Shown piece after piece: positions 1-64,000 of a DNA stretch of 64,000 nt. The DNA lies in NCBI RefSeq assembly GCF_010131535.1, contig NZ_WUBS01000007.1, forward strand, positions 186,001-250,000, given 5' to 3'. The notes under the pieces are model-generated. The model searched no databases. It was not told the DNA's origin and worked only from the letters and a program-made list of their open reading frames with translations. Origin of the DNA: Acerihabitans arboris (GTDB lineage: Bacteria > Pseudomonadota > Gammaproteobacteria > Enterobacterales > Enterobacteriaceae). How positions within the stretch are numbered: the first letter of the stretch is position 1; each line of letters opens with the position of its first letter. A program made the position numbers and the translations under genes.

Positions 1-1466
1 ACGTCAGCGATCATATGGCGCGCGGGCGCCGTACTCTCGGCTATATTCCTGCCGGCCGCCCTTACGCCCTCGTTAATATTATGCGGCGCATTGGCGATAG
101 CGCGCCCGGTAGCCTGCACGCCGCTTACCGTGGCGTTATACCCCCGGGCAGCCCCGCTGATACCGGCGGTCACGCCCTGGTTGGCCCTTTGCCCGATAGC
201 GTCCGCGCCGCTGGTAATTGCGTGTTCGGTTAATTTATCCAGGGCTTCCGCAATGGCCTTGACGTAGGTGCCGCCCGCGCCCTGGGCGGCATAGGCCATC
301 CACGCCACCGAGGTATTGGCCAGTCCGCTGGTCAGGGCCTGCAGCGCCGGCGCGGAGTTTTCCATCCTTTTCGCCACCAGGTCGGTGATGGTTGATGAGC
401 CGGCCACCCCGGCCGCCAGGATCACCGCGTCGGCAATGCCTTTCGGCGTCGCGGCGTTGCCCACCCCCTCCGCCCAGGTTTTAAGATTAACCACCCCCGC
501 GAGGATATCGCCGGTACGGCTGATGCCGCCTTTAATCAGCTGATCCTGGCGCGCGGTAGAGTCCAGGCTTTTATAGCGTTGTTCCCAATCATCGCGCGCC
601 AGCAGCCAGGCGCCCCCGACGGCGCCCCGATGATTGTCGTGAACCTGCACGATTTTTGCGCCGGCGCCCCCCGCGAGCCAGTTCCCCATGGCGTTCCAGG
701 CCGCGTTGACCTTGTCGTTGCCCGCCATGGAAAACAGCGCCTGGCCCAGGTTGCGCCCGGTATACCCCAGCCCGCCGAGTATCGAGTTAAGCGCATTTTG
801 ATGCACGCCTTGATTATCGCTATGGATTTTTTTCATCGCGCCGCTGAGATGGGCTTCGTCAGGCACCCGCCATAACGTATCCTTGTTCGCTTTTTCAAAC
901 AGCTTGTCGCCGACGGCTTTTAATACCATCGCCGTGGCGCCGCCCACCGCGCCGGCGACCTGTACCGAGGGCGGCGAAGAGAGATCCAGCACTTTTGACA
1001 GCGTTTCAAGCACTTTAGGCGCCACCGACGGCGAGATAATAAAAGGCGTCGCCGACAATGCCCCGGAGCTGACGGCGGTCAGTTCATCCAATCCTTTCGC
1101 CTTAACGTCCAGATTGCCTTCTATCTGCTCGCGGTTATGCCCCAGGGCGAAAAGGCTTTCCGTCCGGGTATTGATCAGATCGTCGATTTCCGCTCTGTTT
1201 TCACCGTTGCGGTATGGACTAAATACGCCGGTAACATAGGTTTTGATGTCGGCGTGGCGGGTTTCGTCCGCGCTCATTGCCCGCACCGCGCCCGCGCCGG
1301 CGGCACGGCCCGAGCCTAGGGTATCGGCCGGTCCGCTGCCGCTGGCGCCCGACGTGGCGGCTCCCTGGCGTGGACGCAACTGCGGCCGGTCGGAGGTCCC
1401 GGGATGAATGGCTTCATGGGGAGGCTGGAATGCGCTGGTACTGCCCTTATGGATAGGGGATGTCAT
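1..1466 (-). CDS. Putative type III secreted effector/translocator, 3' end outside window
   Basis: The frame is open from the ATG at 1466 to the window edge, giving 488 codons without a stop. GAGGA lies about seven bases before the ATG. The first ~60 residues are rich in Ser, Thr, Pro, Gly and Gln and poor in acidic residues, as is typical of Hrp secretion signals. The rest is Ala/Gly-rich and apparently helical, with several mildly hydrophobic stretches (around residues 125-165 and 330-420), which suits a membrane-interacting effector or a HrpK/HrpF-class translocator. It is the first gene past hrcU, on the same strand, with its own weak hrp box at 1610-1637. I do not recognise the family, so the role is inferred from location, composition and the box. 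A non-secreted accessory protein remains possible. Confidence 0.55.
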   Translation of the reverse strand, partial: MTSPIHKGSTSAFQPPHEAIHPGTSDRPQLRPRQGAATSGASGSGPADTLGSGRAAGAGAVRAMSADETRHADIKTYVTGVFSPYRNGENRAEIDDLINTRTESLFALGHNREQIEGNLDVKAKGLDELTAVSSGALSATPFIISPSVAPKVLETLSKVLDLSSPPSVQVAGAVGGATAMVLKAVGDKLFEKANKDTLWRVPDEAHLSGAMKKIHSDNQGVHQNALNSILGGLGYTGRNLGQALFSMAGNDKVNAAWNAMGNWLAGGAGAKIVQVHDNHRGAVGGAWLLARDDWEQRYKSLDSTARQDQLIKGGISRTGDILAGVVNLKTWAEGVGNAATPKGIADAVILAAGVAGSSTITDLVAKRMENSAPALQALTSGLANTSVAWMAYAAQGAGGTYVKAIAEALDKLTEHAITSGADAIGQRANQGVTAGISGAARGYNATVSGVQATGRAIANAPHNINEGVRAAGRNIAESTAPARHMIAD

Positions 1467-1609
1467 GGATAATCCTCATGGTATTTAATGGCGCCAGTGG
1501 TTATCGCCTCGGCGATAAGGCAAAAAGCGCGAATATAAAATCAGGATATAAGACGTCGAGCGTCTTGACGCCGGATGCCGTGGTGGTGCCTAACGGCATC
1601 CCTCGCTAT

Positions 1610-1637
1610 TGAGTGGCAAGCCGGGCCATTTAGTTGC
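1610..1637 (-). promoter_or_regulatory. Degenerate hrp box upstream of putative effector
   Basis: Read on the minus strand this is GCAACT-N15-CCACTCA. The HrpL consensus is GGAAC(C/T)-N15/16-CCACNNA, so the -10 half and the spacing are right but one core -35 base differs. It lies about 145 bp before the effector ATG. A neighbouring inverted repeat (arms around 1573-1581 and 1593-1601) sits between it and the gene. Confidence 0.35.
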
Positions 1638-1681
1638 AGTGAGAAATAACTATTCTTGGGGAAATAACGGTTTCAACGCGG

Positions 1682-2764
1682 TTATTCATCTATTTCGATA
1701 ATAGCGTCCAGCTGCTGCTCCTCCAGCTCGCGTAATACCCGATAGACCTGCGCCACCGCCTTGAGCGTTTCGCGCGGGATATATTGGCCTTCGTCCACCG
1801 TGCGGTACAGGGTGCGGGTCAGCCAGATAAAACGAATCACCGGCATGGGGATTCGCTGCGCCCGATCGATTAATTCCCGCGCCCGGTAGCCGTCGGTTTT
1901 AAATACCACGCGCGGCAGCGGGGTATCGCCGGGACGATAATATAACCCGACGGCATAGTGCGTCGGATTCACCAGCAGTACATCCGCCTCCTGCAAATTA
2001 ATCGGGCGCGCGGATTTGGGTTGCTCGTTGAGGATATTTTGCGCCATCTGCCGACGATGCCCCTTCATGTGGGGATCGCCCTCGTTTTGCTTATATTCAT
2101 TGCGTATATCCTCGTGGCTCATACGCTGCTGCTTGAGGAAAAAGTATTTTTGCACGCCAAAATCAATCGCGCTTAATACCAGCAGCACCCCCAGCGTCAG
2201 GCGGGACAGCCGGGTAAACAACGCCAGGAATTCCAGCCAGAAATCATCCAGGCTGCCGAACGCCAGCCGGGCCAGGGCCGCCAGATCCGGTTTAACGGCC
2301 AGATAGATCACCACGCTGACCGCCGCCGCCTTCAGCAGGCTGCCGAGCAGTTGGGTAAGCTGGCGCGCGGAAAACATATTTTTCAGGTGCGCGACCGGGT
2401 TCAGCGCGTCAAATTTCGGCGTCAGCGCCTCGGTGGCGAATAGCGGGCCGAACTGTACCCAGCCGCCCAGGATGCGTAACACCAAAATCAGCGCGCATGC
2501 GGTACCGCAAAAATAAAGTAGCGCCAGCGCGGCGTTTAGCGCCACCTCCCTGGCCGCGTGCTCAAACGGATCGCCCAACCGTTGCAGAGGCAGGATCATC
2601 ATCGCCTCCAGGCGCTGCATGCCGTTTACCGCCGTGGCAAACAGGGTTTCCAGCAGGCCCACGCAGATAAAAAGCTTAGGTATATCCTGGCTTTGCCCCA
2701 CCTGGCCCTTGCGCCGGGATTCCCGTAGCTTTTGCGGAGTGGCGTTTTCGGTTTTTTCGGCCAT
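1682..2764 (-). CDS. hrcU: HrcU, type III export apparatus switch protein
   Basis: This inner-membrane export component, of the YscU/FlhB family, switches substrate class after autocleavage. The 360-residue product begins with the usual EKTE...KLRESRRKGQV-like cytosolic start. It has four hydrophobic segments in the first ~210 residues, then a charged linker and the autocleavage loop Asn266-Pro267-Thr268-His269. Length and layout match intact family members. It is the last gene of the hrpJ-to-hrcU run, 15 bp after hrcT, so it is probably read from the hrpJ promoter. The assignment to the Hrp1 subgroup rests on gene order and on hrpL/hrpX/hrpY nearby. Confidence 0.95.
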   Translation of the reverse strand: MAEKTENATPQKLRESRRKGQVGQSQDIPKLFICVGLLETLFATAVNGMQRLEAMMILPLQRLGDPFEHAAREVALNAALALLYFCGTACALILVLRILGGWVQFGPLFATEALTPKFDALNPVAHLKNMFSARQLTQLLGSLLKAAAVSVVIYLAVKPDLAALARLAFGSLDDFWLEFLALFTRLSRLTLGVLLVLSAIDFGVQKYFFLKQQRMSHEDIRNEYKQNEGDPHMKGHRRQMAQNILNEQPKSARPINLQEADVLLVNPTHYAVGLYYRPGDTPLPRVVFKTDGYRARELIDRAQRIPMPVIRFIWLTRTLYRTVDEGQYIPRETLKAVAQVYRVLRELEEQQLDAIIEIDE

Positions 2765-2779
2765 GGCGGGGGTCCTGTA

Positions 2780-3571
2780 TCACTGGATAAGCCGGGGCAA
2801 CAGGGCCGTCAACCCGGCCAGGCCGTATAACCGTTCGCCGCCGGCATGGGTCAGGATCGGCAGGTAGAGCACAAAAAACAGCATGCCCAGCAGGCACTTC
2901 AGCGGCATCGCCAGCACCGTCGCCTGCATCTGCGGGCTGTAGAGGCTGAGGATGCCGACGCTGAAATCAACCAGCAGCAGCAGGCCCACCAGCGGCCCGG
3001 CGTACAGCACCATATGGGTAAACAGATCGGAGAGCATGCCGAGCCAGACCTTAAAACCTTGTTCCGTGGGAAACGGCAGCCAGGCGGTCGCGGGCCATAG
3101 CCGGTAGCTGTCCCAGAGCACCTGCGTTATGGTCGACAGGCCAAGCCCGGTCATCAGCACCAGGATAAGCGTCTGCTGCATCAGGAAACCCAGCGGCGTG
3201 GCGTCGGGACCAAGCTGCGGGTTAAGCTGTCCGCCCATCAACGCGCCGCGCTGGTTGTCAAACAGCGCCCCGACCGATTCAAACAGCCAGAACGGCATCG
3301 CCATCAGCAGGCCCAGCGCCACCCCCACCAGCGCCTCTTTCAGTCCCATCGCCGCCAGGGTATAGAGCGCCGGATCTTCCGCCGCCAGCTGCCGCTGGAT
3401 AACCGGCGCGGGAAACAGCGCCAGCGCCAGCACGATGGCCGAGCGCAGCGCGCCTTTGACCGCGTTAAAGCAAAACACCGGCGTCAGCAGCAGGCAGGGG
3501 AAAATACGCGCCATGCCGAGCGCCAGCGCCAGGATAAAGTGATAGACGTCAAACTGTATCGTTCCCCACAT
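2780..3571 (-). CDS. hrcT: HrcT, type III export apparatus protein
   Basis: An inner-membrane protein of the SctT/FliR family, which with HrcR and HrcS forms the export gate. The 263-residue product is very hydrophobic, with about six membrane segments. It carries family-like stretches such as ALVGVALGLLMAMPFWLFES and a GGQLNPQLGPDATPLG loop. It follows hrcS with a single intervening base and precedes hrcU, so it is likely translationally coupled within one operon. It is full length with no sign of damage. Confidence 0.94.
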   Translation of the reverse strand: MWGTIQFDVYHFILALALGMARIFPCLLLTPVFCFNAVKGALRSAIVLALALFPAPVIQRQLAAEDPALYTLAAMGLKEALVGVALGLLMAMPFWLFESVGALFDNQRGALMGGQLNPQLGPDATPLGFLMQQTLILVLMTGLGLSTITQVLWDSYRLWPATAWLPFPTEQGFKVWLGMLSDLFTHMVLYAGPLVGLLLLVDFSVGILSLYSPQMQATVLAMPLKCLLGMLFFVLYLPILTHAGGERLYGLAGLTALLPRLIQ

Positions 3572-3572
3572 A

Positions 3573-3833
3573 TCAGCGTCCCACGGTTTCCATCAGCGTA
3601 AAGGCGGTTTGCGCCAGCCCGATGAGCTCGACGCCTATCCAGCGTCCGGTCAGCGCCAGGGTGACGCCTACCGCCACCAGCTTGATGCTGAAGGGCAAGG
3701 TTTGATCCTGGAGCTGCAAAACCGCCTGCAGCAGCGAGATAATGACGCCCACCACCACCGCGACAATCAGCGGCGGGGCCGACAGGATCACCACCATCAG
3801 CATGCCCTGGCGAAACAGGTTCAGTATGTCCAT
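3573..3833 (-). CDS. hrcS: HrcS, type III export apparatus protein
   Basis: A small SctS/FliQ-family component of the export gate. The 86-residue product, starting MDILNLFRQG, has two transmembrane hairpin helices and the typical VGVIISLLQAVLQLQDQTL motif. I use the ATG at 3833 (GAGGCG about three bases upstream) rather than an upstream in-frame codon, because 86-88 residues is the family length and an earlier start would overlap hrcR. It lies between hrcR and hrcT in the invariant R-S-T-U order. Confidence 0.93.
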   Translation of the reverse strand: MDILNLFRQGMLMVVILSAPPLIVAVVVGVIISLLQAVLQLQDQTLPFSIKLVAVGVTLALTGRWIGVELIGLAQTAFTLMETVGR

Positions 3834-3840
3834 CCGCGCC

Positions 3841-4494
3841 TCACAAATAGCTGTAGAAAAGCCCGTCGAGCAGGCGCGTCCAGCCGCTGACCAGCACAAA
3901 CAGCAGGATCTTCAACGGCAGTGATATGGTCATCGGCGAGACCATCTGCATTCCCAGCGCCAGCAGCACGTTGGACACGATCAGGTCGACCACGATAAAC
4001 GGGATAAAAATCAGGAAACCGATTTTAAATCCGCTTTGCAGCTCGGAGAGCACGAACGAGGGGATCACCAGCAGCGCGCTGTCGTGCGTAATGTCGCGCG
4101 CCATCTCTTTCGGCCACATGCGCTGCCCGTTATCCAGCAGATGGGACAGGATATCCGGGTCGGTGTGGCGCGCCATAAAGGTCTTCAGCGGCGCGGCGCC
4201 GTTTTGAACCGTGTAGTCGAGGCGTTCAACCGAGCTGGCGTCGAGCGGCATATCCCTGACGCGCTGCGCCATATCACTGAATACCGGGGCCATGACAAAC
4301 AGCGTCGCCGCCAGCGCGATGCCGTAGATAGCCATATTGGGCGGGATTTGCTGCACCCCCATGGCGTTGCGCGTCAGCATCAGCACCATGGATATTTTCA
4401 AAAAGCAGGTGCAGACAATCATCAGCACCGGCACCAGCGACAGCGCCCCGAGAAACAGCGTTAGCTTCATCGGATCCAGTGAGATAGCGTCCAT
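3841..4494 (-). CDS. hrcR: HrcR, type III export apparatus protein
   Basis: An SctR/FliP-family gate protein of the inner membrane. The 217-residue product starts MDAISLDPM at 4494. It has about four hydrophobic segments and strongly conserved family motifs ([24 protein letters not shown], the C-terminal [13 protein letters not shown]). An in-frame extension to 4782 exists but would run through the end of hrcQ and is not homologous, so I reject it. The gene follows hrcQ by eight bases. Confidence 0.94.
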
Positions 4495-4502
4495 AACGGT
4501 GA

Positions 4503-5750
4503 CTAAGCCCCCCCGCGCAGCGGATCGCGGCACGCGGAGAACACCTGGGTAATCTCTAGTCCCAGTTGGCCCTCCACGTCCACCAGCTCGCCTTTGGCCA
4601 GCGCATATTCCCCGTGACAGAGCACCGCCTCGCCCGGCAGCACATTTTCCACCAGCAGCAGCGCCCCCGGCGCCAGGCGCTGCAGCGCGCCAAGCGTCAT
4701 TTTTAACTGGCCGCAGCGTACTGATAACAGCAGCGGCAGCGGCGCGAACGCCGACGCGTCGGTTAAAGGACCGGTTTCCCACTCCTCCCCCGCGTCCGAT
4801 GCCTGGGGCTGGTCATCGTCTAGTTCATCCGAATTCATTGTCACGTCGGTATTCTCCATGGTTGTGATGTAAAAATGCGTCATTGTGTCCGCACCGGGCC
4901 GCAGTTGCCCCCGCAGCGTCAATAATCCGCAGCGCACGCGGCCTTCGCCCGCCGGCGAAAAGCAACGCCCGGTCGGCAGCAGCATGTCGCCCGGCCGCAG
5001 CGAGCCGACGTCGTCCAGGGACAGGGTCAGCGTGCCCAGGGTGAGCGGCAGGGCCAGCGCCAGATCCTGCGGCAGCGGCGCCTGAACCCGGCGCCAGCCG
5101 GATATATCCAGCAGCCGGCGCAGTGTGCCGGCGGACAGGCACAGCAGGCTGCGCGCGCGCCGATCGCCAAGCGTCACCGTCAGCTCCAGCGTTACCGCAT
5201 CGCCGACGGACTGCGGCGGCACGGCCCGCAGGCTGCCGAACAGCGCCTGCAGCTCCGTGGCCAGCAGTTGGTTATAGAGCGACCAGTACCAGCCCGGACA
5301 GGACGCGGGATCGGCATTGTTTTCCGCTATCGGCAGCGCCGGGCAGTCGGCCATCAGGCCCAGCGCCGGCCCGGCGGCCGACAGCAGCAGCAGCCCATGC
5401 TCGCAGCGACAGCCGCTCATATCCCCAGGCCGCGTGCCCGCACCGGAGAACACCGGCGCGTCCTGGCCGTCGCGACCGCCGCTTATATCGCCAGGCCGCA
5501 CGCCCGCAGCGGAGAGCACCGGCGCGTCCTGGCCGTCGCGACCGCCGCTTATATCGCCGGGCCGCACGCCCGAGGCTAACGGCGCCGCTGCCTCCGGCAT
5601 GCCGCAACGGCCGCTGACGGCGGCGGCCGGCCTAAGGCGCAGCACGCCCTGCTCGCCGTTCAGCGTAAACGGGTAATCGCGGCCGCCGCCCAGACGACCG
5701 CGCGCCCGCGCGACGGCGCGGGCGATGCGGGGCAACGGCAGCGGCGTCAT
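4503..5750 (-). CDS. hrcQ: HrcQ, type III cytoplasmic sorting-platform (C-ring) protein
   Basis: An SctQ/FliN-family protein of the cytoplasmic ring that sorts substrates for the ATPase. The 415-residue product starts at an ATG overlapping the hrpP stop (ATGA). The C-terminal ~80 residues form a SpoA/FliN domain ([17 protein letters not shown] through GLEITQVF) behind an acidic linker, so the HrcQA and HrcQB parts are joined in one chain. It is longer than I expect for this family. Part of the excess is a 22-residue tandem repeat (codons at 5445-5576, plus a more degraded copy next to it) with unit core [15 protein letters not shown]. The repeat sits ahead of the SpoA domains, probably in a flexible linker. 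Confidence 0.9.
5445..5576 (-). repeat. 66-bp tandem repeat inside hrcQ
   Basis: Two adjacent 66-bp copies (5445-5510 and 5511-5576) differ at only a few bases. A more degraded third unit lies on the lower-coordinate side. Because 66 is a multiple of three, copy-number change keeps the frame. Each unit encodes 22 Gly/Asp/Arg-rich residues. Confidence 0.9.
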
Positions 5751-6355
5751 ACGTCCGTGTCCCGGCGCGCAAACGACAGCCTGACCCGGCAAGCCAGGCG
5801 CTGGCGCAGCGCATGGCGACAGCGCTCGCGATGCTGCGCCAGCGAGGACCAGACGTCCGGATTAAACCGCAGCGCAATATCCCAGCCGTCGGGTTTGAGC
5901 GGGGCAAAACGCGCGTCCACCGCCCCCAGCTTCGGCAGCAGCAGCGTCATCGCCATACCGTCGGCGGGCGCCGCGGCAAGCGGCCGCGCCAGCTCCGGCT
6001 CCAGCGTTAGCCAGATAAGCATCGCGGACGCGCCGCCGCCCGCCTGCGCCTCGCCGGCCGTTCCCGCGTCCGGCATCTGCAAGGGCGCCATCAATAACGG
6101 TGCCCGCCGGTCGTCGACGGCGCCGCCGAGCAGCGCGCCGAACAGTTCATCTTCATGGTCCAGGGCGCGCCTGGCGTCCGCCTGCGGCCGGCACGCCGCG
6201 TTCACTGCGGCATTCCCCGCCCCGCGTTCGCGGCCGGCGCACGGCCTCGCGTCCGGCGCGCGGGGATGATGCGCCGTTTTTTTCGCCGCCGCGTCCGCCC
6301 TGACGCCTGCGTGCCCGGACGCCGGGACGTCGCGGCAGGCATGGGTTGTGCTCAT
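5747..6355 (-). CDS. hrpP: HrpP, type III needle/pilus-length control protein (T3S4-like)
   Basis: Position between hrpO and hrcQ, length (202 residues) and composition match HrpP, a secreted substrate-specificity switch of the YscP/FliK type. The first ~60 residues are Ala/Arg/His-rich and low in complexity. The C-terminal ~100 residues form a compact globular part (MLIWLTLEPELARPL ... LRFNPDVWSSLAQHRERC) as in T3S4 domains. It overlaps the hrpO stop and the hrcQ start by four bases each (ATGA), so all three are probably coupled. The sequence is weakly conserved across species, so the name leans on gene order. Confidence 0.82.
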   Translation of the reverse strand: MSTTHACRDVPASGHAGVRADAAAKKTAHHPRAPDARPCAGRERGAGNAAVNAACRPQADARRALDHEDELFGALLGGAVDDRRAPLLMAPLQMPDAGTAGEAQAGGGASAMLIWLTLEPELARPLAAAPADGMAMTLLLPKLGAVDARFAPLKPDGWDIALRFNPDVWSSLAQHRERCRHALRQRLACRVRLSFARRDTDV

Positions 6356-6921
6356 AACGTCTCCTGTTGTTGCGTTAGCAGTTGGGTTAACAATAATTCG
6401 AGTTTTTCAACCTCGCGCTGCCGCCGGCGGGCGTCTTCCCGCGCCTGCGCCAGGACGGACTGCAGCGCCTCGCGCTCCCGCGCCAGCTGTTGCAGGTTGC
6501 CCTGATGCCGCGCCACCCGTCCGTGCTCCCGCCGTTCCTGCGCCAGCGTCCGGTCCAGTTGTTCCAGCCGCTGGCGCCGGCCGCGGTTTTCGCGCTCGAA
6601 CCCATCGCGCAGCAGGGCATAGCGTTGGCGTTGCCCGGTCAGCAGGCGTTCTTCCTCCCCGGCCCGATCGACCGATAACCGCAGTTGGCGCTGCTGTTCC
6701 CGCAGCCGCTGCTCGCAGCGCAGCAGCCGCTGGCGGCGGATCGGCAGCAGCAGACGCAGCGCGCGCGACAGCGCCCGCTCCTGGCCGTCAGCGACGCTTT
6801 CCGGCTCCAGCGCGGGATGGCGTTTCTGTTTGCGCCGGAACAACACCGGCGTCAGGCCAGCGACGTTGTCCTGCCCGCAGCCGTGGCCGTGGTCATCATC
6901 CTGGCTACAGCGCCGGCGCAT
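6352..6921 (-). CDS. hrpO: HrpO, type III central stalk/coiled-coil protein
   Basis: A YscO/FliJ-like cytosolic stalk protein that couples the HrcN ATPase to the export gate. The 189-residue product is almost entirely Arg/Gln/Glu/Leu heptads (for example LRCEQRLREQQRQLRLS and VARHQGNLQQLAREREALQ), predicting a long coiled coil. It follows hrcN with a 17-bp overlap and overlaps hrpP by four. The N-terminal ~25 residues (His/Asp/Gly-rich) may be a non-native extension if translation starts at a downstream codon. Confidence 0.85.
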   Translation of the reverse strand: MRRRCSQDDDHGHGCGQDNVAGLTPVLFRRKQKRHPALEPESVADGQERALSRALRLLLPIRRQRLLRCEQRLREQQRQLRLSVDRAGEEERLLTGQRQRYALLRDGFERENRGRRQRLEQLDRTLAQERREHGRVARHQGNLQQLAREREALQSVLAQAREDARRRQREVEKLELLLTQLLTQQQETL

Positions 6922-8272
6922 AATCGCTCACCTCCGCCAGCCGGCGCAGTATTTCAGCAAAATCGTCTGGCTCGCGCGTCCCCTGGCGCAAATAATCGTT
7001 AATGGCGTCCTGGGCCCCCACCGCCGCGTCGGTCAGCGCATCGAAACCCGGCTGGTATTCACCCAGGCGTATCAGCATCTCCACCTGCTGCCAGGCCGCC
7101 ATCAGCCGCCGCACCGCCACCGCCTGCCCGCGCTGCTCCGGCCCGATAATATTGGCCATGACGCGGCTCAGGCTCGCCGGCACGTCGATAGCCGGATAAT
7201 GCCCGCGCTCCGCCAGCTTCCGGCTCAGCACAATATGTCCGTCGATAAGCGAGCGCACCTCGTCGGCCACCGGATCGTTCATGGAGTCCTGCTCTATCAG
7301 GACCGAATACAGCGCGGTAATGGCGCCGGATGACGTTCGTCCCGCGCGTTCAAGCAGCCCCGGCAACAGGGTATACACCGACGGCGGCAATCCGCCGCGC
7401 CCGGGCGGCTCGCCCAGCGCCAACCCTATCTCGCGCTGGGCGCGGGCAAAACGCGTCAGGGAGTCCAGGATAAGCAGCACGCTTTTGCCCGCGTCGCGAA
7501 ACGCCTCCGCTATGGCGGTGGCGGTAAAAGCCGCGCGGGCGCGTTCCATGCTGCTGCGATCGGACGTGGCGCAGATCAGCACCATGCGGTTGCGTAGGCC
7601 GGCGTCCAGTTCATGATCGAGAAATTCCCGCAGCTCCCGTCCACGCTCGCCTATCAGGCCGAATACGATGACGTCGCAGGGCGTATTGCGCGCCAGCTCG
7701 GCCAGCAGCGTGGTTTTGCCGCAGCCGGCGCCGGCAAAAATGCCCACCCGCTGCCCGACGCCCAAGGTCAGCAGACCGTCGATGGCGCGCAGGCCGGTGG
7801 GCAGCGGGGTATCAATCAGCGGCCGGTCGGTGGGCGACGGCGCCCCGCCCAGCACGCCCACCGCGCCGCCATAGTCGCCTGGTTCGGCAAACGCGCCGGT
7901 CCCCCCCGCCACGATGGGACGGCCGAATCCGTCCAGCACGCCGCCCAGCAACCGCGCGGACACGCGGATACCGTGTGGCAGGTACAGCGGCGTGACCCGG
8001 GCGCCCTGGGCGATGCCGTCCAGCGGGCCCAGGGCGGACAACAGGGTATGCTGTGGGTTGAAGCCGACAATTTCCGCCAGCACGTCGGCGTTATCCTTGC
8101 CCTCTATCCGGCAAAGATCGCCGATGCGGGCATGCGGCAGGCGGCTTTCCAGCAGGATGCCGCTGATGCCGGTAATGCGCCCCGTCGCCGTCACCGGCGC
8201 GAAGGCCGCCAGACGCGTTTGCTGCTGCCGGCACCAGCGGTCCAGCGCCTCGTTCCCGATGCCCGTCACCAT
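6905..8272 (-). CDS. hrcN: HrcN, type III secretion ATPase
   Basis: A hexameric ATPase that unfolds substrates and strips chaperones at the cytoplasmic face. The 455-residue product resembles the F1 beta subunit: Walker A GAGCGKTT at residues 181-188, a Walker B region ending in LLILDSLTRFARAQREIGLALGEPP, and the family stretch GRGGLPPSVYTLLPGLLERAG. Length is normal and no catalytic residue appears lost. The start overlaps the hrpQ stop by seven bases. Confidence 0.96.
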   Translation of the reverse strand: MVTGIGNEALDRWCRQQQTRLAAFAPVTATGRITGISGILLESRLPHARIGDLCRIEGKDNADVLAEIVGFNPQHTLLSALGPLDGIAQGARVTPLYLPHGIRVSARLLGGVLDGFGRPIVAGGTGAFAEPGDYGGAVGVLGGAPSPTDRPLIDTPLPTGLRAIDGLLTLGVGQRVGIFAGAGCGKTTLLAELARNTPCDVIVFGLIGERGRELREFLDHELDAGLRNRMVLICATSDRSSMERARAAFTATAIAEAFRDAGKSVLLILDSLTRFARAQREIGLALGEPPGRGGLPPSVYTLLPGLLERAGRTSSGAITALYSVLIEQDSMNDPVADEVRSLIDGHIVLSRKLAERGHYPAIDVPASLSRVMANIIGPEQRGQAVAVRRLMAAWQQVEMLIRLGEYQPGFDALTDAAVGAQDAINDYLRQGTREPDDFAEILRRLAEVSDYAPAL

Positions 8273-9171
8273 TTCACCTTGATTTCATCCCGTCCGTTAA
8301 ACACAATTTCATTGGCGGTAATGGCCACCAGCCGCAGCTGATCCACCTCGTCGCCGATAAACAGACGGTCGCCCTTATCCGTTACCACGTTGGCGCGCGC
8401 GCCGGAGGTGATCTGCACAATTCGAAACGGCAGGGTTGTCTCGCGCGGGCGGGTGTTGTTCACCAGCTTCGGCACCAGGGTATATTGCGCGCGAAAGCGC
8501 AGCAGCATCCTGGCCAGCAGCGCCTGCTGCTCTTTATCCAGGGAGCCGTACAGGATCAGCTTATTTTTATCCATATCGATCCGCACCGCCGGGGTAAGGC
8601 CGCGATCGCGCAGCATGGCCAGCAGCGCGGGACGCAGCTCCTGCAGGGTGGACAGATAGGGACGCTGGGGTTCCTGGGTGGAGATCTGCGCCATCGACGG
8701 CTGGAGGATCCAGCTCGCCACGGTAATGGTCAGCAGCACCATCAGGCTGAAGACGGTGATTTGCAGTGATTTGGGCCAGCCGCGCGCGTGTTTATCCCGG
8801 TTGGGCGGAACGTCCGCGCCCCCGGCCGCCGGCGGAGTGGTCGCCAGCGCTACCGTGGGAATGGCGACGTTTCCCCAAGGCGTCGCCGCGCCGCTGACAC
8901 ACAACCAGGCGCCGCCGGCGGCAAACGGCGCATCCACCGGCAGAACGCCCGGCGCGCCGATGGCCGCGCCGGATGCGTCGCGCCATCCGCCTTCCAGCGC
9001 CTCAAGCCGCCAGCCGTCGCCGGCGCTTAACAGCAGGCCGTGGCAAGACGCCACATCGTCATCGGTCAGTTGCAGATCGGCCTCGCCGGATCGGCCGATA
9101 ACCCAGCGCTCACCGCAAAGCGGCAGCGCCGCTCCCTGGTGACGCCCCGTCAGGACGCGCAGCTCGAACAT
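8266..9171 (-). CDS. hrpQ: HrpQ, inner-membrane ring protein (SctD/YscD-like)
   Basis: The bitopic ring protein SctD, which links the cytoplasmic platform to the periplasmic ring. The 301-residue product has an N-terminal FHA-like domain (RSGEADLQLTDDDVASCHGLLL, near residue 30), a linker, one transmembrane helix near residues 137-156 (ITVFSLMVLLTITVASWIL), and a periplasmic region with BON-like repeats (VRIDMDKNKLILYGSLDKEQ). It lies nine bases after hrcV and overlaps hrcN, the order seen in Erwinia-type Hrp operons. Confidence 0.9.
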   Translation of the reverse strand: MFELRVLTGRHQGAALPLCGERWVIGRSGEADLQLTDDDVASCHGLLLSAGDGWRLEALEGGWRDASGAAIGAPGVLPVDAPFAAGGAWLCVSGAATPWGNVAIPTVALATTPPAAGGADVPPNRDKHARGWPKSLQITVFSLMVLLTITVASWILQPSMAQISTQEPQRPYLSTLQELRPALLAMLRDRGLTPAVRIDMDKNKLILYGSLDKEQQALLARMLLRFRAQYTLVPKLVNNTRPRETTLPFRIVQITSGARANVVTDKGDRLFIGDEVDQLRLVAITANEIVFNGRDEIKVKW

Positions 9172-9180
9172 ATTTTCCTC

Positions 9181-11292
9181 CTAAGCATCAAAGGCCGTTG
9201 GCGAATTGACCAGATCAAACCGTCCCATCACGTTGACAGACAAGGAAACCTGCAGTTCGGCGAACGACAGTACCGGGATGTGATGGAATTCTTCCTGGAT
9301 CAGGCCGCGCATCGGGCTGCGCAGGTCCTGCGCCACCAGGATCACCGCCTGCCGCTCACTGCCCGGCGGGAAGGCCGCGCGCACCTGGCCGAGGAGTTCC
9401 ACCGACTGTTCCTGCGTCAGGGCGAAAAAAATCTCGTTTTGCGTCTGGCGCAGCGCGTCGCGCAGCAGTTCCTCCGCTTCGGGCGTCAGCAGCCAGGCGT
9501 ACAGCCCGTCTTCGCCGGCGTACTGATAACAGAGGTGTTCTTTTAACGTAATGCGCACCAAATCTGTCAGCAGGCTCACGTCGCGTTCGTGCTGGCCATG
9601 CAGCACCAGCGCCTCGGCGATGGCGCGCACCGAACGCAGGGGGATGCGTTCCGCCACCAGGTTTTGCAACACGCTGGAAAAGCGCGCAATCGGCATGACG
9701 CGCTGTAATTCCTGCGCCAGTTCGGACTGTTCCCTTTCCAGCCAAGTCACCAGCGATCGCGTCTCCTGTAGCCCGATAAACCGGGGGCTGCTGGCATGCA
9801 GCGCGTTTTCCATGCGCATCAGCAACAGTTCGCGCGGCGTCCAGCGTTTTACCGCCGCGTCGCCCAGCAGCGGATGGCCGGCGGGCAGCCATAACCACTG
9901 CTGTTCATGACGGTTTTCCATGCCCGCCGCCACGCCCGCGCGATCGGCGTCGGACAGGCTGTCCCCCAGGCTTGCGGCCACCGCCGTCATCGGCACGTTA
10001 AAGGTGCCCGCCACTTTGGGAATTTCATAGACAGAAAAACGCAGCTCATCGGCGGGCATATCCTCGACAAACTCAATATCGAAGGCGGGCAAGGTAAAGC
10101 CGAAGTGGTACACGATGCGGTTGCGCAGGCGACGGATTTCCTGCACCAGTTCCAGGGTTTCCGGCTCGGCGCGCGCGCTGCCGGCGAACTGGAGCAAATA
10201 TGGCCGCGAGGCGTTAAACTCGCGCAGGTCTTCCTTGCCGTTTAATTCCGGCGGGACAACTTCGTTTTCAATCTGCGGCCTGGCCTTGCTGATTTCCCGG
10301 CGCGCGCGCCATACCTGGAAACTGCCGGTGGCCAGGGTGGCGGCGGCAAGCGTCAAAAACACCAGGGTCGGCATGCCGGGCAGCAGCGCAAACCCCAGCA
10401 TGCCAAGGGAGGAGAGGATCCAGGCCTTGGGCTGGCTGGTCAGCTGCTCGGCGATTTCATGGCCGATATTGTTCTCCAGCGCGTCGCCGTCCGATGACAC
10501 GCGGGTAATAATCATCCCGGCGGTCAGGGAGATCAGCAGCGCGGGGATTTGCGCTATCAGTCCGTCGCCGACGGTGAGGATGGAAAAGGTATGCATGGCG
10601 TCGCCCGCCGCCATATCCAGCTGCAGCAGGCCGATGCTAAATCCGCCAATCAGGTTAATGAACAAAATCACCAGCCCGGCAATGGCGTCGCCTTTGACGA
10701 ATTTCATGGCGCCGTCCATGGCGCCGAACAGCTGGCTCTCTTTTGCCAGATCGGTACGGCGGAGTTTGGCCTGCGCCACGTCAATCAACCCCGCACGCAA
10801 ATCGCTGTCGATGGACATTTGTTTGCCCGGCATGGCGTCGAGGGTAAAACGCGCCGCCACTTCCGCCACCCGTTCCGAGCCTTTGGTGATCACCAGGAAA
10901 TTCACCACGGTCAGGATCAGGAACATCACCATGCCCACCGCCAGGTTGCCGCCCACCACAAAGTTGCCGAACGCCGCCACGATATGGCCGGCATCCTGCT
11001 GCACCAGGATCTGGCGGGTGGTGGAAATGGATAACGACAGGCGAAACATGGTGGTTAACAGCAGGACGGCGGGAAACGAGGAAAACGCCAAGGGTTTGGG
11101 CAAATACATCGCCAGCACCACCAGCAGCGACGAGAGACAAATATTGGTGGCGATCAGCGCGTCGATAAGCCCCAGGGGCAGCGGGATAATCAGCATAAAC
11201 ACAATGGCCAGCGCGAACAGCGCGCCGACGATTTCCGATCGCCGCATGGCGCTGATGGCAATCCGGTTAAGCAGCAGAAATAAGGTGTGCAT
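9181..11292 (-). CDS. hrcV: HrcV, type III export gate protein (SctV/FlhA)
   Basis: The large export gate whose cytosolic domain forms a nonameric ring. The 703-residue product has about eight N-terminal membrane helices and the FHIPEP-family signatures LAFSSFPAVLLLTTMFRLSL, VVNFLVITKGSERVAEVAARF and RFTLDAMPGKQMSIDSDLR. A ~350-residue cytosolic domain follows. Length is normal for the family. It follows hrpJ by nine bases and belongs to the same transcript. A long opposite-strand frame through it is a GC artefact. Confidence 0.96.
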   Translation of the reverse strand: MHTLFLLLNRIAISAMRRSEIVGALFALAIVFMLIIPLPLGLIDALIATNICLSSLLVVLAMYLPKPLAFSSFPAVLLLTTMFRLSLSISTTRQILVQQDAGHIVAAFGNFVVGGNLAVGMVMFLILTVVNFLVITKGSERVAEVAARFTLDAMPGKQMSIDSDLRAGLIDVAQAKLRRTDLAKESQLFGAMDGAMKFVKGDAIAGLVILFINLIGGFSIGLLQLDMAAGDAMHTFSILTVGDGLIAQIPALLISLTAGMIITRVSSDGDALENNIGHEIAEQLTSQPKAWILSSLGMLGFALLPGMPTLVFLTLAAATLATGSFQVWRARREISKARPQIENEVVPPELNGKEDLREFNASRPYLLQFAGSARAEPETLELVQEIRRLRNRIVYHFGFTLPAFDIEFVEDMPADELRFSVYEIPKVAGTFNVPMTAVAASLGDSLSDADRAGVAAGMENRHEQQWLWLPAGHPLLGDAAVKRWTPRELLLMRMENALHASSPRFIGLQETRSLVTWLEREQSELAQELQRVMPIARFSSVLQNLVAERIPLRSVRAIAEALVLHGQHERDVSLLTDLVRITLKEHLCYQYAGEDGLYAWLLTPEAEELLRDALRQTQNEIFFALTQEQSVELLGQVRAAFPPGSERQAVILVAQDLRSPMRGLIQEEFHHIPVLSFAELQVSLSVNVMGRFDLVNSPTAFDA

Positions 11293-11301
11293 GCCGCGCC
11301 C

Positions 11302-12489
11302 TTAGCCCCTGATTCGCGGCGGCACGGACGCTTTGGCCCGGTTGCCGCCCAACTGGCCGTTCAGCGCCCGAAGCGCCGCCAGCGCGGCGAAACGGTATTT
11401 ACTTTCGCGCCATAACGAGATCGGCATTTGATTCACCAGGGTCAACAGGCCGTTGAACAGCAGCGATTGCGGATAGGGCTTATTGCCGACCAGTTTGCTG
11501 CCGAGATGTTTAAAATCATCGCGGTAAATACCCTGGTTACCGTAATTAAGCAGCTGACGGGCTAAATCCACCGCGCCCATATTGATCCTGGTCAACGGCA
11601 GTTTGGCCCTCAGCCGCTGCAACAGCTGTTCGCTCACCGCCAGCAGATGGGAAATCTGCACCGTCTGGTTTAGATCGGTGTGGATTTTTTGCAGCGCCCG
11701 GATGGTAATGGAGGGCGCCAACGCCACGATTTCATCCGCCAACGCCCGCTGGAAGGCGCGCAGCGCCGCGGGAAAATGCTGGCCGAAATGCGCCAGCAGT
11801 TGATCCAGCATGGCGTAGGCCGATTGTTGATGGACAATGCTCTCGTAATAAATGGCGCGCATCTTTTGCTTTACCTGCGGATCGGAGGTAAACGCGGCAA
11901 TGGCCGCGGCGGTGTTCAAACCGGCGTTAACTTCCCGGCCGCGCTGCTGATGGAGCTGTTCCAGCGCTTCCCCCGCCAGGGCGGCAATCCGCGTATCGCC
12001 CTTCTCCCGGGCGTTAGTCAGCGTCATGCCCAGCAGCACATCGCAGCGCGCGGCGTCATTATCGGCCGCGTCGATCAGTTGCCCGACGGCGGGTGGCCGC
12101 GCCCCGCCGCCTGACATCAACGCCTGGCGTATGGCGACGAGCTGCTTTTCCAGGCGCCCCTGCTGCTGCCCATCCAGCAATTGATACAGGCCGATCAGGC
12201 TCTGGATACGCTCAACCGCGCCGCGGTTGCCCTTCAAATGCCGGATATTCACCTCCCGGCTCTCGAGACTCTTGCTTTTGTACTCTTCCCTTTCGCCAAA
12301 CAGCATGCCGATTTCCTCTTTCGCGTCGTCGGCGGTGGCCAGGACGGAACGAAACGAAGCGGCATCGGATTTCACCGCGCCGCCGGCGGGCGGCAGCGCG
12401 GATTCATCCGGCGGCGCGGGAGATTTTCCCAGGCCGGGATTAAACGGAGCGGACTGCGGTACTTTTGACATAGTGGAAAGGTCACTCAT
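11302..12489 (-). CDS. hrpJ: HrpJ, type III secretion gatekeeper (SctW/YopN-TyeA-like)
   Basis: A gatekeeper controlling the order of translocator and effector secretion. The 395-residue product has a Ser/Pro/Gly-rich secreted N-terminus followed by HrpJ/YopN-type helical bundles (KSKSLESREVNIRHLKGN, RDDFKHLGSKLVGN). It is the first gene of the minus-strand Hrp operon, 16 bp from the hrp box at 12506-12533. That gives a very short leader if the ATG at 12489 is used. The in-frame ATG at 12471 is an alternative start. Neither has a strong ribosome binding site. Confidence 0.88.
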   Translation of the reverse strand: MSDLSTMSKVPQSAPFNPGLGKSPAPPDESALPPAGGAVKSDAASFRSVLATADDAKEEIGMLFGEREEYKSKSLESREVNIRHLKGNRGAVERIQSLIGLYQLLDGQQQGRLEKQLVAIRQALMSGGGARPPAVGQLIDAADNDAARCDVLLGMTLTNAREKGDTRIAALAGEALEQLHQQRGREVNAGLNTAAAIAAFTSDPQVKQKMRAIYYESIVHQQSAYAMLDQLLAHFGQHFPAALRAFQRALADEIVALAPSITIRALQKIHTDLNQTVQISHLLAVSEQLLQRLRAKLPLTRINMGAVDLARQLLNYGNQGIYRDDFKHLGSKLVGNKPYPQSLLFNGLLTLVNQMPISLWRESKYRFAALAALRALNGQLGGNRAKASVPPRIRG

Positions 12490-12505
12490 CGTTTCACGTT
12501 GAGTT

Positions 12506-12533
12506 TCTGTGGTCGTTTTTAGCGAAGAGTTCC
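12506..12533 (-). promoter_or_regulatory. hrp box (HrpL promoter) of the hrpJ operon
   Basis: On the minus strand the sequence is GGAACT-N15-CCACAGA. This fits the HrpL-dependent consensus GGAAC(C/T)-N15/16-CCACNNA at every defined position. It ends 16 bases before the hrpJ start, so the whole hrpJ-hrcU operon should depend on the HrpL sigma factor encoded divergently next to it. Confidence 0.9.
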
Positions 12534-12701
12534 CATGATTGTGTATTCACCGCTGAGATTTCACCGCATTCGAAATAACGCCGGCGTGGGTTGTGAAAAA
12601 AATGGCACAAATCAGCCGGCACGCAGGAAAAAACATTCTCAGAATATTCTTATCCGCCATTAAATATTAATTAAAAACAACCGTTAACCTTGCATATGAA
12701 T

Positions 12702-12717
12702 TTGGCATGTATATTGC
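12702..12717 (+). promoter_or_regulatory. Sigma-54 (-24/-12) promoter of hrpL
   Basis: TTGGCATGTATATTGC has the GG and GC dinucleotides with ten bases between them, matching the RpoN consensus TGGCA-N5/6-TTGC. It lies 45 bp before the hrpL ATG in an AT-rich region. In Erwinia and Pseudomonas hrpL is driven by RpoN with the enhancer-binding protein HrpS, so the same control is expected here. hrpS itself is not in the window. Confidence 0.9.
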
Positions 12718-12762
12718 CTTGGCTCTCCTGCAATATATAAAACTAATTTCAGGAGAATTTAA

Positions 12763-13305
12763 ATGACTGATGCTCTTGTTGAAATATCATTTGATAGGGT
12801 TTGTCTCCCATTCGTTAACTGGGAAGATATTTTCCGTCAGCAACAAAAAAAACTGCAGAACTTCATCCGTAAACGTGTGGCTAATAAAGAGGATATTGAA
12901 GATTTGGCGCAAATGACTTATCTGGAGGTGTTAAGAAACTGTCATAAATTTTCCGGAGCCTCCAAGCCAGAAACCTGGGTATTCGGCATTGCGCTTAATC
13001 TGATAAGAAACCACTATAAAACCCATAAAGGGCAATATCTTACCGATGTACTAAACGAAGAGGACACCTATGACCTGACCCATGATAATGACCCATGCCA
13101 TATTATTGAAAATGCCCAACTGCTGCGGATAGCCATGGCATCAATTGAAAATTTCTCGCCGCAGATTAAAGAAATGCTGTCAATATTGGTCGAGCGCGAC
13201 GGCAGTTATCAGGACGTTGCCGCCGTACTTAATATTCCCGTCGGCACGGTGCGCTCACGATTATCCCGGGTGCGCGAGTCATTGAAAAACAGCACCGGTT
13301 TGTGA
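12763..13305 (+). CDS. hrpL: HrpL, ECF sigma factor for hrp genes
   Basis: An ECF-type alternative sigma factor that directs RNA polymerase to hrp boxes. The 180-residue product has region 2 (LQNFIRKRVANKEDIEDLAQMT and KPETWVFGIALNLIRNHY) and a region 4 helix-turn-helix (DGSYQDVAAVLNIPVGTVRSRLSRVRE). A strong AGGAG sits seven bases before the ATG. It is divergent from hrpJ, which carries a matching hrp box, and is preceded by a sigma-54 site. The coding sequence is more AT-rich than the hrc genes, as is common for hrpL. Confidence 0.93.
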   Translation: MTDALVEISFDRVCLPFVNWEDIFRQQQKKLQNFIRKRVANKEDIEDLAQMTYLEVLRNCHKFSGASKPETWVFGIALNLIRNHYKTHKGQYLTDVLNEEDTYDLTHDNDPCHIIENAQLLRIAMASIENFSPQIKEMLSILVERDGSYQDVAAVLNIPVGTVRSRLSRVRESLKNSTGL

Positions 13306-13388
13306 AGGGTATTGTTATTTTTTTAGACGTTGTTCGCTTTTTTTATAAAATATCAAATTTTAATGCTTTTTCTGTTATTTTGTGACGG

Positions 13389-13467
13389 TAACACCCTTAT
13401 AACGGCAAGAAAAGGCCTTGCCGTTATAAACCGATGCTATAATACTTATCCTTAACACCCTTATAAC
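13389..13467 (+). promoter_or_regulatory. hrpX promoter with direct and inverted repeats
   Basis: An extended -10 element, TGC-TATAAT, lies at 13435-13443. It is bracketed by a perfect 15-bp direct repeat, TAACACCCTTATAAC, at 13389-13403 and 13453-13467. Part of the first copy is also mirrored as a 13-bp inverted repeat (TTATAACGGCAAG at 13397-13409 against 13417-13429). The hairpin could end hrpL transcription, but there is no T-tract. The symmetry around the -10 suggests an operator, perhaps bound by HrpY. Confidence 0.6.
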
Positions 13468-13509
13468 CTGACATGCGATTTTTATTAATCTATCAAAGCA
13501 GAATAAAAT

Positions 13510-15144
13510 ATGAATTTATCCGAAATTTTTTGCGGAAACTCAATGAAAAACGCCGATATGGACATGATTATTTCTCCCTCTTTTGTCCTGGATCGCATCA
13601 ATGATGCAATCTATCTGGTTAATCAAGAGTTAGAGCTGGTTTATATCAATAATAAAGCCTGCCGTATGCTGGGATATACACACCATGAAATGACGCAGCT
13701 ACGGCTTTCGGATGTTGACCATGAGCTTAAGGATCGGGATGTCAGCATGCTGTGGTGGAAACTCAGCATGCAGCCGAACGGGATACGGTTTACCTCCCAG
13801 CATCGCGATCGGGCCGGTAATTTAATACCGGTGGAAATCAGCTCCAGCCATTACGCTGTTCATCGACCGGAACATATCCTGTGCGTGGTGCGGGATATTC
13901 GGGATATCAAGCAGCAAACGCTACGGCGACTAGAACAGGAGCAACAGTTTCGCTCGCTGGTGGAAAATACGCCGGAGCTGATTGCCCGCTTTGATCTCAA
14001 CATGCGCTGCGTCTACGTCAACGCGTCGGTATTAGACCTGTTGGGCTGCGATCTGCGCCAGGCCGAAGGCTGGAAGCTGACCGATTGCATTCCCTGGCAT
14101 GAGGCGGGCATGGGGTTGTTTAAACTGGTGACCAGCACCCTGCCCTCGGGTAAAAGCAGCGAGGGCGAACTGGCCCTGGAGATCGGCGGTACGCAGAAAG
14201 TGGTGCACGTGCGCTGCGTGGCCGAATTTGACCTGCTCGGGCAGATAAAAAGCATTTTGACCATCGGCCGGGATATTACCCAATTCCGGGAAACGGAAAG
14301 ACAGCTGCGGGAAAGCCATCGCCAGTTGAGGATGCTGGCGCGCACGCAAAACGCTCGGGGCGAGCTGGAGCGCAAGCATATTGCCCGCGAAGTGCATGAC
14401 GAACTGGGGCAGCATTTGACCTCGCTGCGCGTCGGCTTATCGCTGATGAATATGCAATTGGCAAAAAATGAGCGTGGCGCTGCGCATAAGAATGCCGGGA
14501 CGAATGCCGATGCGGGCGTCAGTATGAATGCCGAGGCTCATACCGCGATGCAAGCCGGCAACCATGCCGGTATTGACGCCGGTGGGCGTATCGGCGCGAA
14601 TGGCGGTACACGTGGCGCCGGCGGGCATACCGGCGGTCGGGATCCGGTCGATGATATCTATGCCGGACAGATGGCCAACCTGATGGCGCTGGTGGACAGC
14701 ACCATTCACGTCGTGCGGGATATCTCGACGCGCCTGCGGCCGAACGTGTTGAACATGGGCCTGATCCCGGCGCTGGAATGGCTGCGCGATGAGTTTATCC
14801 GCCATAACCAATGCGGCTGCGTGCTGATTGCGCCGGATGAAAATGACGTCAGGCTGGACGAGGAAAGCAGCACGACGGTGTTCCGCGTGGTGCAGGAGTC
14901 GCTGACCAACGTTACGCGCCATGCCATGGCAACCAAAGTCACCCTTATCGTGCAGCTCAATCAAAAAACCCTGCAGATCCTGATTCGTGACAACGGCCGC
15001 GGTTTCCGGCCCGAGCGTATTGCTAAAAATGCGTTTGGCCTGCTCGGCATCCGGGAACGCGTCGCCATGCTTAACGGCGCGGTGACTATCGACAGCGCGC
15101 CCGGCAAAGGAACCTTAATCCGTTTGACGCTGCCGATCGGGTAG
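13510..15144 (+). CDS. hrpX: HrpX, PAS-domain sensor histidine kinase of the hrp system
   Basis: A soluble kinase that phosphorylates HrpY; HrpXY then supports hrpS and hrpL expression. The 544-residue product has no membrane segment. It contains two PAS domains (about residues 20-135 and 140-265), a HisKA_3 dimerisation domain with phospho-acceptor His296 (AREVHDELGQHLTSLR) and a HATPase domain (VVQESLTNVTRHA; DNGRGF; GLLGIRERV). Residues ~320-381 are an Ala/Gly/Asn/His-rich low-complexity insert between the two dimerisation helices. I know of no such insert in Erwinia or Pectobacterium HrpX. hrpY follows 53 bp later. Confidence 0.92.
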   Translation: MNLSEIFCGNSMKNADMDMIISPSFVLDRINDAIYLVNQELELVYINNKACRMLGYTHHEMTQLRLSDVDHELKDRDVSMLWWKLSMQPNGIRFTSQHRDRAGNLIPVEISSSHYAVHRPEHILCVVRDIRDIKQQTLRRLEQEQQFRSLVENTPELIARFDLNMRCVYVNASVLDLLGCDLRQAEGWKLTDCIPWHEAGMGLFKLVTSTLPSGKSSEGELALEIGGTQKVVHVRCVAEFDLLGQIKSILTIGRDITQFRETERQLRESHRQLRMLARTQNARGELERKHIAREVHDELGQHLTSLRVGLSLMNMQLAKNERGAAHKNAGTNADAGVSMNAEAHTAMQAGNHAGIDAGGRIGANGGTRGAGGHTGGRDPVDDIYAGQMANLMALVDSTIHVVRDISTRLRPNVLNMGLIPALEWLRDEFIRHNQCGCVLIAPDENDVRLDEESSTTVFRVVQESLTNVTRHAMATKVTLIVQLNQKTLQILIRDNGRGFRPERIAKNAFGLLGIRERVAMLNGAVTIDSAPGKGTLIRLTLPIG

Positions 15145-15197
15145 ACAGCCTGTCCCGGCCACCGGACTTTTAAACGACGCAACGCAAGGTATGGCCT

Positions 15198-15836
15198 ATG
15201 AGCGAAACAATACGTTTAATGATAGCGGACGATCACGCCATCATGCGTGAAGGTTTAAAACAGATTTTCCTGCTGGACAGCGATATCAAAGTGGTCGCCG
15301 AGGCCGCCGACGGCGAACAGGTGCTGGAGAAATTGCGCCCCGGCGCCGTTGATCTGCTGCTGCTGGATATTTCCATGCCCGGCATCAGCGGCGAGGATCT
15401 GATCCACCGCATCCTGTCGCGTTATGCGTCTTTACCCATCCTGGTGCTCAGCATGTTCAATGAGCCGCAAATAGCCCACCGGATGCTGAAATGCGGCGCC
15501 CTGGGATATATCACCAAAGACAAAAATCCCGATGAGCTGCTGGTGGCTATCAGACGCGTCGCCAGGGGATCCCGCTATATCGACCATGATTTGGCGGAGC
15601 AAATCGTCTTTGCCGAATATATTCACGGCGGCCGGTTTGCCCATGAAAACCTCACCATGCGCGAGCGGCAAATCATGATACTGCTGACCCACGGCGAAAC
15701 CATTAACGCCATTGCCGAGTCCTTGTCCATCAGCAATAAAACCGTCAGTACCTATAAATCGCGCATGATGGAAAAAATGAAATTCGCCAATAACGCCGAC
15801 ATAATTAAATACTCCATAACACATAAGCTGCTGTAG
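15198..15836 (+). CDS. hrpY: HrpY, NarL/FixJ-family response regulator
   Basis: The DNA-binding partner of HrpX. The 212-residue product has a receiver domain with acidic pocket Asp11-Asp12, phospho-acceptor Asp57 (LLLLDISMPG) and Lys near residue 108, and a C-terminal LuxR-type helix-turn-helix (LTMRERQIMILLTHGETINAIAESLSISNKTVSTYKSRMM). Length is normal. In other Hrp1 clusters hrpS comes next. Here the Hrp locus stops and a Kdo-related operon follows. Confidence 0.93.
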   Translation: MSETIRLMIADDHAIMREGLKQIFLLDSDIKVVAEAADGEQVLEKLRPGAVDLLLLDISMPGISGEDLIHRILSRYASLPILVLSMFNEPQIAHRMLKCGALGYITKDKNPDELLVAIRRVARGSRYIDHDLAEQIVFAEYIHGGRFAHENLTMRERQIMILLTHGETINAIAESLSISNKTVSTYKSRMMEKMKFANNADIIKYSITHKLL

Positions 15837-16199
15837 CCCTGAAGCAGGCCGCCGCCGGGGCTGGTTTGCATGCGCGGCCGCTACGATCGCGGCATCTGGC
15901 CGGCGGTTGCGCATGCTCCGCCGCCCCGGCTATCGGCGGGTGGTTTTGCGTGCGCCGTCGCACCGGTCCCGGCCATCGGCGATCCTTTGCGGCGCCGCTG
16001 AAAAACTCCCGGGCATCGCCAGCGCCGAACCACCTAACCGCATATCCATCGCATCCCCCTCATCCCTAAATGGTTATGGTAGGTGGCGTTTTTAGACCGG
16101 GAGTTCCCTGCGGCGATGACCCTGCGGAGCCTTGAGCAAAAAGATTACGTCCATCAGCGCCTCAGCGGCTTTGCTAGGCAATGCCGTTAAGCAATCCTC
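15837..16199. other. Intergenic region between hrpY and the Kdo-type operon
   Basis: These 363 bp hold no convincing gene. The clear signal is a minus-strand hrp box at 16080-16107. About 30 bp downstream of it on the minus strand, an ATG near 16048 preceded by GAGGGG opens a 39-codon frame (MDMRLGGSALAMPGSF start). Its Ser/Gly/Ala/Pro-rich product could be a leftover effector N-terminus. No known family was recognised. Confidence 0.6.
16080..16107 (-). promoter_or_regulatory. Orphan hrp box pointing toward hrpY
   Basis: On the minus strand the sequence is GGAACT-N15-CCACCTA, a full match to the HrpL consensus with the same -35 hexamer and spacing as the hrpJ box. It is oriented leftwards, so a transcript would cross a 39-codon frame and then run antisense to hrpY and hrpX. 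No intact effector gene lies downstream on that strand. Confidence 0.75.
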
Positions 16200-16802
16200 T
16201 TATCGTGTTGCCAGCCGCCTGCCCAGATTTCCCGCCGGATGGTTTTTAGAAAAATCCTTATCTGAAAATCCCTTTAATTCCATCAGCGCGATAGCGATGG
16301 CGTCCCCGATGGCCAGCGTGGCGCTCGCGCTCACCGTGGGCACGATATTAAATAGGCAGGCCTCGCCCTTGATATCAAACGAGATATCGATATCAACGCT
16401 TTCCGCCAGGGGAGACCGGCTATTCCCGGTGATGGCTATCATCGGGATCCCCCGTTGTTTTAAAAAAGGAATCAAATGCATGATCTCATCGGTTTTGCCG
16501 CTGTAAGAAATTAATATAATAATGTCATTAGCCATTATCATGCCCAGATCGCCATGTTTCGCTTCGACCGGATGGATAAAAAAGCTTGGGGTGCCGGTGG
16601 ATGACAGGCTGGAGCAGATTTTGCGGCCCATATGGCCGCTTTTGCCCACGCCGAGGATCACGACATGGCCGGTGGACGAATGAATCAAATTAACCGCCTC
16701 ATAAAACCCCGTGTCGCACAGTGAGTCGGACATTGCGTATAACGCTTCGGCTTCCTTAAGGACCACCCTGCTGCCAATTTGTATTATCGATTGCTTATTC
16801 AT
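16200..16802 (-). CDS. SIS-domain arabinose-5-phosphate isomerase-like protein, no CBS domains
   Basis: Predicted to interconvert ribulose-5-phosphate and arabinose-5-phosphate, the first step toward Kdo. The 200-residue product is a single SIS domain with KdsD/KpsF/GutQ hallmarks: GKSGHMGRKICSSLSSTGTPSFF, HPVEAKHGDLGM, ISYSGKTDE and a C-terminal HPAGNLGRRL. Classical family members are about 320 residues, with two CBS domains after this point. Here a TAA follows at once and I see no CBS coding downstream. SIS-only isomerases are known, so it may still be active. The ATG at 16802 follows GAGGA by six bases and is preferred to 16814. It is the last gene of a five-gene operon, 35 bp after kdsB. 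Confidence 0.8.
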   Translation of the reverse strand: MNKQSIIQIGSRVVLKEAEALYAMSDSLCDTGFYEAVNLIHSSTGHVVILGVGKSGHMGRKICSSLSSTGTPSFFIHPVEAKHGDLGMIMANDIIILISYSGKTDEIMHLIPFLKQRGIPMIAITGNSRSPLAESVDIDISFDIKGEACLFNIVPTVSASATLAIGDAIAIALMELKGFSDKDFSKNHPAGNLGRRLATR

Positions 16803-16837
16803 GTGTTTCCTCATCCCGATGAAAAGACGATGATGTT

Positions 16838-17566
16838 TTAGGCCAGCAGGCGCCGCGCTGTATCAAGGTCGTCCTGGGTATCGACGCCGAGTGGATTAAC
16901 GTCCACGATGGAAATATCAATGCGCATGCCGTTCTCCAGCGCACGCAGTTGTTCCAGCTTTTCCCGTTGTTCAAGCGGACCGGGCGGCAATTGGGCGAAT
17001 TTTATCAGCGCGTCGCGCTTATAGGCATAAAGGCCTATATGGTGATAGTGCCCGCCGCAGCCCCAGGGGATGGTGTTGCGGCTGAAATAAACGGCCCGCC
17101 CGGTCTTGCCGCCTGCCTGCAGGGAAATCGCCGCCTTGACCACGCTGTCGGAAAGCCGCTCGGCCGGGGTAGCGATAAGGGATGCCAGCGTCGCTATCTC
17201 GGTATCGGGATCGCATAACGGCGCCACCAGCGCCGTCAGCATCGCGGGGTCGGCGGTCGGCATATCTCCCTGCAAATTAACGATCACCTCATACTTTCCG
17301 CCGGGATCGATCGATTTAAGCGCCGCAAATACCCGATCCGAACCGCTGATAAGCCGTGGGTCCGTTATGACGGCCTCGCCTCCCGCGCCGCGAACGGCAT
17401 CGGCAATCTGCTCATCGCCGCAGGCGACAATGACCGGGCCGAGATTGGCTTCCATTCCCCGCCGCCAGACATGAACAATCATGGGTACGCCATGAATATC
17501 GGCCAGCGCTTTGTTCGGTAACCTGGATGAAGCCAACCGGCTGGGGATAATAGTGATAACGTCCAT
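16838..17566 (-). CDS. kdsB: CMP-Kdo synthetase (3-deoxy-manno-octulosonate cytidylyltransferase)
   Basis: Activates Kdo or an analogue with CTP to give the CMP-sugar. The 242-residue product has the N-terminal nucleotide loop IIPSRLASSRLPNK, MIVHVWRR, the QGD motif (NLQGDMP where enteric KdsB has QGDEP), YFSRNTIPW, HHIGLYAYKRDALIKF, PLEQREKLEQLRALENG and VNPLGVDTQDDL. Several of these read more like alphaproteobacterial KdsB than the enteric housekeeping enzyme. That suggests a second, acquired copy, possibly with altered sugar specificity. It sits between the dehydrogenase and isomerase genes. Whether the housekeeping kdsB exists elsewhere cannot be seen here. Confidence 0.88.
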   Translation of the reverse strand: MDVITIIPSRLASSRLPNKALADIHGVPMIVHVWRRGMEANLGPVIVACGDEQIADAVRGAGGEAVITDPRLISGSDRVFAALKSIDPGGKYEVIVNLQGDMPTADPAMLTALVAPLCDPDTEIATLASLIATPAERLSDSVVKAAISLQAGGKTGRAVYFSRNTIPWGCGGHYHHIGLYAYKRDALIKFAQLPPGPLEQREKLEQLRALENGMRIDISIVDVNPLGVDTQDDLDTARRLLA

Positions 17567-17590
17567 ATTTACCTCGTTTGAAGACCAGGG

Positions 17591-18598
17591 TCAGAGCTGC
17601 TCATGAGTGATGATTTTTTTATTTGATTTTATCTTTCCATAATTAGCAAAGACATTATTGATATCCTCGAAAGAATGAAAACTGAGCAGATTATCATGCT
17701 GCGCGCTCCAATTATCCGCCAGCAGCAATGCCGCGTCGGTCATATTAATGATGTCGCCGTTCAGGTGACAAAGCGTTATTTCAGGCTGTTTCCACGGCAG
17801 TCTTTCCGGAATAAACGGCTCGTCGGCATGATATCGGCTTAACAACATCAGCCGGGAACATTTTTCAAGTAAATCACACGCCAGCATAAACCCCCCGGCG
17901 GCCCCGGTGGCTTCAAAAATGAGATCAAAACGTTGCCCGGCCTTGGGGGTCCTGATCCTATCCGGATAAAGGCTGCGGATATGGTCGGTTTTAAATTCGT
18001 TATGGTCATGGATATACAGGTCGGCCGCGGTGGTTTCAAGCAAGGCGAATGCCAGTAAGGTGCCCAATCCGCCGCAGCCGAGCACCAGTATTTCGCCTTT
18101 GCGGTCCGACAGGTTGCTTAATGCCAGGGCATGGAGCGCCACCGACAGGGGTTCGACCAGCGCGCCGATATGGTCATTCCGATAAGCGGGTAATTTATGC
18201 ACGTAGGAATGATGGATGTCAATGTAGCCGGCAAAACCACGGTTGGAATAATGCTGTTCCCCGCCGTTGATGCAAAGATGGCCTTTTTTTTGCCGGCAAA
18301 AATGGCATTGCCCGCAGCGAAAATTAGGATCGATCACCACCTGGCACCCTGCCTGCAGGTTTATTACGCCGGCGCCGATGGCTTTGATAACCCCGCAATG
18401 CTCATGTCCTAAGGAAATCGGATAACCTTCATTCCTGTGGCCGAGATAAAATGATTTATCTGTTCCACACACGCCGCAATAACTTATTTTTATCCTGACA
18501 TAACCGGGTAAAATATCTTCTTCAAGCTGATGGCTGGCAAAAGAAAACTTTCCTGGTTCGAGGAGTACGGCCACGGTATTCACGCACTGGTTGCTCAT
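17591..18598 (-). CDS. Zinc-dependent medium-chain alcohol dehydrogenase
   Basis: A 335-residue NAD(P)-linked oxidoreductase of the sorbitol/threonine-dehydrogenase type. It has catalytic zinc ligands in CGVCGTDK and GHEHCG and a four-cysteine structural zinc loop (CGQCHFCRQKKGHLC). The Rossmann motif is VLGCGGLGT. Its start overlaps the aminotransferase stop by four bases (ATGA), so the two are almost certainly co-translated. An alcohol-to-aldehyde oxidation feeding a transamination fits that pairing. With kdsB next, a sugar hydroxyl such as C8 of Kdo is a plausible substrate; this is inference. Confidence 0.85.
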   Translation of the reverse strand: MSNQCVNTVAVLLEPGKFSFASHQLEEDILPGYVRIKISYCGVCGTDKSFYLGHRNEGYPISLGHEHCGVIKAIGAGVINLQAGCQVVIDPNFRCGQCHFCRQKKGHLCINGGEQHYSNRGFAGYIDIHHSYVHKLPAYRNDHIGALVEPLSVALHALALSNLSDRKGEILVLGCGGLGTLLAFALLETTAADLYIHDHNEFKTDHIRSLYPDRIRTPKAGQRFDLIFEATGAAGGFMLACDLLEKCSRLMLLSRYHADEPFIPERLPWKQPEITLCHLNGDIINMTDAALLLADNWSAQHDNLLSFHSFEDINNVFANYGKIKSNKKIITHEQL

Positions 18599-20016
18599 GA
18601 TTCCCTCCCTGCCTGTTCAAGATCCCTAACCGCGGCGGCGGCCTGTTCCAGGGTATAGTCGATATCGGCGACGCTATGGGCCGTAGAGACGTACCACAAT
18701 CCTTCCGGGGTAATCCTCACGCCTCTTTCCTGCAGCGCCGCATGCCACCCGATGACCAGCGGTTGATTAACGCCATCGCGCGCCGTCCGGTAATCGCGGG
18801 CCACCGCCGGCGTCGCCCTGAAGGTAGTGGTGACCGCGCCGGGGCTTGCCCTGACCTGCATGGACAATGCCGTGCCTCCGGCAATGTCCTGCAGTCCCGC
18901 GCGCAGGGCCTCGCTCAGCAGATGGATTTTGTTCAGCGCCTCGCCGCCGTTTTCAGCCAATATGTCCAGGTTCATTATTGCGCCGGCCAGAAATGGCGGG
19001 AACGCGTTGTAGGTGCCGGTATGCAGGGTCCCGGCGCCGGCAAGCAGGCGCATATGCCGTTCTTTGCCGGCGACGGCCGCCAGGCAAACCGGACCGCCCA
19101 TCGCCTTGGCGAAGGTGGTGATATCAGGCGTCACGCCATAATAGCCCTGGGCGCCGCCGAGAGCCGTCCTGAAGCCGGTCTGTATTTCATCGAATATCAG
19201 CAGGATGTGGTATTTATCGCACAGCGTTTTTATCCTGGTTAAATAATTTTCTTCCGGCCGGATATTGCTCCAGAAGCTGTTGAACATGATGGGCTCGGTC
19301 ACCACCGCCGCAACCTCATGCGCCCGGCTGGATAACACGCGCTCCAGCGCGTCGCCGTCGTTCCAGCATAACGAGATGATATTGCGGGCATCGCCGGCGG
19401 GCTGGCCCTGGGACATGGCGATCGGGGTGTTGTCCTGGCGGGAGTTATTTCCGTCGACGTCATTGCCGTGGGCATTGTTTACCGGGACGCTGTTTTCATG
19501 CAGGTCGCCTGGTTGGGCAACGTTACCCTGTACTGCGCCTTCAGGGGCGCTGAATCCCCATGCAATATTGTCGAACCAGCCGTGGTAATGCCCCTCGAAA
19601 CGTATGATTTTTTCACGGCCGGTGGCGGATCTGGCCAGGCGAAGAGCCACATGGATCGCCTCCGACCCTGAGTTGCAAAATCTGATCATTTCCGCGCCGG
19701 GCACCAGGTGTCGTATCTTTTCCGCCAGGACCACCTCCAGTTCGGTTTGCCCGGCAAAAAACTGCCCCGCCTGATACTGCCGGTTAATGGCGTCAAGGAT
19801 ACGGGGATTGGAATGACCGGTAATCAACGGACCCCTGCCCAGGACATAATCCAGGTATCGATTGCCATCCGCGTCCCAGACATGCGCCCCTTGCGCTTTT
19901 TTATAAAACAGGGGATGCGGCCGCCAGTTTGCCCGGTTATTACTTGAAATACCGCCAGGAATAATATTTGACGCCCGTTTATGCAGCGCGTGGGATATAG
20001 CATAATCATTTTGCAT
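18595..20016 (-). CDS. Class III PLP aminotransferase (glutamate-1-semialdehyde mutase-like)
   Basis: The 473-residue product resembles HemL-type aminotransferases: GGISSNNRANWRPHPLF, FCNSGSEAIHVALRLAR, FEGHYHGWFDN, LLIFDEIQTGFR and the PLP lysine Lys304 in TTFAKAMGGP. It is too diverged and wrongly placed to be the tetrapyrrole enzyme. Residues ~165-205 are an Asn/Asp/Gly/Gln-rich insertion where relatives have a shorter loop. It lies between the sialidase-like gene (18 bp upstream) and the dehydrogenase (four-base overlap). The likely role is amination of the aldehyde made by the dehydrogenase. Confidence 0.82.
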   Translation of the reverse strand: MQNDYAISHALHKRASNIIPGGISSNNRANWRPHPLFYKKAQGAHVWDADGNRYLDYVLGRGPLITGHSNPRILDAINRQYQAGQFFAGQTELEVVLAEKIRHLVPGAEMIRFCNSGSEAIHVALRLARSATGREKIIRFEGHYHGWFDNIAWGFSAPEGAVQGNVAQPGDLHENSVPVNNAHGNDVDGNNSRQDNTPIAMSQGQPAGDARNIISLCWNDGDALERVLSSRAHEVAAVVTEPIMFNSFWSNIRPEENYLTRIKTLCDKYHILLIFDEIQTGFRTALGGAQGYYGVTPDITTFAKAMGGPVCLAAVAGKERHMRLLAGAGTLHTGTYNAFPPFLAGAIMNLDILAENGGEALNKIHLLSEALRAGLQDIAGGTALSMQVRASPGAVTTTFRATPAVARDYRTARDGVNQPLVIGWHAALQERGVRITPEGLWYVSTAHSVADIDYTLEQAAAAVRDLEQAGRES

Positions 20017-20034
20017 CCAGCCCCCTTGTTATTA

Positions 20035-21297
20035 TCAAATTACTAATGAACGAAAATTCCTGATGGTGTGGAACGTGACCAGATTTGCATATTGTCCGTC
20101 TTTTGCAAAGCCGTCGCCGGAGCGCGCCACCAATAATATATCCTGTCCGGAAAACACAAATGCGGGATAGTTCCTGGCGTGATACTCTGTTTCACCTTTG
20201 CTGATGATATGTGCCTGCATCCAATCAACACAGTTCGATGAATAATACAATCCCAGTATGTTTCTTTGGTTTGATGGCAAATTATATCTTCCGGTTGGAG
20301 TTTCCGATAATTTACACATTGAGTCCATGATAATGGAGCTCGCCATCCAATATAATTGAGTAATTGCATCATATAAAATATAGAACTTCAGGCTCCCGCC
20401 GGGAAAGGGGATATACGACAGTACCTTGCCCGACGGGGCCTTGACATCATGCAGGGTAATGCCGCCGTCCTCTTGCTCTATCGCCTTGAGCACCGAGGCA
20501 TAACCGCTGCCGTTGGTGTTGGCGCGCAAGATGATATAGAGCGTCGCGTTATTTGGGTCGTGCCAGATATGTTTTGGATCCGTTATCCTGACCAGGTTTC
20601 CCTCAAGCCAGCCCGGCGGCGAGGCGCAAATCGTCGGCGTAAGGGATCTTGGCCCCGCGTGCTCCGAAGGATAAAAAGGGATGCCGAAATTTTCGCCGAA
20701 GCTAGCCGCGCGGTAGTCAAATTTGTCTTTGAAGGCGAAACCCGCGGAAAATGTCCAGGCCGGGCGTTCCAGCAAATTGCCGCTGTCGTCGCCGCGCAAG
20801 ATCACCGGCGTAAGCCCCGCGACGTTCCAGCCGGTGATAGCCAGATCCGTTCTCAGGTCCATGCACATATAGATGGCGCCGTTTTCCTGCAGGATATTGG
20901 TCGCCGAACCATGCCATAGTTCATTGCGGGTCAGCGGCGCGGGCGCGGTCCAGGTCATGCCGTCGTCCCGGGACCTGATGATATAGAGATCGCCCGCGTT
21001 GCCGATAATATACAGGCAGCCCCGGCATTCAAACGGCCGCGCGTGCCAGAAGGGAAAGGATCCGCGTTCAACCCAGCTTTGCCCCAGGTCGTCGGAGATG
21101 AAAATCTTGCCGACGCCGCGGCGTTTCGTGCGTTTATTGATGCTTTTTTGCTGGTTATCCAGGCCGGGGCCGCCGAGATCCAGCGTGACCACCAGCCTGC
21201 CGCTGGACGTTTTCAGTATTGCCGGCGTATAACACCAAAGCTGGGTTGGATTGCCTGATCGATAAATGACGTGCCCATCATTTCCTGTATTAGCCAT
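20035..21297 (-). CDS. Sialidase-fold (BNR/Asp-box) protein, candidate ulosonic-acid glycosidase
   Basis: The 420-residue product carries two clear Asp boxes, SDDLGQSW and SRDDGMTW. It begins with a YRSGNPTQLWCYTP segment like the N-terminal strand of six-bladed sialidase propellers. There is no signal peptide or membrane segment, so a cytoplasmic location is expected. The ATG at 21297 follows GGAG by six bases and is preferred to 21318. It is the promoter-proximal gene of the operon. Sialidase-fold enzymes can cleave 2-keto-3-deoxy sugars such as Kdo as well as sialic acids, and the Kdo-type neighbours favour that. The substrate is unproven. Confidence 0.65.
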   Translation of the reverse strand: MANTGNDGHVIYRSGNPTQLWCYTPAILKTSSGRLVVTLDLGGPGLDNQQKSINKRTKRRGVGKIFISDDLGQSWVERGSFPFWHARPFECRGCLYIIGNAGDLYIIRSRDDGMTWTAPAPLTRNELWHGSATNILQENGAIYMCMDLRTDLAITGWNVAGLTPVILRGDDSGNLLERPAWTFSAGFAFKDKFDYRAASFGENFGIPFYPSEHAGPRSLTPTICASPPGWLEGNLVRITDPKHIWHDPNNATLYIILRANTNGSGYASVLKAIEQEDGGITLHDVKAPSGKVLSYIPFPGGSLKFYILYDAITQLYWMASSIIMDSMCKLSETPTGRYNLPSNQRNILGLYYSSNCVDWMQAHIISKGETEYHARNYPAFVFSGQDILLVARSGDGFAKDGQYANLVTFHTIRNFRSLVI

Positions 21298-21990
21298 GCG
21301 CCGCTCCATTGCTTCCATGTATTGTTGCCGGCCGTTACCCCAAGCCCGTTTTACACTCTTGCCGTTGACGCCTTTGCCGGCGAAAAGAGTCTATAGAACC
21401 GATGCATTGAATTATTTTAAACTAGTTATAACTTAATTAATTATTAAAACACTATTATTAAAATACAATTATTCAAACAAATAGTCACTCAAAAAATCTC
21501 AGAGAAAATAATTCATGTAAATTTAATCGCCGGGAGACGTAATTAAAAAATAATTAGATTGTTTTATAAATTCATCCAGAATGAGTTACTTGAATCAATC
21601 AATACACTCTGGTACATAAACTGGTATAATGTCAATGAATATTACGTCGGTAAAATAAACGTATGCTCAACACCGATAAATGAAAAAGCACGCTCACCTT
21701 ATTGTCATCGGTGAACAACCCGCGGCCAGGAACGACGGGAGTCGATTAACGCGCCGGAACCCTGTTTTCCGGCGGTGGAGCCCGGCAGAGTGCCTGCGGG
21801 CGGCGCGGTTAACAAGCGTTATCGGACATTTTTCAACGGGCGATTCCATAATGATAAAGTCAAATGCAAGCGTCTGATATTCATTGGATCGATGCCGCAT
21901 AAATGGCACCATTGCGCTGATACTCTTCCCGGCATGTGTTACCCTTTTTACCGGTTTGGGTGAAACGATAATTTAATCAAGACGGTAATC
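21298..21990. other. AT-rich intergenic region before the LacI gene
   Basis: Nearly 700 bp with no gene I can support. The stretch 21400-21680 is far more AT-rich than its surroundings and probably holds the minus-strand Kdo-operon promoter. On the plus strand an extended -10, TGG-TATAAT, lies at 21622-21630. A 65-codon plus-strand frame at 21680-21877 has no recognisable product and is not called. Confidence 0.6.
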
Positions 21991-23037
21991 ATGGTAAAAA
22001 AATCCACTAAAAACGCGGCCCATCATGTCCCGGCGCAAAATCCCACGCTGATTGATGTCGCCCGTATAGCCGGCGTTTCACCCATCACCGTCTCCCGCGC
22101 CCTGAACCGTCCGGAGCTGGTCTCCACCGCGGCGCAGGAAAAGGTGTTCGCGGCGGTGCGCGCCACCGGCTACGTGCCAAATATGCTGGCGGGCGGGCTG
22201 GCCACCAATAAAAGCCGGCTGATTGCGATTTTCGTCCCGACCATCGCCAATTCCATTTTCGCCGATACCGTACAGGCGCTGATGGACAGCCTGACCGCCG
22301 AGGGTTACCAGACCCTGCTGGGCCTGACGGGCTATTCCAGTGAGCGTGAGGAGCAGCTGCTTGACGCCATCCTGGGCCGCCGTCCCGACGGCATCGTGCT
22401 CGCAGGCACGCTGCATACCGATGAAAGTCGCGAGAAGCTGTGCAAGGCGGGAATACCGGTGGTTGAAATCTGGGATTTAAGCGCCTCCCCCATTGATATG
22501 CAGATCGGGTTTTCCCATGAGCAGGTGGGTATCGACGTGGCGGTTCATTTGTTCCGCCAGGGCTATCGGCGCTTCTCGCTGCTCTCCCTCGACGATGCCC
22601 GCGGTTTGCGCCGCGGCCGCAGCGTGATAGCCGAGCTGTCGGCGCTTGGCGTGCACGACGTGCCGATCGAGATCATGCCCGCTCCCGCCACGCTCTTGAC
22701 CGGCCGTGAAGGGTTGGCGCGTATATTGGCCCAGGGCCGGTCGCCCGAGGTTATCGTCTGCAGCTCGGATACCATCGCCGAGGGAGTGCTCGCCGAGGCG
22801 GCCAGCCGGGGCATCAGGGTACCGCAGGAGCTGGCGGTGATGGGGTTTGGCGATCTGTCCAGCGCCGCGCAGGTCTTTCCCGCGCTATCAACCGTCAGGG
22901 TGGACGGCGCCAGGATCGGCCTGCTGGTCGCCCAGGCGCTGCTGGTGCGTTTTAGCGGCAAAAGCCCGGATCCCGCCCCAGTGCGCATCGACACCGGTTT
23001 CAGTATTATCGATCGCGCCACCACAAAATTATTATGA
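21991..23037 (+). CDS. LacI-family transcriptional regulator of the hexarate locus
   Basis: A 348-residue repressor with an N-terminal helix-turn-helix (TLIDVARIAGVSPITVSRALNRPELVS, near residues 19-45), the hinge (GYVPNMLAGGLATNKS) and a periplasmic-binding-protein-like sensor domain (LIAIFVPTIANSIFADTVQALMDSL). It is related to the GntR/GudR-like branch. It stands directly ahead of the MFS transporter and dehydratase genes. Two identical palindromes lie in the intervening 178 bp, so it most likely represses those genes and responds to a sugar acid. Confidence 0.88.
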   Translation: MVKKSTKNAAHHVPAQNPTLIDVARIAGVSPITVSRALNRPELVSTAAQEKVFAAVRATGYVPNMLAGGLATNKSRLIAIFVPTIANSIFADTVQALMDSLTAEGYQTLLGLTGYSSEREEQLLDAILGRRPDGIVLAGTLHTDESREKLCKAGIPVVEIWDLSASPIDMQIGFSHEQVGIDVAVHLFRQGYRRFSLLSLDDARGLRRGRSVIAELSALGVHDVPIEIMPAPATLLTGREGLARILAQGRSPEVIVCSSDTIAEGVLAEAASRGIRVPQELAVMGFGDLSSAAQVFPALSTVRVDGARIGLLVAQALLVRFSGKSPDPAPVRIDTGFSIIDRATTKLL

Positions 23038-23069
23038 ATTGGCTCACAAATAACAGGTCTTTTGATTGA

Positions 23070-23085
23070 ATGATTGCGCAATCAT
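23070..23085. promoter_or_regulatory. LacI-type operator 1
   Basis: ATGATTGCGCAATCAT is a perfect 16-bp palindrome with the central CG typical of LacI-family sites. A possible promoter overlaps it: TTGATT at 23062-23067, a 17-bp spacer and TATTAG at 23085-23090. Binding would block polymerase. Confidence 0.85.
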
Positions 23086-23135
23086 ATTAGCATTACGCAT
23101 GTTAATCACCGGACCTGGTGTTCATTCGATCGTAA

Positions 23136-23151
23136 ATGATTGCGCAATCAT
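23136..23151. promoter_or_regulatory. LacI-type operator 2
   Basis: An identical copy of the 16-bp palindrome ATGATTGCGCAATCAT, centred 66 bp from the first and 65 bp before the transporter start. Paired identical sites suggest cooperative binding or a short repression loop. Confidence 0.85.
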
Positions 23152-23215
23152 GGCGAACCCCACTTCCTTTTTAAATTAACCAAACCGTGCCAGTACCCGA
23201 CAAAAAGGAAATAAC

Positions 23216-24571
23216 GTGAACAATAACAAAGTCCCGGCGAAGACGAATGTTCGCTATTTGATACTCTCGATGATTTTTCTGGTCACCATCTTCAATTATG
23301 TCGATCGCGCCACCTTGTCCATTGCCGCGCCGATACTGCGCAAAGACCTCGGTTTTGACGCCGTGTCGATGGGGATTGCCTTTTCCGCCTTCGGCTGGGC
23401 CTATACCGGCATGCAGATCCCGGGCGGCATTATCCTCGATCGTTTTGGCTCGCGCCTGGTGCTCGGCATCAGCCTGATCCTCTGGTCGGTGCTGACGTTC
23501 CTGCAAGGGTTTGTCGATATGTTCAGCTCCGCGCTGCTGGCGTTGTTTGTGCTACGCTTCCTGATGGGCATTGCGGAATCGCCGGCCTTCCCCGCCAACA
23601 ACCGGCTGACGGTCATGTGGTTTCCCCGCCATGAGCGCGGCATGGCCACCGCCATATTCCAGTCCGCGCAATATGCCGCGCTGGCCGTCTTTACGCCCAT
23701 CATGCTGTGGCTGCTCAGCACCTGGGGTTGGCAGCATGTATTTTTCTTTACCGGCGGCGCCGGCATCCTGATTGGCCTGCTGTGGTTTTTTGTCGTGCAG
23801 GAACCGCGTAAGCATAAACGGGTTAACCAGGCGGAGCTGGATTATATCGAGTCCGGCGGCGGCCTGCCGTCCATCGGCGACGCGCCCACGCCGTTCAGCT
23901 GGAGCCAAATCAAGGCCATCGGCGCCAATCGTATGATGCTGGGCATCTACCTGGGGCAGTTTTGCCTGACCTCCATCACCTGGTTTTTCCTCACCTGGTT
24001 CCCTACCTATCTGATCGAGGCCAAGGGCATGACCATCCTCAAGGTAGGTATCGCGGCGGCGATCCCGGCGGTAGCCGGCTGCCTGGGCGGCATCGTCGGC
24101 GGCACCTGGTCCGACTGGATGCTGCGGCGCGGCTTCAGCCTGACCGCCGCCCGCAAAACCCCCATCATCAGCGGCCTGTTATTATCCAGCAGCATTATCG
24201 TCGCCAACTATGTGCAATCCGTTCCGCTGATTATCGCGGTGATGTCGCTGGCCTTTTTCGCCAAAGGCGTCGGCAACCTCGGCTGGTGCATCGTGGGCGA
24301 TGTGTCGCCCAAACACGCCCTGGGCATCAGCGGCGGCATGTTTAACCTGTGCGGCAACCTGGCCAGTATCGTTACCCCTATCGCCATCGGCCTGATGATC
24401 AATAAATTCGGCTCGTTTGACTGGGCGCTGGTGTATGTCGCCGCCATGGGCCTGCTCGGCGCCTTTGCCTATCTGGTCATCGTCGGCCGGCTGCGCCGCC
24501 TGGATTCCGACGGCCCGGCAATGCCGGGCGTCAAGGCTAATCGCGCTGTCGCCGGCTCAAAACAATCCTAA
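23216..24571 (+). CDS. MFS transporter, hexuronate/hexarate (GudP/GarP-like) type
   Basis: A 451-residue, 12-helix anion:cation symporter of the GudP/ExuT type. The start NVRYLILSMIFLVTIFNYVDRATLS and the GWAYTGMQIPGGIILDRFGSR motif are characteristic. The GTG start is supported by AAGGA six bases upstream. It precedes the dehydratase by 31 bp and follows two LacI-type operators. It probably imports the sugar diacid that the dehydratase uses. Confidence 0.88.
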   Translation: MNNNKVPAKTNVRYLILSMIFLVTIFNYVDRATLSIAAPILRKDLGFDAVSMGIAFSAFGWAYTGMQIPGGIILDRFGSRLVLGISLILWSVLTFLQGFVDMFSSALLALFVLRFLMGIAESPAFPANNRLTVMWFPRHERGMATAIFQSAQYAALAVFTPIMLWLLSTWGWQHVFFFTGGAGILIGLLWFFVVQEPRKHKRVNQAELDYIESGGGLPSIGDAPTPFSWSQIKAIGANRMMLGIYLGQFCLTSITWFFLTWFPTYLIEAKGMTILKVGIAAAIPAVAGCLGGIVGGTWSDWMLRRGFSLTAARKTPIISGLLLSSSIIVANYVQSVPLIIAVMSLAFFAKGVGNLGWCIVGDVSPKHALGISGGMFNLCGNLASIVTPIAIGLMINKFGSFDWALVYVAAMGLLGAFAYLVIVGRLRRLDSDGPAMPGVKANRAVAGSKQS

Positions 24572-24602
24572 CCCTAACCCTTATTCAACAGGAGAATTAA
24601 TT

Positions 24603-25763
24603 ATGGCTACTACCCTGCCCACCCCGGACAGCGCGGATAACGACACTATCGCCTGGGTCCGCGTTTCATCGGTGTTCCTGCCGCTGGCTAATCCGATAAG
24701 CGACGCCAAGGTGCTGACCGGCCGGCAAAAACCGATGACCGAGATCGCCATTTTATTTGCCGAAATAGAAACCCGCGACGGCCATAAAGGCCTGGGTTTC
24801 AGCTACTCAAAACGGGCCGGCGGACCCGGCCAGTTCGCCCATGCCAAGGAGATTGCGCCGGGGCTAATCGGCGAGAACCCCAGCGATATCGCCAAGCTTT
24901 GGGATAAGCTGTGCTGGGCCGGCGCGTCGGTCGGGCGCAGCGGGCTGGCGACCCAGGCCATCGGCGCCTTTGACGTGGCGCTGTGGGACCTGAAGGCCAA
25001 ACGGGCCAACCTGTCGCTGGCGCGTCTGCTGGGCGCCCAGCGCGACTCGGTGCGCTGCTATAACACCTCGGGCGGCTTTTTGCATACGCCGCTCGACCAA
25101 TTGATGAAAAACACCGATATATCGCGGGAGAAAGGCATCGGCGGCATCAAGCTCAAGGTCGGCCAGCCTGATTTTGCGCTGGATATCCAGCGGGTCGGCA
25201 CGATACGCAAACATCTGGGCGACAATTTCCCGCTGATGGTGGACGCCAACCAGCAATGGGATCGTCCCACCGCGCAGCGTATGTGTCGCCATTTTGAAGC
25301 GCTTAACCTGGTGTGGATCGAGGAGCCGCTCGATTGTTATGACGCGGAAGGCCACGCGGCCCTGGCGGCGCAGTTTGATACGCCTATTGCCACCGGCGAA
25401 ATGCTGACCAGCGTCGCCGAACATTGGGAATTTATCAAAAACCGCTCGGCGGATTACCTGATGCCCGATGCGCCGCGAGTCGGCGGCATTACCCCTTACC
25501 TGAAGGTGGCCGCGCTGGCCGAGCATGCCGGACTAATGCTTGCCCCGCATTTTGCCATGGAGCTGCATGTGCACCTGGCGGCCGCGTACCCGACCGAACC
25601 CTGGGTGGAACATTTTGAATGGCTGGAACCGCTGTTTAATGAACGCCTGGCGATCAAGGACGGCCGCATGCTGGTGCCGACCCGCCCGGGTCTCGGCCTA
25701 ACGCTCAGCGGACAGGTGAAGGCCTGGACCGCGCAGAGCGTGGAAACCGGCCGGCGCGCCTGA
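24603..25763 (+). CDS. Enolase-superfamily L-talarate/galactarate-type dehydratase
   Basis: The 386-residue product belongs to the mandelate racemase subgroup. It has the KLK catalytic motif (GGIKLKVGQPDF), metal ligands Asp (LMVDANQQWD), Glu (WIEEPLDCYD) and Glu (ATGEMLTS), and the general-base His (APHFAMELHVHL). Its pattern matches Salmonella L-talarate/galactarate dehydratase, which makes 5-keto-4-deoxy-glucarate. Sequence alone does not fix the substrate within the subgroup. The ATG at 24603 follows CAGGAG by seven bases. An in-frame extension into the transporter gene is rejected. No aldolase or reductase for the product is present in the window. Confidence 0.86.
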   Translation: MATTLPTPDSADNDTIAWVRVSSVFLPLANPISDAKVLTGRQKPMTEIAILFAEIETRDGHKGLGFSYSKRAGGPGQFAHAKEIAPGLIGENPSDIAKLWDKLCWAGASVGRSGLATQAIGAFDVALWDLKAKRANLSLARLLGAQRDSVRCYNTSGGFLHTPLDQLMKNTDISREKGIGGIKLKVGQPDFALDIQRVGTIRKHLGDNFPLMVDANQQWDRPTAQRMCRHFEALNLVWIEEPLDCYDAEGHAALAAQFDTPIATGEMLTSVAEHWEFIKNRSADYLMPDAPRVGGITPYLKVAALAEHAGLMLAPHFAMELHVHLAAAYPTEPWVEHFEWLEPLFNERLAIKDGRMLVPTRPGLGLTLSGQVKAWTAQSVETGRRA

Positions 25764-25779
25764 AGGGTATCAGGGTATC

Positions 25780-25813
25780 ATGCCGGGGAACCCAGTCCTG
25801 GCCCACCCGGCAT
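25780..25813 (+). terminator. Possible terminator after the dehydratase gene
   Basis: An 8-bp stem, ATGCCGGG at 25780-25787 against CCCGGCAT at 25806-25813, with an 18-base loop and a following GGTTT. The loop is long and the T-tract weak. Confidence 0.4.
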
Positions 25814-25855
25814 GGTTTATGCCGCAAGAGCGGCCAATCGGGTAGCGGGGAAGGA

Positions 25856-26572
25856 TTAAAAATCGCGTTTACCTGATTGGGTCATCATCATAAGCCGGTC
25901 GGCGGCAAGAATACTCAGCTGCCTGCCGTGCAAAGCGATATCGCCCCGCCGACGCCACTCGGAGAGCATGCGGCTTAACGTCTCCAGGCGCACGCCAAGC
26001 TGGGTGGCCAGCTGCGCCCGGCTTACGGGAAGCGTCAGGTGAGGGCTTCCCGCCGTTTCGCTGAGCGTAATCAGATAGGCCGCCAGCCGTTCCGCGGTGG
26101 AGCTCGAGGTCAGCCAGTCGACTTTATTGATTATGGCATAGAGCTGGTTGCAAAAATAACTCATCAGCCGCAGTGAAAATTGCGGATAACGCAGGCAGAT
26201 ATCCTTGAGCAGCGTATTGGGAATCAGCAGCGCATTGCCCGCCTCGACGACCTGGGCGCTCATCGGAAAACGTCCGTGGCGCATAAACACCGCCGCCAGC
26301 GCCACCACGTCTCCCTGCCGCAGCTGGCCGAATATTTTCTCCTCTCCGGTCAGCGTAAAACGAAACACCTTCACCATGCCGCTCTCAAGCAGCAGGCAAT
26401 GGGTCATTTTGTCCCCTTCCTGGAAAAGAGTCTGGCCCTGAACCAATTTTTTGCGCCTGCAATGTGCCGATAAATCAGCAAGTTCGCTTGCCGGCAGCGT
26501 ACCGATCCACTGTTGGCCGGCCAGCGACGCCAGGGCAATGGCATCCAGCGGGGCGTTTTTGACATTTGTCAT
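25856..26572 (-). CDS. Crp/Fnr-family transcriptional regulator
   Basis: A 238-residue regulator with an N-terminal cyclic-nucleotide-binding-type beta barrel (GQTLFQEGDKMTHCLLLESGMVKVFRFT) and a C-terminal winged helix (VSRAQLATQLGVRLETLSRMLSEWRRRGDI). It lacks the four-cysteine N-terminal cluster of FNR and is closer to the DNR/NnrR branch that often senses nitric oxide through haem. That ligand is a guess. It diverges from a cupin gene across 88 bp holding a Fur-type box. Confidence 0.85.
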   Translation of the reverse strand: MTNVKNAPLDAIALASLAGQQWIGTLPASELADLSAHCRRKKLVQGQTLFQEGDKMTHCLLLESGMVKVFRFTLTGEEKIFGQLRQGDVVALAAVFMRHGRFPMSAQVVEAGNALLIPNTLLKDICLRYPQFSLRLMSYFCNQLYAIINKVDWLTSSSTAERLAAYLITLSETAGSPHLTLPVSRAQLATQLGVRLETLSRMLSEWRRRGDIALHGRQLSILAADRLMMMTQSGKRDF

Positions 26573-26607
26573 TGGGGTTGCGTTTCCAGCGTCTTAACAT
26601 GACTGAA

Positions 26608-26626
26608 GCAAATGATAATCATTACT
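26608..26626. promoter_or_regulatory. Fur-type box
   Basis: The central 13 bases, AATGATAATCATT, are identical to the core of the 19-bp Fur consensus, and 15 of 19 positions agree overall. It lies between the Crp/Fnr and cupin genes, 35 bp before the cupin ATG, and could control either direction. Confidence 0.75.
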
Positions 26627-26660
26627 GACAACATACGCTATTTCCATTGTGGAGAACATT

Positions 26661-27008
26661 ATGACAACCCCAAATATCGCGGCTTCACAGGCCCATGACC
26701 TGCATAATTTGATCACCCCCACCGAACAAGGCATCGCCAGCCGCGTCCTGGCGCGCGCCAGCGGCGGCAATATTACCCTGTTTGCCTTTGATGCCGGCCA
26801 GGGCCTTAGCGAGCACGCCGCCCCATTTGATGCCCTGGTCATGGTATTGGCAGGCCGGTTGACCCTGATTATCGACGGCCAGGCTGTCGATGCGCTGCCC
26901 GGCAACATTGTGCGCATGCCGGCCAATATACCGCACGCGGTGGAAGCGCCCGAAGCGGCGCGCATGATGCTGATCATGTTGCGCGAACTGCCGGGTTCCG
27001 CCGGATAA
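26661..27008 (+). CDS. Small cupin-domain protein
   Basis: A 115-residue single-domain cupin. The two motifs are recognisable in diverged form (DALVMVLAGRLTLIIDGQAVDALPGNIVRMPANIPHAVEAPEAARMMLIML), with a conserved PHAV histidine. The ATG at 26661 follows GGAGA by about six bases. It is the first gene of a plus-strand set with the methyltransferase and DUF488 genes, opposite a Crp/Fnr regulator. No enzymatic role can be assigned. Such proteins often act as metal-bound sensors or small dioxygenase-like folds. Confidence 0.8.
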   Translation: MTTPNIAASQAHDLHNLITPTEQGIASRVLARASGGNITLFAFDAGQGLSEHAAPFDALVMVLAGRLTLIIDGQAVDALPGNIVRMPANIPHAVEAPEAARMMLIMLRELPGSAG

Positions 27009-27089
27009 GGCCTCGCCGCAACGCCGGCCGCAAGCGTCGGCAAACAACCGGATCGCGCTAATTCGATGTATCGGACGACAGGAGAGAGC

Positions 27090-27854
27090 ATGTCAGGCAC
27101 TGAAGCAGGTCATAAATTCCTCGCCCGAATGGGTAAGACCCGGCTGCGGCCGGGCGGGAAACGCGCCACCGAGTGGCTGATAAAACACGGCGGGTTTAAT
27201 CAAACGTGCCGGGTGCTGGAGGTGGCGTGCAATATGGGCACCACGGCTATTGAGATAGCAGGCCGGTTCCGCTGTCATGTTACCGGCGTGGATATGGATA
27301 ACCAGGCGCTGGAGCAGGCGCGGCGAAACGTCGCCGCTAAGCAAATGCAGCAATGGGTGACCATTACCCAGGCAGACGCCCTGTGCCTGCCGTTTCCGGA
27401 TAATCATTTTGATATCGTCATCAATGAAGCCATGCTGACCATGTACGCCGACAAGGCCAAGGTCCGCCTGGTCCAGGAGTATTTACGGGTGCTGAAACCG
27501 GGCGGGCGGTTGCTGACCCACGATATCATGATTAACGATCCCCTCTCCGCCACCAACGCGGTGATGCAAATGCGCCGGGCGATCAATGTTAACGCCCAAC
27601 CCATGACACAGCAAGGTTGGCTGGCGTTATTCAGGGAGGCCGGCGCGGAACGCGTTGATTTCCAGCAGGGCCGGATGACCCTGCTTTCGCCCCGGGGATT
27701 GATTTATGATGAAGGTCTGACGGGTACGCTGCGGATAATCCGTAATGCGTTGCAAAAGGCGAACCGGCCGATGTTTTTAACCATGTACCGCACCTTTCGC
27801 CGCAATCGCCGACTGCTGCGCTATATTGCCCTATGCGGCACCAAACGCGGGTAA
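27090..27854 (+). CDS. Class I SAM-dependent methyltransferase
   Basis: A 254-residue protein with a Rossmann methyltransferase core: motif I VLEVACNMGTTAIEIAGRF (glycine pattern partly altered, NMGT for GxGxG), the acidic VDMD loop and the post-motif LPFPDNHFDIVINEAMLTMY. It resembles UbiE/SmtA-type small-molecule methyltransferases. AGGAGA five bases before the ATG at 27090 supports this start over 27066. The substrate is unknown. The cupin gene ends 81 bp upstream and the DUF488 gene starts 61 bp downstream. Confidence 0.83.
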   Translation: MSGTEAGHKFLARMGKTRLRPGGKRATEWLIKHGGFNQTCRVLEVACNMGTTAIEIAGRFRCHVTGVDMDNQALEQARRNVAAKQMQQWVTITQADALCLPFPDNHFDIVINEAMLTMYADKAKVRLVQEYLRVLKPGGRLLTHDIMINDPLSATNAVMQMRRAINVNAQPMTQQGWLALFREAGAERVDFQQGRMTLLSPRGLIYDEGLTGTLRIIRNALQKANRPMFLTMYRTFRRNRRLLRYIALCGTKRG

Positions 27855-27915
27855 CGCCTGCCGGCGGGGCATGGGTTGCCTGGCCGATACCAGGCGTTAC
27901 GCGTCGGGAGGCGGG

Positions 27916-28263
27916 ATGATTTATTGTAAACGCGTATATGAACCGGCGGAACCCGGCGACGGCTACCGGGTGTTGGTTGACCGGTTGTGGCCGCGCGGCG
28001 TTAAAAAAAACGCCCTGCGGATGGATTTATGGTGTAAAGACGTGGCGCCGTCGCAAGCGTTGCGGCGAGCGTTCCACGCCTCGTTGCTTGGTTATGACGA
28101 CTTTCGCGCGGCCTACTGCCGGGAACTCGGGGCCAACGAGGCCGGGTGGCGACCCCTGGCTTCCCGCGCCGGCAAAGGAAATGTTACGTTGCTTTATGCC
28201 GCGCGGGATAAGGTGCGCAACCACGCCATGATATTGGCGGCGTTTTTACTTAGCGCGGGGTGA
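27916..28263 (+). CDS. DUF488 family protein (YeaO-like)
   Basis: A 115-residue protein with the DUF488 pattern: MIYCKRVYEP start, GYRVLVDRLWPRGVKK, WCKDVAPSQALRR, YCREL and the C-terminal VTLLYAARDKVRNHA. The ATG at 27916 is preceded by GGAGGCGGG; an upstream frame inside the methyltransferase end is rejected. The function of the family is not established. The stop is 6 bp from the convergent binding-protein gene. Confidence 0.86.
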   Translation: MIYCKRVYEPAEPGDGYRVLVDRLWPRGVKKNALRMDLWCKDVAPSQALRRAFHASLLGYDDFRAAYCRELGANEAGWRPLASRAGKGNVTLLYAARDKVRNHAMILAAFLLSAG

Positions 28264-28268
28264 CCAGG

Positions 28269-29303
28269 TTACGCGCTCAGGATATCGGGCACCGTTTTAT
28301 CGATAAATGCCCGGGTATCCGTATCGGGCCTGATGACATTAATCGTTTTCAGCTCATCCACATAGGCCGCCAGTTCGGCGCGCAGATGATGCCCGGTGCT
28401 GTGGTGGCCGTGGGTATGCCCGGCAAGGATGGCCTTGACCTGCGCGGCGGTGATGGTGCTGGGCAGGAAAGGCGCAAAAATCTCGGCCGTTTCGTCGGGA
28501 TTATCCACCGCCCACTGCTGTGCATCGACCACCGCCTGGGTTATCGCCCTGGCCGTCCGGGGATCGTTGCGCACCAGCGCGCCGCTTAACGCCAGTACGC
28601 AGCAGGTGCGGTCGTGGTAGGCGCCGCTCAGGTTGGTGGCCACCTCGAACAAATCATCCCGTTCGCGAATCAGCCAGGCCTGCGGGTCGGTGGCGGCAAT
28701 CGCCTGCACCTCGCCCTTGCGCAGCGCCTCGCCGGACAGTTGTTCGGGATACTGCACCCAGTTGACGTCGTCGTCGGGATGAAATCCCTGCCTGGCCAGC
28801 TGGATGGCGAAAAAATTCTTCACCGGGCTGGCCTGATCGCTTACCGCCACCGATTTCCCCACCAGATCCCTCACCTGGGTTATGCCGCTGTTCCTGGCGG
28901 TGATAAGCCGCATGCAGCCGCCATGGGTGCCGACCGTCAGCGCAACGTCAAAACCCTGCTCCAGCGGTTTCAACCAGCGCAGCGCCATGCCGATGCCGGC
29001 TTCGGCCTGGCCGGTGGACAGCGCCACCAGCGGGGTATCGCCGTCGGTAAAGTTGACCGTCTCCACCTGCAGCCCGTATTGGGTGAAAAAACCCTTTTTG
29101 TAGGCCACCGATATCGGCGCCTGGCAAATCCCGGCCTGATGCCAGGCGATACGCACGGTTTTCAACGGCGCCGCGGCCGCGGCAGGCGCGCCATAGGCCG
29201 AGGCCGGGGGTAAGCCGCATAACAGTCCGCCGCCCATGGCCGCGCCGCTTAATATCCCGGCCGATTGCAGAAACCGTCGTCTTGTTACCCTAATATCCGC
29301 CAT
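28269..29303 (-). CDS. ABC transporter substrate-binding protein with Tat signal (SsuA/NrtA-like)
   Basis: A periplasmic binding protein of 344 residues with an N-terminal Tat motif (TRRRFLQSAG) and hydrophobic region to about residue 40. NMT1/SsuA-like features include IAWHQAGICQAPISVAYKKGFF, DGDTPLVALSTGQAEAGIG and WVQYPEQLSGEALRKGEVQAI. The ATG at 29303 has GGAGA upstream. The permease gene lies upstream on the same strand and the ATPase is divergent. Candidate ligands are sulfonates, nitrate/cyanate-like ions or pyrimidine-type compounds. Tat export suggests folding before export or a cofactor. Confidence 0.85.
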   Translation of the reverse strand: MADIRVTRRRFLQSAGILSGAAMGGGLLCGLPPASAYGAPAAAAAPLKTVRIAWHQAGICQAPISVAYKKGFFTQYGLQVETVNFTDGDTPLVALSTGQAEAGIGMALRWLKPLEQGFDVALTVGTHGGCMRLITARNSGITQVRDLVGKSVAVSDQASPVKNFFAIQLARQGFHPDDDVNWVQYPEQLSGEALRKGEVQAIAATDPQAWLIRERDDLFEVATNLSGAYHDRTCCVLALSGALVRNDPRTARAITQAVVDAQQWAVDNPDETAEIFAPFLPSTITAAQVKAILAGHTHGHHSTGHHLRAELAAYVDELKTINVIRPDTDTRAFIDKTVPDILSA

Positions 29304-29360
29304 AGTCTCTCCAGAAGAATAAATAGAAAGCCACATTGTCTTGGCATCCGCCCGGGACGC

Positions 29361-30413
29361 CTACCATTTGACCGCCCCGCTCTGCCAGGCCAGCAGACGA
29401 TCGCGCACGGCAAACAGCACCGTGATTAATGAGGAAAACAGCAGGGCCATCACGATCAGCGCGCCGTACATATTGGAATAAGCCGCCCACCCCTGCGCCC
29501 ACTGCAAATACCAGCCCAGTCCTGATTTAACCCCCATCATTTCAGCGGCCACCAGTACTGAAAAAGACGCGCCCAGGCCCATGAACAGGCCGACGAATAC
29601 ATGGGGCAACGCCGCCGGAATAACCACTCGGGTAATCAGGAACAGCGGTTTGGCCCCCAGGGTGCGGGCAACGTCAAAATAATTTTTATCGACGCTTGCC
29701 ACGCCGGACCAGGTCAGCACCGTTACCGGAAACCAGGTGGCCAGCGCAATCAGGAATATCGCCGCCGAAAAGCTGGAAGGGAAAAAATAAAGCGTCAGGG
29801 GTAATAAAGCCGTCGAGGGTACCGGACCGAGAAAGCGCAATATCGGGTGCAGCCAGTACCCCAGGCTTTTTGAACAACCGATGGCGACGCCGGTTAAAAA
29901 ACCGCTCAGGCTGCCGAACAGGAAACCGAAAAACAGCAGGCGCAGGGAATGCAGCAGGCTATCGCCCAGCCGTAGCCAATCGGTGGCGTAGGCTTCGACC
30001 AGCGCATGCGGCGGCGCGAAGAACGGCGCCGGCAGCCAGGCGAGCTTGGCGGTGGAAATCTCCCACAGGGCGACAAACAGCGCCAGAGCGAAAAACCATT
30101 GACCGCCGGACCTGACGTAACGCGTTACCGGGGCGATGATAAAACGCAGCAGCGGCAAGCGTTCTCCCAGCGCCAACAACAGTAAGATCGCGGCGATGCC
30201 GACCGCCAGCCCATGGGTTTGGGCGATATACCGCGGGCGGGCAAAACCGACCGATTTATCCGGCCAGACGATCATCAGCGCCGCCACCGCCCCCCAGGCC
30301 ACCGCGGCCAATAAACCCATGGTCCAGAATGCCGCGCCCGGCGGGTGACCCGATAATCCGCTGGCGGATAGGGCGACGGATGGTTCGGACGGTTCCAGCG
30401 CTTCGGATGACAT
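29361..30413 (-). CDS. ABC transporter permease (SsuC/NrtB-like)
   Basis: A 350-residue inner-membrane protein. The C-terminal ~250 residues form the BPD_transp_1 domain with the ABC-coupling EAA-type loop (FDVARTLGAKPLFLITRVVIPAALPHVF). The N-terminal ~100 residues add two extra hydrophobic segments (WTMGLLAAVAWGAVAALMIV and AVGIAAILLLLALGERLPLL), which most SsuC-type permeases lack. GGGAGG precedes the ATG. It sits 57 bp upstream of the binding-protein gene on the same strand. Confidence 0.86.
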   Translation of the reverse strand: MSSEALEPSEPSVALSASGLSGHPPGAAFWTMGLLAAVAWGAVAALMIVWPDKSVGFARPRYIAQTHGLAVGIAAILLLLALGERLPLLRFIIAPVTRYVRSGGQWFFALALFVALWEISTAKLAWLPAPFFAPPHALVEAYATDWLRLGDSLLHSLRLLFFGFLFGSLSGFLTGVAIGCSKSLGYWLHPILRFLGPVPSTALLPLTLYFFPSSFSAAIFLIALATWFPVTVLTWSGVASVDKNYFDVARTLGAKPLFLITRVVIPAALPHVFVGLFMGLGASFSVLVAAEMMGVKSGLGWYLQWAQGWAAYSNMYGALIVMALLFSSLITVLFAVRDRLLAWQSGAVKW

Positions 30414-30958
30414 AGCACCTCCCTAGATAATATATTAATAAATAGCTTCGCCGGAGAACGAAATAAACACGCGCGACCCGATTATCCGGTTTCGGCATAT
30501 GCGTTTTTATTCTTTATAAACGCGTTAGCAACAAATATGCTCAACCGATATTTTAATTTAAACAGATCAATCAAACTCATTCTCATTCAATCAGCAATAT
30601 AAGGTTATCTTCGCCAGATTAGTTCAAATCAATTACCGATATTTAGCATATTGTTAACTTTTATCTTTACAAGCCGGCGCATTCAAATCCAGCGGGTCTA
30701 TTAATAATATAACTACGCCACAAAGAAAATTATGTAAATATTATTCTGGAATTAAATATAATTAAAAAAACCATAGCCAGGCTTGTGAGCAGGTGGTTAC
30801 CGCGCTACTTTAGCGGCTTGATAGTTTATAAAAAAATACCTTATCCACTCATGGAGGCTAAACCTCGCGTTATTATCTGACGCCATTGTTATGCGCTAAT
30901 TTAATATCGTTATGTGGCCACCGGCTTTTACGGTTTATTTTATTTAAGGACCTGGATC
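30414..30958. other. AT-rich divergent intergenic region
   Basis: About 545 bp between the permease and ATPase genes, markedly AT-rich (30500-30800 especially). It should contain both divergent promoters. I see no gene and no clear operator. Confidence 0.6.
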
Positions 30959-31777
30959 ATGACACTGGCCATAGACCGGATCGACAATCTTAGCGCCGTT
31001 GCCCCGACGGGCAACGGCGCCGGACTGAGTCTGCAACTCAACGATGTAGGCCACGGCTTTGATTTTGGCGGTGAGATATTGCCGGTATTGGAGCAGATTT
31101 CGTTCAGCGTGGCGCCGGGTGAGTTTATCGCCCTGCTGGGGCCTTCCGGCTGCGGTAAATCCACCCTGCTCAGGCTGGTGGCCGGCCTGGAAAATCCGCT
31201 TTCCGGCGAGTTGCTGGAAGACGGCGTGCCCATTCGCCGGCCGGATCCCGCGCGGGTGGTGGTATTCCAGGACCCGACCCTGTTCCCCTGGCGCACGGTC
31301 TGGGCAAACGTGGCGCTGGGCTTGCAGGCGCAGGGGTTGCTGGATGACCACGGCCGGCGACGGGTCGATCGGGTGCTGGAGCGGGTGGGACTGGCGCAGT
31401 TTGCCCATGCCTATCCCCGGCAGCTTTCCGGTGGGATGGCGCAGCGCGCGGCGCTGGCTCGCGCGCTGGTCAACGATCCCAGGTTGCTTATCCTCGACGA
31501 GCCGCTGGGGAAACTGGACTCGCTGACGCGCATCCGTATGCAGGGGGAACTGGTCGGCCTGTGGCGGGAAAAACGCTACAGCGTGCTGATGGTCACCCAT
31601 GACGTGGAAGAAGCGCTGCTGATGGCCAACCGGGTATTGGTCTTCGGGCCGCGCCCGGCGCGCATCCTGCAGACCATTGATGTTGAACTGCCCTACCCGC
31701 GCCGCCGCAATCACCCGGATATGATTGCCTTGCGCACCCGGGTGCTGGCGTTATTGGGCGCCGGGGCCGATAGCTAG
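30959..31777 (+). CDS. ABC transporter ATP-binding protein (SsuB/NrtD-like)
   Basis: A 272-residue ATPase with Walker A GPSGCGKST, Q-loop VVFQDPTLFPWRTV, signature LSGGMAQRAALARAL and Walker B LLILDEPLGKLD. It matches the nitrate/sulfonate/taurine subfamily. The ATG at 30959 follows AAGGA and gives a normal length; an upstream in-frame start at 30914 lacks a binding site. It is the missing ATPase of the divergently encoded permease and binding protein. Confidence 0.88.
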   Translation: MTLAIDRIDNLSAVAPTGNGAGLSLQLNDVGHGFDFGGEILPVLEQISFSVAPGEFIALLGPSGCGKSTLLRLVAGLENPLSGELLEDGVPIRRPDPARVVVFQDPTLFPWRTVWANVALGLQAQGLLDDHGRRRVDRVLERVGLAQFAHAYPRQLSGGMAQRAALARALVNDPRLLILDEPLGKLDSLTRIRMQGELVGLWREKRYSVLMVTHDVEEALLMANRVLVFGPRPARILQTIDVELPYPRRRNHPDMIALRTRVLALLGAGADS

Positions 31778-31817
31778 GGCAAGCACCGGCGGGGTGCCGT
31801 TGCCGTTGCGCGAACGG

Positions 31818-32408
31818 TTATGCAAACGCCCTGGCGATGCCCAGCGTATGGGCGTATACCGCTCCCGCCCGGATAACCAACGCCACCGCATACCCCTCTT
31901 CCAGCGCCCGCGGTAACGCCCCGGCCCGCAGCGCGGCCTGGTGAAACGCCAGCCGCAGCCCTTCCCGCTCCTTTGCCAGCCCCACCGCCGCGGCTATCGC
32001 GTAACGCAGCGTCAACGGCAGCGTCGGCTCGCCCAGGATTGTATTGACGAACAGGTTCCGGTCATGCTCCACCGGCAGCCCGCCCAGCGCCGGCGATTGC
32101 GTAACCACAGCGCCGTCCGCGCCGATATCGATAGCGCCGTCCAGCAGGGTCTCCAGCGCCGCGGTAATATAGGCGGCGGCCAGCACCTCATCCCGCGACG
32201 CGCCCAGCCGGCGGGCTATTCGCGCGTGATGTTCGATGCAATAAGCGCATCGCGTCACCTGCGCGGCCGCCACCGCCACCAGGTGTTTATCCCGGCTGCT
32301 TAGCGCCCCGTTGTTCCAATGCCGGCGGGACAGGTTCCTGAAGGCGGCGGCATGGGGGCTGTCGGCTTCCAGCGTCGCTAATATATCGACATCATGCTGA
32401 TGGCTCAT
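31818..32408 (-). CDS. AhpD/carboxymuconolactone decarboxylase-family protein
   Basis: A 196-residue all-helical protein with the AhpD-type redox motif CAYCIEHH (Cys-x-x-Cys followed by His). It resembles alkylhydroperoxidase-like and CMD-family proteins that reduce peroxides or act as decarboxylases. The real start is the ATG at 32408, overlapping the stop of the upstream transporter gene by four bases. A longer in-frame reading into that gene is rejected. Coupling to the transporter suggests action on its substrate or protection during its metabolism. Confidence 0.83.
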   Translation of the reverse strand: MSHQHDVDILATLEADSPHAAAFRNLSRRHWNNGALSSRDKHLVAVAAAQVTRCAYCIEHHARIARRLGASRDEVLAAAYITAALETLLDGAIDIGADGAVVTQSPALGGLPVEHDRNLFVNTILGEPTLPLTLRYAIAAAVGLAKEREGLRLAFHQAALRAGALPRALEEGYAVALVIRAGAVYAHTLGIARAFA

Positions 32409-33757
32409 GCGGGATCCTTGGCATTTAACGGGACGGAACCGGCGCCGGCCGCCGCGGCACGGATTTCCCGCACCGGGTCTTGCGCGGCATAGGCGGCGAT
32501 CAGGCTTAACACGGCATAAAAAGAGATATAGCCGCTGATAAGCCAGGGCGAACCATCGCCCACCGAAAACAGCCAGGTGGCGATAAACGGCGTCAGGCCG
32601 CCGGAAATCAGCGTGCCGACCTGATAGCCGATGGATACGCCGCTGTAGCGCACCTCGATGGGAAATTGCTCCGAAAACCAGGCCGCGCCCGGGCCATACA
32701 CCGCGGCGTCGAATACGCCCAGCGCCACGGCCACCACCAGCGGCAGGTACGCCAGGTCGCCATGGTCGAGAAACAGAAAGAACGGCCACACCAGGATGCC
32801 GATGCCCAGGATGCCGAATACCGCCGGCGCCCGGCGGCCGATGTTATCCGACAGCAGCGCCCACAGCGGCGTGGCGACGATCGCCGCCGCGGAGCCGGTC
32901 AGCACGGCGGTCAGCGCCATGGTGGCGTCGCCGCGTTTTAATACCAGGTAGCTCAGCGCGTAGGTGGTCAGGATGGCGTACATCGCCGGCTGCGCCAGCC
33001 TCAGTCCGATGGTGACCAGCAATCCGCGCGGATGATGGCGAATGACCTGCGCCACCGGGAAGCGCCGGATCTTGCCGTCGGCCTTGGCCCGCAAAAAAGC
33101 CTCAGGCTCATCAATGCGCAAACGGACAAAAATACCGATGGCAATCAGCACGATACTGAATAAAAACGGCAGCCGCCAGCCCCAGGCGGCAAAGGCGTCG
33201 GCGCTCACCGACGCCCTGACGGCCAGAAACGTGCCCGACGCCAGCAGCATGCCGGCCGCCGAGCCAATTTGCGTAAAGGAGCCCAGCAAGCCCCGATTTC
33301 TAGGCGTGGCATGTTCGACGGACAGCAGGGAGGCCCCGCCCCATTCCGCTCCCGTCGCAATGCCTTGCAGCAGCCGCAGCAGCACCAGCAGCACGGTGGC
33401 CCACAGCCCCGCGACGGCATAGGTGGGCAACAGACCGGTCAGCAGGGTGGAGACGCCCATCAATATCAGCGAGGAGACCAGTACCCGTTTACGGCCGATG
33501 CGATCGCCGAAATGCCCGGCGATAACGCCGCCCAGCGGGCGGGCAAAAAAGCCCACTCCATAGGCCGCAAAAGATCCCAACAGGCCGGATAGCGGATTGG
33601 TCGACGGCGGAAAAAAGGTATGGCTGAAAATCAGCGCGGCGGCGGTGCTGTAAATGTAAAAATCATACCATTCAACGGTGGTGCCGATAAATGCGGCGAA
33701 GGCCACTTTGCGGCGCCGGGATCCCTCGCCGCCGGGTACATCCAAAATCTGCGTCAT
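32405..33757 (-). CDS. MFS metabolite:H+ symporter (MHS/ShiA-ProP type)
   Basis: A 450-residue, 12-helix transporter with MHS hallmarks: FIGTTVEWYDFYIYSTAAALIF, GGVIAGHFGDRIGRKR and GIATGAEWGGASLLSVEHA. Members carry shikimate, alpha-ketoglutarate, proline/betaine or aromatic acids. The ATG at 33757 is chosen over an upstream codon because family members start close to this conserved segment. It is divergent from a GntR regulator gene, with two palindromes between them. Confidence 0.86.
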   Translation of the reverse strand: MTQILDVPGGEGSRRRKVAFAAFIGTTVEWYDFYIYSTAAALIFSHTFFPPSTNPLSGLLGSFAAYGVGFFARPLGGVIAGHFGDRIGRKRVLVSSLILMGVSTLLTGLLPTYAVAGLWATVLLVLLRLLQGIATGAEWGGASLLSVEHATPRNRGLLGSFTQIGSAAGMLLASGTFLAVRASVSADAFAAWGWRLPFLFSIVLIAIGIFVRLRIDEPEAFLRAKADGKIRRFPVAQVIRHHPRGLLVTIGLRLAQPAMYAILTTYALSYLVLKRGDATMALTAVLTGSAAAIVATPLWALLSDNIGRRAPAVFGILGIGILVWPFFLFLDHGDLAYLPLVVAVALGVFDAAVYGPGAAWFSEQFPIEVRYSGVSIGYQVGTLISGGLTPFIATWLFSVGDGSPWLISGYISFYAVLSLIAAYAAQDPVREIRAAAAGAGSVPLNAKDPA

Positions 33758-33881
33758 TTTTTCTTGCCCTTTAGCTTGCGTACTAATACTAAAGCGGCTG
33801 ACGGCCCCGGCCGTCAAATAACAATCATCGCTGAGGATAGCCGTTATTTATCTTAAGCCCCATCGGAGGAAGACGTTATTT

Positions 33882-33896
33882 TGTGAGCCGCTCAGT
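33882..33896. promoter_or_regulatory. Imperfect palindrome, candidate operator 1
   Basis: TGTGAGC-C-GCTCAGT, an imperfect relative of the palindrome at 33993-34007, 111 bp away centre to centre. It lies between the divergent MHS transporter and GntR genes. Confidence 0.5.
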
Positions 33897-33992
33897 TAAG
33901 CTAATTTCCGGCAATAGATATCAGTTTTTCATATTGGATCACAGAAGTTGACTCATCCTACACTGCCTGTATTAAGCGCCCCAGTGATTATC

Positions 33993-34007
33993 TGTGAGCG
34001 GCTCACA
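33993..34007. promoter_or_regulatory. Perfect 7-1-7 palindrome, candidate operator 2
   Basis: TGTGAGC-G-GCTCACA lies 21 bp before the GntR start. It closely resembles the symmetric lac operator, but no LacI protein is adjacent. Autoregulation by the GntR protein or a distant LacI-type regulator are both possible. Confidence 0.6.
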
Positions 34008-34028
34008 ACCACAGGAAAAGAGGGTCAG

Positions 34029-34745
34029 ATGCTATTATCCAACGAGGCTACAGCGGATTTATCCTTGGGTGATGTCGCCTATATTCGCATCCGGCAGGAT
34101 ATCCTTTGCTGCCGCCTGCTGCCGGGCTCGATGATTACCGAACCGGAGCTGATGGAAAATTACGCCATCGGCAAAAGCAGCTGCCGCGTGGCGCTGGCCA
34201 GGCTGTGCCATGAGCATCTGGTGGAATCGCGTCCGCGCAAGGGTTACCGCATCGCGCCGATTACCGTGCAGGACGTGGAGGAGATTTTCACCCTGCGCGT
34301 CCAGCTGGAGCCGCTGGCGGCCCGGCTGGCGGTGGGCAGGGTGGATATCGGGGAACTGCGCGAGCTGGAGGCCGCCTGCCGGGTGGAGCTGCGCGCGCCG
34401 CTGCCGGAGCAGATCGACGTGTTCATGAACGCCAATAAGCGTTTCCACCTGGCCATCGCCCGGGCGTCGGGCAATAACCATCTGATCCGCACCCTGTCGA
34501 GCCTGATGGACGAGATGTCGCGGCTGGTGGCGCTGGGCTTTAACGTGCAGAAAACCAAACCCGAGATCAAGCACGATCATAACGCCATGATCCAGGCGTT
34601 TATCGATGGCGACGCCCGGCGGGTGGAAATTATCGCCCGCCGCCATATCGAAACCTTCCAGGTGATGACGATGGAAAAAGTGTATGCCACGTTAAGCAAA
34701 GGCGGCGCGGTGCTGCCTATCCTCGAAAGGAGCATGTCTTCATGA
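34029..34745 (+). CDS. GntR-family (FCD subfamily) transcriptional regulator
   Basis: A 238-residue regulator with an N-terminal winged helix (YIRIRQDILCCRLLPGSMITEPELMENYAIGKSSCRVALARLCHEHLVESRPRKGYRI, residues ~17-75, abbreviated from the full domain) and a C-terminal FCD ligand domain with metal-binding type histidines (RFHLAIARASGN, KHDHNAMIQAF, RRHIETFQ). The ATG at 34029 follows GAGGG. A TTG-initiated extension to 33948 would run through the palindromic operator and is rejected. It overlaps the ATPase gene start by four bases, so it is the first gene of the transport-catabolism operon and probably its controller. Confidence 0.86.
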   Translation: MLLSNEATADLSLGDVAYIRIRQDILCCRLLPGSMITEPELMENYAIGKSSCRVALARLCHEHLVESRPRKGYRIAPITVQDVEEIFTLRVQLEPLAARLAVGRVDIGELRELEAACRVELRAPLPEQIDVFMNANKRFHLAIARASGNNHLIRTLSSLMDEMSRLVALGFNVQKTKPEIKHDHNAMIQAFIDGDARRVEIIARRHIETFQVMTMEKVYATLSKGGAVLPILERSMSS

Positions 34746-35524
34746 ACCATGCGCTCATGAGCAATGCGGCGCGGGCCTATGACGCCGCCGCGGCGGACAT
34801 TATCCGCGCCGACGGCATCGGCAAACGTTTCGGCCAACTGCGGGTGCTCGACAATATTTCCCTGGCGGTGCGCGAAGGTGAAATCCTCGCCCTGCTGGGC
34901 GCGTCGGGCTGCGGCAAAAGCACCCTGCTCAATATCCTCTCCGGCCTGCTGACGCCCGACGAGGGCGAGATCGTTATCCAGGGCCGGCCCGCCGGGCAAT
35001 ACGATCGTTGGGAAAAAGTGGCCTATCTGTTCCAGGAGGATCGCCTGCTGCCCTGGCGCACCGTGCGGCAAAACGTCAATTTCGGGCTGGAGAACACCCG
35101 GCTTACGCGCGCGCAACGCGCGAAAAAGGTCGACGACGCGCTCAGGCTGGTGGGCCTGCATGATTTCCGCCATTCCTGGCCGCACCAGCTTTCCGGCGGC
35201 ATGCGCAGCCGGGTGGCGCTGGCGCGCAGCCTGGTGGTGGAGCCGGAAATTTTATTGATGGACGAGCCGTTTTCCAAGCTCGACCCGCAAACCCGCGGCG
35301 TGATGCATAACGAACTGCTGCGTATCCAGCAGCTTAAAGGCGTCACCGTGGTGATGGTCACCCATGACGTGGAAGAGGCGGTGGTGCTGGCCGATCGGGT
35401 GGTGGTGCTGAAACCCAATCCCGGGCGGATCCATAAGATCATCGACATGTTCTTGCCCCATCCGCGCGTGCCCACCGAGCGGGCGGTGGCGGAACAATCG
35501 CGCCTGCTAAGGCTTGAGGTGTGA
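34742..35524 (+). CDS. ABC transporter ATP-binding protein (SsuB/TauB-like)
   Basis: A 260-residue ATPase with Walker A GASGCGKST, Q-loop FQEDRLLPWRTV, signature LSGGMRSRVALARSL and Walker B ILLMDEPFSKLD. It belongs to the nitrate/sulfonate/taurine-type subfamily. It overlaps the regulator gene by four bases and is followed after one base by the permease gene. The second such transporter in the window, it is not a close copy of the first. Confidence 0.9.
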   Translation: MNHALMSNAARAYDAAAADIIRADGIGKRFGQLRVLDNISLAVREGEILALLGASGCGKSTLLNILSGLLTPDEGEIVIQGRPAGQYDRWEKVAYLFQEDRLLPWRTVRQNVNFGLENTRLTRAQRAKKVDDALRLVGLHDFRHSWPHQLSGGMRSRVALARSLVVEPEILLMDEPFSKLDPQTRGVMHNELLRIQQLKGVTVVMVTHDVEEAVVLADRVVVLKPNPGRIHKIIDMFLPHPRVPTERAVAEQSRLLRLEV

Positions 35525-35525
35525 A

Positions 35526-36299
35526 ATGAAATCATCCACATCCTTGCTTACGCTCATCGGCCAGCGCCTGGCGCTGCTGGCGATCTTCCTGGTTATCTGG
35601 TGGCTGGCGTCGCAGTGTATGCCGTCGTTTGTGCTGCCTGGCCCGCTGAAGACCTGGCGGGCGCTGGAGGCGCTGTGGCATGGCGACAGCCTGCTGCATG
35701 ATATCGGCATCACCTTTTCCCGCGTCTTGTCCGGTTTCCTGTTGGCGACGCTGGTGGGCACGGTGTCCGGCCTGGCGCTCGGCGCCAGCCGGCTGCTGGC
35801 CCAGTTCTTTGAACCCTTGCTGGCGGTATTCAATACCGTCTCGTCGGCCATTTGGGCCATTTTCGCCATTATCTGGTTCGGCATTTCCGGCGCCACCACC
35901 ATTTTTGTGGTGTTCATGACCGCCATGCCGCTGATTCTGACCAATGTCTGGCAGGGCGCGCAAACGGTGGATGCGCAGTATGTGGAGCTGGCGCGCAGTT
36001 TCCGCATGGGCCGCTGGCAAACGCTGCGCAAGATTTACCTGCCGACCATACTGCCCTACTTTTTCTCCGGCGCCCGCCTGGCGTTCGGTTTCGGCTGGCG
36101 GGTATCGCTGGTGGCCGAAACCCTCGGCGCCTCCGACGGTATCGGCTACCGTCTGCGCCAGGCCGGGGATCTGGTGCAAACCGATCAGGTCTTCGCCTGG
36201 ACCTTACTGCTGGTGGCCATGATGCTGTTACTCGAAGGGGGACTGCTCAAGCCGCTGGAACGTCATCTTTTCCGCTGGAAACAACGCACACAGGAATAA
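35526..36299 (+). CDS. ABC transporter permease (SsuC/TauC-like)
   Basis: A 257-residue inner-membrane permease with about six helices. The cytoplasmic coupling loop (YVELARSFRMGRWQTLRKIYLPTILPYF) and FGFGWRVSLVAETLGASDGIGY are typical of the family. The ATG at 35526 directly follows the ATPase stop, with GAGGTG upstream. Confidence 0.9.
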   Translation: MKSSTSLLTLIGQRLALLAIFLVIWWLASQCMPSFVLPGPLKTWRALEALWHGDSLLHDIGITFSRVLSGFLLATLVGTVSGLALGASRLLAQFFEPLLAVFNTVSSAIWAIFAIIWFGISGATTIFVVFMTAMPLILTNVWQGAQTVDAQYVELARSFRMGRWQTLRKIYLPTILPYFFSGARLAFGFGWRVSLVAETLGASDGIGYRLRQAGDLVQTDQVFAWTLLLVAMMLLLEGGLLKPLERHLFRWKQRTQE

Positions 36300-36304
36300 T
36301 CGCT

Positions 36305-37285
36305 ATGAAAAAAATACTGATGGCGGCCGCGCTGGCCGCCGGAACGCTGTTGGCCTTCGGTTCCCAGGGGGCGGAAAAAGTCCGCATCGGCTACTGGACC
36401 AGCGGCGTCAGCCTGGGCTACGGCGCGGTGCTGGAAAGCCGGGATTTCCTGGCTAAACGCGGTATCGACGCCGAGTTCGTGCACTTTCCCGACGTTAACG
36501 CCCCCATCAAGGCGCTGGCGTCCGGATCGATAGACCTGGCCTTCGGCGCGCCGCTGGCCGGGGTGTTCAGCACCGCGTCCGAAGGGGTGCCGATTAAAAT
36601 TTTTGCCGCCACCCAGCCGGCGGACGTGCAGTTCGTGGTGCCGGCCGGTTCGCCGATTACCAGCCTGGCGCAGCTGAAAGGTAAAAAGGTCGGCATGTCG
36701 CCGGCCGGATCGTCGGTGGCGGTGATCGCCAGCACCATCCTGCAGCAGAACTACCATATCAAACCGGCGGATTTTTCGCTGATTGGCGGCAATGAATCAC
36801 GGCTGGCGCAGTTCCTGGCGCAAAAGCAGGTGGACGCCGCCGCCCTGCGCTCGCTGACCATCAGCCAGCTGGACGAGCTTAAGGTCACCCCGATCGGCAG
36901 CTTTGCCGACGAGTGGAAAAAGCTGACCCATACCGACGCCCTGCCCTATATCGGCGTCGGCGCGGTACGCGCCGATCTTATCAACCAACATCCCGATACC
37001 GTGGCGCGGGTGATTGCCGCGCTGCGCGACACCCTGGCCTGGGGCAAGGCAAATCCCGACGCGGTGGTGGCCATCCTGCAAAAACAGGCCAATCTGCCGC
37101 AAAAAGACGCCCGGGTCTATATGAGCCGTTGGGATAGCATGAACCGTATCGACTTCGAGCCGGCGGACATCGATACCCTGAAACGCGAGCATCAGGTCTT
37201 TGTCGCCAGCGGCGCCATCAAAGGCGACCTGGACGACAGCCTGTTTGATAACCGCCCTTACCAGGCCGCCAAATCCATCAAGTAA
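36305..37285 (+). CDS. ABC transporter substrate-binding protein (SsuA/TauA-like)
   Basis: A 326-residue periplasmic protein with a Sec signal (MKKILMAAALAAGTLLAFGSQGA) cleaved near residue 23. NMT1-like domain features follow (VRIGYWTSGVSLGYGAVLES, VNAPIKALASGSIDLAFGAPLAG, GKKVGMSPAGSSVAVIAS). It starts five bases after the permease stop. An in-frame extension through the permease gene is not real. The ligand is unknown; the downstream enzymes suggest an organic acid or amide rather than an inorganic ion. Confidence 0.9.
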   Translation: MKKILMAAALAAGTLLAFGSQGAEKVRIGYWTSGVSLGYGAVLESRDFLAKRGIDAEFVHFPDVNAPIKALASGSIDLAFGAPLAGVFSTASEGVPIKIFAATQPADVQFVVPAGSPITSLAQLKGKKVGMSPAGSSVAVIASTILQQNYHIKPADFSLIGGNESRLAQFLAQKQVDAAALRSLTISQLDELKVTPIGSFADEWKKLTHTDALPYIGVGAVRADLINQHPDTVARVIAALRDTLAWGKANPDAVVAILQKQANLPQKDARVYMSRWDSMNRIDFEPADIDTLKREHQVFVASGAIKGDLDDSLFDNRPYQAAKSIK

Positions 37286-37298
37286 TCAGGAGCATGTT

Positions 37299-38315
37299 GT
37301 GAGTGACGTTATGAAAGCATTAGTTCTGGAGCAGCACGGCGACCTCGACCAACTGCGGGTCGTTAATGATAAACCGCGCCCCGCCGCCGCCGCCGGTCAT
37401 GTGGTGGTGCGCGTCGGCGCCTCGTCTTTCAATTACCATGATGTGTTCACCGTCAAGGGCATGCCCGGCATCAAGGTGCCGCTGCCGGTGGTGATCGGCC
37501 TGGACCTGGCGGGCACCATTACCGAACTGGGCGCGGGTGTCGACGGCTGGTCGGTGGGCGATCGGGTGCTGGTGAATCCGTTGAAGCCCGGCGTCGGCCT
37601 GATGGGTGAAATGACCGACGGCGGCATGGCCGAATATGCCGCCGTGGACGCGCTCCAGCTTATCCGGCTGCCGGACGGCGTGAGTTTTGCACAGGCCGCC
37701 GCGCTGCCGGTGGCTTACGGCACCGCGCACCGCATGCTGATAACCCACGACACGGTCAAAAAAGGCGATCGGGTGCTGATCCTCGGCGCCAGCGGCGGCG
37801 TGGGCACCGCCTGCGTGATCCTGGCCAAGCATCTGGGCGCCGAGGTGATCGCCTGCGCCGGCAGCGAGGAAAAGGCCCAGGCGCTGAAAGCGCTTGGCGC
37901 CGATCGCGTGGTCAACTACCGGGAAACGGATTTCTCCAAATGGGCCATCGGCCAGTACGGCAAGCCCCAGCGCCGCACCACTGAAGGCGGCGTCGACGTG
38001 GTGATCAACTTTACCGGCGGCGATACCTGGCGTCCGTCGCTTAAATGCCTGAAGCGCGGCGGCATCCTGCTGGTGTGCGGCGCCACCGCCGGCTACGATC
38101 CGCAGGAAGACCTGCGTTATGTCTGGAGCTTCGAGCTGACCATCAAAGGCTCCAACAGCTTCTACCGCGATAACCTGGAAGACCTGCTATCAATGATTGC
38201 CGACGGCCGCATCGATCCGGTCATCGACCGGGTATTGCCGCTGGAACAGGCGGCGGAAGGCCTGCGGCTGATTCGCGATCGCGAAGTGCTGGGCAAGGTG
38301 ATCGTGGCCCCGTAA
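37299..38315 (+). CDS. Quinone oxidoreductase-like (NADPH) medium-chain reductase
   Basis: A 338-residue MDR protein with the GroES-like N-terminal half (VVVRVGASSFNYHDVFTVKGMPG, GLDLAGTITELGAGV) and the nucleotide motif ILGASGGVGTACV. The structural-zinc cysteine loop is absent, and residues at the zinc site resemble the crotonyl-CoA reductase/quinone oxidoreductase branch. I choose the GTG at 37299 because AGGAG lies six bases before it; the ATG at 37311 is too far away. It probably reduces an enone or enoyl intermediate of the pathway. Confidence 0.85.
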   Translation: MSDVMKALVLEQHGDLDQLRVVNDKPRPAAAAGHVVVRVGASSFNYHDVFTVKGMPGIKVPLPVVIGLDLAGTITELGAGVDGWSVGDRVLVNPLKPGVGLMGEMTDGGMAEYAAVDALQLIRLPDGVSFAQAAALPVAYGTAHRMLITHDTVKKGDRVLILGASGGVGTACVILAKHLGAEVIACAGSEEKAQALKALGADRVVNYRETDFSKWAIGQYGKPQRRTTEGGVDVVINFTGGDTWRPSLKCLKRGGILLVCGATAGYDPQEDLRYVWSFELTIKGSNSFYRDNLEDLLSMIADGRIDPVIDRVLPLEQAAEGLRLIRDREVLGKVIVAP

Positions 38316-38373
38316 CGCAGTCCGCGGCAATTACGCCCGTGACGACACCGCGCGTATTGCCCCGGCATCCTCA

Positions 38374-38401
38374 CCGGGCCCGCGCCGCCCGGCCCTTTTT
38401 T
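38374..38401 (+). terminator. Possible terminator or attenuator inside the catabolic cluster
   Basis: A GC-rich hairpin (GGGCC at 38376-38380 against GGCCC at 38391-38395, with an alternative CCGGGC/GCCCGG pairing) followed by six Ts. It lies between the oxidoreductase and thioesterase genes, so the downstream four genes may have lower or separate expression. Confidence 0.5.
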
Positions 38402-38430
38402 CCTGACCGCATGCCATTAAGGAATATGTT

Positions 38431-38847
38431 ATGACCGATATTACCGTACCTACCGCCGCCGAAGTCCAGGAGCGTTTATTAAAAGGCCCCTATCATCAAT
38501 GGCTTGGACTGGAAGTCCTGACCGTAGGCGAAGGTGAAATCACCCTGAAGGCGCGCTGGCGCGAGGAATGGGTGGTCAACCCCGCCGGCGGCTATACCCA
38601 CGGCGGCATCCTGGCCGCCCTGGTGGATTTAACCGCCGACTGGGCGCTGGTGGCCTTTACCGGCAAAGGCGTGCCGACCCTGGATTTGCGCGTGGACTAC
38701 CACCGCCCGGCAAAAGGGGATTTAACCGCGGTCGGCACCGTGATTAAAGCGGGCAAGCAGTTTTCCAGCGCCGAGGCGCGGGTGTTCGACAGCGAAGGGC
38801 GGCTGGTGGCCAGCGGGCGGGGACTCTACGCCACGGCGACCGCCTAG
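38431..38847 (+). CDS. PaaI-type hotdog thioesterase
   Basis: A 138-residue single hotdog domain with the PaaI-like motif VNPAGGYTHGGILAALVDLTADWAL and YHRPAKGDLTAVGTV. It is expected to hydrolyse an aryl- or acyl-CoA, either as a pathway step or to release CoA from dead-end esters. An acyl-CoA ligase gene lies two genes downstream, supporting a CoA-ester route. It is nine bases from the next gene. Confidence 0.87.
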   Translation: MTDITVPTAAEVQERLLKGPYHQWLGLEVLTVGEGEITLKARWREEWVVNPAGGYTHGGILAALVDLTADWALVAFTGKGVPTLDLRVDYHRPAKGDLTAVGTVIKAGKQFSSAEARVFDSEGRLVASGRGLYATATA

Positions 38848-38856
38848 GAGGAAACC

Positions 38857-39642
38857 ATGACCATCCCGCTGGACCATCTGGTTATCAACACGCATTTCGC
38901 CACCGACCGGACGGCGGACCACTTCCGGGCGCTGGGATTTACCCTGACGCCGCGCGGTTACCATTCGCTGGGATCGATAAACCATCTGCTGATGTTTGCC
39001 GAGAGCTATCTCGAAATCGTCGGCCTGCCCGCCGACGGCGGGCGCCTGCGCCAGGAATTGCTGGACAGCCCGGCCGGTATCGACGGACTGGTGTTCGCCA
39101 CCGCGGACGCTAGGGACACCGCGCGCGGGCTGGCGGATGCCGGTTTTGCCCTGCAGCCGGTACAGGATTTTTCCCGCGAGGTGGTCAGCGGCAACGAGAG
39201 CGGGCTGGCCCGGTTCACTACCGTGCGCCTCGCCCGTGGGGAGTTCCCGGCCGGGCGCGTCTATTTCTGCCAGCATCATACCCCTGAATGGGTATGGCGC
39301 CCTGAATGGCTATCCCATGAAAACCAGGTTGGCGGCCTTGCCGGGCTGACCATAATCAGCGACGACGTGGAAACCTGCGGACGGCACTATCGCCGGTTAG
39401 GCGATACCGACCCGCATTTTTCGCTGGACATCGTCGATTACCCGGCTTTTGCCCGTCGGTTCGACGGCCTGCCGCTGCCGCCGCCGGGCCGGGAGATGTT
39501 TGCCGCCGTGCATTTCCAGGGCGGCGACCTGATGCGCATCGCCCGCGGCGCCGAGGCGCAGGAACTGCCGCTGCGCTGGTTTGCGGGACGGCTGCAGGTG
39601 GCGTTGCCGGAATTAACGACCTTACTCGAGTTCTTACCATGA
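38857..39642 (+). CDS. Glyoxalase-like (VOC superfamily) protein
   Basis: A 261-residue protein with a PF13468-like glyoxalase fold: LDHLVINTHFATDRTADHFRALGF, SYLEIVGLPADGG, GLARFTTVRLARGEFPAGRVYFCQHHTPEWVW. Histidines and a glutamate at metal positions (His near residue 7, Glu in YLEIVG, His in QHHTPEW) are present. The AGGAGG before the ATG is near-ideal. It overlaps the ligase start by four bases. The reaction (dioxygenase, epimerase or isomerase) cannot be told from the fold. Confidence 0.8.
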   Translation: MTIPLDHLVINTHFATDRTADHFRALGFTLTPRGYHSLGSINHLLMFAESYLEIVGLPADGGRLRQELLDSPAGIDGLVFATADARDTARGLADAGFALQPVQDFSREVVSGNESGLARFTTVRLARGEFPAGRVYFCQHHTPEWVWRPEWLSHENQVGGLAGLTIISDDVETCGRHYRRLGDTDPHFSLDIVDYPAFARRFDGLPLPPPGREMFAAVHFQGGDLMRIARGAEAQELPLRWFAGRLQVALPELTTLLEFLP

Positions 39643-41189
39643 CGCAGACAACCAATTTAGGCGCAACGATCGATACCCGGCAGCCGGGAGGGCAGATAGC
39701 CTTTATCGCCCCGCGCGAAGGAGAGGCCGTCCAGGAAATCACCTTTGGCGAGCTCGGCGCGCGCGCCGACGCCATCGGCCGCGCGCTGCTGGCACGCGGA
39801 TACCGCACCGGGGAGCGCGTCGCCATCCTGGGGCGCAACTCCATTGATTATGTCGCCAGCCTGCTGGGCATCCTGCGCGCCGGACTGGTGGCCGTGCCGA
39901 TTAATTTTAAATTCCCGGTGGAGACGCTGGACAATATCCTGCGGGACAGCGGCGCGCGTCTGCTGCTGGGCGACGGCGACCAGTTGTCCCGGCCGCAAAA
40001 CGATCTGCCGCGCGTGGTGTTCAACTCCCCCGCCGCCGACGGACTGGCGGCCTTTATGGATCCCGGTGAGCTTTCCCCCTTCGCCGCCGGACCGGACGCC
40101 CTGGCGTTGCTATTGTATACCTCCGGCTCCACCGGCATGCCGAAAGGCGTGCGCTTGACCCACGCCAGCCATGCCTGGGTGGTGCGCACCCGCCTTGAAA
40201 ACCATGAGCTGGAGGGCGAGCGGGTGCTGATCGCCGCCCCGCTGTATCATATGAACGCGCTGGCGCTGGCACTGTTAACGCTTGCCAGCCATGTCGCCAC
40301 CGTGCTGCTGCCGCAGTTCAACGCCCGCGACTATATCAACGCCATCACCCGCTACCGCTGCAGCTGGCTGACGGCGGTGCCGCCGATGATCGCCATGATG
40401 CTGCGGGAAAAAGCCTTATTGGCGCAAAGTGATTTAACCTGCGTCAGGGTGGTGCGCATGGGATCGGCGCCGGTAACCGACAGCCTGTTCCAGCAAATCG
40501 GCCAGTTGCTGCCGAAGGCGCGCATCATTAACGCCTACGGCACCACCGAAGGCGGACCGGTGGTATTCGCGCCTCATCCCGACGGCATTCCCACGCCACG
40601 TCTGGCCGCTGGCGCCGCGCATCCCCAGGTCAGCCTGCGGTTGCGCGATCCAGCGGGCCATGAGGCCGCGCGCGGCATCCTGGAGCTGAAAAGCCCGGGG
40701 CTGATGCAGGGTTATCACCAGCGTCCCGACCTGCGGCCGCCGTTCACCGACGACGGTTATTATATTACCGGCGATGTATTCGAGCGCGACCACCAGGGCT
40801 TTTACACCTTTATCGGCCGGCTGGACGATATGTTTGTCAGCGGCGCCGAGAATATCTACCCAAGCGAAGTGGAACACCTTATTGAGCGCCATCCCGCGGT
40901 ACAGCAGGCCTGCGTGGTGCCGGTAGCGGATGAGATCAAGGGCACCAAGCCGGTGGCCTTTGTGATCCTGCGCCCCGGCCGGCAGGCGAGCGCCGGGGAG
41001 CTGAAGGCGTTTACCTTGAGCCACGGCGCGGCCTACCTGCATCCGCGTCATATCTGGCTGGTGGACGGTTTCCCCCTGGCCGGCACCAATAAAATCGACC
41101 GCCGCGCGCTGCTGCTTGAGGCCGGGCGGCGCATTCATCAGGATAGCGCCTCCCCCCAGGCCAATCCGGGAGCACAGCATGGCATTTAA
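39639..41189 (+). CDS. Acyl-CoA ligase (AMP-binding, ANL superfamily)
   Basis: A 516-residue acyl-adenylate ligase with core motifs LLLYTSGSTGMPKGVRLTHA, INAYGTTEGGPV, YYITGDVFERD and the hinge GRLDDMFVSGAENIYPSEVE, and the C-terminal catalytic Lys in TNKIDRR. It is intact. It activates a carboxylic acid for the thioesterase or downstream use. The start overlaps the VOC gene stop and the end overlaps the GGT-like gene by 11 bp, so these form one tight unit. Confidence 0.9.
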   Translation: MTQTTNLGATIDTRQPGGQIAFIAPREGEAVQEITFGELGARADAIGRALLARGYRTGERVAILGRNSIDYVASLLGILRAGLVAVPINFKFPVETLDNILRDSGARLLLGDGDQLSRPQNDLPRVVFNSPAADGLAAFMDPGELSPFAAGPDALALLLYTSGSTGMPKGVRLTHASHAWVVRTRLENHELEGERVLIAAPLYHMNALALALLTLASHVATVLLPQFNARDYINAITRYRCSWLTAVPPMIAMMLREKALLAQSDLTCVRVVRMGSAPVTDSLFQQIGQLLPKARIINAYGTTEGGPVVFAPHPDGIPTPRLAAGAAHPQVSLRLRDPAGHEAARGILELKSPGLMQGYHQRPDLRPPFTDDGYYITGDVFERDHQGFYTFIGRLDDMFVSGAENIYPSEVEHLIERHPAVQQACVVPVADEIKGTKPVAFVILRPGRQASAGELKAFTLSHGAAYLHPRHIWLVDGFPLAGTNKIDRRALLLEAGRRIHQDSASPQANPGAQHGI

Positions 41190-42801
41190 CTGGCATAACC
41201 CCTATCCCACCGTACGCGCGCCGTTGTTTGCCCGCAATGTGGTGGCGACGTCCCATCCCATTGCCGCCCAGGCCGGCAATAGCGTCCTGCTGGACGGCGG
41301 CAACGCGGTGGACGCGGCCATTGCCGCCGCCGCGACGTTAACGGTGGTGGAACCCTGCTCCAACGGCCTGGGCAGCGACGCCTTCGCCATGATCTGGGAC
41401 GGCGACCGGCTGCACGGCCTGAATGCCTCCGGTCCGGCGCCGGCCAGCTGGGATCTGGCGCATTTCCGCCGCCGCCATGGCGAGGACGGCAACGGACTGG
41501 CCAAACGCCCGGAACGCGGTTGGGACTCGGTCACCGTACCGGGCGCCGTCGCGGGCTGGACGGCGCTGCACCAGCGCTTCGGCCGGCTGCCGTTTGAACG
41601 TTTAATGCAAACCGCCATCGAGGTGGCCGGGCGCGGCGTAACCATCGCGCCGATTGTCGCGGCGAAATGGCGGGCGGCGGTGCCAATCCTGGCCGGACAG
41701 CCCGGTTTTGCCGAGGCCTTTATGCCGGGGGGACGCGCCCCCGAAATTGGCGAAAAATTTGTTTTTCCCTCCGCCGCGCGCACGTTGCGACTGCTGGCTC
41801 GCGAGGGCGGACGCGCTTTTTATGAAGGCGAAATCGCCGAAAAAATCGTCGCCTGGTCACAGGCCAGCGGCGGCAGCATGACGCGTGCGGATTTAGCCTC
41901 CTATCAGCCGGAATGGGTGACGCCCATCAGCCAGGACTATCGCGGTTATACCGTGCATGAAATGCCGCCCAACGGCCAGGGCATCGCCGCGCTTATCGCC
42001 CTGGGCATCCTGGAACATTTTGATCTGTCCGCGCTCGCGCTTGACGGCGCCGACGCCCAGCATCTGCAAATCGAGGCCATGAAGCTGGCCTTCGCCGACG
42101 TCTATCGGTATGTTGCCGATCCCGCGGGCATGGATGTGACACCGTCACAAATGCTGGATAAAGCCTATCTGGCCGGACGGGCGCGCCTGATCAACCACCG
42201 GCGGGCAGCGGATCCACAGCCAGGCATGCCGGCCAGCGGCGGCACCGTTTACCTGTCCACCGCAGATGAAAGCGGCATGATGGTGTCCTTTATCCAATCC
42301 AATTATATGGGCTTCGGCTCCGGGGTGGTGGTGCCGGATTACGGCATCAGCCTGCAAAACCGCGGCGCCGGGTTCTCCAGCGACCCGCGTTCGGTTAACG
42401 TGGTCGCGCCCGGCAAGCGCCCGTTCCAGACCATTATCCCGGCATTTTTGACCAGGGACGGCCAGGCGCAAATGAGCTTTGGCGTCATGGGCGGCGATAT
42501 GCAGCCGCAAGGCCATGTGCAGACGCTGGTGCGGATGCTGGATTTCCATCAGCAGCCCCAGGCCGCCTGCGACGCGCCGCGCTGGAAGGTCAACCGGGAT
42601 TTTACCCTGGACCTTGAAGCCACCGTTAACCCGGAGCTGGTGGACCAACTACGCGCCATGGGCCATCGGCTGAAATCAGTTAACGATCCCTATATGGATT
42701 TCGGCTCCGGTCAGTTTATCTGGCGCTTATCCCAAGACCGCGATCACGGCTACGTTGCCGCCAGCGACAGCCGGCGCGATGGCCAGGCGGTAGGATTTTA
42801 G
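41179..42801 (+). CDS. Gamma-glutamyltransferase-family (Ntn hydrolase-like) enzyme
   Basis: A 540-residue GGT relative with the conserved N-terminal VVATSHPIAAQAGNSVLLDGGNAVDAAIAAAATLTVVEP stretch (shown in part as family hallmark), GEKFVFPSAARTLR, and a candidate autoprocessing/catalytic Thr in SGGTVYLSTADESG. No signal peptide is visible, unlike periplasmic enteric Ggt, so the enzyme is probably cytoplasmic. Substrates may be gamma-glutamyl or other amide conjugates, or cephalosporin-like acyl amides. It starts inside the end of the ligase gene. Confidence 0.84.
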   Translation: MAFNWHNPYPTVRAPLFARNVVATSHPIAAQAGNSVLLDGGNAVDAAIAAAATLTVVEPCSNGLGSDAFAMIWDGDRLHGLNASGPAPASWDLAHFRRRHGEDGNGLAKRPERGWDSVTVPGAVAGWTALHQRFGRLPFERLMQTAIEVAGRGVTIAPIVAAKWRAAVPILAGQPGFAEAFMPGGRAPEIGEKFVFPSAARTLRLLAREGGRAFYEGEIAEKIVAWSQASGGSMTRADLASYQPEWVTPISQDYRGYTVHEMPPNGQGIAALIALGILEHFDLSALALDGADAQHLQIEAMKLAFADVYRYVADPAGMDVTPSQMLDKAYLAGRARLINHRRAADPQPGMPASGGTVYLSTADESGMMVSFIQSNYMGFGSGVVVPDYGISLQNRGAGFSSDPRSVNVVAPGKRPFQTIIPAFLTRDGQAQMSFGVMGGDMQPQGHVQTLVRMLDFHQQPQAACDAPRWKVNRDFTLDLEATVNPELVDQLRAMGHRLKSVNDPYMDFGSGQFIWRLSQDRDHGYVAASDSRRDGQAVGF

Positions 42802-42887
42802 TATCAAAATGGCTTTATTTATTAGATGCATACTGATAAAAATGGGGCTTATAATTCATCGAGTCATTTTGTAACTGGGGATAAAAT

Positions 42888-44540
42888 ATGCAGCCAGGGA
42901 TATATAACGTGCCAGATAACGTAATCAGGAAAAAAACGAGGCGCCCGACACTATTAAAAACAACCCTTTCGGCTTTGACGCTGGCGCTGGCGGTCAGCGG
43001 CGCCGCCTCGGCCAAAACGCTGGTGTTCTGTTCTGAAGGCTCGCCGGAAAATTTCAACCCGCAGTTGTATACCTCGGGAACCAGCGTGGATGCCAGCGCG
43101 GTGCCAATCTATAACCGGCTGGTGGATTTTAAAACCGGCACCACCGAACTGCAACCCAGCCTGGCTGAAAGCTGGGATATCAGTGCCGACGGTACGGTCT
43201 ATACCTTCCATCTGCGCCAGGGCGTAAAATTCCAGGGCAATAAATATTTTAAACCCACCCGTGATTTTAACGCCGACGACGTGATTTTTTCATTTATGCG
43301 GCAAAAGGATAAGCAAAATCCTTATCACAACGTGTCCCACGGCACCTATGCCAACTTCGACAGCCTGGAGTTCGGTACGCTGCTGACCGCCATCGACAAG
43401 GTGGACGACCATACCGTGCGGTTTACGCTGGCCCACGCCGAGGCGCCGTTCCTGGCCGATCTGGCCTGGTATTTCGCCTCGATACTGTCAAGCGAATATG
43501 CCGACGCCATGCTGAAGGCCGGCACGCCGGAACGGGTGGATATGGACCCGATCGGCACAGGGCCGTTCCAGCTGGCCCAATATCAAAAAGACTCGCGCAT
43601 CCTGTTCAGCGCCTTCCCCGATTACTGGCGGGGCAAGGCCAAGCTTGACCGGCTGATTTTCTCCATTACCCCGGACGCCTCGGTGCGTTTTGCCAAGCTG
43701 GAAAAAGGCGAGTGCCAGGTGATGCCGTTCCCCAATCCGGCCGACCTGCCGCGCATGCGGGAAAATAAAGATATTACGCTGATGCAGAAAGCCGGGCTTA
43801 ACACCGGTTTTCTGGCGTTTAATACCCAAAAACCGCCGCTCGACAACGTAAAAGTGCGCCAGGCGCTGGCCATGGCCATCAATAAGCCGGCGATTATCGA
43901 GGCCATATTCCAGGGTACCGGCACCGCCGCGAAAAATATCCTGCCGCCCGGCGTCTGGAGCGCTAAGCAGGATCTGCGGGATTATGATTTCGACCCGGAC
44001 AAAGCCCGGTCATTGCTGAAGGATGCGGGGTTTCCCGACGGCCTGGCGATCGATCTGTGGGCGATGCCGGTGCAGCGGCCCTATAACCCCAACGCCCGTC
44101 GCATGGCGGAGATGATCCAGTCCGATTGGGCGAAGATTGGCGTCAAGGCCAATATCGTCACCTATGAATGGGGCGAATATCTGAAGCGGGTCAGGAGCGG
44201 CGAGCATCAGGCGGCGCTGATGGGCTGGACCACCGCCACCGGCGATCCGGATAACTTTTTCGGCCCGCTGTTCAGCTGCACCTCCGCCAATGGCGGCTCC
44301 AACTCGGCGAGATGGTGTTACGCGCCTTTTGATAAGCTGATTTCCGAGGCGCGCGCCAGCGGCGACCATAACCGGCGCATGGCGTTATACCAGCAGGCGC
44401 AGGAGATAATGCACGAGCAGATGCCGGCGGTGATGATTGCCCATTCAACTATTTTTGAACCGGTGCGCAAGGATGTGACCGGCTACGAAGTCGATCCGTT
44501 CGGCAAACATATCTTTTATCAGGTCGACGTTAAGAAATAG
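42888..44540 (+). CDS. Periplasmic dipeptide-binding protein, DppA paralogue
   Basis: A 550-residue SBP_bac_5 protein. After a ~42-residue N-terminus with a Sec signal, the mature part tracks E. coli DppA closely: KTLVFCSEGSPENFNPQLYTSGT, PIGTGPFQLAQYQKDSRI, FSITPDASVRFAKLEKGECQVMP and AMPVQRPYNPNARRMAEMIQ, each conserved. GGGGA precedes the ATG. No permease or ATPase genes follow, so it probably docks with the housekeeping Dpp transporter and widens its range. The GGT-like gene immediately upstream would fit handling of gamma-glutamyl peptides or small amino compounds. Confidence 0.87.
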   Translation: MQPGIYNVPDNVIRKKTRRPTLLKTTLSALTLALAVSGAASAKTLVFCSEGSPENFNPQLYTSGTSVDASAVPIYNRLVDFKTGTTELQPSLAESWDISADGTVYTFHLRQGVKFQGNKYFKPTRDFNADDVIFSFMRQKDKQNPYHNVSHGTYANFDSLEFGTLLTAIDKVDDHTVRFTLAHAEAPFLADLAWYFASILSSEYADAMLKAGTPERVDMDPIGTGPFQLAQYQKDSRILFSAFPDYWRGKAKLDRLIFSITPDASVRFAKLEKGECQVMPFPNPADLPRMRENKDITLMQKAGLNTGFLAFNTQKPPLDNVKVRQALAMAINKPAIIEAIFQGTGTAAKNILPPGVWSAKQDLRDYDFDPDKARSLLKDAGFPDGLAIDLWAMPVQRPYNPNARRMAEMIQSDWAKIGVKANIVTYEWGEYLKRVRSGEHQAALMGWTTATGDPDNFFGPLFSCTSANGGSNSARWCYAPFDKLISEARASGDHNRRMALYQQAQEIMHEQMPAVMIAHSTIFEPVRKDVTGYEVDPFGKHIFYQVDVKK

Positions 44541-44584
44541 CGATCAGAGACCGCAACGCCAGCGCCGGTTGTCCGTTCACTCGA

Positions 44585-44624
44585 GGCGGGTTACCGGCAC
44601 TTTTGCCTGGGCCGGTAACCCGCC
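44585..44624. terminator. Long hairpin between convergent dppA-like and toxin genes
   Basis: A perfect 14-bp inverted repeat, GGCGGGTTACCGGC at 44585-44598 and its complement at 44611-44624, with a 12-base loop. There is no T-tract on either side. Its position between converging genes suggests a bidirectional terminator or mRNA 3' end protector. Confidence 0.6.
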
Positions 44625-44633
44625 GCCCCACCC

Positions 44634-45284
44634 TCACTCCGCCATTTGCATGGCCGCCTCCAGCAGCGGCCGTGCCCACTCGGGGGTGGCGGCCAGCGCC
44701 CGGGCATCATCCGCCGCCGGGAAAACCATCGTCCCCCACGTCACTTCAAGCACCAGCACCGGGTCCGGAATATCATCGCCGGGCGCCGCGTCCACGCTGT
44801 TGTCGAACACCTGCACATGCGCCAGCAGCGGCAGCAGCCTGATCAGGTTGGCGCGCGACGTTATCCACCTTTCGCGGATTTTTTCCCCGGCGATGGCATG
44901 GCCGCCATGGGCCACGCGCAGCTGTACGCGCCTGATATGCTGCTCCGGTGACGACAGCCCGCAGAACAGCATGATCACGTCATGGGTGCGGACGGCCTGG
45001 GCCAGCAGCCGGGGTATGGTATTGCCGCCGAGAGTGGTTTCAAACGCGTAGCTGGCGCCTTCGGCCAGTGCGGCCTCCAGCCGCGATCGCCCGGCAGCCC
45101 AGGCCCGTCCGTTAGCCTCGGCAAGCTCCAGCCCAAGTTGACTCATTAATTCCCGGGCATAGGTATCAGGGTTAAACCATGCCAGGCCGTGCCCGGCCAG
45201 CAGGCTGCCGCCCACCGAGCTTTTGCCGCCGCCGTTAACGCCGGCCAGGACAAAAATAAACGGCCGTGATTGGGAACCGGACAT
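44634..45284 (-). CDS. Zeta-toxin-like P-loop kinase
   Basis: A 216-residue P-loop kinase with Walker A GVNGGGKSS near residue 15, the ASYAFETTLGG segment typical of zeta/PezT-like kinases and a basic loop (RRVQLRVAHGGHAIAGEKIRERW). Zeta toxins phosphorylate UDP-N-acetylglucosamine to poison wall synthesis. The ATG at 45284 overlaps the stop of the upstream Phd-type gene (TGATG), typical of a toxin-antitoxin pair. Whether it is toxic or a housekeeping nucleotide kinase is untested. Confidence 0.75.
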   Translation of the reverse strand: MSGSQSRPFIFVLAGVNGGGKSSVGGSLLAGHGLAWFNPDTYARELMSQLGLELAEANGRAWAAGRSRLEAALAEGASYAFETTLGGNTIPRLLAQAVRTHDVIMLFCGLSSPEQHIRRVQLRVAHGGHAIAGEKIRERWITSRANLIRLLPLLAHVQVFDNSVDAAPGDDIPDPVLVLEVTWGTMVFPAADDARALAATPEWARPLLEAAMQMAE

Positions 45285-45631
45285 CAAAAGCTCTCTCCCG
45301 CCTTGGGACGCCGTTTAAGCGTGCCCCGTTGCGCCAGCACCGACGCCACATTTTTGGCGGCGTCCGGGCGCTCCAGCACCGCCAGCCGCGCGTTGAACCT
45401 GGCGGTCAGCTCATCCAGCACCGACTGCTCGCGGGCCTTGAGCAGCAGGATAGATTCGGTCAGTTCCCGATAGGTGGCGACATCCAGCAGCACCATTTCC
45501 ACGGTGGAGTGGTTGGTAATGGCCAAGGTCCCGGCCTGATGCACCAGCCGCACCACTTCCCCCCATTTATTTTTCACCTGCGAGGCGTTCGCCTGCGGCA
45601 GTTCGTCAAAATTAAGCAGTTCAGTGATCAT
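45284..45631 (-). CDS. Phd/YefM-family antitoxin-like protein
   Basis: A 115-residue protein whose first ~65 residues match the prevent-host-death fold (ANASQVKNKWGEVVRLVHQAGTLAITNHSTVEMVLLDVATYREL). A longer, basic C-terminal tail (AREQSVLDELTARFNARLAVLERPDAAKN...) probably wraps and neutralises the kinase. It precedes and overlaps the toxin gene. Antitoxin-first order fits a conditionally cooperative autorepressed operon. Confidence 0.78.
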   Translation of the reverse strand: MITELLNFDELPQANASQVKNKWGEVVRLVHQAGTLAITNHSTVEMVLLDVATYRELTESILLLKAREQSVLDELTARFNARLAVLERPDAAKNVASVLAQRGTLKRRPKAGESF

Positions 45632-45821
45632 GGCCTACTCTCCGCTAACGGGCTGATATTGCCATTATGGCAAAAATGTCCACAAATGGCTATTAATACC
45701 ACGCCTAAAGGCCCAGCACGGAAATCACCAACAACGGGTTAAACAGCGCTTGGATAGGGGGGATTGCACAGGACGACGGGCGGCATAATATACGGCCGGC
45801 AAACGCCGGCCGGTTAACCGG

Positions 45822-46346
45822 TTATTTTATCACCGCGCAGGCCACGCGATCGCCGGCGCCGCCGATGGGCTGGCTTTGGTAATCGTCTGGATTGGCATGG
45901 ATCACCACCGAGGAACCGTCGCCGTCCAGCAGCGCGGGACGCGGCGTGCCGGGCGTCACCGACACCAGCGTCGAATAAATCTCCGCGAAGGCCTTGCCGT
46001 CGGCGCCGGCGTAGATATTGGTCAAGTCGCCCTGATCGTTGGCGTTGCTGCTTAACAAACCATGCACCACCGGCATGGTGGAGTGGATATGGCCGCCGGC
46101 GTCCTTGAACTTATCTTTTGCACCGCAGGCGCCCTTTTCATGGAAATGGATGCCATGCCAACCGGGGGTAAGCCCCGAGGCCTCCACGCGCAAAATCACC
46201 CCTTTAGGAGCGTCCGTCAGGGTAATTTTACCCATATCCTTACCGTCGGCGCCAAGCAGGCTAGCGGTATGCACCGCCGGCTGGGGTTGGGCCAATGCCA
46301 TATTGGCGGTCAACGCCGAGGCTATGAAAAACAGAATACGCCGCAT
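45822..46346 (-). CDS. sodC: Periplasmic Cu/Zn superoxide dismutase
   Basis: A 174-residue precursor. The start MRRILFFIASALTANMALAQ is a Sec signal cleaved about residue 20. Copper ligands are in GIHFHEKGACG and HSTMPVVHG, with the C-terminal SVVIHANPDDY and the GGAGDRVACAV disulfide region. The enzyme dismutates superoxide in the periplasm, useful against host oxidative bursts. The start at 46346 is chosen for the signal peptide; an in-frame extension to 46388 is rejected. Confidence 0.93.
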   Translation of the reverse strand: MRRILFFIASALTANMALAQPQPAVHTASLLGADGKDMGKITLTDAPKGVILRVEASGLTPGWHGIHFHEKGACGAKDKFKDAGGHIHSTMPVVHGLLSSNANDQGDLTNIYAGADGKAFAEIYSTLVSVTPGTPRPALLDGDGSSVVIHANPDDYQSQPIGGAGDRVACAVIK

Positions 46347-46695
46347 AATAAACTCCTGTAACAGAACCTGCCGACAGCGGAAGTGCAATGCCGGTCAATG
46401 TAGATAAGCGTAGACAGTCAAGCGCATATTGTCCTGATTGGCGGCGTTTTTCTTGACGGACGTCATGCCCGTCGGGCCGTTATGCCGCACGATACCCCAG
46501 TGGGCATCAGCGCGCCGGCGGCGGCGCATTTATCCGGGGTTAAGCGCCACGGGGCTAGGCTGGAACGGCGCAACATGCTAATGGTAAGGGTTACCGTCAC
46601 GGCGCGATATCACATCTGGCGGCGGACTGCGCCCGCGGCGACGGGCGTTGCCGGGACATACGCCGTTTTTCACCAACATTAAGGAGTCGATCGCG
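46347..46695. other. Divergent intergenic region sodC / oppA-like
   Basis: About 350 bp separating divergent genes. It must hold both promoters. I recognise no gene, operator or structured RNA in it. Confidence 0.5.
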
Positions 46696-48333
46696 ATGAA
46701 GTCAGCAAAATCACCGGGCGTCAAACGGGCGGGATTTACCCTGGGCGCGGGATTGGCGTTATTGCCGGCCTGGGCGGCTATCGCCGCCGTGGTTCCCGCC
46801 GGCACTGAACTGGCGGTCCGGCAGGAGGTCGTGCGCAATAACGGCAGCGAGCCGGCCTCCCTGGATCCCCACCGGGTCGAGAGCGATGTGGAATTTAATA
46901 TTATCAGCGATTTTTTCGACGGTCTGATTGGCATTGACAACCACGGCGGCGTGGAGCCGCGCCTGGCCGTCAGTTGGGACAATACCCGCCCCGAGATCTG
47001 GACCTTTCACCTGCGCCCCGGCATTCGGTGGTCGAACGGCCAGCCGATTACCGCCGGTGATGTGGTGTACAGCTGGCGGCGTTTAATCGATCCCGCCACC
47101 GCCTCGCCTTATGAAAGTTATCTGGCAAGCATGCATGTGCTGAACGCCGCCGAGATCATCGCGGGCAAAAAGCCGGTGGACAGCCTGGGCGTGCGGGCGC
47201 TGGACGACACCACGCTGCAAATCACCCTCACCCAGCCGGTAAGCGCGTTTCTCAGTATGCTGGCGCATCCGTCGCTGGTGGCGATTAATCCCAAGGTCAT
47301 CGCGCAGTTCGGCGATAAATGGACGGCGCCGCAGAATTTTGTCGGCAGCGGCGCCTTTACCCTGTCGCAATGGGTAGTAAATGAAAAGGTGGTGGGCGTC
47401 AGGAACGGCCGCTACTGGGATAACCCGCACACGGTGCTTAACCAGATCACCTATCTGCCCATCGTCTCGGAAACCGCCGATATGAATCGCTACAAGGCGG
47501 GCGAAATAGATATTAGCAACAGCGTGCCGCAAACCCTGTTCCGGGCGCTGCAAAACGACCTGGGCGCGCAGGTGCATATATCGCCCAAGCTGGCGGTCTA
47601 TTATTATCAATTTAATACGAAAAAACCGCCGTTTAACGACCCGCGGGTGCGGCTGGCGCTTAACATGGGGCTGGATAAAACCATTATCGCCGAAAAGGTG
47701 CTGGGGCAAGGCCAGAAGCCGGCCTATCTGTTCAACCCGGATAATACCGGCGGTTTTACGCTTAACTATCCCGATTATGCCGGCTGGACCCAGCAGCAGC
47801 GCGTGATTGAGGCCGGGAAGCTGCTGGCGCAGGCCGGGTTTACCCCGGCGCGGCCGCTGAAGTTTTCACTGCTGTACAATACCAACGAATCGCACCAGCG
47901 CATCGCCATTGCCGCCAGCTCCATGTGGAAAAAGAACCTGGGGGTGGAGGCCACGCTTAACAGCCAGGAGTGGAAAAGCATGCTCGACACCATGCACGGT
48001 CCCAACTTCGACGTGGTGCGCTACGCCTGGATAGCCGACTATAACGAACCCTCCACGTTCCTCAATAACTACATCACCAACGATAGCAACAACACGGCCA
48101 AATACGGCAACGCGGATTACGACCGGGCGTTAAGCAGCGCCGCCGCCGCGTCGTCCATTGCCGACAAGGCCCGCTATTATCAGCAGGCCGAGGACATCCT
48201 GGCCAAAGAATCCCCGGCCATCCCCATTTATCAGTACGTCTCGGTAAAACTGGTCAAACCCTATATCGGCGGCTTTCAGGAAAGCCTGCTGGGGTATGTC
48301 TATGCCAGGGACCTGTACGTGATTAAACATTAA
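46696..48333 (+). CDS. Periplasmic oligopeptide-binding protein (OppA/MppA-like)
   Basis: A 545-residue SBP_bac_5 protein with a signal peptide (GFTLGAGLALLPAWAAIAAVVPA) and OppA-like mature start LAVRQEVVRNNGSEPASLDPHRVES. Also present are SNGQPITAGDVVYSWRRLIDP and YYYQFNTKKPPFNDPRVRLALN. AAGGAG lies nine bases before the ATG at 46696. No opp permease genes accompany it, so it likely feeds the housekeeping Opp system, as MppA does for murein tripeptide. Confidence 0.88.
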   Translation: MKSAKSPGVKRAGFTLGAGLALLPAWAAIAAVVPAGTELAVRQEVVRNNGSEPASLDPHRVESDVEFNIISDFFDGLIGIDNHGGVEPRLAVSWDNTRPEIWTFHLRPGIRWSNGQPITAGDVVYSWRRLIDPATASPYESYLASMHVLNAAEIIAGKKPVDSLGVRALDDTTLQITLTQPVSAFLSMLAHPSLVAINPKVIAQFGDKWTAPQNFVGSGAFTLSQWVVNEKVVGVRNGRYWDNPHTVLNQITYLPIVSETADMNRYKAGEIDISNSVPQTLFRALQNDLGAQVHISPKLAVYYYQFNTKKPPFNDPRVRLALNMGLDKTIIAEKVLGQGQKPAYLFNPDNTGGFTLNYPDYAGWTQQQRVIEAGKLLAQAGFTPARPLKFSLLYNTNESHQRIAIAASSMWKKNLGVEATLNSQEWKSMLDTMHGPNFDVVRYAWIADYNEPSTFLNNYITNDSNNTAKYGNADYDRALSSAAAASSIADKARYYQQAEDILAKESPAIPIYQYVSVKLVKPYIGGFQESLLGYVYARDLYVIKH

Positions 48334-48375
48334 CGCGGACCCTGCGTTTTCGCCGCCCGGTCCCGGGCAAATAAA

Positions 48376-48405
48376 ACGGGGGCTTGCCGTAAAGCAAGCC
48401 CCCGT
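48376..48405. terminator. Bidirectional terminator
   Basis: A 12-bp stem (ACGGGGGCTTGC at 48376-48387 against 48394-48405) with a six-base loop. On the minus strand it is followed by TTTTATTT, ending the small membrane-protein gene. On the plus strand it follows the oppA-like gene. Confidence 0.85.
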
Positions 48406-48439
48406 ATAAAACCTGATAATCAAAGAACCGGATTTACCC

Positions 48440-48598
48440 TCAAATCCTGCCCAGCAATACCAGGATCAGCAGAATCACTACCACCACACCGATCAGGCCG
48501 CTCGGATAATAACCCCAGCTACGGCTGTGCGGCCAGCTTGGGAAAACACCGATTAGCAGAAGAATTAGCACGATTAATACGATTGTTCCGATGCCCAT
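48440..48598 (-). CDS. DUF3309-type small membrane protein
   Basis: A 52-residue protein starting MGIGTIVLIVLILLLIGVFP. It has two hydrophobic helices separated by a polar turn (SWPHSRSWGYYPSG) and ends VLLGRI. This layout is that of DUF3309 proteins found in many proteobacteria. AGGAG lies six bases before the ATG, and a strong terminator follows the stop. The function is unknown; relatives are thought to be small envelope or stress proteins. It lies alone between the oppA-like and pta genes. Confidence 0.85.
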   Translation of the reverse strand: MGIGTIVLIVLILLLIGVFPSWPHSRSWGYYPSGLIGVVVVILLILVLLGRI

Positions 48599-48741
48599 GG
48601 AAAACTCCTGTGTTTTTTAATAGCTGTCTCCAGCGCATATGCTTTGTTCAAAACAGAGTTTACGTCCTGCTACAGATATGAGCTCAGTCAGGTATAACGT
48701 AATGAGTATAGTCATCTTTTCACGTTCGCTTCGGCTAATTT

Positions 48742-50889
48742 TCAGCTTTGGGCGCCAAGCTGCATGGACTGAATGGCCGTCAGGGCGATGGTGTAGACAA
48801 TATCGTCCACCAGCGCGCCGCGCGACAGGTCGTTCACCGGCTTGCGCAGTCCCTGCAGCATCGGCCCGATGGAGACCAGCGCCGCCGAGCGCTGCACCGC
48901 TTTGTAGGTGGTATTGCCGGTATTCAGGTCCGGGAAAATAAATACCGTGGCCTTGCCGGCCACCGGCGAATCGGGCGCCTTGGTTTTGGCCACGTCGGCC
49001 ATAATGGCGGCGTCGTATTGCAGCGGGCCGTCGATCACCAGGTCCGGACGTTTTTCCCGGGCCAGCCGGGTGGCCTCGCGCACTTTATCCACATCGCTGC
49101 CGGTACCGGACGTGCCGGTCGAGTAGGAAATCATGGCCACGCGCGGCTCGATGCCGAAGGCCGCGGCCGAGTCGGCGGACTGGATGGCGATTTCAGCCAG
49201 TTGCCCGGCGTCGGGATCGGGATTGATGGCGCAGTCGCCATAAACCAATACCTGCTCCGGCAGCAGCATGAAAAACACCGACGAGACCAGCGAACTGCCC
49301 GGCGCGGTCTTGATCAGCTGCAGCGCCGGACGAATGGTATTGGCGGTGGTGTGGAGCGCGCCGGACACCAGGCCGTCCACATGCGCCCGCTCCAGCATCA
49401 GGGTGCCCAGCACCACGTTATCCTCCAGCTGTTCCCGCGCTATCAGCGCCGTCATGCCTTTGCCCTGGCGCAGTTCCACCAGCCGCGCGAGGTAGTTCTC
49501 CCGCGCCGCCACCGGGTCGATTAAATCGATGCCCTCCCCCAGAATCACCCCCTGCGCCGCGGCGACCCGGCGTATTTCCTCGGGATTGCCCAGCAATACG
49601 CAGCGCGCGATGCCCCGCTCGGCGCATATCGCCGCGGCCCTGATGGTGCGGGGTTCCTCGCCTTCAGGCAATACGATGCGTTTCGCGGCCCGCCGGGCCA
49701 GCTCGGTGAGCTGATAGCGGAAGGCGGGCGGCGACTGGCGGCGCGGGCGCTCCGAGACGGCGGTCAGCGAGGCAATCCAGTCGGCATCGATGTAACCGGC
49801 GATATAGTCCTGCAGTTTTTCCACCCGCAGGTGATCTTCCGCCGGCACCTCCAGGTTGAAATTCTGCAGGTTAAGCGAGGTCTGCCAGGTATTGGTGTCC
49901 ACCATCAGCACCGGCAGGCCGGTGCGGAACGCGCGCTCGCACAACCTGCCGATGGAGGGCGAGATGTCATAACCGCCGGTGAGCAGGATGGCGCCGATAT
50001 CCACGCCGTTCATGGCCGCCAGGCAGGCGGCCACCAGCACTTCGGGACGATCCGCGCAGGTCACCAGCAGGGAACCGGGGCGGAAAAGATCAACCATGCC
50101 GGTCAGACCGCGCGCGCAAAAGGTCACCGATCTGACCCGCCGCGTCTCGACGTCGCCGGCATTGACGATACGGGCGTTAAGATGGCGCGCCATATCGATA
50201 ACGCGCGTGGCAATCAGTTCCATGCTCCAGGGGATGACCCCCAGGACCGGCAGGGGGATATCGGCAAACGACGGCGGCGCGCTTGCCGCGGCGCCGTCCT
50301 GGCCGGCCTGATCGAAGATTTCCGATAGGTCGGGACGGGTGCGGCCCTGTTCATCCAGCGGCGCGTTCAGCTTGTTGACGATAACGCCGACCACGCCGTT
50401 ATGCCTGCCGCCGCCCGCCCCGGCGCGCGCGAGTTCCAGCCGCTCTTTCAGCTGCGCCGGCGTGCCCGTTCCCAGGGTGGTGACAAAGACGATATCCGCG
50501 TTCAGCGCCTTGGCGATATCGAAATTGAGCGCATTGGCGAACTGATGGCGCCGCGTCAGCATCAGTCCCTCGATCAGCACCACTTCCGCCTGGCCGAGGT
50601 TTTGGTGATAACGCGCCACGATCTCCTCCATCAGCACATCGCGCGCGTTCGATCCCAGCAGCGCTTCCACATAATTCATCTCCAGCGGCTGCGCGGCGGG
50701 AATACTTGAATTGGCGCGGATAATGGCGGTGGTTTGATCCGGACGGCTGCTGCCGTCGCGCGGCTGGGCAACCGGCTTAAATACGCTCAGGCGCACCCCT
50801 TTCCGCTCCATGGCGCGGACAACGCCCAGGCTGACGCTCGTCAGGCCGACGCTCAGGTCGGTTGGAATCAACATAATGGTACGTGGCAC
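48742..50889 (-). CDS. pta: Phosphate acetyltransferase
   Basis: Interconverts acetyl-CoA and acetyl phosphate. The 715-residue product is collinear with E. coli Pta: an N-terminal P-loop-like domain ([26 protein letters not shown]), a central DRTGG domain (SVTFCARG... [22 protein letters not shown]), and a C-terminal PTA_PTB domain ([62 protein letters not shown] in part). It is intact. Unusually, ackA is not directly upstream; a PTS operon is divergent instead. Confidence 0.96.
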
Positions 50890-51037
50890 GGCTAAACCTC
50901 TTGATGATATGAGTTGGCGCTATTTTCCGCTATTTTGGGCGAGAAATGCCGTGAGGTGGCCGACAGTTGTCGGCATTGGGATGTCATCCCCGCTTTTTTG
51001 CCGCGAGCTAAGCGGTTGATTGACAGGCATCACAAAA

Positions 51038-51066
51038 CTGCAACCGGTTTCTGAAACCGGTTGCAG
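51038..51066. promoter_or_regulatory. Double AscG/GalR-type operator upstream of the beta-glucoside PTS
   Basis: A 29-bp perfect inverted repeat (14-1-14) made of two abutting LacI-family boxes, TGCAACCGGTTTC and GAAACCGGTTGCA. Each has the AACCGGTT core and resembles the AscG site TGAAACCGGTTTCA. A TTGACA -35 hexamer at 51020-51025 lies just upstream, so bound repressor would cover the promoter. The AscG-like protein at 54618-55670 is the likely ligand. Confidence 0.85.
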
Positions 51067-51120
51067 AAAAAAAGGCCATCAGGTATTAATCACTAAACGC
51101 TATGTTAAGAGGTCCGATAT

Positions 51121-51429
51121 ATGACAAAGATCCTGCTATGTTGCGCCGCCGGAATGTCCACCAGCATGGTGGTTAAAAAAATGCAAATAGCCGCTGAAAT
51201 AAAAGGTCTGGATGTCGACATTAAGGCTGTGGGGCTGGAAGAGTTCGCCGCGCAATTACCGCATTATGACTGTTGCCTGCTCGGGCCGCAGATTAAATAT
51301 AAGCTCAAGGACTTTAAAATTATCGCCGATGAGCAGCATAAACCCATCGCCGTCATCAACAGCATGGATTACGGCATGATGAACGGCGAAAAGATATTAA
51401 ACGAAACGCTGGCGCTGCTTAACGCCTAG
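51121..51429 (+). CDS. PTS lactose/cellobiose-type IIB component
   Basis: A 102-residue cytoplasmic IIB protein with the phospho-Cys P-loop at Cys7/Cys8 (LLCCAAGMSTSMVVKKM). It passes phosphate from IIA to the incoming sugar at IIC. AAGAGG lies upstream. It is the first gene of the IIB-IIC-IIA-glucosidase operon. Confidence 0.92.
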   Translation: MTKILLCCAAGMSTSMVVKKMQIAAEIKGLDVDIKAVGLEEFAAQLPHYDCCLLGPQIKYKLKDFKIIADEQHKPIAVINSMDYGMMNGEKILNETLALLNA

Positions 51430-51437
51430 GAGGGATC

Positions 51438-52748
51438 ATGTCCGGAATTAGCGCATCGGTATTTGGCGTTATCGAAAACACCATCAGTCCCATCGCGGGC
51501 CGGTTATCCAGCCAGCGCCATGTGATGGCCATCCGGGATGGTTTTATTTCCGCCATGCCGTTCCTGATCGTCGGCTCCTTTATGCTGGTGTTCGCGCATC
51601 CGCCCTTTTCCACCACCAGCGACTGGGCGTTTGCGCAGTGGTGGCTGAGGATGGCGGCGCAATACGAGTCGGTTATCCTGATGCCGTACAATATGACCAT
51701 GGGTATTATGTCGTTATTTATTGCCGCCGCTATCGCCTATAACCTGGCCCTCAGCTATAAAATGAACGGGTTTATGGCCGCCATGCTGTCATTAATGGCC
51801 TTTATGGTGGTGGCCGCCCCGCAAACCGATAAAATGCTGCCGGTCTCCTCGCTCGGCGGCACCGGTATATTCACCGCGCTATTAGTGGCGATATTTGCTA
51901 CTGAACTGATGCATTTTTTGCAGGTAAGGAATATAGGTTTTCATTTGCCGGAACAGGTGCCGCCCAAAATACAGCAATCCTTCGATTTACTCATTCCGGT
52001 GCTGGCCATATTTTTTACGCTTTATCCACTAAGCCTGCTAATTCAATCGCAGTTCGGCATGTTGCTGCCCCAGGCCATTATGGCGTTGTTCGGTCCTATT
52101 ATTTCCGCCGCCGATACGCTGCCGGCAATATTAATCGCCGTGCTGATTTGTCATTTATTGTGGTTTGCCGGTATCCACGGCGCGGTCATCGTCGGCGGCA
52201 TGCTGCAGGCCTTCTGGCTGACCAATCTCGGCATTAACCAGCAGGAGCTGACCGCCGGACAGCCGCTGACCCACATCTTTATCGAGCCATTTTGGCAATT
52301 TTTTATCGTTATCGGCGGCTCCGGCTCCACCATGGGGCTGGTGCTGCTTTATCTGCGCAGCCGTTCCGCCCACCTGCGTTCCATCGGCAAACTCAGCCTG
52401 GTGCCCTGCATGTTTAATATTAACGAGCCGGTGATTTTCGGCTCGCCGGTGGTGATGAATCCGACGCTGTTCATCCCCTTTATTACCGCGCCGTTGATTA
52501 ACGCTACGCTGGCTTATATCGCCACCCGCGCCGAACTGGTCGGCCGGGTGATTTCCATGGCGCCGTGGACCACCCCGGCCCCCATCGGCGCGGCCTGGTC
52601 CACCGGCTGGGATATCCGCGCGGCGCTGCTGGTGGTGGTGCTGCTGGCGGTGTCGACGCTGGTGTATTTCCCCTTTTTCAAGATATATGAACGTCAGCTG
52701 CTGGCGCAGGAAGTCCCGCTGCCCCAGGCCCAGGCGCAGGAGGCATGA
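51438..52748 (+). CDS. PTS lactose/cellobiose-type IIC permease
   Basis: A 436-residue inner-membrane IIC protein with about ten helices. It shows family signatures such as RDGFISAMPFLIVGSFMLVFAHPP, LLWFAGIHGAVIVGG, and FNINEPVIFGSPVVMNP with the substrate-binding NEP. AGGAGG lies before the ATG. It transports and phosphorylates a beta-glucoside such as cellobiose, chitobiose or arbutin. Its stop overlaps the IIA start. Confidence 0.92.
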   Translation: MSGISASVFGVIENTISPIAGRLSSQRHVMAIRDGFISAMPFLIVGSFMLVFAHPPFSTTSDWAFAQWWLRMAAQYESVILMPYNMTMGIMSLFIAAAIAYNLALSYKMNGFMAAMLSLMAFMVVAAPQTDKMLPVSSLGGTGIFTALLVAIFATELMHFLQVRNIGFHLPEQVPPKIQQSFDLLIPVLAIFFTLYPLSLLIQSQFGMLLPQAIMALFGPIISAADTLPAILIAVLICHLLWFAGIHGAVIVGGMLQAFWLTNLGINQQELTAGQPLTHIFIEPFWQFFIVIGGSGSTMGLVLLYLRSRSAHLRSIGKLSLVPCMFNINEPVIFGSPVVMNPTLFIPFITAPLINATLAYIATRAELVGRVISMAPWTTPAPIGAAWSTGWDIRAALLVVVLLAVSTLVYFPFFKIYERQLLAQEVPLPQAQAQEA

Positions 52749-53104
52749 CCATGAACCCAGGTTCAGATCTGGAAACCCAGGTAATGGAGCTGATTATTCA
52801 TGCGGGCGCCGCGCGCTCGGACGCCATGGAGGCCCTGCGCGCCGCGCGTAACCGCCAGTGGCCGCAGGCCGAGGCGCTGCTGGCCGAGGCGTCGGCCGCC
52901 GCGCGCCTGGCGCACCGTATCCAGACGCGGTTAATCGGCGAGGACCAGGGCCAGGGCAAGATCCCGGTCAACCTGATAATGGTCCACGCCCAGGATCATC
53001 TGATGAACGCCATGCTGGCCCGCGAGCTGGTGGATGAAATTATTGCCCTGCATCGCGATATCGACGCGCTGCAACGACGGGAAAATCACGACGATACGCT
53101 TTAA
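52745..53104 (+). CDS. PTS lactose/cellobiose-type IIA component
   Basis: A 119-residue helical IIA protein with the active-site His in NLIMVHAQDHLMNAML and the start METQVMELIIHAGAARSDAMEAL-like helix. It accepts phosphate from HPr. It overlaps the IIC stop by four bases (ATGA) and precedes the glucosidase gene by eleven. Confidence 0.92.
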   Translation: MTMNPGSDLETQVMELIIHAGAARSDAMEALRAARNRQWPQAEALLAEASAAARLAHRIQTRLIGEDQGQGKIPVNLIMVHAQDHLMNAMLARELVDEIIALHRDIDALQRRENHDDTL

Positions 53105-53115
53105 GGGAGATGGCT

Positions 53116-54555
53116 ATGCACTATCAGACGTTGGCACCTTTTCCACCGGGATTTCTCTGGGGTGCGTCCACCTCGGCCTATCAGGCGGAGGGGGCCTGGA
53201 ACGAGGACGGCAAAGGCCCGTCGGTAATAGATCGGGCGGTCTTTCCGCCTGAACTGAGCGATTTTACCGTCGCCAGCGATCATTATCACCGCTTTGCCGG
53301 GGATATTGCCCTGTTTGCCGAACTGGGATTGAAGACCTACCGCTTTTCCATCGCCTGGAGCCGCCTGTATCCCGAAGGGGATGGAGCGCTGAACCCGGAG
53401 GGCGCGGCGTTTTACCACCGGCTGATTGATGAAATCCGCCGCCACGGCATCGAGCCGCTGGTCACGCTTTATCATTTTGATCTGCCCTGGGCGCTGCAGC
53501 AGCGGGGCGGCTGGTCGGACCCACGCACTATCGGGGCATTTGAACGCTTTGCCCGCACGGCGTTTAAACTCTATGGCGATCGGGTCAACTACTGGCTGAC
53601 GATCAACGAACAGAATATGATGATCCTGAAAGGCGACGTGATCGGCACCCTGCCCCCCGGCACCCCCGATCCGCAAAGGACCCTCTACCAGCAAAATCAC
53701 CATATGATGCTGGCGCAGGCCAGGGCGATGATCGCCTGCCATGAGCTTCTGCCCGCGGCCAAAATCGGCCCGGCGCCCAACATCTCCTGCGTCTACCCGG
53801 CCACCTCGCGGCCGGAGGATGCCGTCGCGGCCAATAACTATGCGTCGATCCGCAACTGGCTTTACCTGGATCTGGCCTGCCATGGGCGTTATAACGCGGT
53901 GGCCTGGAGTTTTATGGCGGAAAAAGGCTTCTTGCCACACATTACCGCTGATGAAATGAGCCTGCTTGCGCAGGGGCGTCCCGATTTTATCGCCTTTAAT
54001 TATTATGCCTCGACCACCGTGGCGGCGGACCTGCCGCTGGATAACCACAGCGCCGGCCGCGGTCGTGAAATTGAGGATCGGCAGCTTCCGGGCATGGATC
54101 GATCGGTCTATATCGGCGTGGATAACCCGCATCTGGAACACAATCAGTTCGGCTGGTATCTCGATCCGGTGGGATTTCGCGTCACCTGTCGGGAAATTTA
54201 TGAGCGTTATCACCTGCCGCTGATCGTGACCGAAAACGGCCTGGGCGCGTTCGATACGCTGGAGGCGGGCAATAAGGTGCATGACGATGAGCGTATCCGG
54301 TATCTCAGCGACCATATCCGGCAACTGCAGCTGGCGATTACCGACGGCGTGCGGCTGTTCGGCTATTGCCCCTGGTCGGCAATCGATTTGGTGAGCACCC
54401 ATCAGGGCATCGGCAAACGCTACGGCTTTGTGTATGTCAATCGGGACGAGCGCGACCTCAAGGATCTGGCCCGGTTCAGGAAAAAGAGCTTTTTCTGGTA
54501 TCAGCGGCTGATTAAGAGCAACGGGCGGCGGTTGGAGACGGATATCGAGTATTAG
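53116..54555 (+). CDS. GH1 6-phospho-beta-glucosidase
   Basis: A 479-residue glycoside hydrolase family 1 enzyme. The acid/base Glu is in TINEQN and the nucleophile Glu in VTENGLG. GFLWGASTSAYQAEGAWNEDGKGPSV and YRFSIAWSRLYPEG are typical of BglA/AscB-type enzymes. It hydrolyses the phosphorylated glucoside delivered by the PTS. The ATG at 53116 has AGGGAG six bases upstream and is preferred to the ATG at 53110. A strong terminator follows. Confidence 0.92.
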   Translation: MHYQTLAPFPPGFLWGASTSAYQAEGAWNEDGKGPSVIDRAVFPPELSDFTVASDHYHRFAGDIALFAELGLKTYRFSIAWSRLYPEGDGALNPEGAAFYHRLIDEIRRHGIEPLVTLYHFDLPWALQQRGGWSDPRTIGAFERFARTAFKLYGDRVNYWLTINEQNMMILKGDVIGTLPPGTPDPQRTLYQQNHHMMLAQARAMIACHELLPAAKIGPAPNISCVYPATSRPEDAVAANNYASIRNWLYLDLACHGRYNAVAWSFMAEKGFLPHITADEMSLLAQGRPDFIAFNYYASTTVAADLPLDNHSAGRGREIEDRQLPGMDRSVYIGVDNPHLEHNQFGWYLDPVGFRVTCREIYERYHLPLIVTENGLGAFDTLEAGNKVHDDERIRYLSDHIRQLQLAITDGVRLFGYCPWSAIDLVSTHQGIGKRYGFVYVNRDERDLKDLARFRKKSFFWYQRLIKSNGRRLETDIEY

Positions 54556-54604
54556 GCGGCGCCTTGGGCGCGTCCCCCGCCGTCGCGCGGCCCCCAGCGA
54601 AACG

Positions 54605-54641
54605 CGCCGGCCGGATGCTATCGATGTCCGGCCGGCGTTTT
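54605..54641 (+). terminator. Rho-independent terminator of the beta-glucoside operon
   Basis: An 11-bp GC-rich stem (CGCCGGCCGGA at 54605-54615 against 54627-54637) followed by TTTT. It overlaps the 3' end of the convergent repressor gene. Confidence 0.88.
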
Positions 54642-55670
54642 ATTGGCCCGCGAAACCGCGGCGAAGGGGCCGGCGATAACGGAGTCGCGCACCATCAATT
54701 TGCCGCGGAAGGGTTTGAGCGGCGACACGCTGTTGCCGTCAAGCACGTTGACCACCTGTTCCAGAGCGCTTTTAATCATCTGCGCCACCGGCACATGGAC
54801 GGTGGTCAGCGGCGGATTAAAATAGGACGCCACGGGAATATCGTCGAAACTCAGCAAAGATACGTCGCCGGGCACCGCCTTGCCCCGCTCGCGCAGCGCC
54901 CTGGCGGCGCCAATGGCCATATCGTCGTTCCCGCAGACCAAGGCGCTGAAGGGCGCCGCGCGCCGCAGCAGCGTCGCGCAGGCGTTAAAACCGCTGTCTA
55001 ACGACCAGTGTCCGGCGGCCACCAGCGACTCGTTGATCGGTATGCCGGCGGCGCCCAGGGCCTGCCGGTATCCTTTATCGCGCGCGGCGGCGGTGGGCGA
55101 CCCCCCGGCGCCGGTGATAAAAGCAATGTCCCGGTGCCCGTGGCCGATTAAATAATCCACCGCCTCGCAGGCGTCACGCTGATGATCGGCAAATACGCAG
55201 TGCTCGCGGGCGTGCGGCAAATCGCGGTTAATCACCAGGAAGGGGATATCGTGCCGGGCTATCAGGCTCATCAACTCCTTTTCGCCCAGGAAACTCGGAT
55301 AGATAATGATGGCGTCGCAGCGGCGGTCCAGCAGAAACTGTATCGACTCCAGCTCGCTGTCGACGCTGTGTTTACCGTCCACCAGAATCAGCTGGCGACC
55401 ATAGTTTTCGGTCATTTTGGCGGTCTGGTACAACAGTTCGCTGAAATAGGGACCGTTAAACAGCGTGTTGGTCACGATCAGGCCGATACTTTGCGAGTTT
55501 TTGGTCGCCAGGCTCCTGGCCAGCAGGTTGGGACGATAACCGGATTCCTCGATGGCCTGGAATACCCGCTGCCGGGTCGTTTCCTTGACATAACTATTAC
55601 CGGCCAGGACACGGGATACCGTGGACTTGGACACGCCCGCCTTGATCGCAACATCCTGCATGGTAATCAT
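54618..55670 (-). CDS. LacI-family repressor, AscG-like
   Basis: A 350-residue repressor very like E. coli AscG: helix-turn-helix MQDVAIKAGVSKSTVSRVLAGN, hinge SGYRPNLLARSLATKNSQ, and sensor domain segments LIVTNTLFNGPYFSELLYQTAKM and FLLDRRCDAIIIYPSFL. It is convergent with the PTS-glucosidase operon. The AACCGGTT double operator at 51038-51066 fits its predicted specificity. Its 3' end lies inside the operon terminator. Confidence 0.9.
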   Translation of the reverse strand: MITMQDVAIKAGVSKSTVSRVLAGNSYVKETTRQRVFQAIEESGYRPNLLARSLATKNSQSIGLIVTNTLFNGPYFSELLYQTAKMTENYGRQLILVDGKHSVDSELESIQFLLDRRCDAIIIYPSFLGEKELMSLIARHDIPFLVINRDLPHAREHCVFADHQRDACEAVDYLIGHGHRDIAFITGAGGSPTAAARDKGYRQALGAAGIPINESLVAAGHWSLDSGFNACATLLRRAAPFSALVCGNDDMAIGAARALRERGKAVPGDVSLLSFDDIPVASYFNPPLTTVHVPVAQMIKSALEQVVNVLDGNSVSPLKPFRGKLMVRDSVIAGPFAAVSRANKTPAGHR

Positions 55671-55870
55671 CGCACAACCCTATTCGTCCCATGCCTGGGG
55701 AGAGAAGACCGCATGGCGCTGATTTTAGCATACCGGCCTTCCCGGGATAAGATTTCCGCGTGGTCCGGGGCAGCTTTTCCCGCCGGTCAGCCAGCGCCTT
55801 GATGCGGCTTTTATCAGGCCAGGCAATCTTCCCCACGGCGGCCCCGTCCGGGGCCGGCGGAGGGCGCCAA

Positions 55871-56413
55871 TCAGCCGAGCGCGGCGTCGATGGCCCGGAG
55901 CAGCCTGGGATCTTCGGCGGTGACGTCCGGCGCGAAACGCGCGATGACTTTACCCTGCCGGTTGATCAGGAACTTTTCAAAATTCCACAACACGTCCTGG
56001 CGATTGGTGGGATCGACCCCATAACCTTTCAGGCGTTCGCGAAACGGGCCGTCGCCGGTAGCCGCCGGCTGCGCCGCCGTTAACTCCGCGTATAGGGGAT
56101 GCTGATCTTCGCCCAGCACCGATATTTTGGAAAACAGCGGAAAATGCACGTCATAGTTAACGGCGCAAAAGTCGCTGATTTCCGCGTCGCTGCCCGGTTC
56201 CTGGCCTTTAAAATTATTGGCGGGGAAACCCAGCACCTCCAGCCCTTCGGCGTGCCGGTCCTGATAGAGCTTTTCCAATCCTTCATACTGCGGCGTCAGG
56301 CCGCATTTGGACGCCACGTTGACCACCAGCAGCACTTTGCCGCGATACGCCGCCAGGCTGCCGGTAGTACCGTCAATTTGCTTGAGCGGTATATCATAAA
56401 GAGACTCGGTCAT
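55871..56413 (-). CDS. Glutathione peroxidase (BtuE-like)
   Basis: A 180-residue thiol peroxidase with the peroxidatic Cys in NVASKCGLTPQY, the Gln of FPANNFKGQEPG and Trp-Asn in WNFEKFLI of the catalytic tetrad. It removes hydroperoxides using glutathione or thioredoxin. Length is normal for BtuE-type enzymes. It stands alone, about 200 bp from the repressor gene. Confidence 0.92.
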   Translation of the reverse strand: MTESLYDIPLKQIDGTTGSLAAYRGKVLLVVNVASKCGLTPQYEGLEKLYQDRHAEGLEVLGFPANNFKGQEPGSDAEISDFCAVNYDVHFPLFSKISVLGEDQHPLYAELTAAQPAATGDGPFRERLKGYGVDPTNRQDVLWNFEKFLINRQGKVIARFAPDVTAEDPRLLRAIDAALG

Positions 56414-56670
56414 GTTTTATCCTTTTCACGATAAATGGGCTGCGGTTTATCGATCATCCCCGCGCCTCGGCGCGCTGCCAGCGATGATAGCGGCGGACGA
56501 TGCCGGGAGCCGATCGCAAACAGAGTATGACAATAGCGCGCCGCGGCCGGCGGCGCAAGGCGGCGCTCGGTCGCCGGGGCGCGGGATGCCAGGTGATGCG
56601 CGGCGCCGTGCTGGCCCCCGCCTCCGGCGGCCAGGGCGGATTGCCGGACGCCGCCGGGCCGACGCGGGCG

Positions 56671-57483
56671 CTAGGGCGCCAGCCGGCCGTTTTCGATACA
56701 GACGGTATCGAAGGCATACAGCACTTCCGGGTCCGGCAGGGCCAGGTTTTTATCTTTGCCCTGGTATTGCAGGCGTCCAAGCAGGTCGCGCAGGATATTG
56801 ATCCGCGCGGCGTGCTTGTCGTCGGTATGCACCACGATCCACGGCGTGGTCGGGGTATGGGTACGGGTCAGCATAACGTTGCGGGCCTGGCTGTAAGGCT
56901 TCCACAGCTTGGTGGCCTGCTGGTCGATGGGGCTGATTTTCCATTGTTTAAGCGGATCGGTGAGACGGGACTCCAGCCGTTGCTTTTGCTCATGCTTGCT
57001 GATATCAAGATAATATTTGATCAGCTTGATACCCGAGCGCACCAGCAGCTGTTCGAAATCCGTTACCGTATTCATAAATTCTTCGTACTGCGCGTCGGTA
57101 CAAAACTTCATCACCCGCTCGACGCCGGCGCGGTTGTACCAGCTGCGGTTAAACAGCACCATCTCCTGCGCCGCCGGCAGCTGCGCCACGTAGCGCTGGA
57201 AATACCATTCAGCCTGATCCCGCTCCGAGGGTTTGCCGAGCGCCACAACACGGATTTCGCGCGCGCTCAGGTGTTCGGAAAGGGTTTTGATGATGCCGTC
57301 CTTGCCCGCCGCGTCGCGCCCCTCGAAGATCACCACGATTTTGTCGTTGGCGGCGATAATTTCGCGCTGCAGCTTAACCAATTCAATTTGCAGCAAATGC
57401 AGGTCCCGATCGTACTCCTTGCCGGACGGCGCCTGTCCGGACGGTAATGCAACATCGTCGTCATGGTGCTTTTTTTTAGCCAT
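56671..57483 (-). CDS. ppk2: Polyphosphate kinase 2
   Basis: A 270-residue class I PPK2 with Walker A FEGRDAAGKDG, lid-region arginines (SERDQAEWYFQRYVAQLP) and Walker B-type LFNRSWYNRAGVERVM. It makes nucleoside triphosphates from polyphosphate. The ATG at 57483 has GGGAG upstream. A Lys/His/Asp-rich N-terminal tail of ~20 residues precedes the kinase core. About 257 bp separate it from the peroxidase gene, and I see nothing in that gap. Confidence 0.92.
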   Translation of the reverse strand: MAKKKHHDDDVALPSGQAPSGKEYDRDLHLLQIELVKLQREIIAANDKIVVIFEGRDAAGKDGIIKTLSEHLSAREIRVVALGKPSERDQAEWYFQRYVAQLPAAQEMVLFNRSWYNRAGVERVMKFCTDAQYEEFMNTVTDFEQLLVRSGIKLIKYYLDISKHEQKQRLESRLTDPLKQWKISPIDQQATKLWKPYSQARNVMLTRTHTPTTPWIVVHTDDKHAARINILRDLLGRLQYQGKDKNLALPDPEVLYAFDTVCIENGRLAP

Positions 57484-57825
57484 TGTCGCTCCCGGTGGAT
57501 TGTTGTTCCTGTCGATCAATCCTCAGTATGGCATTCAAATGCCTGTTGTGTAGGGTGATGCGCTGTGTATTGGCGCGTCGACGCGAAGGCGGTATCATTT
57601 TCGCCGTGTCCGTCGGAGTGATGCTCATGCGCCAGCTCCCGGCGGGCAGGGCGTTGCGCTGCCGTAGGCTCAACGGTCTTTTGGCGCAAAGTTGACCACC
57701 AGGCGCGCTATTCTGCCTTATTGCTGACGGTGCCTGGCATCGGGCGCTTGACAGGTACGGGGAACCGCTATAATTTCCACTTTATAAAAGTATTTTATTA
57801 AGTATCGATTTGCCAAGGAGTGTGT
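57484..57825. other. Divergent intergenic region ppk2 / Cof-type phosphatase
   Basis: About 340 bp with no supported gene. A plus-strand promoter is visible near 57748-57774; the rest shows nothing recognisable. Confidence 0.55.
57748..57774 (+). promoter_or_regulatory. Sigma-70 promoter of the Cof-type phosphatase gene
   Basis: Both hexamers match consensus, TTGACA at 57748-57753 and TATAAT at 57769-57774, but the spacer is only 15 bp. Short spacing usually weakens a promoter and can make it activator-dependent. Confidence 0.6.
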
Positions 57826-58638
57826 ATGAGCATAAGAATGATCGCGGTGGATATGGACGGCACTTTCCTGGACGATCGGATGCGTTACGATCGGCAATGG
57901 TTCAGCCGGCAGTATGCCTTGCTTAAGGCGAGGGGGATAAAATTCGTGGTGGCCAGCGGTAACCAATATTTCCAGCTGATTTCCTTTTTCCCTGAGATTG
58001 CCGGCGAAATAGCGTTTGTCGCCGAGAACGGCGCCTATATCGTCAACGGCGGCCGGGAGGTGTTCTGCGGTGAAATCAGTCGGGAGCATTATGCAAGGAT
58101 TATACATACGCTGGCGGAGATACCTTATCTTGAGACCATCGTGTGCGCCAAGGAATGCGCCTACCGGCTGAACAACGCCGAACCAGGGTTTTACCAGCAA
58201 ATGGGCAAGTATTATCATCGCCTGGCAGGCGTAGATGACTTTTTAAGCGTATCCGGCACGATATTCAAATTCGCCCTTAGCCTGCCCGATGAAAAATTAG
58301 CCGGTTTTATGCGTTTCATCGACACCGAACTGGCCGGCGTCATCACCCCGGTATCCAGCGGGCATGGTTCGGTCGACCTGATCATCCCCGGCGTGCATAA
58401 GGCCAACGGGCTGCGCATACTGCAGCGGCTCTGGGACATACAAGATCATGAAGTGGCGGCGTTTGGCGACGGCGGCAACGATATTGAAATGCTGCAACAG
58501 GCGGGTTTCAGTTATGCCATGGCCAATGCGCCGGATCGCATAAAGACCGCCGCCCGTTATCAAACCAGCTCGAATAATGATGCCGGCGTATTGCGGGTTA
58601 TCGATAAACTACTTCAGCCCGTCCCGGGCCGCAGCTGA
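57826..58638 (+). CDS. HAD-superfamily Cof-type sugar phosphatase
   Basis: A 270-residue HAD hydrolase with motif I MIAVDMDGTFLDD, motif II FVVASGNQ, the Lys of KANGLRILQRL and motif III FGDGGNDIEML, plus a C2-type cap. It resembles YbiV/SupH phosphatases acting on sugar phosphates or FMN-like compounds. AAGGAG lies five bases before the ATG at 57826. Confidence 0.88.
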   Translation: MSIRMIAVDMDGTFLDDRMRYDRQWFSRQYALLKARGIKFVVASGNQYFQLISFFPEIAGEIAFVAENGAYIVNGGREVFCGEISREHYARIIHTLAEIPYLETIVCAKECAYRLNNAEPGFYQQMGKYYHRLAGVDDFLSVSGTIFKFALSLPDEKLAGFMRFIDTELAGVITPVSSGHGSVDLIIPGVHKANGLRILQRLWDIQDHEVAAFGDGGNDIEMLQQAGFSYAMANAPDRIKTAARYQTSSNNDAGVLRVIDKLLQPVPGRS

Positions 58639-58723
58639 TATCGGGGAGCGCCCGTTTTATCAGCGACGGCGCAGTTGCCCGGCGCTAGATTCCCCAAACG
58701 CAGCGATTATCGACTGCGCCGGG

Positions 58724-59791
58724 TTAGCGGCTGAACATTCTTTTTTCGTGCTCGATTAGCCACTTTTTGCGCCATAGGCCGCCGCCGTAGCCGGTCAGGG
58801 AGCCGTCGGCGCCGATCGCCCGGTGGCAGGGAATCAAAATGGCAATTTGGTTGGCGCCGTTCGCCCGCGCCACGGCGCGCGTGGCGCGGGGGCGGTCGAT
58901 GGCGGCGGCCACCGCCGAATAGCTTCTTACCTCGCCCGCCGGGATAGCCCGCAGGGCGTCCCATACCCCGCGGGTGAAAATGGAGCCGTGTTCCACCAGC
59001 GGCGTGGCGAAGCGGCAGGATTTGCCGGCAAAATAGTCCCCCATTTCAACCTCAAGCCGGTCGGTGACGGGCGTGCGATCCATGATTATCTCCGAAGAGG
59101 TCAGGTTCCTGAGCCGGGTCAGTTCATTGGGCAACGCCGGACGATCGACGAACTCCAGCAAATGCAGCGCCTGATGGTCCGCCACCGCCAGCATGGAACC
59201 GAGCGGCGTTTCTATCCAGTGGCTTTTCAGGAAGCGGTGCTGGCGGGCCTGGCTGGGATTCATGCCCAGATGGCGAACGATGGCGGCCCGGAATCCGCTA
59301 CCCGACTCAAAGCTGGCCTCCAGTTGCGCGTCTATCACCTCCCCTCCCGTGGTCAGTTGGTTGACGCCTTTGCCGATGCGGCGCAGTCGCGCCATTTCAA
59401 GGAACGTCACGCCAAACTGGCGTTTAAAGGTCCTTCTTACGGTGGAAGGGTCCAGGCCCGCGGTTACCAGGTCTTCTTCCGACCATTTTTTCTCCGGGTC
59501 GTTTTCCAGGCTGGCCAGCAGGATGCCTAGGGTGTTATCCCTGGCGCCGAACAGCGACAGCGGCTGGCAGCGTTTGCACGGTCTGAACCCGGCTTCCATG
59601 GCTTCCACCACGGTGGAATAAAACACCGAATTTTCTTTTTTCGGTTTGCGCGCCGGGCAGGTTAGGCGGCAAAAAACGCCGGTGCTCCTCACCCCCACAA
59701 AGGCAAAACCATCATACCCCGGGTCGCGCGCCAGCAGCGCGGCGTAGAGCGTATCAAAATCAGGCAGATCGAAGAACATGGCGGTCGGCAC
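58724..59791 (-). CDS. ada: Ada, bifunctional methyltransferase/AraC-type activator
   Basis: A 355-residue adaptive-response protein. The N-terminal domain has the four zinc/methyl-acceptor cysteines (FCRLTCPAR and FRPCKRC). An AraC helix-turn-helix region follows (STVRRTFKRQFGVTFLEMARLRRIG), then the O6-methylguanine methyltransferase domain with active-site PCHRAIGADG. It removes methyl groups from DNA phosphates and O6-methylguanine and activates repair genes. The start is uncertain: GTG at 59791 or ATG at 59779, neither with a strong binding site. Confidence 0.93.
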   Translation of the reverse strand: MPTAMFFDLPDFDTLYAALLARDPGYDGFAFVGVRSTGVFCRLTCPARKPKKENSVFYSTVVEAMEAGFRPCKRCQPLSLFGARDNTLGILLASLENDPEKKWSEEDLVTAGLDPSTVRRTFKRQFGVTFLEMARLRRIGKGVNQLTTGGEVIDAQLEASFESGSGFRAAIVRHLGMNPSQARQHRFLKSHWIETPLGSMLAVADHQALHLLEFVDRPALPNELTRLRNLTSSEIIMDRTPVTDRLEVEMGDYFAGKSCRFATPLVEHGSIFTRGVWDALRAIPAGEVRSYSAVAAAIDRPRATRAVARANGANQIAILIPCHRAIGADGSLTGYGGGLWRKKWLIEHEKRMFSR

Positions 59792-59893
59792 CGTTAACCC
59801 AACATAATGGCCATCTTAAAGGAATGGATTTTCACCGACGACAATTTTCGGGCGTTGATTTTTACTCCCATGCCGTTTTCCGGCAACACCGGC

Positions 59894-60640
59894 TTATTGA
59901 CCGGCGGCCAGCGCCAGCCGGCGGGCGAATTGTTCAACGCAGCCCAGGCCGTGCGGCCATTCGCCGAATCCCGATTGGGCGTTGATATGGCCCGCCTCCC
60001 CCACATCCACCAGTTCGCTGCCCCAGGCGTCGGCCCAGTATTGCGCGCGTCCGAAGGTCAGCAGCGGATCGTTATGGCTGGCAAACATCAGGCTCGGCAC
60101 CGGCAGGCGCACGGGCAGGATGCGATCCTCGATCTCAAACCGTACCGGCTCGGCGGGCGCCACCAGGACCACCCCGGCGATCCGGCCGGTAAAACGGCTG
60201 GCATAATACCAGGACGACAAGGCGCCAAAACTATGGCCAATCAGCAACGCCGGCGGCGAAGGCTCGCCCAGCGCGCGCCTGATGGCCATCTGCCAGCCGT
60301 CCAGGTCCGGCTGCAGCCAGTTACGCTGGGCAATGCGCCGCCAGGCGGGGAATCCCCGCTGCCAGCAGGTTTGCCAATGTTCCGGCCCGCTGTCGTTAAT
60401 GCCCGGCACCAGCACCACGCGCAGCGATGCGTAAGCGGCATCGCCGCCGGACAGGCCTGGGTCCCGCGCCGGCGGCGGGTTACCGCCCGGCCCCTGGCGC
60501 ACCGGGACATCGGGCACGGGTCGTTCGCGGGCGGGTCGATCGGACACAGGCCGTTCGTGCGCGAAACGATCGGGTACGGAACATTCAAGTACAGGCCGTT
60601 TGTGCGCGGGTTGTTCGCGCGCCGGCCGATCGCGGTTCAT
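59894..60640 (-). CDS. RBBP9/YdeN-type alpha/beta hydrolase with repetitive N-terminus
   Basis: A 248-residue protein. From about residue 73 it is a serine hydrolase: LRVVLVPGINDSGPEHWQ, nucleophile elbow LLIGHSFGALSSW and catalytic His in GEAGHINAQSGFGEWPHG. Residues ~1-65 are Arg/Pro/Glu-rich and repeat an ERPV-DR-type unit several times, unlike normal RBBP9 proteins (~180-190 residues). The ATG at 60640 overlaps the citG stop by four bases, so the repetitive part is probably translated. The link to citrate lyase is only positional. Confidence 0.82.
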   Translation of the reverse strand: MNRDRPAREQPAHKRPVLECSVPDRFAHERPVSDRPARERPVPDVPVRQGPGGNPPPARDPGLSGGDAAYASLRVVLVPGINDSGPEHWQTCWQRGFPAWRRIAQRNWLQPDLDGWQMAIRRALGEPSPPALLIGHSFGALSSWYYASRFTGRIAGVVLVAPAEPVRFEIEDRILPVRLPVPSLMFASHNDPLLTFGRAQYWADAWGSELVDVGEAGHINAQSGFGEWPHGLGCVEQFARRLALAAGQ

Positions 60641-61644
60641 GCCGGGAACCGCGCCAGCACAGCCGTTACCGCCAGCAAATCCGCGCTACCGCCGGGGCTG
60701 AGGTTGCGTCCGATAAGCGCCCGGTCCATATCCTCAAGCGCCCGTGGGCGCCAGCCCTCGTCCAGCAGCCGCCGCGCATAGCGCCGGACAAACTGCAGGC
60801 CGTCGAGGCCGCCACGCGATACCAGGTTGGTATCGGGATTATGGGCCATCAGCACCAGCAGGCAGTGCAGCAGCGCGGTTTCGCGATCCGCGCCCGCCGC
60901 CGACAGCCGATCCCAGGCCGGCAGCGCATACCGTCTTACCGTGGCAAACCCGCCTGCGGCCTCGCCGCGCGCGCCGGTAAGGCCATGGCGCAGATAGAGA
61001 CGCTCGCCCACGGTGGCCGGCTTGCGGCGGCCGGCCAGTTCCGTTGCCACCAGCCGGGCGCAGATTGCCGCCACGTCGGCGCATAATCCGCGCCGGGTCA
61101 AGGCTTGTCCCCTGCCGGCCAGGCGTCCGCCGGCGGCGCATAACAGCCCGAGGGAAAACACCCCCCCTTTATGGGTATTGACGCCGCCGGTGGCGGCAAA
61201 CATGGCCTGTTCGCAGGCCAGGCCGGTGGGGCGGATTTCAGCCAGTACCCGCTGCGCCGGCATATCGGCGCAGCGCTCGCCCAACGCGGCAAACCGGCCG
61301 AACCAGGGCGCGATGGCCGTTATGCTTTGCATAAACAGCGCTAAGTCCATATCCCGGTGCGCGCCGTTGTTGCGGCTGTCCACCAGCCCGGGTTTCGGCG
61401 TCAGCATCACCTCCTCGCGCAGCGCGGCCGTCGCCAGCAGATCGATGGCGGGCAACGGCATCATCACCGCAGGGCCGGCGTCAGCGGCTCCCGGGACGGC
61501 CGGCGACGCGCCACGCCACGCCGGGCCAGGAGCCGGGCCGGCATCACCCGCGCCATCCCGTGCCGGGAATACCGGCGGCGCACTCCCCGCCGGCTCTCTG
61601 TCACCGGCGTCCCAGTCACGATTATCGGCGGGCAAAATAGCCAT
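60637..61644 (-). CDS. citG: CitG, triphosphoribosyl-dephospho-CoA synthase
   Basis: Makes the precursor of the citrate lyase prosthetic group. The 335-residue product has the CitG core (ATAALREEVMLTPKPGLVDSRNNGAHRDMD, AATGGVNTHKGGVFSLG, HNPDTNLVSRGG in order; abbreviated). About 65 extra N-terminal residues are Ala/Gly/Pro-rich (GDREPAGSAPPVFPARDG...). The ATG at 61644, with GAGGG upstream, overlaps citX by 23 bp. It is the fourth gene in the citE-citF-citX-citG order seen in enteric citrate fermentation operons. Confidence 0.9.
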   Translation of the reverse strand: MAILPADNRDWDAGDREPAGSAPPVFPARDGAGDAGPAPGPAWRGASPAVPGAADAGPAVMMPLPAIDLLATAALREEVMLTPKPGLVDSRNNGAHRDMDLALFMQSITAIAPWFGRFAALGERCADMPAQRVLAEIRPTGLACEQAMFAATGGVNTHKGGVFSLGLLCAAGGRLAGRGQALTRRGLCADVAAICARLVATELAGRRKPATVGERLYLRHGLTGARGEAAGGFATVRRYALPAWDRLSAAGADRETALLHCLLVLMAHNPDTNLVSRGGLDGLQFVRRYARRLLDEGWRPRALEDMDRALIGRNLSPGGSADLLAVTAVLARFPA

Positions 61645-62161
61645 CCAGCAAACCCTCGATTTTATCGGTAAGTTCTTCCTGGCCATGCCGTCGCGATCGC
61701 GCGCAGGCGTGGGCGGGCTGGTCGCACAGCAAACACGGCCTCCCCGGCCGGTCAAGGGAGCGGCGGCCGATAACGCCTACGTCCGGTGAAAACACATCGA
61801 TATCCCACAGGCGCCCGAGAGCATGTTCCTGCTCCAGCGCCACCGTGGCGGCCTTGATTTCAACGGCGGCGTGATCCACCGCCCAGAAGGCCTCCGGCCC
61901 GGTATCGGGCCAAAAGACCGCCCGTTCCAGCACTGGCCAGCCGCGCGCGCGCAGCAGCGCGTCGCAGGCCGCCAGGGCGGCGCGCATCGACCGCCGGTAG
62001 CGGGCCGAATCCTTCACCGGCCCCGGCGTGACCAGCGTCAGCGAGATCAGCGGCCGGCGGTGCCGGGTAAGCCAGTCCACCTGGCGCGCGGCGCGCAGAT
62101 CCCTGGCCGCCAGCAGTTCCTCAAGCGAAACGGCAAACTGCAGTGAATCGGTTACGGTCAT
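61622..62161 (-). CDS. citX: CitX, apo-citrate lyase phosphoribosyl-dephospho-CoA transferase
   Basis: Attaches the prosthetic group to the lyase acyl carrier subunit. The 179-residue product carries family segments EELLAARDLRAARQ, LISLTLVTPGPVKDS, LWDIDVFSPDVGVIGRRSL and RPCLLCDQPAHACARSRRH. It starts immediately after the citF stop without overlap, and its end overlaps citG by 23 bp. Confidence 0.92.
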   Translation of the reverse strand: MTVTDSLQFAVSLEELLAARDLRAARQVDWLTRHRRPLISLTLVTPGPVKDSARYRRSMRAALAACDALLRARGWPVLERAVFWPDTGPEAFWAVDHAAVEIKAATVALEQEHALGRLWDIDVFSPDVGVIGRRSLDRPGRPCLLCDQPAHACARSRRHGQEELTDKIEGLLDGYFARR

Positions 62162-63688
62162 TTAGCTGTCCTCTTTAACCTGGCGCACCACGTCGATCAC
62201 GCTGCCGTCGCGATAGCGGATAACGCCGACAATCCGCTGAGTGAACTCGATGGCCTTCGGCTCGCCGGTCAACGCCACCGCCCGTTGATAAAGCTGCTCG
62301 ATATCCATGACCTCAAGACCGGCCGCCGCCAGGCGTTGGCGCACCTCGGGGCGCGCCGGGTTCACGGCGATGCCCTGATCGGTCACCAGAACGTCGATGC
62401 TCTCGCCCGGGGTGACCAGGGTCGTGACCCGGCGAACCACGGTGGGGATCCGGCTGCGCGTCAGCGGCGCCACCACGATGGTCAGGTTGGCGGCGGCGGC
62501 CACGTCGCAATGCCCGCCGGACGCGCCGCGCATCACGCCGTCGGAACCGGTTATCACGTTGACATTAAAATCCAGGTCGATTTCCAGGGCGCTTAAGATC
62601 ACGATATCCAGCTGGTCGCAGCAGGCGGCCTTGGCGCCGGGGTTGGCATAGACGCTGGTGGAAATCTCGATATGGTTGACGTTGTGCTCAAGCGACGCCG
62701 CCGCCTGGCCGTCGAAGGATTGGGTGTCCAGCAGCCTGGCAATCAGGCCCTTTTCATGCAGATCGACGATACTGCCGGTAATGCCGCCCAGCGCAAACCG
62801 CGCCGCGATGCCGTGACGCTCCATTTTCTGCGCCAGGAAGCGGGTGCAGGCGGTGGAGGACGCGCCGGAGCCGGTCTGGAGGGAAAAGCCATCGACAAAA
62901 TAACCGGAGTGCTCGATGACGTCGGCGGCGGTGCGGGCAATCATCAGCTCGCGCGGATTGCTGGTAACCCGCGCCGCGCCGACGCTGATTTTGGCCGGAT
63001 CGCCCACCTGGTCCACCCTGACGATATAATCCACCTGATCCTGTACCAGGCTGGCCGGCATATTGGGAAAGGGTACCAGCGCCTCGGTCAACAGCACCAC
63101 CTTGCGGGCAAACTGCGCATCCACCATGGCATATCCCAGCGAACCGCAGCAGGATGTGCCGTGGGTGCCGTTGGCATTGCCGAACTCGTCGCTGCACGGC
63201 ACGCCGAGAAACGCCACGTCGATCTTCAGTTCACCGTCCTGCAACAGTTTCACCCGGCCGCCGTGGGAATGGATCTGCACCGGTTCTTCCATCAGGCCAT
63301 GGGAAATGGCGTCGGCCAGCTTACCGCGCATGCCGGACGTATAGATTTTGGTGATAACGCCGGCGCGGATCGGCTCTATCAGCGCGTCGTTGCAGCTCAT
63401 CAGCGAGCTGGAGGCCAGCGTCAGGTTTTTAAATCCCAGGCGGGCGAGCGTTTCCACCACCCGGTTGATCACCATATCGCCTTCGCGAAAGGCATGATGG
63501 AAAGAGAGTGTCATGCCGTCTTGCAGGCCGCTGCGCTCGATGGCCTGTTCCAGGCTGTCGCACAGCTTGCGCTGGTATTTGGCCTGGCCGTCGGCCAGCC
63601 AGGGCGTAATGCTGTTGGCATGGCTAAACGGCGCCAGCTGCCGCAAATGGCGGTACTGCGCCAGTAGATCGTCTGTTACGTTACTCAT
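62162..63688 (-). CDS. citF: CitF, citrate lyase alpha subunit (citrate:acetyl-ACP transferase)
   Basis: The 508-residue product is collinear with E. coli CitF: ERSGLQDGMTLSFHHAFREGD, NLTLASSSLMSC, PVQIHSHGGRVKLLQ, LGGITGSIVDLHEKGLI, VNVITGSDGVMRGASGGH and a VVRQVKE-like end. It exchanges acetyl for citrate on the acyl carrier subunit. Full length. The downstream accessory genes are directly linked, so citrate lyase appears functional. Confidence 0.96.
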   Translation of the reverse strand: MSNVTDDLLAQYRHLRQLAPFSHANSITPWLADGQAKYQRKLCDSLEQAIERSGLQDGMTLSFHHAFREGDMVINRVVETLARLGFKNLTLASSSLMSCNDALIEPIRAGVITKIYTSGMRGKLADAISHGLMEEPVQIHSHGGRVKLLQDGELKIDVAFLGVPCSDEFGNANGTHGTSCCGSLGYAMVDAQFARKVVLLTEALVPFPNMPASLVQDQVDYIVRVDQVGDPAKISVGAARVTSNPRELMIARTAADVIEHSGYFVDGFSLQTGSGASSTACTRFLAQKMERHGIAARFALGGITGSIVDLHEKGLIARLLDTQSFDGQAAASLEHNVNHIEISTSVYANPGAKAACCDQLDIVILSALEIDLDFNVNVITGSDGVMRGASGGHCDVAAAANLTIVVAPLTRSRIPTVVRRVTTLVTPGESIDVLVTDQGIAVNPARPEVRQRLAAAGLEVMDIEQLYQRAVALTGEPKAIEFTQRIVGVIRYRDGSVIDVVRQVKEDS

Positions 63689-63723
63689 TACGTATTCCTG
63701 TCATTCGGTTAACGTGAAAACCC

Positions 63724-64000
63724 TTACCGACGCACACCGGAAGCCCGGGCGCGCTCCAACACCACCTGGGCATGATTGATAATCGGGCCGTCAATCATCT
63801 TGCCGTTGAGCGAGATCACGCCCAATCCGTTGCGTTCGCCCTCTTCGGCGGCCAAAATCACGCGTTCGGCATAATCCACCGCTTCCTGGGTGGGCGCGTA
63901 GGCGTTATGCAACAGCTCAATCTGGCGCGGATTGATCAGCGATTTGCCGTTAAAGCCCATTTTGCGCACCAGCTCGACTTCGCGCAGGAAACCGGCATCG
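63724..64000 (-). CDS. citE: CitE, citrate lyase beta subunit, 5' part outside window
   Basis: The C-terminal ~91 residues are present; the frame stays open to the window edge. [29 protein letters not shown] and [16 protein letters not shown] are typical of CitE (citryl-ACP lyase). It cleaves citryl-ACP to oxaloacetate and acetyl-ACP. citF starts 35 bp after its stop. citD and citC would be expected beyond the window edge. Confidence 0.93.

Follow-up and report, generated by a model that had tools for sequence, protein, structure and literature searches.

A sporadic five-gene operon with a possible role in Kdo modification in Acerihabitans arboris

Why would a bacterium that already encodes a housekeeping CMP-Kdo synthetase (KdsB) carry a second one, in an operon with an aminotransferase, a dehydrogenase, an isomerase and a sialidase-fold protein? 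The locus lies in a stretch of 64,000 nucleotides of the Acerihabitans arboris genome, referred to here as the window. A sequence-only reading had suggested that these genes oxidise, transaminate and activate Kdo around KdsB and the isomerase, a logic that is supported here, as are its gene calls and the operon. The wider interpretation, that the product is a modified Kdo, holds in part: relatives of the sialidase-fold protein strengthen the Kdo theme, but KdsB looks ordinary and shows no visible adaptation to an amine. The explanation put forward here, which is held tentatively and is quite possible though short of probable, is an accessory, horizontally acquired operon that would oxidise, transaminate and CMP-activate Kdo.

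Layout and surroundings of the operon

Five same-strand open reading frames, from 21318 to 16200 on the minus strand, were confirmed as an operon, and the gene families assigned to them earlier agree with both the reading frames and the family profiles. The first gene (20035..21318; 427 aa) encodes a cytoplasmic-looking sialidase-fold protein, SIAL. Its start had been placed at 21297, which is a later in-frame ATG, and is corrected to 21318; the operon end at 16200 stands. SIAL is followed, all on the minus strand, by a HemL-like class III aminotransferase (18595..20016; 473 aa; PF00202), a zinc-dependent MDR dehydrogenase of the polyol-dehydrogenase type (17591..18598; 335 aa; PF08240), the accessory KdsB (16838..17566; 242 aa; NF003948, TIGR00466) and a SIS-only arabinose-5-phosphate isomerase of the KpsF/KdsD type (16200..16814; 204 aa; TIGR00393). 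Short gaps of 18, 24 and 23 bp separate the genes, as described earlier, but the four-base overlaps reported alongside them come down to one, between the aminotransferase and the dehydrogenase. Sequence inspection also found an AT-rich region upstream (21319..21990, minus strand), divergent from lacI.

The neighbours are type III secretion genes and regulators on one side, and lacI, MFS, enolase-family, crp-like, methyltransferase and ABC genes on the other. In line with the earlier account, no kdsA, kdsC or glycosyltransferase was found among the operon genes or the scanned neighbours, which are part of the window's genes.

Ties to the type III neighbours were rejected. Control by the neighbouring Hrp regulator was dismissed, as no one-mismatch hrp-box-like site lies upstream on the operon strand. 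The window holds eight such sites with one mismatch and none that is exact (a raw count, without a shuffle control), including one at 16107 on the minus strand, beyond the operon's 3' end. Dependence on the adjacent type III cluster was also rejected, because a congener (G638) has the operon without such a cluster in the 20 kb examined.

Kdo genes and the sialidase-fold family

The operon KdsB passes NF003948 (337.3 over 281) and TIGR00466 (169.4 over 155.2), and its motifs for nucleotide and sugar binding appear intact. It is 55-59% identical to ordinary KdsB proteins from a different class of proteobacteria, Sinorhizobium and Methylobacterium being the named matches, and 41% identical to the host's housekeeping KdsB, encoded elsewhere in the genome. 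No sequence change pointing to an aminated substrate is visible in it. In the KdsB tree, the operon copy groups with that other class with 97/97 support, apart from the genus's six housekeeping copies; Sinorhizobium L042, Streptomyces L040 and L039 form long branches whose placement is unsure. Because its KdsB groups in this way, the operon is, judging by these sequences, horizontally acquired, and the five genes as a whole appear to be an acquired Kdo operon.

The isomerase scores 208.8 over 203.7 for TIGR00393 and 82.1 for PF01380 (SIS). It fails the full-length KdsD and GutQ equivalogs (209.7 against 481 and 205.9 against 505), having SIS only, without CBS. Its nearest solved relatives (5uqi, 2xhz and 3etn) are SIS-only API-type enzymes, one of which is named for capsule formation.

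In group 2 capsules, KpsF and KpsU raise the supply of CMP-Kdo, and the operon resembles such systems in pairing an accessory isomerase with an accessory CMP-Kdo synthetase in the absence of kdsA and kdsC. It is conceivable, although unlikely, that the isomerase and KdsB only boost ordinary CMP-Kdo here, and that the dehydrogenase and aminotransferase make a different component, such as an amino-alcohol or another amino sugar, which would be attached to Kdo within a glycan or a small molecule. The ordinary type of the KdsB and the absence of kdsA and kdsC fit this alternative, as does a KpsF-kdsB pair standing alone in a polysaccharide-type plasmid region of Ruegeria. However, the genome lacks KpsC/KpsS, the scanned neighbours hold no glycosyltransferase, and the 4-bp overlap of dehydrogenase and aminotransferase, directly before kdsB, is the same in both species that carry the operon, so that one joint pathway is favoured. 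A group 2 capsule as such was rejected: PF05159 gave no matches in the host's own genome and the E. coli control was positive. The operon also differs from these capsule systems in its isomerase without CBS and its added dehydrogenase and aminotransferase.

SIAL itself falls below the Pfam cut-off for PF13088 (20.4 against 31.4), but its predicted model shows the six-bladed sialidase fold. Eight full-length proteobacterial relatives were found outside the genus, two in Sinorhizobium and six in Burkholderiaceae, and all eight lie near Kdo-synthesis genes; relatives away from such genes come from one planctomycete, one uncultured bacterium and one phage. These relatives exclude three loci whose match is confined to Asp-box repeats within far larger proteins (L006, L007 and L008, the last from a proteobacterium, Paramagnetospirillum) and a weak phage-scaffold match (H72, 24%). 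Among plasmid records with a SIAL-type protein, three of three have an adjacent kdsB-type gene. The Burkholderiaceae relative lies within ~4 kb of a kdsA-kdsC-kdsB-kpsF cassette in four of five genomes, and ~15 kb from kdsA-kdsC-kpsF in the fifth. The sialidase-fold family is linked to Kdo genes, independently in Sinorhizobium and Burkholderiaceae, and Kdo is therefore strengthened as the theme of the operon. This association with Kdo-synthesis genes is a new result.

Like the operon, the Burkholderiaceae polysaccharide cluster pairs Kdo genes with a member of the sialidase-fold family, here a relative of 21.7-24% identity. It differs in that the relative has a signal-peptide-like N-terminus (judged by eye), glycosyltransferases, kdsA and kdsC are present, and no aminotransferase or dehydrogenase of the operon type occurs in the stretches examined. 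Used as a query against 295 genomes of the order, SIAL matched only its own genome, G638 being outside this sample. A SIAL profile gave no matches in 190 genomes of one class (that of G446, taken as Alphaproteobacteria), in a search without a positive; if the class is indeed Alphaproteobacteria, SIAL-type proteins are present in Sinorhizobium plasmids despite this null result.

Across 13 SIAL-family sequences, a count that includes near-duplicates (two Sinorhizobium and several Burkholderiaceae), Y384, E239, R265 and R352 are invariant, and their order and spacing would fit the Tyr, Glu and two Arg residues of sialidases. The position of the first carboxylate Arg (FRIP motif), anchored by alignments, holds Y, G or S in all 13 and Arg in none. 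The acid/base Asp of sialidases presumably lies 24-25 residues after this Arg, and the position so placed holds D in two of the 13, the two genus sequences (by position only). A further invariant Arg, R399, is found near the C-terminal end. SIAL has a sialidase fold but altered active-site residues and, unlike GH33 sialidases and KDNases, its family lacks the three-arginine carboxylate pocket with the FRIP Arg.

A fold of this kind could also serve a catabolic or salvage operon, in which SIAL would release Kdo-type acids, for example from foreign LPS or the pectin of plants, for processing by the products of the remaining genes. The planctomycete relative adjoins a DHDPS-family aldolase gene, and the lacI-MFS-enolase genes beside the operon resemble sugar-acid catabolism. 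Nevertheless, such a role is very unlikely: no secretion signal was seen on the window SIAL, KdsB and the API-type isomerase are anabolic, the operon has no aldolase or kinase, and lacI-MFS-enolase is present without the operon in congener G641, where the site between lacI and cstA is empty.

A candidate route to amino-Kdo

The aminotransferase is a class III member (PF00202, 187.1 bits over a 30.5 cut-off) with an aligned PLP-lysine region, TFAKAMGG, and falls below the cut-off of the HemL equivalog TIGR00713 (303.8 against 527.3). Its nearest solved relatives are glutamate-1-semialdehyde aminomutases, and class III C-6' aminotransferases are also among its solved relatives. No close relative was found in 398 genomes of the phylum at E<=1e-85, and none above 60% identity in plasmids (best about 38-39%); with none found outside the genus, there is thus no genomic context to back its substrate. 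The dehydrogenase (PF08240, 71 bits) has the motifs CGVCGTD, GHEHCG, CGQCHFCRQKKGHLC, VEPLSV and GCGGLG, aligned to solved zinc dehydrogenases, and none above 60% identity was found in plasmids (best about 29%). Its closest kin are polyol and butanediol dehydrogenases, most of which take secondary alcohols as substrates, and as an MDR of the sorbitol-dehydrogenase type it may equally oxidise a secondary alcohol.

A precedent comes from Shewanella, where KdnB is described as a Kdo 8-oxidase catalysing the first step to Kdo8N (PMC5125639). As in that pathway, the operon is proposed to oxidise Kdo, transaminate it and activate it by a separate KdsB. The enzymes differ: Shewanella uses an iron-type alcohol dehydrogenase (KdnB), a DegT-type aminotransferase (KdnA) and a dedicated KdsB, whereas the operon has a zinc MDR and a class III aminotransferase, and adds the isomerase and the sialidase-fold protein. 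Similarly, the aminoglycoside C-6' route converts a terminal alcohol on a sugar to an aldehyde and then an amine via a class III aminotransferase. The same conversion is proposed here, unlike the C-6' pair with another dehydrogenase type and with linkage to KdsB and the isomerase.

For the favoured Kdo-modification pathway, we infer all substrates, the step order, the product and its destination. The SIS isomerase would convert ribulose 5-phosphate to arabinose 5-phosphate, from which host KdsA and KdsC would make Kdo (an assumed housekeeping pathway, of which kdsB was seen). The zinc dehydrogenase would oxidise one hydroxyl on free Kdo; C8 is the preferred position, given that the C-6' aminoglycoside group of class III aminotransferases acts on terminal aldehydes, with C7 or another position possible. 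The HemL-like aminotransferase would then turn the carbonyl into an amine, giving amino-Kdo, and the accessory KdsB would convert the product to a CMP-sugar. SIAL may act on the ulosonic acid itself as a mutarotase, hydrolase or transferase. With no dedicated glycosyltransferase, the pathway may rely on housekeeping WaaA to add the sugar to the LPS core, as happens in Shewanella. Against this explanation, SIAL is hard to place in a Kdo8N pathway, the KdsB has an ordinary look, the dehydrogenase's kin are mostly secondary-alcohol enzymes, and no glycosyltransferase for LPS delivery is linked.

Distribution, possible export and meaning

By its own terms, the sequence-only reading would have failed had these genes been found together nowhere else; one of five congeners searched (G638), however, has the same five in the same order, at 64-75% identity. 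By sequence comparison, the operon genes in G638 are under purifying selection, with dN/dS of 0.10-0.17 for each gene against the window and dS near saturation. Among 18 other loci of the same KdsB type, one covered on one side only, none carries a second member of the five-gene set within ~7 kb. Conserved order at such dN/dS, set against these loci, means that the co-occurrence is more than chance.

The distribution is sporadic and the site is an insertion hot spot, which would suit an exported small-molecule analogue of Kdo that serves as an antimetabolite or signal; the accessory KdsB would activate it, protect the producer, or do both. 8-amino-Kdo analogues are known as synthetic KdsB inhibitors, which counts for this idea, as does the absence of a glycosyltransferase. 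The alternative, already raised earlier, gains slightly from an EamA-type transporter gene 46 bp after the G638 operon on the same strand. However, it is rather improbable: no EamA transporter gene lies beside the window operon (the nearest match in the genome is 31% identical and ~60 kb away), the ordinary-type KdsB with intact motifs gives no sign of resistance, and the operon has no linked assembly, peptide or polyketide genes. More doubtful still is a version in which the SIAL family represents a novel type of enzyme acting on Kdo. As the acid/base Asp and first carboxylate Arg are lost and the Tyr-Glu pair is kept, SIAL could draw on CMP-Kdo, or the amino version of it, as a donor whose leaving group departs easily. 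A glycosyl-tyrosine would form, and the ulosonic acid would be released, rearranged or transferred. In the operon, this step would complete a natural product of amino-Kdo type for export, and the foreign KdsB would provide both activation and self-protection.

No description of this operon was found among the papers searchable here, judged by titles and abstract openings. No sugar of the Gram-negative outer membrane is more conserved than Kdo, and few pathways leading to modified versions of it are known. If true, the proposed Kdo modification would represent a second, non-homologous route to amino-Kdo, meaning that an LPS modification which alters surface charge had evolved convergently. The SIAL family, with its rebuilt active site, accompanies Kdo-synthesis genes across several lineages, has a member in a phage, and offers a testable handle on bacterial Kdo-glycoside processing.

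The operon and its insertion site

Five consecutive minus-strand ORFs make up the operon: a sialidase-fold protein, SIAL (21318-20035), a HemL-like class III aminotransferase (20016-18595), a zinc MDR dehydrogenase (18598-17591), the CMP-Kdo synthetase KdsB (17566-16838) and a SIS-only isomerase (16814-16200). Pfam and NCBIfam agree with the family assignments and bear out the same-strand five-gene operon proposed from sequence alone. Intergenic distances are, in gene order, 18, -4, 24 and 23 bp; the short gaps of that proposal (18, 24 and 23 bp) hold, while its four-base overlaps come down to a single junction. Among solved structures, the isomerase comes closest to the SIS-only phosphosugar isomerase 5uqi, to E. 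coli KdsD (2xhz) and to 3etn, whose name refers to capsule formation. The dehydrogenase carries the zinc-ligand motifs and a VEPLSV motif typical of polyol dehydrogenases.

Searched for in other genomes, as the sequence-only reading had suggested, the five-gene set is present in congener G638 in identical order (69, 64, 68, 74 and 75% identity), adjoining the same lacI-MFS-enolase genes (80, 88 and 96%). There, an EcsC-family gene (L012 8089-8964) sits between lacI and the operon, and an EamA-type transporter gene (L012 14410-15264) follows 46 bp after it, then cstA. Between the two operons, gene by gene, Nei-Gojobori dN/dS is 0.098, 0.174, 0.134, 0.115 and 0.112. Operon dS is 1.3-2.4 (near saturation), versus 0.69-0.94 in the three neighbouring genes, which fits an older or separate acquisition.

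In the window, the operon is flanked on one side by a type III secretion cluster and on the other by lacI, an MFS transporter gene and an enolase-family gene. Because lacI adjoins cstA without an insert in congener G641 (genome 83% complete), lacI-cstA is an insertion site, common in the window to the operon and the type III cluster. The latter, inserted at this same site, is Hrp-like (1682-15836) and includes SctU-type (1682-2764) and SctQ-type (4503-5792) genes, an SctN-type ATPase (6905-8272), SctV (9181-11292) and SctW (11302-12489). Genes for an ECF sigma factor, a PAS histidine kinase and a response regulator extend it to 15836; this trio resembles hrpL-hrpX-hrpY of plant-associated enterobacteria. 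Two hrp-box-like GGAACT-N15-CCAC sites occur, at 16107 (-) and 12533 (-); one precedes the SctW gene, and the other, just past the operon 3' end, has no target assigned.

Origin of the operon KdsB

The 5.64 Mb genome (56 contigs) holds a second, housekeeping kdsB on a different contig, 41% identical to the operon copy. Across six genus genomes, this one included, the KdsB search found the operon type in two and the housekeeping type in all. KdsB matches at E<=1e-66 occur in 66 of 398 phylum genomes (own included); the others, at 47-59% identity, all belong to another class, taken as Alphaproteobacteria from the best named matches, Sinorhizobium chiapasense (55%), Methylobacterium bullatum (54%) and Shinella (52.5%). 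In a phylogenetic tree, the operon KdsB is nested within this group (97/97), separate from host copies (100/99) and closest to the KdsB of genome G353 and an accessory Sinorhizobium KdsB (96/84). As a control, 18 of the 19 kdsB loci listed beside our own were inspected, and at none did the other four operon genes lie within about 7 kb.

Its nearest named relative, the accessory KdsB on a Sinorhizobium plasmid (L039 8001-9529), neighbours one hypothetical protein, both within a sugar ABC-transporter region. A Streptomyces plasmid (L040 7542-9717) carries kdsA, a SIS isomerase gene and kdsB consecutively, with cytochrome P450 and terpene synthase genes nearby, an unusual row given that Streptomyces has no LPS.

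SIAL relatives and Kdo synthesis

Of the new evidence, the recurring association of this altered sialidase-fold family with Kdo synthesis is the strongest. A tblastn search with SIAL against 72,556 plasmid records (E<=0.01) gave three matches, each adjoined by a kdsB-type gene; for scale, the operon KdsB matches 72 plasmid records at E<=1e-5. On the symbiosis plasmids of S. chiapasense and S. mexicanum (L042 and L043, 4373-12232), a 47% relative lies 180 bp from a divergent cytidylyltransferase (about 33-36% to the operon KdsB). The same region, close to nifQ and rpoN, holds asnB, two SAM methyltransferase genes and a CDP-alcohol phosphatidyltransferase gene. A Burkholderia pyrrocinia replicon holds a 22% relative with kpsF, kdsB, HAD and kdsA.

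A seven-sequence SIAL profile matched 2 of 398 phylum genomes (our own and G583) and 5 of 170 in the family of G583. In four of these five genomes the match is no more than about 4 kb from that same kdsA-HAD-kdsB-kpsF cassette; in the fifth, G729, kdsA, HAD and kpsF are about 15 kb away, and the cassette kdsB was not found within the stretches fetched. Full-length proteobacterial relatives are thus near Kdo-synthesis genes in ten of ten cases, our own and G638 counted. These represent three lineages and, since our own and G638 were the starting point, independent support comes from two. Against this link, no Kdo-synthesis neighbour was found in the fetched DNA beside the planctomycete (40%), uncultured-bacterium (L005, 26%) or phage (35%) relatives.

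The Burkholderiaceae loci (L044, L047, L052, L053, L055, and L054 with L057) are polysaccharide clusters that combine kdsA-HAD-(kdsB)-kpsF with glycosyltransferases, a PAP2 gene and a SIAL relative bearing a signal peptide. One reported Burkholderia exopolysaccharide is acidic and consists of three galactoses and one Kdo (PMC5507470), which would fit these being Kdo polymer clusters. The phage contig, with terminase, portal and head morphogenesis genes (PHROGs), carries its relative between terminase and portal (L087 1025-2404), with a hydrophobic N-terminus; it perhaps alters host surface Kdo. In the planctomycete (L004 9932-13214), the relative is followed by two genes, the first of them for a DHDPS-family aldolase, a set that looks like ulosonic-acid breakdown.

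The proposed pathway

In the most economical reading, the isomerase would supply extra arabinose 5-phosphate, and Kdo would be oxidised, then transaminated, then CMP-activated. C8 is the favoured position, because the aminotransferase's relatives include class III C-6' aminotransferases, which act on terminal sugar aldehydes. Against this, dehydrogenases of this type mostly oxidise secondary alcohols. Least certain is what SIAL does; it may act as a mutarotase, a CMP-sugar hydrolase or a transferase.

Kdo8N is described as a hallmark of Shewanella LPS (PMC6357163), and the Kdo 8-oxidase reported in Shewanella is of the iron type (PMC5125639). The operon set did not match the Shewanella pathway in homology tests, but it may work like it nonetheless. 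In summary, the operon is real, conserved and acquired, and the pathway it encodes is probably a new form of an already known type; we infer that its product is an amino-Kdo.
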